Assembly (NCBI RefSeq): GCF_000003605.2
Contig: NW_003109080.1
Location: 128,998-167,506, forward strand
From: Saccoglossus kowalevskii
Taxonomy: Eukaryota; Hemichordata; Enteropneusta; Harrimaniidae
Length of the DNA: 38,509 bases
Direction: 5' to 3'
Shown here: piece by piece, positions 1 to 38,509 of the stretch
How positions within the stretch are numbered: position 1 is the first letter of the stretch
Layout of the letters: each line of letters begins with the position of its first letter
Position numbers and translations under genes: made by a program
The notes under the pieces: generated by a model
What the model was told of the DNA's origin: nothing
Databases searched by the model: none
Seen by the model: the letters and a program-made list of their open reading frames with translations, nothing else

Positions 1-2440
1 ATGCAGACAAGCAGTCAACAACTATTGTATCACTCAATTATTCGTCACAACCATTCAAATATGGATCGCATTGGCGGTTGGCTGATGTACGAACAGCCGA
101 CTATTAAACTCATATTATAACGCTGTGATTTATGGATGTACCTAGTGTTATTTGAACCCGGAAACGACATACATTTTATAATCATATACAGTACAATCTA
201 AACAAAACCTGTAATATTTAATAACAAACAGTCATATTTTATTAGCCATTTGAATTTCAGTAAACTGGTTAATATTTTGTGTCTTTGAATTTAATATGTA
301 AGCGTGGTTGTTCAGGTGAGTCACACCATAATTGTGTGCCTGTCATACTTTATTCAGTATTCAGGGCCGTGATAGTCATGAGAACACTTTGACAAGCAGT
401 CCCAAATCATCTTCACCAAAAGAAAGAGCATTAATATTAACCCATAGTCTCATCACAGAAAAATAGCGAAAGATGCTTTTCTATATGACAAACCCAAGCA
501 GGATTCCATGTAATCAAGCAATTCATTTTGTACGCGTTGTGTAAGTCGATGTAAGTCCCGTATCGACTACTGCCCTCCAAATCACACAGTCGTAAATCTT
601 TGAAGTATGACTAAACAACTATCGAGGTCACAGGGTGGTGATATTTTTGGAACAAGTCAAACAACCATGGTTGCATCATGTATCACGCTCTTTAGGAATA
701 CACACACATCACAGGTGACATAGCGACTGGCTGACTGAAACCATACATTTTAGAATGAAAAGGACAAGCAAATAGCATATAATACAAGAGATTACGTGAC
801 ACCCGGTGGGTGAACAACGCGAGTTATTATCGCTATAAACAAATGACCAAGCTCGGGCAGTTGAATGACGTCACTCACAACAAATCGGTTGCACAGTAAG
901 CAAGACGTCTGTCTGGGCTTATGCCTATACATTTTACTTTGGCAAATAGACATTTTAAAAACGTAATTTTGTAAATTTTTAATTGTCTAAAATGTGTGAA
1001 CAGCCTAAATGGTTTATCGATCTTGTTTTGCATTATATGAATATTTTTGCCATTTTTCAAAAAAATATTGTCATGATTTTTTGAAGGCGTGATTTAGATC
1101 GGCTAATCACATTTCAAATTTTGATAATTTTAGAATTTTACGTGCTTTTTTGAAGACCAGAGGTGCCTAACCCGACTGATTTTGGAGGGTCATATTTTTC
1201 AAATGATTTCTCTTGTTTAAATTGTCGTTTTTTATACTTGAATCTTACCATTTTCATTAATGCTGGCAGTCATGATCAATATGTTGAAATCGTAATTCTG
1301 ACACTCTGGCTGACCCGACACGATGGTGAATTCTTTTAGCTCGTTTTCGAGACACGACTTATTTTGGTTAGATATTCTGTGATCTTTGACGAAATATAAT
1401 TTTTATTGGACGTGTTATGTACTCCTTAGTTTTGTATTCCGTTTTACAAAGTGCAATGCTTCACAGATAAGTGGATATTTAAACGAGATATTATAACTCT
1501 ATTCTGTTCAGTTTATAATTGTAAATGGATATGGATATAGAAAGTGAAACAATCAAAAAACAAAAACCAGTATAGGTATTTTTTTAACTAATTGTTTATA
1601 CTTCTCATTAAACAATCATTAACTATTAAGCCACTCAGGAGAGATTGACAAATTCTTTTAGACCATGTTTGGATACATAGTGTACACACTGCATCAGTTA
1701 TGATTATTCTTTGAATATAGACGTATTTGCATATTGATATGAACGTAACTGATTGATTATGTGATAACACTGGATTCGCTTAGAACGTTCTATGTAAGGT
1801 AATCCGGAGCAAAAGATGTGATTTGATGGCGGAAGTAGCATGCTGTATGTATGAGATTCTTACTGAATATAACAATTCAAGACAAATATTCCCTAAAGCT
1901 ATAATATCAAAATATCAAACTTCACTGTTAGAAACATACATGGACTACATACAAATAACGGTGAAAGTAAATAAAAAAATCGATTCTTGCATTTATTACA
2001 CAACTGAATATACTGATAATGTTCACATACATACATTAATTTGTAAGTTACACATTAACTATTATTCAAAATATTTCATACAAAAAAAGTAACTAGTTTA
2101 TCATAATTAAAACATTAATTCATAAATTCGATAACTTTACTCATCACATATCCAAACTTCGTACACCAAAGTCAAATTATTTCACAAAACAAAACAAGTT
2201 TCATTCAAGTAGATGCACAATTTCCCACACGATCTGGTTTGTGGAGTTGATGATGATCACCTTATGTCGCTAAACTTGATTTTCATAATCATCTGTAATA
2301 ATATTCTTGACACAAACACATTTTAACACATATATATGACACATTAAAATAAATGCATAATTGATTGGCACTTGAAAACGATTGTTATTAGATTAGAAAT
2401 ACAATTACAATTCTCTGAACATTTCAATCTAATATAACAT
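1..2440. other. AT-rich non-coding stretch, nothing recognised
   Basis: No reading frame here has recognisable protein character, and I see no tRNA, rRNA or clear inverted-repeat element. The small open frames (all under 90 codons) have compositions expected of random AT-rich sequence. It may be intergenic DNA or an intron of a gene outside the window. Confidence 0.5.
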
Positions 2441-2452
2441 CATTGTCACTGT

Positions 2453-3649
2453 TTATGAAATTGTACATTCTCGTGTATCCTGTGATTCAACCCATTCAAG
2501 GTTTCGTTCAAATCCAGACAACTGGGTTACTGTACGTCGATTGATCCTCCATTGGTGTGGGACTACTCTATTCAACTCCTGACAAAAATCACGAAGCTTT
2601 AGCCCATTATATTTGGCCACGTCTCTATGGTAGTCTGGAATTTCCTTTCGTTCTGTAAAACTGCTGATCGTCCCTTTATGCTTATGAATCAGAAAATCAG
2701 CTCGCATTCAGTTAATGAAGACACTGACGAGATTTTCATAAGTTTTCCACGTTCTTCGAATAGAGTAACAATCAAAATTATATTCTGGCATACCAGTATC
2801 TTGCGCAATATCATTCCCTCCAATATGCATTATATCATTTTGATCAGATATGGTGCGTGCATGTGGCGCTCCAATGTTTCCCAGTTCATCATTTCAGTTA
2901 TAATCATAGCATCCGGATTAGCAGTATTGAGAAACCTCTTTGCGAAATCTAGAACCACGGGAATACCATAATAATCTGCGATATTAGATGTACAGATGCG
3001 ATCAAACTTTTCACCAGAACCAATTTCTTTGATCAAATTGAAACAACTATCCAATGAGACATTGAACGACATTAAACCATTTTTCAAATTAGTTCTAAAC
3101 TGTTCAATGTTGTGAGATATGTAGTTACTGTACATGGTGATTACGGAAGGAACATTACAATAAGCACTGGCATCAATGTAGTTCCAGCAAGTGAAAGGAA
3201 GGGCATCAGTTTGGAGACTTTACATCATCGGTTCTTCTTTAAGAGACGATGGCATTGCGGGAAAGTATGTACTATAGTATGACGATTCACTGAAAAGGTT
3301 TATACGGAGCAATGTAACGTTTTGTAATTACAGCCTTTGAGCGCCTAAGATCTGCAGATGAGAATGGAATTCCACTTTCCATCCATTCATTAAGAGAGTG
3401 ATAATGATGCAAGGGAACAGAGTTAACATAATTCAACCAGCCGGTTGCGCCAGGATCTGCAATCATCAGTCATTTTCTTTGAAGGGCAATATGCAATTCA
3501 GGTCCCCCGTGTTGACCTACTTTCAACCACAACACCAAAATCACTTTTATAAGATCCAAATGCTTTTTGTGTATTTTACATTTACCACCTGTGTTTTTCA
3601 AAATAGTAGAATGATCACTTCTGATTAACTCTTTCAGGTGTCTCTCGAG
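2453..3649 (-). pseudogene. Truncated MYND-family (DUF4470-like) gene copy 1
   Basis: This minus-strand stretch is a diverged copy of the second exon of the gene at 7024-9803. The piece from 3135 down to 2830 reads MYSNYISHNIEQF and later ADYYGIPVVLDFAKRF, matching the better-preserved copy almost residue for residue. The piece from 2707 down to 2453 carries the C-terminal family motif, including GLKLRDFCQELNRVVPHQW. The two pieces are in different frames: a one-base shift lies near 2850 in an A-rich run. At least two in-frame stops are present, one after EPMM near 3220 and one just before MRADF near 2708. Homology to the other copy stops abruptly at a shared CTCGAG near 3649, so exon 1, both zinc fingers and the first part of exon 2 are missing. 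I infer a dead, 5'-truncated duplicate. Its value is that it keeps the C-terminal motif the longer copy has lost from its frame. Confidence 0.8.
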
Positions 3650-6600
3650 TATGTATGTGTATGAGCCCGAAGTACGAGCATGTACTTGTGTTCGCCTTGT
3701 ACTTACTGCAAATACCGAACTTACAGTACACTTACAAATTGAAGCACTTAGGGAATAAACTTTCCCTTGGACTCAATCAACTCAAGTTGAACGTACGCCT
3801 ATGAATGGCGTGTATTTTGAGTTAAAGATAATTGCCACCAAAACGCCTTCGTTGAAACACTGACGCAGTCATCTCAGTGGCGGTGCTATACTTGGACAAA
3901 AGATACGAATTTGGCAAAACAACTCATCTTTCTTTGTCGTGTTTATCGTGTCGTACACAATCTGAACGCATGCGCAATGCCTGCGAAATATTTTTAATGT
4001 TTAACCAACTGTTGCACATGATTAAACCTAGTATTATGTTATATTCTGCGTTTACATATTGCAAATTATTGTATGTATGTTTTAAGCCTAGGAACATACA
4101 GACGAATATGCTATTGTCTTGTATTGCAATTATGACAGGCGGCATCTAAATATGAAAGATGGTTCATTATAAATGCGTACAACAATTCTATATAAACGAA
4201 AGATTTGCATTCTTCCAACTTCTGACGCTCTCTGAAGAATATCGGGAATACCAGGCCCCCTTAAGCCCGCAAAAAATAAATAAATAAATAAATTGACAAA
4301 CCCAGCCCACGTCAATAGTTGGCAGGTTCCCGTCTCAGGTATCATTGCGTACCAAGCCACAAGAGGCCGGTAACTAGTAACAGTTCCAGCATTCTGGTTG
4401 GTCCGTCAGCTTCTTGTTGCTTGTTCTATTTCCCTTGGTTAACTGATGTCAACGCTTACGCCCGTGACCCTAGAGCAGGGGTTTACTTTTATTTTCGAAA
4501 GTTTGGCGAATATAAAATTGTTTCTTTTATTATAAATTTGCACAGAAACAGCGGAAAATTCCAGAAACATTTCAAATATGTAAGTCTAAGCAGGCAGAAT
4601 GTATTGGCATGGTGTAAAGAAGACTTGTTTACAGAAAACGAATATAACATTGTTTTCAAATTACGTCACTTAGTCACGTGATTGGGCAGCCATTTTCTTC
4701 AGGTCGAACGAGGACAATATGACGTCACTGAAGAAGGTATACCAAAATAATAAATTTAGCAGACGACGATTTCCTGGCTTTTAGCTGTTCCACTTTCCGA
4801 AAGAAGTTCATATACACTGACGTCATTTAGCAAAGTAATTTTGCTGTCACTAGAGTTACGTACGGTTTAGCGAGCTAAATCCCAAGAAAAACAACTTCAA
4901 ACAGATAATTGTTGTCACGGTGTTCAAGCCGGTGATTGTTCAATAAACGTACTATCGATTGGTGATAGTTTCGGTTGCATGAATGTATGGAAATGGTGTA
5001 CTTTTATTGACTTTTATTTGGGATGGCATTTGGCGTCACACGTTTGTGTTACACAAGTCTATGGGAGGAACTATAGCCGTTCTGTGTCTGAAAATAACAA
5101 ACATTTTGCATGGAGGGGGGGGGGGAATCTGCTCACTATTTTCGCGTGACTTTACTAGGGGGTCCAGGGGCATACTCCCCCTCAAATATGTTGAAATCTA
5201 GACCTTCTGAAACCCTTTTTCCTCCATTTCCATCAATTGTTGCTGATACAAAGAGTTTCAGCTTGATTTTGGAGGGGCGACGTCGAAAGACCGACACAAG
5301 AAGAGCTATGGACGCACAGCTAGTTCAGTTGATGCTTGGAAAATGCCATTCACTGTGAAAACGCACCAGAGTACGTCCTGTTGTGTTTGTCTACAGTAAA
5401 TGCAGGTTTATAGAGGGAATTTTGCCAAGTTATATTGTTAAGGAGACGGCCGAGTAAATGAATTTTGGCTGGCGAAGACGATAATGTGAGCGGTCCGGGA
5501 GTGCAGTTTTCATTACAGGTAACATAATTGTAGCAGTGTGTTGACTTATTTCTTGAACTTAGATACTTTTGCTGTTTATATGTAGCAAAATGATTAATAA
5601 GCACATATACAATTATTATTAATGGAACAAACTTATATATAATATTTTTACTTCAATTATTGACAAAAAAAAATAAAAGGTGACTTCTTTAATGGTTTAA
5701 TATATTGTTGACAAAAAATATGTCAATATATACATTACACCAAATTTCATGATATATTGATAATTGGTGTGCAAGCTGATTTGTTATGAATAATCATATC
5801 TGATGTTCATTATAAACATATAATATGGTTAAATCAAATAAAACATGACATAAATAAAAACAGAAACTGCACCTAATACTAGTACTAGGAACAATCCTTT
5901 TACAACAAGGACTTTTCACTGATTACACAAACCGTTTCTAAATCTAGCAATAGCCGCCTACAAAGGTGTTTTTTTCCTATGCTACTTCAAGTTCATTGCG
6001 AGAAACGCAAATAGAATTTGACTAAATATTCCTTTTTACACGATCCACAAACTCAGATCTGTAAGGCGTCAATAATTTAACAAAATATTTTACTGTGCTT
6101 TCTCACATATATAAATTAATTACTTTTCTACTAAAATAAGCTCTAACGTGTTTAGAAATAAGCCAGTGCCATTTATAAAGTCAGTCAGATAACTATTTAG
6201 TTGCCACAAAGAATACACATAATTCTTTTGGTGCATCTCTATATTTTCCACTAATACTAAAAAAATAGTTGTTTATTTTGTAGTATATCAAAAAATATCA
6301 GAAAAATGGATGCTAAACGGTAACTGACTGAATATAAATATATTATGAGAACATAAAGCTCCTGAAAAATGTAACTACACCATCCTAGCAAATTAAAAAA
6401 AAAGACACATGACCCAATTACGCCCGTTTCAGTAAAATCATTTCACAAACACGCAAATTACACTCAAACGCATGCAGAATGTCTATGGAGTGGAGTTGCA
6501 ATGATCCCCTTGCTGAATCCATTATGAACTCTTGTTTGGCGTTTTAATATTGTGTGTGTGAATATTAACTATAACGATATTCGTGACATCAGGGACCTCT

Positions 6601-6788
6601 CATTACAGCTCCCTGGTGACATATAGTCCTTGGACAATTCATTATGACTAAAAGCAGTACAACAAACTGACAATGTGACAACACAATGAATAACAGAAAA
6701 TTGCTGAATACTGCATACATTTCAGACATGGGCTTTAGCATTTTCGTTTCCTGTAAATTGTTATTTGATACAAGATCATTGTCATTGT
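3650..6788. other. Intergenic stretch without recognised genes
   Basis: No reading frame of recognisable family was found. The stretch holds an AAAT microsatellite (4271-4292), a G-homopolymer near 5115 and generally AT-rich sequence. The short open frames around 4.3-5.6 kb look random in composition. Confidence 0.45.
4271..4292. repeat. (AAAT)n microsatellite
   Basis: Short tetranucleotide run visible directly in the sequence, with about five units. Confidence 0.85.
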
Positions 6789-7020
6789 TCAGAAAATTAT
6801 GCATTCCTGTGTATCCTGAAGTAAAATCCACTCAAGATTACGTTCATGTCCAGACATGTGAGTTATCATACGTCGATTGACCGTCCATTGGTGTGGTACT
6901 ACTCTATTTAACTGCTGAGTAAATTCACGAAGCCTTAATCCATTGTATTGGGCCACATCTCTACGGTAGTCTGGAATTTCCCTTCGTTCAATATTTGGCC
7001 CTTTATGTTAATGGATCAAA
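6789..7020 (-). pseudogene. Out-of-frame C-terminal remnant of the MYND gene
   Basis: Just downstream of the stop codon of the main MYND gene, another minus-strand frame reads IERREIPDYRRDVAQYNG, then LREFTQQLNRVVPHQW, and ends at TGA (6791-6789). This corresponds residue for residue to the C-terminal motif in copy 1 at 2453-2707. Compared with copy 1, about 40 bases are missing between the codons for the last Trp-Lys of the open frame and the sequence for DFLIH. An in-frame TAA also separates the join from the motif. The conserved C-terminus is therefore present in the DNA but is not part of the 528-codon model. A short intron bridging it looks unlikely because the interval is only tens of bases long and I see no convincing splice pair. 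Confidence 0.7.
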
Positions 7021-7023
7021 AAA

Positions 7024-9803
7024 TCAACCTTTCCACGGTTTGTCACACATGTAAAAGGCCAAATTATCTACCGGTATGCCAGTATCTTGAGCAATACAAT
7101 GAATTCCATTGTTATTTAATGATGGTGGATTTATGTAGCATTCAAAGATTTTCCAGTTCAATGACTCAGTTATAATCAGTGCATTCGGATTGTCAGTATT
7201 AAGAAACTCCTTTGCGAAATCAAGAACAACTGGAATACCATAATAATCTGCGATGTAAGATGTGGAGATGCGATCAAACTTAGCTTCAGAACTAATCTCT
7301 TTGGTTAGTTTGAAACAGTCACACAATAAGACATTGAACGACATTAAACCATGCTTCAAGTTAGTACCAAACTGTTCAATTTCATGAGATATATAGTTCC
7401 TGTACATGGTGATTACAGAAGGAACGTCACAATAAGCTTTGGCATCAACGTAGTCCCATCCAGTGAATGGAAGGGCATTTGTTGGGAGACCATAAATCAT
7501 AGGCTCATTTTTGAGTGCTGATGGCATGTTGGGGAAACAACGGTCGTATGGCGATGCTCTAAACACATTCATACGTAGCAAAGTGACGTTTTGTTTTGTA
7601 AGTTTTGAGCGACGAGAATCTGTAGAAGCCACTAGGATTCCACTTTCCAACCATTCTTGAAGTGAAAGACGGTGATGGAAAGGAGCGCAGTTAACATAAT
7701 TCGTCCACCCGATTTTTGCATTGGAATCTGAATTATTCAACCACTTTCTTTGTTCCGCAATATGGAATTTAGGTCCTTCATTTTGACCTAATTCCTGCCA
7801 TAACAACCAAACGTTTTTAATAATATCCAAATGCTTTTCGGGTATTTTACATTTGCCACCTGTGTTTTTCAATATCGTAGAAGCATCACTTCTGATTAAC
7901 TCTTTCAGGTTTTTCTCGAGCACCTTCCAACACAATTCTGTCAAACATAGTGAGTACCATATCTGGACCAGCATTTCTGCCATGCTGATGATGTCATCAC
8001 ATGTGAACAGTAGATAGAGAAATAATACATTACGAGCTTGGATATGAGGACTTGAATCATTGATACTAAACTCTACAAGCCCATTAAATTCGGATGGTAG
8101 TGATGCTCCCGTCTTTATAACATTTCTGAGATCACCAACACCACACAGTAGAAGAGAAAGTCGGTCTCGCCTTGTGTTACCTTCCCACTCATTGTGCATC
8201 AGATTTAATAAATCGACAGCGGGTGTGTTTCCCCAATAGTAAACACTCAGTGTCTCATACTGTCTAACCATATCTGACCTCCAAGGTGCCATCTCCATCT
8301 GTTGTGCTATCTTGCGAATATCGTCTTGTACTGCTGTACATTTTTTCTGATGGGTCGGCCACGCCTCAGTCTGACATTTGTCCCCACAATACCATTCTTG
8401 TAGACAAGCTGAACACTGCTTAACCACGACGATGTCCCTTTTGCAGTTGCCACATTGTCTAATCTTCGCAGCATTGTCACATTCACCCTATATCGTTCGG
8501 CAGAAGAAAAACCATGTGAATATAAACAGTTTAAATGTCACACATTCAGTAATAGTTTGTAATTTATATCACCGGATGCACACTGTATTTTTTAGACATT
8601 ACCAGTATTGATATCAGCAAAATATGGTCTCATTTTGAGATATGTGCAATAGTTCAATAATTGTAGCCTACATTTGAAAATGGGTTAAGTATGTAGGGGA
8701 TCTTACTGCAAGATAAAAACACAATGCAACATAGGTCCAGAGAAGTCCAGCTCCGATGTAGAGTTGCATATGACAGCTAATACAGCTACTATTCTTGCAT
8801 GTGATTTACAACAATTATTAACGATAGTAAATAAGCTTTTACGTTATATAGGCAATATACCCTCACAAAACTATAGGTCAAGAAATTTAGTAAACACCTG
8901 CACCATAGATTAGCATATCATGCAATAAATGGCTGAAACTCATCTATCACTTAATGTGTTTGTTCATAGACCTTAGAAAACGGGGACATGCTATTGTGGG
9001 TATCCCTTTCGTGTAACCTTAGTTATAATCCTCTACCCAATTAACACCTTAGTGAAACTGACAATAAAGCTATGTCAACACCACTGTTACATCCTCTCTT
9101 GTTCCATAAGCTAAACATGGCTGCCAGGGAGTAGCTATACAAAATAAGCCAACTTTGTGGTTAGAATATAATCAGAAAAATTACATTTCATTAAAACTGA
9201 ATAGCCAAGTCCATTCTATTGATACGAGTGGAATTGAAAATTGCAAAGTTAACAGTTTTTATTTCACTATGAAAACAGGAAAGGGAAATAAAAATGGTCA
9301 GTTTTCTCTGCAAGAAAACAAAACTGCCTAAACGTAAACAATGACCTGTCAACATTTGTGTCATTATAAGCAGTGGATTTTTCATCATATTTAGAACTGA
9401 TATGACATAGTGCACCCGTTATACACTGACAAATGTGAATATTGGCACAGCATAACTTATCAAACATATAAAAAAAGGTAAGAACTAAAACTGTTTCAGA
9501 TGTATAGGTATATGTATTAATGGAACTATCTATACAGGAGATTATAACCCACGTTGCACACAAGAAACTGGATTTTCCTTTGTTTCAGACAGAAGTTGCA
9601 TGTCCCTGTTTTCTAAGGTCTATGGTTTGTTGAACATTAGTTGAAGCCAACAGTTGTGATCGTAAAATAGCTGTAATTACCTTGTGTCTAAATTTGTCAT
9701 CGTATAAACACCCTTCACCGTAATACACTGCCATACAGCACCGAGTACACGTGACTCGCTGTTGATTTCCACAACGCCAACACTTGCCAATTTTAGCATC
9801 CAT
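7024..9803 (-). CDS. MYND zinc-finger protein, DUF4470-like family, two exons
   Basis: Exon 1 is 9803-9681 (41 codons) and ends AAG|GTAATT. Exon 2 is 8487-7024, preceded by an acceptor ending TATAG. Both junctions are phase 0, giving 528 residues. The start is the ATG at 9803; a TTGCAG three bases upstream looks like an acceptor, so a 5' non-coding exon may exist. Residues 8-44 form a MYND-like finger (C8, C11, C19, C22, C32, H40, C44) in which the usual Cys of the Tyr-Cys pair is Tyr28. The finger spans the splice junction, which supports the model. Residues 53-91 form a complete second MYND finger: CGNC, CSAC, WYCGDKC, HQKKC. A motif SLLLCGVGDLRNVIKT follows, as in the family of animal MYND proteins carrying a DUF4470-like region. 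MYND fingers bind protein partners; the role of this family is unknown to me. The frame ends before the conserved C-terminal motif, which lies out of frame at 6789-7020, so this may be a truncated or recently damaged copy. Confidence 0.72.
8958..8964. repeat. Left target-site duplication GTTTGTT
   Basis: Seven bases directly abutting the left inverted end of the intronic transposon, repeated exactly on the far side. Confidence 0.8.
8965..9624. mobile_element. 660-bp non-autonomous DNA transposon (MITE-like) with 26-bp TIRs
   Basis: The ends are inverted repeats of 26 bases differing at one position. Both begin CATAGACCTTAGAAAAC and end GGGACATG. The element is flanked by a perfect 7-base direct repeat GTTTGTT (8958-8964 and 9625-9631), the expected scar of a transposase insertion. 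There is no transposase reading frame, so it is non-autonomous. A 7-base duplication with CA...TG ends would fit P-like or Dada-like elements, but I cannot assign the superfamily. It sits wholly inside the MYND gene intron. Confidence 0.85.
9625..9631. repeat. Right target-site duplication GTTTGTT
   Basis: Exact direct copy of the seven bases at 8958-8964, abutting the right inverted end of the transposon. Confidence 0.8.
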
Positions 9804-9809
9804 TATCTG

Positions 9810-11955
9810 CAACAAAAGTAACAGTACTCACATGATGGTTTATTAATATGGCAGTCTCGATCGAAGAAAATGTATCCATTAACATGCAAAGCATGGGTCT
9901 CAGTGGAGTTATTTGATGCCTTGAAATTCAGGCACTGTTATTTGTTCAGAAGTTTTTAATTTAGTGGACTATATTATCTGTGGGTAATCATAATCATAAT
10001 CATATATATTTATAGCTTTTCTCATGAATATGCACTATTTTCTTGTATGTTACACTCCATGTGTATCATTGGCCATGCTGTGTACTTTCGTTTTCGTCCT
10101 GTGGGCCAGGTCTATACATTATAGGGAATACATGGTCTGTAGCCCACGTCAAAATTAGTCAGGCTATTCAAATAGTTTTCCCTCTCATAATCTATATCAT
10201 GCGTGTATCAGGTCTAGAAGGCATTTGTTTGTTGTATAATGGATATAATGCGAGGGTTGACTGCATTGCAATATCAATAGCCAGCTCTTTGTATTACTTC
10301 TCACTTTGTCATGGATCTTGTCGGATTGGTTCATTTTGGCAAATAAAGTGTGTCTCAAAACATGACGGCCTCCAATGTAGAGATAGGTAGGTTGAATACG
10401 CAACTTTGAAAAAAAGAAAACTCGTATAATAGTTGCATTCAACTATCTCACTACTCCGAAAGAAAGATCAAAAAACACCTTATCATAGGCCTCTATATAA
10501 CTGAGAATTGTGACATGAGCGAAGTCATGGTTTTTATCGATAACCAAAGCAAATAATGGATATTCGCACCAGCGTGCAAAAATAACCCAATTGGTCAACA
10601 AAATGTCATTTGCACTCGTATCATATTTCTCAGTTTTGGAGTTGTATGTACAGTTTTAAAGTAGTTGCATTAAAATGCATTAACCAAAAAATAAAATTAA
10701 TCTTATTATTATTCAAGTCTTTCGGGAGGGGATTGTCCTGCTCTGACTGGGAAAATTATATCGTACTGACTTATTCACACAAACTCAATGAAAATGTCTA
10801 TGTATAACAATCTGTGCTGTAGCACTCGTATTCAAAGACATACGTGTTTCATGGTACTGAAGATGTGCATAGGAATAGCAACCACCCCTATAAAAAATGG
10901 TCAGGCCCGTCAGTGAGAATGGTGGATACGGGGCGTGTTCACTTTTACCATAACATAACAACATTAACCGGGGTATTTCCGGCTATTATTTATTAACAAC
11001 ATTTAGTTAACTGTTAATAGCAAGTATTCTTTTCTCCGGGCGGCTGTTTAGTAAGACTCGAAATGTGGGAGGCGTGTGAATAGCCATGTTTGTATCATAT
11101 ATTGAAGATAATATTTGGTAATCATAGTTTATTTATAAACTACTATTATGTTTGTATCATGCTGTCCGACATTCCGCTTAACAATACACACGGCGCAACG
11201 GCGGCTAAATACGTTGACCTAATTAAATGTAAATGTTCTACCACATGGTTCGCATTATATTGCGTATACATTGTGTTATTATTGTATTTATGATACGTTA
11301 TAGCACTTTACACAGCTACAGACAGCCACACAAAATACTGTACAATGATACAAGTCAATGAATTTACTAATCTACCAAAGAAACTCACCTTAGCATGTGA
11401 TTACCAGGCGGAGATAGATTGAACGCATGCGCAATGCGTATCAGTGAATGACACTTTTAACTGGTAATGCTGAGTCATGAGTGAACTGAAAATATCACAG
11501 GCGGCCATGCTACAGTACTAATTTGTTGGATCAATATATTCTGAATATTACAACATTCCCACAAGGTGCTGATAATGGCTATTTCAATATTAACATAGAA
11601 ACATAAAGGTTGCCTTGTATTATAAACAGCATAATTTGTCATTCAGCAGATCTCATTAAAAACCTCATTATACAACCACATATTGTCTGAAAGTCTTGGT
11701 ATAGAGGATAGCATACTGGGTGGTCATTTGTTTACATAAGCATAACATGACAGATGAAATACCGTGCAGTACTTCGGCTGAAATTTACTGCATATAGTGA
11801 TGTGTCCCGACCTTTACAGAGAAGTGTTTTCAATGCCGATTTGGCATTATTCCGTGACAAAGCTTTGTTTTGTTTTTTCAAACCCAAACCTCATTGTCCT
11901 GTGAATCGGCAGTGTAAATTCAATACATGTGGCACTAACGTAGTAGATTTATGGG
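9810..11955. other. Non-coding stretch upstream of the MYND gene
   Basis: No recognisable coding or RNA feature. It should include the promoter and any 5' non-coding exon of the minus-strand MYND gene, but I cannot point to a convincing TATA box or donor site. A GCATGCGCAATG block near 11425 is shared with a site near 3970. Confidence 0.4.
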
Positions 11956-11958
11956 AGG

Positions 11959-12067
11959 TTAAAGCGCGGTGGTCGTCGCGCAGCGCGTGTTCGAATTTCA
12001 TGTAAATAAATAATGTAATTTACTCCCATATCGAACAGGACTTGGCGCGACGACTGCCACCCTTTAA
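11959..12067. mobile_element. Short TTAA-flanked MITE-like element
   Basis: The left end reads TTAAAGCGCGGTGGTCGTCG. The right end, read on the opposite strand, begins TTTAAAGGGTGGCAGTCGTC, so the two form an imperfect inverted repeat of more than 20 bases over 109 bp. It shares its right TTTAAA with the next element, so the two are nested or tandem insertions, or internally deleted relatives. TTAA at both ends suggests a piggyBac-like or Kolobok-like origin. There is no coding capacity. Confidence 0.6.
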
Positions 12068-12309
12068 AGCGCGGTAGTCGTCGCGCTGCGCATGTACTAG
12101 ATATATGGGTCACATATAAACAAAGATGGCGACTTTGACTTTCATGTGATTGGAGCGTATCGAAGGAGTCACCAGCGGTAATCAGTGCAAGTCGCACCCA
12201 GGTCAAACCTCATACTTGTGATTTCCATTTGAAGAGCGCATTGGATTGTGGGAAAATCAATGTTTATCAGCACAAATGTCAAACATGCCCGACGACTACC
12301 GCGCTTTAA
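12064..12309. mobile_element. TTAA-flanked MITE with perfect ~20-bp TIRs
   Basis: The left end TTAAAGCGCGGTAGTCGTCG at 12064 is repeated exactly in inverted form at 12290-12309, where the plus strand ends CGACGACTACCGCGCTTTAA. The element is about 246 bp. Its interior includes AACAAAGATGGCGACTTTGA and GAGCGCATTGGATTGTG. Closely similar interior sequence occurs at 26.48-26.84 kb, confirming a repeated element. It has no open frame of note. Confidence 0.75.
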
Positions 12310-13170
12310 ACACAAATGATTCAACAACATACTTATGTTACAATGTGTTGACCAGCGTTATTGTAGCAAGAAAAAATCACGAATCAAAGAAAGCCTGGAA
12401 ATAACTCCGGTGAGCTGACAGTATTGGATAGATTAAAATTAATTCAAAACTTAAGATTGGCCTTTCAAACAAGACTCTTTTCTATGAGGGCGCACTTCAA
12501 TTACGTCAGACTAGTTTGAAGCGTGATTCGACTCCCAGTCAGCTGGCTGTCGTACAAATAAAAATAAAATTTACTGATAGTTACTATATGGGCAGCCATC
12601 TTGAATATGATTTAAAACTAAATAATGAGGCAAGTTGAAAATCTGTTTTTTTCAGTTTCAAACAAATGGGGGGGGGGAAACTAAGCTTTATAGCCAAACG
12701 ATCCGTTAGGGTAACATAAAGCCAATGTCAATAAAATTCAACAGCATGAATGAAAAATGCCTTGTATACCAACCCCCTCATTACACGAAGAACAGTTTCC
12801 TGTGGTATTTGAAACCGAAATCGTTATTCATCTGTAAGGCCGTCGCTGATTGGCTCCCGAGTTGTTCACGTCACCTCTATACTTCCAGGAATGATACAAA
12901 ATACACTTTAAATATCAGATTGTTAAACGTCACTTAATCCCCTTTTTTAGACTTTAAATGGTCATAGTGGAAATAATAATTACACGTTTACAACTTGTGT
13001 GTTATTGGAACAACATAATAACCCACATATTTAGTGCGCATCAAAGACATCAGTGATGACAGATCTGGTCCACGGCAAATAACATTCCTTGGTTGGGGGT
13101 TCCCGTCTAATAAAAGTCCAAACAAATTACAATTCATTTAATTAATTAATGTTAATGTTCATATTCATTC
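12310..13170. other. Intergenic stretch without recognised features
   Basis: Only a G-homopolymer near 12667 and AT-rich sequence are visible. Part may belong to the 3' flank of the Crypton-type element next to it. Confidence 0.4.
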
Positions 13171-13172
13171 AT

Positions 13173-14315
13173 TCAAATGCTATGGATGGTAAAATTGACA
13201 CACTCTGGCGCTGTGGAATCAGGAATAATCCGTGCACTAGTTGTCAAGTAGTTTTTGTGACCAGTTATCTTTATGATTTGTTGTGGTGGAATACCGGCTT
13301 TCGTCAGGGTTTGAACAGTCGTCTTCCGAACAGAGTGGTTTGTTTTTCTTCCGGTAAAGGACATGGAAGCGGCAGCTCGGGCATGAATGATGCTATCTTG
13401 TTTTTCCCCATCGGACGAGAAGAATACCACGAAAGTGAGTTGACACGAGATGCGGGAATCTGTTGGATATAAAACGGACTGTCGAGCCCGCATGTATTAA
13501 TCGGACGGTGTCGAACATGCTCTCTATAAATTCGGACAGGGTCCCTGGAACTGTCGGGAAGGGCAAACATACGAGGGGGGGGGACCACACGCCGATCACC
13601 ATATTTCCATCAGGAGTCTTAGTGTCGCGTTCTTTGAACTGCAGAAATTCGCGTCCCGAACCATCTCGTTGTACAGTAATGTCTCCATGGCACAATTTTC
13701 TATGTTCATCCCGGCCGCGAAGTCCGAAATGTTTGGTAAATAAATACCACAGCGTGAAATTGAGGGTGTCTCCATCGGCGGTCCCTAGTTTACCTTCTTT
13801 CCACATTGCGTCTTCTTCTTCCGGAGATATTGCTTCACTGGCGTGACTACCGCAACCGAGGCCAGTTTTCTTGAGGCGCATCTGTTTTGCCTTCAAAGCA
13901 TCATTTGTTAACGAAAAATGTTTATCACACAGAGATACTCCGTAGTTGTTTTCGGTGAGATATCTTTCTAAGCTGTGCTTTATTGCAGAGACGGATCCTG
14001 GTTCATAATCAGTTCCATCCTGTTTCTTCAGGTTAACAAAGAATGTGTACTCGTTCAGTGTCTTAGGTGGAATCTCCGATAGCTTACGGTGGTCGGCATA
14101 TCGGCTCTGAATATAACTCCGTACCTTTGCGACGTCTCGTTCAGTTGTACGAACTGTGCTTGCTTTCGTTGTGATTTTATAAAATCGCCCACAGCTTCTA
14201 AATCTTCTTTCCCGACACTTTCCGCGACACTGTCGACTTTATCATCACCAAATAATAAAGAGTCCAACTGGTCTTTCAGTATATTTCCCATCCACTGAAT
14301 AATATCGTCAGCCAT
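13173..14315 (-). pseudogene. Crypton-type tyrosine recombinase (DUF3504-like), frameshifted
   Basis: Read on the minus strand from ATG at 14315, the protein starts MADDIIQWMGNILKDQLD. It shifts frame near 14160 and then runs on without a stop to about 13590, through VAKVRSYIQSRYADHRKL, LNEYTFFVNLKKQDG and LNFTLWYLFTKHFGLRGRDE. A second shift lies near the nine-G run at 13575; the next frame gives PPRMFALPDSSRDPVRIYRE. A third shift near 13390 leads to TNHSVRKTTVQTLTKAGIPP and KITGHKN. These are hallmarks of the recombinase found in Cryptons and in genes derived from them: the Arg in GLRGRDEH, the HxxR box in NHSVRKT and the GH of TGHKN. The catalytic Tyr expected a few residues later is not at its usual spacing. 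Such enzymes integrate circular DNA by site-specific recombination. With three frameshifts this copy is dead unless the shifts are sequence errors. I found no terminal repeats, and none are expected for Cryptons. Confidence 0.82.
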
Positions 14316-14622
14316 TATCAAAGCGCAGACGATAATCTCAAATTACGCGCGTTGTTTGTAAACAGAAAGTAGTTCCAGGAAATAGACGCGTTTACCAAAT
14401 ATGGCAAACGGGGCCCGAGCGTGATATGGAAAATTATTGCACGGCCCGGCTCGCGCATCGGGATTCCCATAGCGTTACGAGGCCGGGCAATACGACGTAT
14501 ATGATAATACCGACTATGACTTGTTGAAATATTCCCTGGTGCGCTCTAGTCATGCAAGGAATTACCTAATAGAACATCTCTTTTTTTGCTGTTTTTTTAT
14601 CAGCGTCGTCATCTTCGTATTC
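14316..14622. other. Region between Crypton-type gene and inverted repeat
   Basis: This stretch includes a GC-rich block (about 14410-14490, with ACGGCCCGGCTCGCGC), unlike the surrounding AT-rich DNA. It may be the 5' leader or promoter of the Crypton-type element. No coding frame was recognised. Confidence 0.35.
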
Positions 14623-15041
14623 ATATCTCGGGCACGACTACAGCCATCACTTAATTTACTGGTAAAAATATGGAAACTGGCCACCCCGAACACGCCAAGA
14701 AGCAAGCATCACTGAACTGATATTCGACAGTTATAGCACGAAATTCTTTTAGATACTGTAATCTCAGTGTTTTTTGGTTCATGTGTGATACGTTCAATCC
14801 GAATGACCATATCGGCCGTTCCCACATTGAAGAAATATATCCTGATATCATAACACTAACATAATTTTCATATGAGTTTTTATGTTTGCGTAATCCTGTT
14901 TTGTGGTGGGGTTAGATGTCCATGTGATGACTCAATATGCGATGATGGCCTGTATTAGGATTTTAATCACCTTAACAAAGCAACAAGGCAACCCATTATT
15001 TCTGGGTAAATTATATAAAACAATTGTTGCTAATAATGAAA

Positions 15042-15074
15042 AATTATCTGCGTTACGTAGATTAGCAGATAATT
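15042..15074. repeat. Perfect 10-bp hairpin in left-arm-specific sequence
   Basis: AATTATCTGC (15042-15051) is repeated in inverted form as GCAGATAATT (15065-15074), with a 13-base loop. It lies in the part of the left arm that lacks a clear counterpart in the right arm and could mark a small inserted element. Confidence 0.5.
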
Positions 15075-15405
15075 GTTATCTATTTGTATGTAAATTATTC
15101 ACAGGTGGGATTCCACATGCTCTGATTGGTTAGTGGCTAAGTAGCCAGGTGAGCATATAGTAGACAGAGTATTCTATTGTATTCAGTCTCCGTTCCAATA
15201 TGGCATGAATATTATGTCCGTTTGACGCAAACGGAAGAGTGTGCCTTGCTTGCAATTCGTGTTTTATCAATTGTATTTAAATAATCTTTGTAATTATAAT
15301 CTTGTTAGGTTTTGAAATTGATGAGCACCAATGAAAACCCGAGGGTTGGACGGTTCCCGGAAAAAGAACAGTGGTGTGAATGTGCACTTGTGTATATTCA
15401 ATATG

Positions 15406-15411
15406 TTTATT
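15406..15411 (-). promoter_or_regulatory. Poly(A) signal AATAAA of left lectin gene
   Basis: AATAAA on the minus strand about 320 bases past the lectin stop codon. A matching AATAAA occupies the corresponding place in the other arm (25669-25674), and both lie in otherwise diverged 3' sequence, which supports function. Confidence 0.6.
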
Positions 15412-15728
15412 GTGAGAAATGTTAGTCCAGACAATTGCTCGTACTTGGCCAAGTCAATTCACCTTGCTCAAACCTAAAAACGTGTATAGAAAGATCATAT
15501 ACAGATACGAATTAAAAAAAAATGTATAAATATATCAGAATGTTGTATTTCGACTTATTGTTACTCCATCAGCTCTAACGATACAGTTGGAATTCACTTA
15601 AAACCAAAACATAATTATATCGTATTTGAGAATGTGAACACAATTTGCTATGACGAAAGCTGTGATTTCATTGTGAAAGTTACACTCCTTTACAAAGTGG
15701 TTATTATCCAATGACTACCCACACCTTT

Positions 15729-18700
15729 TCAGTGCACATAATTATAAGATGTAAGAACGGCTGCAACTGTGGGTACGACTATGGCACAAATTATGACAGT
15801 CACGAATGGTACCAGAAATATATCTGTAAAGATATGTATAGATTATATAGTCAGTAGAAGCTATATAAAACACACATATACACGCGTTTACACAATTCAT
15901 AATTCAAATATCCACTTGGCAAATTTAACATAGGGGAGGCAATGGCTAGATATAAATGATGTCACACATGCGGCGGGCATATCACTTTCATATCATGTGT
16001 ATGATGTAATCATATCACCAAAATACTCGTATCACTAGCTTATATATCACGTGAATGTATTGACCCAATCAAATCGCTCGCGTTCCCACTACGTAGATAT
16101 ATTCACAGATTTCACACGTTTCAAGCACAGACTACTGGATGTATTTGCGAGTATGTATTACAGAAATGTACCGACCCAATCATACGATATCACCGAGTAT
16201 TGTCACCACCCTTAAAAATTGTAACAACGTAACATCGAATTCATGCAACAATATACGGCTAGTTAATTGGCTATTTCCTTAAATTCGTAATAGGTATAAC
16301 TTAAAACATCAGGAGGTTATGTCATAATTCATACCATACATTCATACATACCGTATCTGAACACACAGCCGCATTTAGTAGTTGTTTCTTGTGGTTCCAG
16401 ATTTTCCGTAGTTTTGTCTTCAGTACCATGGTCATAGGTAGTAGTTTCTAAATCAGTGTACTGTACATGTTCGGTGCTGATGTGTGGCGTGGTCTTCTCT
16501 TCATCAGTTGACATCCTTGTCCTAACAACAGATGCTTGATTAATTGATTCATGGGCAAATGTAGTGCTTGCAACCGATGTCGACAGTTGAGTTGTGTTAA
16601 ACGTGGACGACACTTCAGATTGTGTTGTACTTATAGTTTTTCTGGAGGGTTCAACTATTGAAGAAGAATAACACAGTACGAAATAATTATAAAAGCTTGC
16701 CATACAAACAATATTCTCGTAAAATGTGCACACATGACACTTGTTATTTGGCATACACATTTATATAGCAGAGTTCCGCCTCTCCCATCTACTCGCACTT
16801 GAGAGTTCGCGTTGTATATTTTAAGTAGACATTGGACCTTTAGCCTACCCAGATTGCCTATTTTATCATGTTCACTGAGTTAGCATAACGCTTTGAAATA
16901 TATTTTAGTCAAAGCGAACAATATAACATCAACATAATTGTTTTATCTCAATATGGTCTCATACACAGTGGCAAAGTGGTCAATACAATGGTGCTTGCTT
17001 TATGTTGACTTATTTTGAGAAACACAAATCCTCTCACCAGGGTATGATTCACAAATATACGGATAGTGATTATCACATGGAACATCATTCCATGTACTGG
17101 TTACCGCCCCATCTCGTAGGTCCAACACTACACAGTCCTCATTACCACCATTATCATTGGGTTCACCTGTACCCCAGTTTGAATATAACATATCTGCTTC
17201 CCCACACATGAACCTTCCTTCTTCCTGTCGGAATACGAGAAGACGACATGCAGTGATTAGCACAGTACAGAGTTAACTAAATTTATAAAGTCTAAATGGG
17301 CCGGAGATATTATTATATTAAGTATTATATATATGGTATGGTCTTTATTTACAAGTTCAAGGTCATCGGCCCATATATGTATATACATAGATATTCTTAA
17401 ATTACAAAAAATATGAATGGCAATATCGCTTACAAGTTTCAAAGTATGCACTGGCTGCCAAACTTTTAATCACATTGGTTTTTTGTGAAGTTAATAATTC
17501 TACAAATTTATAAACAGATGAAGGGTTGAAATAGTATTTTGGAATATACAATTGACGAAATTGTGAATAAAATGGACATACTAAACAAATTGGTATTCGT
17601 TTTAAATTTGATTTGATTCAAAATGTTTATTTGCTTATGTATATCTTTTAAGGTTTGTGATTTGATTTTATATTTTAAATATTTTTGTGTTTTTCTCGTT
17701 ATTTTATTTTTATGTGCGCAAATCACGCGATTATATAGTAGCTAAATAAATATATTGGGTTATAGTTCAGAATGTGGTAGGAAATGATATTCCAAAAATC
17801 ATGGTAGTTCAGTGTAATAAAGAAGTATGTAATTATATGAAGTCTAAATGAATCTGACCCATTGATTAAGCTTTTCACATCATGGGTGACTATAACCATT
17901 ATCTCATGATATTGATAGTTTTACAATAATCATTGAATTATTGTAACGAAATGTATTAATTTGAGCATTTTTGGTAGTTTCAGAAGTCGGTTAAAATGCC
18001 GCATATATGTGAAATTTCTAAAAATAAACTTATTTTTAAATAATGTAAAGTAGGCACAAGACACAAGATAACTAAAATGATAAGCAAATTCATAGTCATC
18101 AACAGAAATTCACAAGTTCAATAATTAAAACTTATAATTAAGTCTCAAATAATAAGTTTAAAATAATTACAGTTGTATACTTGAATTGTACTTATTTTGG
18201 AAATCTTTTTGGGGGCATGTTTCGAATGATGCAAAATGATGAGACCAAAGTATGTATATGGTTAAAATTTACTTGAATTTCATTTATTTTCTCAACAATA
18301 ATGTTCTGATTGCTGGTGGTTGGAAAACACAAAGTAAGTACACCCTAAATTACTAATTTTCAACAAGATGCAAAAAAAGTATATATTAGCTAAACTTGTA
18401 ACATTCTTACCTTACAAGAAGTGTACTTTAAGTGAAATAAATATACTTAAAGTACAATTCGAGCCAATGCTGGCTATATACTCTTTCTAGTAATTTGAAA
18501 GATTTCGCGAGATCGACATATTAGCGATCAATATTTCTTAATTTATAACATAACAAGATACTGAGTTGTTGATAACCAGTAATACTATTGAGGGCAGATC
18601 TAGATAGTTCAGTGAATATGTATAGCATCTTCTTAGGAATCAGGAAATTGTTTTGACTTGCATTGTTTCTTTCTAATAAAAAACTCCATTGTTTCAGTTT

Positions 18701-20213
18701 TACATTGTTTCTAAAATTGTTGTCTAGAATTTAAATTTCTAGATGATTGAGATGTATCAAGTTTTCCCAAATAGACGTTTTGTCAGAACTCATGTCTGAC
18801 ACAAATAGTACATCCATAATCTAACATTGACATTGACATATTTTACTGTCGTAGTCAAAGTCACATCACATTTTTTTGTATGGTATGAAACATTTTTCAA
18901 CCGGAAATTGCGTTTGCAAGATTTTGATGAACAAAGCTTATTCTTGATTTCAATGGTCACTTCCTTCCCTACTTTGGAGCTTCGAACACATAAATATTAA
19001 ACATTTTCTATTACTAAAAAACCTGACACCTTTTGGCCACGGATTATTTGCTTGATTATATCTAGTATATATATTTAGAGGGCAACAAATGATAGTCATT
19101 GTAATAAATTTACAAACTCGAAATGTTATTAACATGATTGTTTTTGTAACCGTGTGATAAAAATTTTAGTTTATTAGACACACAAATATACATTCATCAT
19201 AATAGCAGCAAAAACACTTAATTGGAGTTCTTACGCCATATGGATGATACTATGCACATATCTTCGGGCGATTTTAATTTTAATTGTGTGTATTAAAAAG
19301 CTTTTTAAAACTTATGCCTGAAACAGAAAAACACGTTAATGCGTCAAGATGGTTAAGGATATGTTACAATCGCAAGCACATGCTATGAAATTAAGTCATA
19401 TTTATTTATTCTATTTGTTTTTTTAAATATGTAAACAACTTAATGGAGATTGATGCTTTGTCAACATTATCTCAGCATTAGTCACTTGTATCCAGTCACT
19501 TGTATAATTTTGGAAGGTTATTTGAAAATTTATCGTTTATTTTTCAAGAGTTACACATATGTAAATAAAAAGAAATTACTTCAGTATACCTCCTTGGAAT
19601 GCCAAATTGGCAATATTTACTTAAAATTGGAAGTCTTAAATTGTCATTTCAAATTTAGAATGATTGTGTAATTAATTTGATTATTATTGGAAAGTCAACA
19701 ATGTAAGTACGGCCAGAATCATCATTGATAATTAATTTTATGTGGACATACAAGTCAATGTACATGTATTGTCAACATAATGCAAATTTAACATTGAGAC
19801 CAAATATTTGAGTTGACTCAACAAATACAACTAATATTTGAAGGCTTATTAGAAAAAAATCGCTGCTATAGGGTCTTAAGATGTTTGGATAAGTCGCAGC
19901 TATATGAATCGGTCAAGCACATAACATGTGTGTTTATGGTAAAGTTTGATTTTACTAACCGCACTATCAGTACATCCAAGATACCAATACAGATGAGATG
20001 GTACCCCAAACGGGTTGCCATGACGCCTCTTCAGTCCTTCGTCGTATAGAAAGGCGTTTTCTGCTTCTGAATTGGGCACAGCAAGTGTAGCACCCCATAT
20101 ATGTTCGCAGTTGTCCATAGCTGTTGCCCAGGTGTTAAAATAACCAAGATGTACTGAACTTGTAGCATGACCGACTGAAATGAAACCCAACCATCGTCAC
20201 ACTCTAATGACAA
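15729..20213 (-). CDS. Membrane C-type lectin, left copy (5' end in gap)
   Basis: Exons on the minus strand are A 20213-19960 (incomplete at the gap), B 17224-17038, C 16654-16352 and D 15823-15729 (stop TGA). Junctions are phase 0, 1 and 1, all GT-AG, matching the right copy. Exon A carries the first half of a C-type lectin domain: ECDDGWVSF, SCYKFS, LGYFNTWATAMDNCE, ending YWYLGCTDSA. Exon B carries the second half: YSNWGTGEPNDNGGNEDC, then STWNDVPC and YPYICES. It keeps the Ca2+ and sugar-binding signature EPN...WND, which in classical family members favours mannose-type sugars. Exon C (101 codons) is a Thr/Ser-rich, probably O-glycosylated stalk ending KCGCVFRY. Exon D encodes one hydrophobic helix (FLVPFVTVIICAIVVPTVAA) and a tail of a few residues. 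I infer a type I surface receptor whose signal peptide is in the gap. In the last ~70 bases beside the gap, ECDDGWVSF, SCYKFS and LGYFNTW fall in three different frames: sequence error or early decay. Confidence 0.78.
17225..19959 (-). other. Intron A-B of the left lectin gene
   Basis: A 2.7-kb AT-rich intron with donor GTTAGT and acceptor CCGACAG. It is alignable with the 2.5-kb intron of the right copy. No coding sequence was recognised inside. A block near 19.2-19.32 kb (with AAAAAGCTTTT and a CATATGG) recurs in the right arm and, diverged, at 28.7 and 37.0 kb. Confidence 0.6.
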
Positions 20214-20214
20214 A

Positions 20215-21070
20215 NNNNNNNNNNNNNNNNNNNNNNNNNNNNNNNNNNNNNNNNNNNNNNNNNNNNNNNNNNNNNNNNNNNNNNNNNNNNNNNNNNNNNN
20301 NNNNNNNNNNNNNNNNNNNNNNNNNNNNNNNNNNNNNNNNNNNNNNNNNNNNNNNNNNNNNNNNNNNNNNNNNNNNNNNNNNNNNNNNNNNNNNNNNNNN
20401 NNNNNNNNNNNNNNNNNNNNNNNNNNNNNNNNNNNNNNNNNNNNNNNNNNNNNNNNNNNNNNNNNNNNNNNNNNNNNNNNNNNNNNNNNNNNNNNNNNNN
20501 NNNNNNNNNNNNNNNNNNNNNNNNNNNNNNNNNNNNNNNNNNNNNNNNNNNNNNNNNNNNNNNNNNNNNNNNNNNNNNNNNNNNNNNNNNNNNNNNNNNN
20601 NNNNNNNNNNNNNNNNNNNNNNNNNNNNNNNNNNNNNNNNNNNNNNNNNNNNNNNNNNNNNNNNNNNNNNNNNNNNNNNNNNNNNNNNNNNNNNNNNNNN
20701 NNNNNNNNNNNNNNNNNNNNNNNNNNNNNNNNNNNNNNNNNNNNNNNNNNNNNNNNNNNNNNNNNNNNNNNNNNNNNNNNNNNNNNNNNNNNNNNNNNNN
20801 NNNNNNNNNNNNNNNNNNNNNNNNNNNNNNNNNNNNNNNNNNNNNNNNNNNNNNNNNNNNNNNNNNNNNNNNNNNNNNNNNNNNNNNNNNNNNNNNNNNN
20901 NNNNNNNNNNNNNNNNNNNNNNNNNNNNNNNNNNNNNNNNNNNNNNNNNNNNNNNNNNNNNNNNNNNNNNNNNNNNNNNNNNNNNNNNNNNNNNNNNNNN
21001 NNNNNNNNNNNNNNNNNNNNNNNNNNNNNNNNNNNNNNNNNNNNNNNNNNNNNNNNNNNNNNNNNNNNNN
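20215..21070. other. Assembly gap (856 N)
   Basis: A run of unknown bases exactly between the inverted arms. Both flanking contigs stop inside the same part of lectin exon A. The missing part would hold both signal-peptide exons and both promoters if the arrangement is real. The non-round length suggests an estimated gap. Confidence 0.98.
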
Positions 21071-24000
21071 GTTCAGTAGATCTTGGTTATTTTGCCAACC
21101 TGGGCAGCAGCTAAGGACAAGTGCGAAAATCTTGTGGGATGCTGCGCTCTGTGCCCAATTCAGAAGAAGAAAACGCCTTTCTATACGAAGAAGGACTGAA
21201 GAGGCGTTATGGCAACCCTAATGAAGTACCTTCTCATCTATTTTGGTATCTTGGATGTACTGATAGTGCGGTTAGTAAAATCAAACTTTACCATGAACAC
21301 ACATGTTGTATGTGCTTGATCGAGTCATATAGTTGCGACTTATCCAAACATCTTAAGACCCTATAGCAGCGATTCTTTCTAATAAGCCTTCAAATAATAG
21401 TTGTATACTAGATTTGTTGAGTCAACTCAACTATTTGGTCTCAATGTTAAACTGCATTATGTTGACAATACATTGACTTGTATGTCAACATAAAATTAAT
21501 TATTAATAATGATTCTGGCCGTAGCTACATTGTTGACTTTCCAATATTAATAATCAAATTAATTACACAATCATCCTGAATTTGAAATAGTCACCAAAAT
21601 GAAATTGTTCAGACTTCCAATTGTAAGTAAATATGGCCTATTTGACATTCCTAGGAGGTAAACTGACGTAATTTCTTTTCGTTTACATATGTGTAACTAA
21701 ACGATAATTTTTCAAATAACTTTCCAAAATTATACAAGTAACTGGATACAAGTGACCTATGCTGGGATAATGTTGGCAAGAAATCAATTTCCATTAAGTT
21801 TGTGTTTACATATCTAAATCATCTAATTAAAATAAATAAATAAAATAAGTAAATAAATAAATATGACACTTTTAATTTCATAGTATGTGCTTTCGAATGG
21901 AACATATCCTTCACAATTTTGACGCATTAACGTGTTTTTCTGTTCCAGGCATAAGTCTTAAATAGCTTTTAATACACACAATTAGAATTAAAATCGCCTG
22001 AAGATATGTGCATAGTATCATTCATATGGCGTGAGAACTCCAATTAAGTGCTTTTGCTGCTATTATGATGAATGTTTATTTGTGGTGTCTAATAAACTAA
22101 AATTTGTATCACACAAATACAATAATTATATTAATAAAATTTCGTCGTCTCTGGAGTTTGTAAATTCGTTTACAATAAGTATAATTTGTTGCACATCTAA
22201 ATATATATACTGGGTATTTCCAATACTGATATGCAATGAACCAAAACACAAACCGTTCCCAAAACGTGTCAGTTTTTTGAGCGATAGCAAATTTTTAATA
22301 TTTATGAGGTCGATGCTCAACAGGGGTGAAGGAAAATGGACAATGAAACCAAGAATAAGCTTTGTTCGTAAAAATCTTGCAATCGCTATTTTCGTTTGGA
22401 AAATTTGTATACCCTACAAAACGATGTGATGTGACCACAACAGTGAAATATGTCAATGTTAATGTTAAATTATGGATTTTCTATGCGTGTCAGACATAAG
22501 TTCTGACAAAACGTTTGTTTGGGTTGATGCATTATTCAAAACATGCCCCCCAAAGATTTCCAAAATTAGTAATTATTTAAGACTTCATTAATTATTAGTT
22601 TTGGTGATTGAACGTAAATTTCTTTCGATGACTATGAATTTGCTTATTAAGTTAGTTATCTTTTGATTTCTACTTTACATTATTTAAAAATAAACAAAGA
22701 CATGACCAGGGTGTCTTTCAAATCATTACCCACAATGCTTTGTAGTTTAGTTTTAGAAATCTCACATATATGTGGCATTTTACCGACATCTGAAAGGAAT
22801 GTTCAAATTTATATATATTTCGCCAAGAAATATTGTAAAACCACCAATATCATGAGATAATGGTTATAGTCAACCATGATGTAAAAAGCTTAATCCATGG
22901 GCCAGATGTATATAGATTTTTTATATATAATTACACTGAACTGCCATGATTTTTGGAATATTTTTGTCCCACCATTATTTAGCTACCATACAATCACGTG
23001 ATTTGCGCATACCAAAAAAATTCAATAAGGAGAAAAATACATCACTATTTAAAATATTAAATAAAACCCCAAACCTGTACATGTCCAAGAATCTTAAAGC
23101 GATACATAAGCAAATAAAATTGTTAAGCTGGGACTGCATCCCATTCTACGTTATGAACAAATGTATCTTGTAGAAAACTTGTTAAACTATCAGGGGCACG
23201 ATAACGTATGTTCTGGTTTAATTTTAAAAAGAATATTTAACATTTACTCATATCTATTAAACGCTTTTGTTATATCAAACGCATGAGTCACCTCCAAATA
23301 TCAGTCTCTGGTGAAGCACTTAGAATTTTATAGGCCATTCCTGTTCTAAGTCTAGTAATAATGACTGTGCAACAATTATGTTTTAATGAATGGTCACTAG
23401 AAGCAAAGTAAAAAAATTGATGTTCAGCGACCAGACACATAGACAAAACTCGTGTATAACTTAGCTGAATTTTATAGTTATTCGGCAAATTTTAGTCTGA
23501 TTCAAGATGTTTTTGTTATGTTTATATTGATCAATTAACGAGGAAAGAAGATAAATGAAATCCAATAACGTTGTATATGTGCATAGTTATATGACTCCAC
23601 GTCTTACCTTAGCATACGTATTGGATGTATATACTTAAAATTATTATATTCTGAAACATCAAAGGTCACAGTAGTAGTAACTGTTGTATAATAACACTTA
23701 ATATAATAATATATCCAGCCCATTTAGACGTAATTAATTTAGTTAACTCTGTTCTGTGCCAATCACTGCATGTTGTCTTCTCGTAATTCGACAGGAGGAG
23801 GGAAGATTCATGTGTGGGGAAGCAGATCTGTTATACTCAAACTGGGGTACAGATGAACCCAGTAATGGTGGTGGTAATGAGAATTGTTTAGTGTTGGACG
23901 TACGAGATGGGGCGGTAACCGACACATGGAATGATGTTAACTGTGGTATTCGCTATCCGTATATTTGTGAATCATATCCTGGTAAGAGAATTTGTGTTTC

Positions 24001-25290
24001 CTTAAAATACACATAAGTAAAAAAAACAAGCACCCTGGTATTGACCACTGTGTATTAGACCATATTGAGATAAAAAATAGTGTTGATGTTATAATATGTT
24101 AGCTCTGATAAAAATATATTGAGTTCAAAGCGTTATGCTAACTGAATGAACATGCTAAAATAAGCAATCTGGGTAGGCTAAAGGTCAAACGTTTACTTCG
24201 AATTCTCATGTGAGAGTAGAAGGGATAGGCGGAACTATATAAATGTGTATGAAAAATAACAAGTGTCATGTGTGCACATTTTACAAGAATATATGTGAGG
24301 AAGCTGCAATCCATTGTTTTTATGACAAGCTTTTATAATTAATTCGCACTGTGTTATTCTTCTTTAGTTGTTGAACCCTCCACGCAAACCATAAGTACAA
24401 CAATCACAACACAATCCAAAGGTTCGTCTACGTTTAAGACAACTCAGCTGCCAACATCAGTGGAAAGCACTGCATATCCACCAGAATTTGACATCTTAAC
24501 ATCGGTTGCAGGCACTACACTTGCATCTGTTGTTAGGACAAGGATTTCAACTGATGAAAGCAGCAGCACTGCACATGTACAGTACACTGATTTAGAAACT
24601 ACTACCTATGACCATGGTACTGAATTCGAAACTACCGAAAATCTGAAACCACAAGAAACAACAATTAAATGCGGTTGTGTGTTCAGATACGGTATGTATG
24701 AATATGTGGTATGAATTATGGCATAACCTCCCGATGTTTTAAGTCGTGCTTCTTACGAATTAACCAATTTATTTGCCGTTAATTGTTGCATCAATTCGAT
24801 GTGTTACAAATGTAATGGTGGTGACAATACTCGGTTATATCGTATGATTGGATCGGTACATTCCTGTAATACATACTAGCAAATACATCCAGCAGTCTGT
24901 GCTTGAAACGTATGAGTGTGTGAACGAGGTGGGAACGCGGTCGATGTGATTGGGTCAATACATCTCCGTGATATGTAAGCTACTGATACGAGTATTCGGA
25001 AGATATGATACAGTACATGAACATGATATAAAAGTGATATGCCAATCGCATGTGTAACATCATTTATATCAAGCCATGGCCTCCCCTATGTTAAATTTAC
25101 CAAGTGGATAGTTGAATTATGAATTGTGTAAACGCATGTATATGTGTGTTATGCATATGTTCTACAGACTATATAATCTATACATATCTTTACAGATATG
25201 TTTCTGGTACCATTCGTGACTGTCATAATTTGTGCCATAGTCGTACCCACAGTTGCAGCCGTTCTTACATCTTATAATTATGGACACTGA
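21071..25290 (+). CDS. Membrane C-type lectin, right copy (5' end in gap)
   Basis: Exons are A 21071-21270 (starts at the gap), B 23795-23981, C 24368-24691 and D 25196-25290 (stop TGA). Splice sites are GCG|GTTAGT, ACAG|GAGGAG, CCTG|GTAAG, TTTAG|TTGTT, TACG|GTATGT and TACAG|ATATG. Exon B reads YSNWGTDEPSNGGGNENC, then DTWNDVNC and YPYICES. The sugar-specificity tripeptide is EPS instead of EPN, so Ca2+ or mannose-type binding may be altered. Exon A reads EENAFLYEEGLKRRYGN and ends FWYLGCTDSA, but LGYFA, TWAAAKDKCENLVG and SVPNSEEENAF are in different frames. Two frameshifts thus lie within the ~110 bases next to the gap. Exon C (108 codons) is a Thr/Ser-rich stalk ending KCGCVFRY. Exon D gives the transmembrane helix FLVPFVTVIICAIVVPTVAA and a tail ending YNYGH. 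From exon B onward the gene is intact and spliceable. It is the divergently transcribed partner of the left copy. Confidence 0.77.
21271..23794 (+). other. Intron A-B of the right lectin gene
   Basis: A 2.5-kb AT-rich intron bounded by GTTAGT and TTCGACAG, alignable throughout with the left copy. No reading frame of recognisable family lies inside. Confidence 0.6.
21829..21863. repeat. AAAT-type microsatellite
   Basis: Imperfect tetranucleotide run in intron A-B of the right lectin gene. The left arm lacks an equally long run at the matching place. Confidence 0.75.
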
Positions 25291-25668
25291 AAAGGTATTG
25301 CAAACTAACCACATTGTAGAGGATTGCAATGTATAACTTTCACAATGAAATCACAGTTTTTATCAGAGTAAACTCTATTCTCAAATACGATATAATTATG
25401 TTTTGATTTTAAGTGAATTACAACTGTATCGTTCGAGTGGATGTAGTAACGATAAGTCGAAATACATGTTTCTTATATATTTGCACTTGGTTGAGTTTAG
25501 TAGTAATGTTCGACTTTCACATATATCACAACTTATGACGGATGTATCAGTAAATAGGCATTTTATATATTTAATTTTAAAGTCGTATCTGTATATGATT
25601 TTTCTATAAACGTTAGGTTTGAGCAAGTTGAAATTATTTGGCCAATTTTCTGGACGAAAATTTCTCAT

Positions 25669-25674
25669 AATAAA
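25669..25674 (+). promoter_or_regulatory. Poly(A) signal AATAAA of right lectin gene
   Basis: First AATAAA after the stop codon, about 380 bases downstream, with a positional equivalent at 15406-15411 in the left arm. Confidence 0.6.
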
Positions 25675-26474
25675 TATATTGAATATACACAAATGCACAT
25701 TCACACCACTGTGATGTTCTTCCGGGAGCCGTCCAATTCCTGGGATTCTATCGGTACTCATCAATTTCAAAACTCCGCCTCCGTCCACTAATGCTTAGCA
25801 TCCCTCTGTCTCATCAATTCCCTAAACATAACTGATAAAAGCGTTCTTTAACAGGGTCATAATAAAAAAAAGATTATTTAAATGCAAATGATAAAACACG
25901 AATTGCAAACTAGGCACACTTTGTCTTTTGCGTCAAACGGACATGAAAAACAGTTTTCGGTCATAGTTCTAAACAATAAACATTCCTGACATTGTATATT
26001 TGGCATCCATACTCAACTTCAATTAATAATAGAAATTACACGCATGAAATACGGTATGCAGTGGATACAGTACCCAGGAGCAACACGCGTTTACTACAAG
26101 TATTCCCCTTACATATGTACATATACGCGAAATAATTGATGCTTAAGCCTCGTTAAGAGGGACATACCTCTGAAAAAATCTGAAAACCTGTACCCGAAGC
26201 AATGTCAGATGTACCTAGGGGTGGATTAGTGTGATGATAACAGGAAATATTTCTTCCATGTCTGAATAGCCGATATGGTCATTCGGATTGAATGTACTAG
26301 TATCACTCATAAATCCAAAACAAGCACTGAAATTACAACAACAAAATTTCAGGCCATAACTGTCGAATATCAGTCCAGTGATGATTACTTTTTGACATTT
26401 TCGGGGGCGGCCAGTTTCCCTCTTTTACCAGTAGATTATGTGATGGCTTTAGTCGTTCCCGAGATATAGTTTCC

Positions 26475-26835
26475 ATGTGAACGAAGATGGCGACTTAAAG
26501 TGTTACCAAGGTTCTGTTAAGTAACTTCTTGCATGATTGGAGCTCATCAACGAATATTTCAATAGCCAATGTCGGTATTAGCGCACATCACGTACAAGTT
26601 CAAAATTCACGTTTGTGCTTGCCAATTGGAGAGCGCATTGGATTGTGGAGAAATCAAAATGTATAAACACAAAAGGGTTCTGACCCGAAGCGTCTGGTTT
26701 TTGTTATTTTCTTTCCCAATGTGTCGCCAAATTGTCTCATCCCTTATTTGGGTCATTTTGGTGTATATTTGTATCCTATCTACTTGTATCAATACAATAC
26801 TCGCACATACTTGGCGCGACGAATACTGTCCTTAA
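26475..26835. mobile_element. Relic of the TTAA/GCGCGG MITE family
   Basis: The interior matches the element at 12064-12309: GAAGATGGCGACTT near 26484 and GAGCGCATTGGATTGTG near 26630. The right end TTGGCGCGACGA...TTAA (to 26835) matches the right end of the 11959-12067 element. No intact left inverted end was found. It begins immediately where the right arm of the big inverted repeat ends. Confidence 0.6.
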
Positions 26836-27164
26836 AAAGAGTTCTCAACTCTTCAAATCAAAGACACATTTATGTATTGAGAGACACAGTCTTCCCTGAA
26901 AGATTTTCTTGAGAGCATTCAAGCTGATTAAGGACAGTCTACTGTGTTGTGAAACATATGTAAAAAAATTGTTATTTGCCATTCGCTAAAATATATTTAT
27001 GACTGCACTTGAATTCATGCTACTATTATGTCACACAATATCCGAAAGACCAATATTGAAACTGTAAAATGTTGATCTTACTTTTATTTCGTAGTTAATT
27101 TTTTGTTAGTTAAGTTTTTCCATTCTGTATATCGTACATCACAACCCATTGCAGGTTTACAGTT

Positions 27165-28372
27165 AGTTTACCTTGCAACAATTTAATTCCCTATTTGTGT
27201 GGAACTACTCACCTCAACCGGGTTTTACAAACACGAAGCACCAGTTGGGCACATCTTTACGGGAGTCTGGGCTTTCATTTTGGTCAATAAATTTACCCTT
27301 GGCATATTTAATATCATGAACTAGGATATCAGGCAGCTACAACAGATTAAGATGTTCAAATTATTTCCAAAACCAATGCAGTCCAGTGGCATACCAGTAT
27401 CTAGAACAATACATTTTTTTCCGTTAGAAGTTTAGTTTCGTCATTTATATTTGATGGCAGATTTATGTAGCGGTCAAATGTCTCCTATTTCATCAACTCA
27501 GTAATAATCACTGCATCCGGATTGGCATAATTTAAAAAACCTTTTGTAAAATCTAGAACCACTAGAATACCGTAATAATCTGCGATGTTTGATGTAGAGA
27601 TACGATCAAACTAATCTCTTTGGTGAGGTTAAAACAATCGCCCAATGAGAAATTGAACGACATTAAAACATTTTTAAGTAAGTTCAAAGCTGTTCAATTT
27701 TATGAGATATATAGTTACTGTACATGGCGATGGCAGAAGGAACATCACAATAAGCACTAGCATCAATGTAGTCCCAGTAAATGGAAGGGCATAAATCATA
27801 GGCTCATTTTTGAGTGTTGGAATGTTGGTAAAACTATGGTAGTATGGTGATGCTCTAAACATAATCATACGAAGTGACAATTTGTACTACTATTGACATG
27901 CTAATGACATCATGACGATAGAGAAATCAAACATTACAGGATTGAATCATTGATGCTAAACTCTACAAGTTCATTAAATCTGAGCGGTAGTGAAGCCCCC
28001 GTTTTAATTACATTTTCACGATAAACAACACCAAACAGTAGAAGAGAAAGTCGGTCTCGTCTTGAGCCATCTCTCCACTCAGTGTACTGCAGATTTAACA
28101 AATAAACAGCTGGTGTGTTTTTGGCGTGTCTTAATGTCGTCTAGAGCCAGGTATCTATCCTCCAAGATGCCGCCTTCATCATATGCCCTAGCTTAATAAT
28201 ATTAGTTTTTTTCTAATGGGTCGGCCACGCCTCAGTTTGACATTCATTTCCACATTACCACACTTGTAGACAAGTTGAACACTGCTTAACCATGACGCCG
28301 TCTTTTTAGCAGTTGCCACGTTGTCTAATCTTCGCAGCATTGTCACATTTACTCTAGTTTAGATGAAAAACA
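27165..28372 (-). pseudogene. Decayed MYND-family (DUF4470-like) gene copy 3
   Basis: This minus-strand stretch corresponds to exon 2 of the MYND gene at 7024-9803 plus a little intron sequence on its 5' side. Recognisable pieces include the second MYND finger region near 28,230-28,350, MFRASPYYHSFTNIP with KNEPMIYALPFTG near 27,780-27,860, and an ADYYGI-like block near 27,570. In the finger the first Cys codon TGT has become CGT, a TAA follows the CGNC-like segment, and the Tyr before the third Cys pair is a stop. Many small indels break the frame elsewhere. The exon-2 acceptor AG is still visible (CTAG). Near 27,300-27,430 it retains C-terminal sequence absent from the longer copy, supporting a deletion there. 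This is a genomic duplicate that has lost coding function. Confidence 0.78.
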
Positions 28373-28694
28373 AACTATTATATAAAACAATGTTCTAGGA
28401 ACCTTTCTTTCTAAGCATAAATAAATCTGCAGGTGCACTCGTTGTTTGACGGATTTGAGGCATGATGTGTAGCAAGAACGCGGCAACCGATGAGGGTCAC
28501 GACCGTACTTTATGAAAAGTGTCACGTTTTTTTGCGTTATATTTTTTCATATTTCACGCATTTATAATTAATATTTGATTTCCATTTTTAATGGTTTTGT
28601 TGATTAGATCAATATAAATTCAAAAGCAAGAGTGAAAATGAAAATCACAAATTGAAATCCAATTTATACATTTGTAATTTCACCGTACTGTGAG

Positions 28695-28990
28695 CACAAC
28701 TCGTTCAACTACGTGGTTGATTTTGTTTATCTTCCGTGCGTTATACTAAGACATTGACGTTAAAAAGCTTTTAATACAATTAGAATTCCCAAAGCACTTA
28801 AGTGATCAAAATAAGATCTTATTACACAATACTCCATATGGTGTGTGTAGTTTATTTTTTATTTCCGCTTTTGATTTGTCAGCCCATTTAACAAGAACAT
28901 CACATCAAAGGCTCAACAGAGGAAAGCAAAAAACAAACTTAAATATTGTACGTCTTAAAATTTCTGCAAGCCTTTTTGCCTCGGAGTGTA
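28695..28990. repeat. ~0.3-kb repeat, inverted copy at 36.74-37.06 kb
   Basis: The block from AACTCGTTCAACTACGTGG to GGAGTGTA matches 36740-37055 in reverse complement with many identical runs, such as ATAAGATCTTATTAC and AATACTCCATATGG. A more diverged version occurs in intron A-B of both lectin genes near 19.2-19.3 and 21.96-22.07 kb, so it is probably lectin-intron sequence. It precedes the broken lectin exons at 30.1 and 31.0 kb in the expected order. Confidence 0.7.
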
Positions 28991-30078
28991 TTCAAGATTA
29001 AAAATATTACTGTCACAAGACATAGAAAATATGGTATGGGCCTTAAGACAAACGAGAGATAACATATCAAAAATCAAAATATCTGATATAAAGTTTTCAT
29101 CATACAAAAAGCACAAAGCTGTTCTTAATTATCGAGCCTGTTTACCTGACTATCGTTTTGCTTGTTACCAGCTGTTCACTGAAATCCGAATAAGGTTTTC
29201 CACAACGGCATACTGCCAATCATAATATTTCATGGGTAATGAGCAAAGTATTAACGGCATATTAAGACGTTCCTGGAAAATAGGTAAATAGATGAACAAA
29301 AGACCGGTAACCGAGAAAATTTCATTTTGGAGACTTTTCTCTGATAATAATAGAAATGTGATTAAAATTTTACTTCTGTGAAATCCCTTCTGTAAAAGCC
29401 CGAGTATGAGAAAATTATCTTGGATATAAAGTCCGACGCGAGATAAAACGTCACTGTTCTCCTGATATTTGCATACTGAAATTATGGCAGGTGGTCCATA
29501 TACACAACATCTGCAAAATAATCTTATTTTTTTTCTATTAATCATATCTTTGTGAATTTGTATCATTTTGTCATTTAATAAATTTCCACTGAATTGTTAT
29601 TACTTTCTTATCCATGTAATTCATTCCTTTCCATTTAGCACACGATTTTCAAATACGTTTTGTCCAATAAGTGGGCAATGTAATGACACACACGCAAATT
29701 CTTCAGAAACAATGTGTATTCAATTTGTACTTAATTCTCAGAAAGTTCTTTTACAGACTAATTCTAAACTTATTGTGTTCTGTGCAGAATCGCTTGCTCT
29801 TTCGCAGATTACGTCAATCTGTTTGGTAGTTTTGAAAGAATTATGGCAGAGATTATAAACATATGAACGGTATTGCAATGAATAATGAACAGACATGTTT
29901 ACACATAAACTTCTACTTCCATAATTGCTAGCATCAGAAAGCAAACGCATTTGACTATAGTTGAAAAAATATTAAACTTCAGTTAATATTTGCATTCATA
30001 ATATGTTGCCAATACTCGTGGCATATACAAGCATATGCACACTCTAACTCGTGCGATTACATATATTAATTCTGACAG
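28991..30078. other. Remainder of degenerate lectin intron, nothing recognised
   Basis: AT-rich sequence lying where intron A-B of the third lectin unit is expected. The open frames at 28986-29225 (+) and 29165-29566 (-) have no family resemblance that I can see and overlap each other. Confidence 0.4.
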
Positions 30079-30219
30079 GAGGATGGAAGATTCATGTGCG
30101 GGGAAGCAGATATGTCATATTCAAACTGGGGTGCAGGTCAAACCAATGATAGTGGCGGTAATGAGGATTGTGCAGTGATGGACGTACGAGATGGGGCTGT
30201 AGCCGAAACATGGAATGAC
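30079..30219 (+). pseudogene. C-type lectin exon B fragment, third copy
   Basis: After an intact acceptor (CTGACAG) the frame reads RFMCGEADMSYSNWGAGQTN and continues through NEDCAVMDV to AETWND. Homology then stops abruptly, before the last two conserved Cys residues and the donor. The specificity tripeptide is QTN, unlike EPN and EPS in the other copies. Without the C-terminal strand and its cysteines the domain could not fold normally. It is the third member of the local lectin family and a relic. Confidence 0.8.
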
Positions 30220-31016
30220 CGCAAGTTTGAAAGTATTCTCTTTAGTCAAAATTACTGCCAAATATTTTGGTCATGGAATGAAAACATTCTATTAATATGG
30301 GGAACCCTCACTATTTGGCTGGGAAACTTTAACTGATTTATTCCTAACAGACAGTAAACACATGGAATAAACTGAATAGTTACCTAACACTGAAATATTT
30401 TCTTATCAAAAAGCAAATAATATAGTGTAATCATAAACAAAACTAAAACTTTTTTTTATTTCACGTTGGATGTAGTGAACAAGCTTTACTACAGGAAACT
30501 CGTGGTAATGACCTAGACGGACAACTGGTTGTTTAGTCGTTCGTCGTTTACACACGTATTGTTAGTAATGACGGCCAGTAATTAACACAATATTAATAAT
30601 TTGCATCACATAAGCGCCCCATCGCTAGCGGGCGCGGCTTATTAAAAATAGTGTATTGTTTACATCAATGATATTATTTTGAACTTTAGCCCGTCAATAA
30701 AAGAAAATACATTTTTGAATAATTGCCGTGTTCTCATTTGTGTCCACGCAACCTTCGCAGTCGAATTATTTCGTTACTTTTATTCACCTTCGTCATGTGT
30801 TACGTAGGTTCGTGTTATTGGTTATATATTGTCGTCCATTGCCAACGAGTATCTGAGGTTAATTCAATTATCCGCCTATTTACTGGCAGTTTGCGCTGAG
30901 GCTTTGTCATTGATCATGTTGTTGTCATCTGACATTTATAATTCATACTATATAAGTAAATATATTTAGTAAAATTAGTAAATATATATTTATTCACTGT
31001 GTTATTATTTTTAATG
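30220..31016. other. Likely insertion between lectin relic exons
   Basis: The distance from the exon B break to exon C is about 800 bases here, against 386 from exon B to exon C in the right copy, so unrelated sequence was probably inserted at the break. A GC-rich imperfect palindrome (GCGCCCCATCGCTAGCGGGC, about 30,617-30,636) lies within it. No coding frame was recognised. Confidence 0.4.
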
Positions 31017-31345
31017 AATGAGCCATCTACACAAACAATAAAAAGGACTACACTATCAGATGAGTTGGTGCCCACCAATGAGACAGCTCACCATTCAACA
31101 AAACAACAGTCTACTTCAGTGAGAAGTACTACCTTTGCAATTGACTCCGATATATCGACATCAATGACAAGCACTATCGTTGCACAAGAATCAAATAATC
31201 AAACATATATTGGCAGCACTACTCAGGCAGATTTGCTTATGTCTACTTATAAAGAGTTGTTGATGTCACTCGTCGAAAATACTAACACTTAAAGCAACGA
31301 GAAACGTCAATAAAATGCGATGGTCAATTCAGATATGGCACGAAT
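31017..31345 (+). pseudogene. C-type lectin stalk exon C fragment, third copy
   Basis: The frame reads NEPSTQTIKRTTLSDELVPT and continues as a Thr/Ser-rich stalk, including KQQSTSVRSTTFAIDSD and TSMTSTIVAQESNNQT, equivalent to exon C of the other two genes. The acceptor AG present there (TTTAG) is TTTAAT here. The frame ends at a TAA before the KCGC motif, although the DNA for CAGATATGG of the exon end is still visible near 31,332. No exon D equivalent follows. This is a dead exon. Confidence 0.72.
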
Positions 31346-33520
31346 TGCATTGCATACTATTCATGTATGTTGTCGTATGTTAGAGATGTTATAAAAAGAC
31401 TTAGTGATATTGGATGTTTGGGTCAGTACGAACCCATGATACTTTGCTTTGATTGGATTGGATTACTAAGTCGTATGATTGGATCAGTTCACAGCATCTT
31501 ATCGTATTTCATGAATTCTCCGTCCAGATTGTAGATTTCTTGACAACTCAACAGCGAATGACGTAATGACATATTGCCCAGATAGTCTTGGCTGTTAACA
31601 TTCCGCAGCTTTGTGAATAGTGGGACATATTCAAAAACGATTTTTACATACAAAAGGGACAACCATTATCACTTTCGAATACTTTCAAAAAAAAGAAACA
31701 TCGCTTAAAAATTACGGAATTACGGAATCTAAAAATTATGCACTAATTTAAATTTTTTTTTTACAAAACGATAATATGTTTAAATTTGTGACTGTTACAG
31801 CCTTGGTTAATGGGAGCGAATGGGTATGCAAATAACCAACCAGTAAAATCTAATCGTTTTTATGAAAGTGACGTTGATCGTCCACAAAAATGGTTATCGC
31901 GTCACGACTAAATGCCAAAATTCACTACACACTGACTCTTGCTGATGTTCAATCACCACAACAAAATAAAATAAAAATATTTACAATTTGAGGGAAACGG
32001 ACAAAAAATCATCCGCGAAATCACAACCTTGCGTGAAGTCATGGCACCAAGTTATCAATTCTACTGAGGAAGGGGCACTACAGATTACGTAAGCCAATGA
32101 GATATTCATACAGTCATATAAAAATAGCGATCGCCATTGGATGGTTTACACTGATTCTAAATTTACCTTTCCTCAATCCTTTGAAAAAATAATTTCTATG
32201 ACGCAGTTTTTCGAGATCCCCGGCGAAATAAACCATGCTTAGGTTAACACTATTCCAATTTCAGTTAGACGTCCAGGTTGTACATTTTATCATTGAAAAG
32301 TTAATTATCGATGATAGCAACATCAGTGGTGTTTGTCCATCGCAGCGCATCGCAATGCTATCAGCATAAAAATTTCTTTGAAAAAAAAATGCGTGAACAC
32401 ATTTTTAGTTTCGTCCATAATGCAAAAAGCTTGAAATCTATGCACAAGGAGAACAAAATAAATTGCGCGAAAATTAAATAGAAGTTGTGAAACAGTTTAT
32501 TCATCATTTACAATTGATGTTTTTTGTGTCCGTGTGTGTGTTTTTTTTTTCATTCAACCTGGCATGATAGGCTAGATCGCGCATGAAGTATGTAAACAGG
32601 GAGCCAGGGCAGGAAATCACACGCCGTATATCATCAAATATGAAAAAAAGCAAATAAAGGAAGATAAATAAACTTTCAAGAATTTAAATCACATACGCAT
32701 GCCTCAATTCCCTATATTTTAAAATCGTTTTTTAGTATGCTCCACTATTGACAGAGCTCCGAAAATGTTAACACAATCTAGCCATGACTGACTAGGTAAG
32801 AACAAGAAAAAAAAACATTTTTAACTACGAGTGCCCACGAACCTCCATCTATATCTACAAAATACAATAAAAAATGACGGTGAACCCGTTTTCTATTTCG
32901 TTAACTAACATACACGTAATTACTGTAATGTTATCTAGTATAAAACAAATATGGACTTCAATCACTACTGTTGATTTTTCTATCTGATATGCTAAATTAA
33001 ACATTATTCATTAGGAACATCATTCATTGAGTATGTTTTAATAAATATGGTTGTTACGGAATAAAACTGATTGGTGAGGTCAATATCTCTGTTTATTTTT
33101 CTCAGAGGGGAATTCCTTGGCGTTCAACACCGGTCATTGGCTCGTACAACGTCATTATATTTACTGCAAATTTTGGGTCACCTGCCGCGTCAATGTAAAT
33201 AACTGCACAATGGTTATCCACGTAATAATGTCAAATCGAAAGGCACGACAAAAATGGCTCAATCAATTACAGAGAATGAATGTGCTATCAATCCAATCGC
33301 TAATTATAAGCGCCCAGCCAGGCAACAAAATACAACTATCTTAAATTCGCTGATCCACTATGTACATCGCACATATACGTCTGCCATCTTGATCGCATTT
33401 CTCATTTACACATTTCAATCGATGATTTAGCATTCTTCTATACAGTAAGATTTCCGTAAACACTCTCTAATGCATCTTCACCAGCAAAGAACCATTTATT
33501 CAGCCGAAGCCTCAACATTA
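31346..33520. other. Non-coding stretch, nothing recognised
   Basis: The first part (to about 31.5 kb) still resembles the intron C-D region of the lectin genes, for example CGTATGATTGGATC. After that I see AT-rich sequence with homopolymer runs and no recognisable gene. Confidence 0.4.
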
Positions 33521-33524
33521 ACCT

Positions 33525-33656
33525 ATGGCAGATTTCACCACGGAATCAAATAAACGTGTAGCTTTTTCTCTGAACGAGCTTACTGGTCATCAAAAGAAAG
33601 CGCTTAGTGCTGTATCTGAGTTTGTTGCAAACACAGTCCCTCTTGTTAGTCGGCTA
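33525..33656 (+). CDS. Possible first coding exon, unknown protein
   Basis: ATG opens a frame of 44 codons beginning MADFTTESNKRVAFSLNELT and ending at a strong donor, CTA|GTAAGT (phase 0). Composition is more protein-like than in most random frames nearby. I do not recognise a domain. Possible later exons are 34856-34963 (TTCCAG acceptor, GTGAGT donor, open in two frames) and 35133-35326 (acceptor CTAGCAG, reading EPPVQCELCVCPL, stop TAG), but their phases do not join cleanly in one model. Treat as a candidate only. Confidence 0.25.
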
Positions 33657-34070
33657 GTAAGTATTACGTTCCAATTTCAGAGTAAGGCGGTTAATTATAA
33701 TGATTATTAATTAAGTTTGTGTGTTTTAGATACATGCACAGAGCGATGATTTTATTTTATTGATTTGATAAAAAACTATGTATATTATCCCCCCCCCCGG
33801 AACGTGTGAAATTGCCCTTCATACTCAAAGAAACGGTTGATTAAATTAATTTATGAAGACAAATATAACACTAACCTCTCAATTTACAGACCAGTTGTTA
33901 ACATGTTTCAAGAAGGGGACGATGTTTGTTTGTCTAGGTTAATTTTAATTTTACAGACTTCTGTAGTCATGCATCAAACATTTTGGGATTTATACACAGG
34001 TTCAATTACACATTCTTTGTTCTGTAAAATGTAATAAATGATGATGTTCATTTGTTTATTAACATAATGC

Positions 34071-34182
34071 TGACTGTCAGATCGACTCCCCTTTCATATT
34101 TGACTTTATAATTAGATCGACTTCCCTTCCATCCTTGACTGTCAGATGACTGCCCTCTCATGCTTGACTGTAATATCGACTC
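34071..34182. repeat. Imperfect tandem repeat, ~30-36-bp units
   Basis: About three and a half diverged units, each opening with TGACTGTCAGAT or TGACTT and containing GACT..CCCT..CAT. They are visible as repeated TTGACTGTCAGAT / CTTGACTGTAATAT blocks. Confidence 0.6.
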
Positions 34183-34740
34183 TTTTCGCCAACTATACAG
34201 TTATATGGATTGCCCCCAATCCTCAGTCAGATATACTGCCCTCCCATTTGTCAAATGGCTTCTTCCATCTTTCATCCAATTCTACTGTTGTTAATATGCA
34301 ATATGTTTCCATAGAAACAAAAGTGATTTATTTTGCTTTCTGCAAACAGAGTTTCTTTCTAGTACATTCTTCGTACTTCTATTTTAGTGTGTACAGTGCA
34401 GGGTGTAATTATATGAATACCTATCTCGAAATGGAAAATCGCAAATGGAAAGCGCAAATAGTGGGGTAATGTATAAGACAGTCCACAGTTCCTTAGAGAT
34501 TAGCTTAGCAACTGTGATTAGGCATGCAATGTATATCGAATATTTTGATATTCAGCATTCTGCTGGATGTAACTGTACACCCAATAAATGGATAATGTAA
34601 GATCAACAGAGCAGATGTTTCAACTCTGCCCATAGCATAATATATGCGTAAAGTAAATAACATGTAATTTGACTCAACTGGAAACTCAGGTGGTAACACT
34701 GAATCACGCTTATAAATTGGACAGACTCAGGACATTTGTC

Positions 34741-34780
34741 GTCCATCATTTCAACTTGGTGTCCATCATTTCAACTTGGT
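34741..34780. repeat. Exact 20-bp tandem duplication
   Basis: The unit GTCCATCATTTCAACTTGGT occurs twice, head to tail, without mismatch. Confidence 0.9.
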
Positions 34781-35132
34781 TTCCGGTGTGTCCTGCTACG
34801 ATATATAGTGATACAGGCTACACTCTGTGTGACTTGTATGATCTCCTGCTTCCAGCGGTGCCCTCCAGAATACCAGCGTTTCTCTGCAAGCAAGACTCCT
34901 GTATTTCTTCTTTGTTGGGTAGCAGAAGCCATTTACTGTCGTCCATTATTACATCATGGAAATGTGAGTTATCACCAATGCACACTTCCCTAAGCAATAC
35001 CCTATTTTAGTGAATTTATTTATTGTATTTTTCTGTGCTTTATTTCTTGTAATTATTTTGAACGGTATTAAAGCCATGAGCTTTAACTCGATATTTTGGT
35101 GTAAAACTATGTGTATTTCATTTCACTAGCAG

Positions 35133-35326
35133 TGAAAGAACCCCCTGTCCAGTGTGAGTTATGTGTGTGCCCTCTCATTAACGATAAGCAGGCCTTACAC
35201 TATGACAATAATTATACCACTGATGTCTCCGAAATTAAAGATCAAATATCGCATAATCGTTTGGAGTTTATCAACGAAAACACAAATACAGTACATTTGC
35301 CCCCTTTGACATGCAACAACAAATAG
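35133..35326 (+). CDS. Possible terminal exon, unknown protein
   Basis: An acceptor (TTTCACTAGCAG) is followed by an open frame reading KEPPVQCELCVCPLINDKQA, with a Cys-rich start and an acidic, polar remainder, ending in TAG. The phase is 1. It could be the last exon of a gene with exon(s) near 34.86 kb. No family is recognised, and it may be chance. Confidence 0.2.
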
Positions 35327-36739
35327 GATGAAGTTCGTTACATGTATGTATTAAGCAAGTCAGTAGAAGGCGTTATGAAAAGTGGAAACGAAATATGAAC
35401 CTTGCATAAGATTACGAATCAAGTAAAATAGTCGCCTCCTCATCTATTTAAGCAAGCTAGCGTTGTTGCACAACAATCACATACAATGCGCGCGGTGATA
35501 TATTTATTCTTTAACGAGTTGACCATTGGATTGTTCAGAGTTGTAGATTTCGAAAAGAAAAAAATATTACAAGAAAAAACAAATGTTTATAAATAAATAT
35601 AAGTAAATAGCGTCTTTCACCCAGACATTCAAATCGATATCCCCTGTATATCACAATCCCGTCAAATAGTATTCTCATAATCTTAAAATGCACGATGGCG
35701 CCCTTTGTGTTCTGCAAGCCCACTTGCGCATCTAGAGAGGGTTGCAAATCGAGTTGGGTTGGGAAGGATTTCACAATAAGTCAGGTAGACACAGATACAA
35801 TAGATCATGCAATTAAATGTAATAGAAAAATATAATAGCAATGTGTTAGTTTGAGTCTTAAGCCCGGTCGTTCAGTGATGAAGCAGAAATTATAATTGAA
35901 AGGAACAAAGACACGGTATGTGTAATATCTCCATGGTTACCTTCATATGTTCAAAATGCTTCAAGGGCTATTATAAATGATGTGATGAACGCTACTGTCC
36001 CAAACCAGCTTTAAATACATAAAGCTTTTGGGTGATAATCCTCTAACAAATCGTGAAAATATGTACATGAAATGACATGTTTCCGTGTCTGAGTCGTGTT
36101 CTCAAATCAATTATCTGTATTCTCATAAATTGCAATCACGTGACATCATAAATGTTACACTACTCATGATTTACTGTGCTAAGAATAAAGAGCTAACACA
36201 ATGGTCAGTCTGACAGACACTAATGAGCTATCTGCATCTCGATGTCAGTTATTAGCTTTTGAACCATATGTCTTTTTTTGGGGGGGTGGATCATGAATAT
36301 TCATAAGATTATGACTATGACGTGTATATTGTCCATCTGCCATGATTTCAATATTTTATTATCAGAAGAACAATGCCATTATAACTCGGGTCGGACTTAA
36401 TATCCCAACAACAATTTCTTATTGTTTCGCTTTATCCTATATTTTTCAGTGTTACAGTAGTACAGTGCAAATTCATTAAATGTCTAGTACTTATAGTACT
36501 CATTATAAGCATTATAATTATTATCTTGATTACCTGCGTTTTGTTCATCTATTTACCAATTTTACTCAGTTGATATATGCAGTTATTCGTAAAACTAGCA
36601 TATTCAGATTGGCAACGTGCTAAACAGGCTAGACAATTAATATTTTAGTGCTATTTGTAAGTTGCAAACTTCATATCATATATCTCAATTTTGTTTTGAG
36701 GCATATTTTCTATGCTTTGTGACGGAACAATTACTATAT
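35327..36739. other. Non-coding stretch, nothing recognised
   Basis: AT-rich sequence with a short G run near 36,284. No frame, RNA gene or repeat was recognised. Confidence 0.4.
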
Positions 36740-37055
36740 GCACTTCGAACAAAGGCAGTCTTGTAGCAATTTTAAGACGTGCAATATTTAAGTTTGCCTT
36801 TTGCGTTTCTCGGTTGAGCCTTTGAATATGATTTTTTGGTTAAATTGGCTGACAAATTAAAAACAGAAAAAATAGTAAACTTACACATACCATATGGAGT
36901 ATTATGTAATAAGATCTTATTGTGTTTATAGTGCTCTGGGAATTCTTTGGAATATTACTTGGGAATAATTGTCTGTATTAAAAGCTTTTTAACGTCAATG
37001 CCTTAGTATAACGCACGGGGGTTAAACAATCAACCACATAGTTGAACGAGTTGTG
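36740..37055. repeat. Inverted copy of the 28.7-28.99 kb repeat
   Basis: Reverse-complement match to 28695-28990, with shared runs such as GTTAAAAAGCTTTTAATAC and AACTCGTTCAACTA. It has extra sequence (about 20-30 bases) relative to the other copy near the middle. No lectin exon lies beside it at the distance seen in the intact genes. Confidence 0.7.
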
Positions 37056-38509
37056 GTCTTTAAAAATTTTCTTTTACGACATGTATAATGTCAGTCATTC
37101 GGAACAAAAGTTCAGGTACTTGATATTAACGTCAAGTAGATTACATTGACATTTTATGTTGGTAATTATATTAAGATAAACATTTATATGAATGCAATGG
37201 TAGTATTTATATGTAGTTTTAACAAGAGATCATGTTGACCTACCATTTGAAGTTGTTATGTGAATAACGCAACAAATTATCACCCAGTGTGACAAATTTG
37301 TCACATATAATATATTAAAGTTGTAATATATTACGTTGTTAAAAAATAATTGACATAAAATAAAAATTGTTCTAATTTAAATTGCATGATAATGACAATT
37401 AATTTCTTTGCATAATAGTAATGACATACGTATCCTTATAAGCACCATGATATAGCCGTGCAAATATTTGTATCCACATCAGTAAAGGTCTGATTGTAAT
37501 TTACAATTTAAGTAATATGTACATTTAACATTTGCCACATTATTACAAAATCGTATACTATCCAATTACATCTATAACTAACTAACAATACATTATCCAC
37601 CATGTAAGGAATTCTCCCACTGCGAATATGAAAACTTCACTTATATTATGTTTATATATCCCACGCTTTATAGTTTTAATATTACGTTGTGTCAGATTTA
37701 TTTTTTTACCTTACTTGCCAAATATTTTGTTTCTATATAATATTCAACGACTCAAATGTACAAATATTTATAAATAGACATTATATATTGTCATGAAGGC
37801 AACATAATATTGGAATATTCGATTTGAACATGAACATGCAGGTCTTTAAGGCAACAGTCGGTGTCCCATAGTCCCATAGAGACAGTCAGAGAGATGTTTA
37901 GGTGGGCGTAGAAGGGAAAGAGAGAGGACACATGGCTCTTTGTTGTTTTGTGGTTTGCAAAGTTAGATTTTTTTGTAAATATTTATATGTTGAGTTTATG
38001 CAAGGCTTCAAAGCCAATATCTACATTGGGCTGGAGTGTATGACTGGCGAATATTATTGATAACATACATTCTTAGCAGATTCTAGATGGGAGGTCATCT
38101 CGAATGAACCTTATTTTGGTGCAGGGAGAATGAAAAACAATTCATTGTTTACATGTCGTTTTCTTTTGTTTATTTGATGAGCTGCAATCATGGAAAAGTT
38201 TGTTCACATTACGTTTATATGTGATATGAACGAATCTATTCATATCATAATATAAATAACCTCACTCGTCGTGAATCAAGATTAAATACTACAGAGCAAC
38301 CATATACGCCGGTGCACATTAAAAAGAACTTAATTTTTTTTTATTTGTTAACATTACATAAAATTACAATCATAATCATCTATTTAAATAATACATATAG
38401 TATCTGTTAATATTATATATTATAATTGCAAAAATATTCGCTTAAGTAATGTGGCTACAGTTCAACTAGTCTTCCCCATTTTAATTTAGCTTAATGCTTA
38501 TTAATTTCG
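37056..38509. other. AT-rich right end, nothing recognised
   Basis: No coding frame, RNA gene or recognisable repeat, apart from a small direct repeat of GTCCCATA near 37,862-37,878. Confidence 0.4.

Follow-up and report, generated by a model that had tools for sequence, protein, structure and literature searches.

Results

Two lectin genes in a large imperfect inverted repeat

The stretch of DNA analysed as a whole (the window, 38,509 bases, C343:128998-167506 in an assembly of 4,830 contigs and 572,110,611 bases) carries two C-type lectin genes, A on the minus strand and B on the plus strand, each lying in one arm of a large inverted repeat. When the window was compared with itself, seven inverted blastn pieces of 69-90% identity paired positions 14505-20159 with 21071-26580. 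Their summed score was 4,097 bits, compared with 32.8 bits for the best single chance score in 100 dinucleotide shuffles of arm A. From these pieces and their coverage we placed arm A, with lectin gene A, at 14505-20214 (minus strand) and arm B, with lectin gene B, at 21071-26580 (plus strand); the inverted pieces cover 77% of arm A (4,411 of 5,710 bases) and 81% of arm B (4,456 of 5,510 bases). The homology extends over exons, introns and 3' flanks; stretches that do not align between the arms occur in intron 1 and in the 3' flank, and part of a stretch present only in B is similar to dispersed repeats elsewhere in the genome. A first-pass annotation of this DNA had described arms matching throughout, from 14623 to 26467, and had proposed a self dot-plot as a check. 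Our self-comparison recovered the inverted similarity between both arms. The repeat is real and imperfect; its extent had to be corrected to the limits given above, and "throughout" is too strong a word in view of the coverage and the unalignable stretches.

A dispersed repeat occupies 14400-14507, and its end coincides with the outer limit of arm A. When positions 14400-14900 were used as a query, 39 of the 41 listed matches fell in the repeat and 35 of these 39 ended at query positions 108-111 (best 40 of 91 candidates scored). A DUF3504 reading frame adjoins the repeat at the same arm end, and DUF3504 marks Crypton-type elements. The outer end of arm B is 17 bases from a stretch similar to positions 12200-12276. 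A MYND fragment, at 27452-28356, has the same orientation as its relatives in the assembly as it stands.

Exon edges were placed from splice-consistent anchors, and the exons are collinear in both arms with matching splice sites, which bears out the annotation of one C-type lectin gene per arm, transcribed outward. In gene A (minus strand), a partial exon 1 (19960-20214) encodes the N-terminal half of the lectin domain and is followed by the donor GTTAGT, exon 2 (17038-17224) encodes the C-terminal half with the motifs EPN and WND, exon 3 (16352-16654) encodes a stalk with 35% serine plus threonine, and exon 4 (15729-15823) encodes a hydrophobic C-terminal segment, with a 19-residue hydropathy of up to 2.75, and the stop codon. 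Gene B (plus strand) has a partial exon 1 (21071-21270), an exon 2 (23795-23981) in which EPS replaces EPN and WND is retained, an exon 3 (24368-24691) for a stalk with 36% serine plus threonine, and an exon 4 (25196-25290) for a hydrophobic C-terminal segment and the stop codon. In both genes, the stretch of exon 1 nearest the central gap of the assembly is out of frame.

Two further copies lie on the same scaffold. Copy D (C343:192718-193026, minus strand), about 25 kb beyond the right end of the window, consists of exon 1 alone, a single open frame that runs from an ATG through a signal-like peptide, recognised by eye, and half a lectin domain to a donor site at the exon end. This copy backs the four-exon gene model that had been annotated. 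A separate signal-peptide exon inside the gap was dropped as a candidate, since copy D has its signal-like peptide within exon 1. Copy C (30067-31339, plus strand) is a decayed third paralogue, with part of exon 2, carrying QTN at the position of the sugar motif, and an exon 3 that has diverged and contains a stop as well as a frame change. Its exon 2 shows 86-87% DNA identity to those of A and B and its introns hardly align; exchange and differing constraint are both possible causes of this likeness, which concerns about 28 synonymous sites only.

Lectin domain and putative membrane anchoring

Against the Pfam family Lectin_C (PF00059; cut-off 22.6), exon 2 scored 38.1 bits in A and 31.3 bits in B, above the cut-off in both genes. 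Exon 1 of A (14.7 bits) and D (15.3 bits) matched the correct part of the profile under the cut-off, and in both another family, also below its cut-off, ranked ahead of Lectin_C (CBM53; UL45, a C-type-lectin-like protein). Pfam gave no Lectin_C match in the in-frame part of exon 1 of B or in three gap-proximal pieces. Among PDB sequences, exon 2 matched mannose-binding proteins, SP-D and the bivalve lectin codakine. EPN and WND line up with human mannose-binding protein in gene A only; EPS, found with WND in gene B, falls outside the EPN/QPD pattern. Judging from these motifs, sugar binding would be calcium-dependent, of the mannose type (EPN) for gene A and altered (EPS) for gene B. The hydrophobic C-terminal segment of gene A, together with the signal-like peptide seen by eye in copy D only, suggests that both proteins may be displayed at the surface, and a GPI anchor may take the place of a membrane-spanning C-terminal segment.

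A lectin subfamily on one scaffold

The genome was searched at the DNA level with five arm segments (15528-17333, 19660-20214, 21071-23690, 18234-18765 and 14400-14900). Among the best candidates scored, the lectin copies found were A, B, C and D, all on the scaffold of the window. Three segments (21071-23690, 18234-18765 and 14400-14900) also matched other contigs, and these matches look like dispersed repeats. When exon 2 of A was used as a protein query, 32 matches were listed and identity exceeded 54% only for A, B and C. The wider lectin family comprises at least 147 Lectin_C matches (best 150 of 480 candidates scored). As far as the genome was searched, the subfamily to which A and B belong is thus confined to one scaffold. 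A 32-base piece of exon 4 had no exact match in collections of genome contigs or viral contigs, and a protein search of the genome-contig collection, in which 1 of 45 candidate stretches was confirmed, in a Planctomycetaceae MAG, was uninformative here. Rfam scans at the gathering threshold and tRNA scans found nothing. We recognised no paper on this locus in a literature search, which was made without the species name and is therefore weak.

Divergence of the arms and constraint on the genes

The arms differ at 12.8% of aligned noncoding sites (392 of 3,064), a figure that omits the outer piece (14505-14859 and 26226-26580) and that rises to 14.0% when this piece is included; individual noncoding pieces differ at 10-16% of sites and the outermost at 24%. 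For the coding sequence we obtained a dN of 0.112, a dS of 0.215 and a dN/dS of 0.53 (bootstrap 0.34-0.79; 228 codons, excluding the out-of-frame, gap-proximal part of exon 1); when exon 2 or the domain part is taken by itself, the bootstrap interval of dN/dS spans 1. In the DNA alignment, the coding length differences away from the gap are of 3, 9, 24 and 15 bases, all of them in exon 3 and all in frame. At the noncoding rate, 12.5 indel events would be expected in the coding sequence, in a calculation that counted three of the four observed. Both genes look constrained away from the gap; the dN/dS value and the exclusively in-frame indels indicate that both copies seem to have been kept as coding genes through most of their separate history.

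These values bear on whether the arms are two haplotypes of one locus wrongly joined. In lancelets, the available part of one report gives an allelic variation of 4.39% SNPs and a dS of about 0.07 (PMC4284660), and the divergence of our arms, noncoding and synonymous, is about three times as high. In addition, the outer flanks (14.5 kb on the left and 11.9 kb on the right) show no inverted homology, the best inverted match scoring 28 bits (E 0.5). There is a precedent for such an error, as the portion of the amphioxus study at hand describes a pair of artefactual VCBP1/4 gene duplicates on a scaffold (PMC2632668). Moreover, the same scaffold holds a near-duplicate of positions 34669-37873 of the window at C343:188909-192640, on the far side of an N run of 20 kb; the two stretches match in three pieces at 92-96% identity. 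Either a recent duplication or a second haplotype built into the scaffold could explain this near-duplicate, which makes the scaffold joins less trustworthy. Long N runs, which may be gaps, flank the window on this scaffold. Nevertheless, haplotypes joined in error are a very improbable origin of the two arms. The worry on this point expressed in the first-pass annotation is mostly answered by the divergence, the unrelated flanks and the finding, with the segments searched, of no further close copy, and the same three results favour the paralogue pair that it had proposed.

The central gap and the orientation of the arms

The window has a single N run, of 856 bases at 20215-21070, and the symmetry axis of the repeat passes through it. 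The window is therefore made up of two contigs, and it is the scaffolding that sets the arms face to face. Both contigs terminate within exon 1, their ends being 55 bases apart in the same exon. The unsequenced centre hides the start codons as well as any promoter; homology with copy D would place in the gap the two start codons, the two signal-peptide ends and a promoter, if there is one. We infer that A has its start codon about 59 bases into the gap and B about 114 bases into it, so that, provided the gap is correctly sized, some 0.68 kb would separate the two start codons. The head-to-head arrangement over less than 1 kb that had been annotated is thus permitted by the assembly and hangs on one scaffold join over 856 N. 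The two divergent transcription starts of a putative bidirectional promoter would fall in this N run.

The frame of exon 1 near the gap was compared with that of copy D. Length differences that change the frame number two in A, each an excess of one base, and three in B; one of them occurs at the same site in both genes. All the breaks lie within about 82 bases of the gap, and the remaining coding sequence, about 1,490 bases, is free of them; P was 9e-5 for this placement of four breaks, a number counted by eye without copy D as reference. Such frame breaks could mean that exon 1 is defective in both genes and that both have recently become pseudogenes, a reading kept alive by the excess common to A and B, which independent errors do not explain. 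However, breaks confined to the vicinity of the gap are what is expected of poor contig ends, and the coding sequence looks constrained elsewhere in both genes. Poor sequence at the contig ends is accordingly more likely than the loss of both genes, and we regard the pseudogene reading as unlikely.

The facing orientation is as assembled, not proven. The main rival to a local inverted duplication is that the second contig is misoriented or misplaced, in which case the true layout would be a head-to-tail lectin array and the mirror image a scaffolding artefact. The two contigs are joined solely by the 856 N on the axis and end close together in the same exon. As assembled, the strands of the four copies are minus for A, plus for B, plus for C and minus for D, and flipping the second contig would make all four minus, which is mild evidence for a misorientation. 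Same-strand lectin neighbours are also commoner in this genome. Among listed Lectin_C matches (28 contigs with at least two such matches, from the best 150 of 480 candidates), there are 44 neighbour pairs with a spacing of 2-30 kb; 30 of them share a strand, some perhaps as exons of one gene, and 14 are on opposite strands. On the other hand, 8 of the 14 opposite-strand pairs are found on a gap-free contig (C4110), on which an 8-kb unit with one exon per strand is repeated between four and five times at 97-99% identity; such lectin neighbours do therefore occur in this genome. The gap length is no round filler, as though it had been measured from paired reads, and a flip of the second contig would lose the agreement in orientation between the MYND fragment and its relatives. 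On balance, a head-to-tail array misassembled into a mirror image appears improbable, and we keep the inverted duplication as the preferred layout.

Possible exchange between the arms

The arms of mammalian sex-chromosome palindromes carry genes. According to the accessible parts of two reports, these arms are kept alike by conversion and are more than 99% identical (PMC8981503, PMC3723533); inverted arms are common to those palindromes and to this locus, whereas identity above 99% is found there only, 392 of 3,064 noncoding sites being different here. We looked for local traces of exchange. A candidate conversion tract of low divergence from arm B is the block of intron 1 adjoining exon 1 (19659-19959), in which 14 of 293 sites differ, compared with 378 of 2,771 elsewhere (Fisher 3e-6), so that the block is almost three times less diverged. 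In a 300-site scan, with sites treated as independent, the minimum seen in this block was reached in 0 of 2,000 permutations. Scans of 200, 300, 400 and 700 sites were significant (P 0.0065 or less) and the 100-site scan was not (P 0.15). Copy D has no DNA match to this block past 15 bases beyond the exon end, so a long-standing constraint there is not obvious. The block, which is the main hint that exchange may have occurred, could go back to a single conversion event in the past, to local constraint, to mutation at uneven rates or to the mixing of reads near the contig end.

Differences are clumped in four of the seven noncoding pieces (permutation P 0/1,000, 0.017, 0.024 and 0.008). The longest identical run was not significant in any of the seven (smallest P 0.078), and the GC content of the arms is not raised. 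A rise of divergence with distance from the axis was unsupported (Spearman P 0.10 with the outer piece and 0.42 without it). In exon 2, 10 of the 13 residue differences fall within 26 residues around EPN and WND (one-sided Fisher 0.005, for a region picked post hoc).

Taken as a whole, these results bear on the proposal that the locus is a palindrome maintained by conversion, which diversifies a recognition receptor and shares a bidirectional promoter. The clumped differences, the 0.3-kb block near the axis with no obvious constraint in copy D and the concentration of residue differences around EPN and WND all speak for it. Against it, the arms are not homogenised, the identical runs, the GC content and the trend with axis distance are all unremarkable, dN/dS is not above 1 and the promoter lies outside the available sequence, in the N run. 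A palindrome of this kind is therefore most unlikely, and the idea of arm-to-arm conversion as an engine of diversity, put forward on first inspection, mostly lost its support, the hint of exchange being one block of about 0.3 kb in arms that differ by 12.8%. In a narrower scenario, to which we give little credence, the two genes would face each other at a distance of about 0.7 kb and be co-expressed from a common centre; short conversion tracts near the axis would keep the 5' half alike and leave the sugar loop of exon 2 free to differ (EPN in A, EPS in B). Were this so, the locus would supply a pair of receptors that share their front end and differ in specificity. A shared promoter and continued copying from one gene to the other are both putative.

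Discussion

The reading that we favour, with a probability of about 0.68, is that a membrane C-type lectin gene of four exons was duplicated locally, in inverted orientation, within a small lectin cluster of an animal genome. In the ancestral gene, exon 1 would have encoded the signal peptide and the first half of the lectin domain, exon 2 the second half with the sugar and calcium motifs, exon 3 the stalk rich in serine and threonine, and exon 4 the hydrophobic anchor. This gene would have been copied in reverse orientation, and the copies would then have diverged through point changes and insertions, the latter partly of dispersed repeats, while the coding exons probably remained under purifying selection. 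Transcription, separate or shared, would start from the unsequenced centre. The arms look like an old local duplication, which is ordinary if the scaffold join is right.

The locus belongs to known kinds, namely divergent paralogue pairs in inverted repeats and expanded lectin families. The part of a Caenorhabditis study available to us describes divergent paralogue pairs in long inverted repeats that, as here, comprise two divergent homologous genes with flanking DNA and a short centre; in the main divergent example the pairs are 88.5-100% identical within species and the structure is found in three species, and other pairs have partly lost their inverted-repeat structure (PMC1803023). In contrast with the pairs described there, 12.8% of noncoding sites differ at our locus, the centre is unsequenced and one species is concerned. 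Bivalves have large lectin repertoires, and their expanded C-type lectins, as presented in the sections at hand, combine, as the genes studied here probably do, a single lectin domain, EPN/WND-type motifs, membrane-anchored forms and a lineage-specific expansion (PMC10140915, PMC12842671). In the portion consulted of the second of these papers, a C-terminal transmembrane segment is termed unique among the lectins examined (CgCLec-HTM, with QPS/WHD; PMC12842671); the word "EPS" is absent from the text of PMC12842671. The amphioxus VCBP locus, in the available part of its description, is likewise a cluster of immune-type receptor genes with many inverted repeats, in which haplotypes and assembly cause complications; its genes encode immunoglobulin V and chitin-binding domains, and those studied here encode lectins (PMC2632668).

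The locus also illustrates how a mirror-image claim can depend on one join in a scaffold. Local duplication enlarges the lectin families of many animals, and the orientation of the copies bears on shared regulation and on sequence exchange. In this respect the two genes provide a modest test case, with arms old enough to have diverged and one stretch that has not.

Exon 2 (30067–30218) of copy C, the decayed third lectin paralogue, is 86–87% identical to both A and B, the two lectin genes of the inverted repeat; unlike exon 2, the introns and stalk of copy C gave almost no alignment with either gene. This likeness of exon 2 may reflect either exchange or constraint. Elsewhere in the assembly, the gap-free contig C4110 (37,799 bases) carries between four and five copies of a unit of about 8 kb (97–99% identity), each unit carrying a pair of lectin exons, one per strand.

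A Crypton-like DUF3504 reading frame and the end of a dispersed repeat (together 13393–14507) adjoin arm A, the arm bearing gene A, on its outer side; of the 41 matches listed, 39 fall within the repeat. A minus-strand reading frame (7024–8487) encodes a MYND finger and DUF4470, and DNA comparison revealed partial relatives at 2432–3649 and 27452–28356. DUF4470 had four matches in the whole genome, two of them full-length, both on the window's own scaffold, C343.

Segments 28692–29144 and 36621–37058 are 72% identical in inverted orientation, with a third copy at C343:190740–191180. Finally, 34669–37873 is repeated directly, in three pieces (92–96% identity), outside the window at C343:188909–192640, where a segment of about 0.6 kb, containing a lone lectin exon 1 (copy D), corresponds to about 50 bases in the window. 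The two may be an allelic pair or a recent duplicate, and in either case they would differ by presence or absence of a lectin exon.
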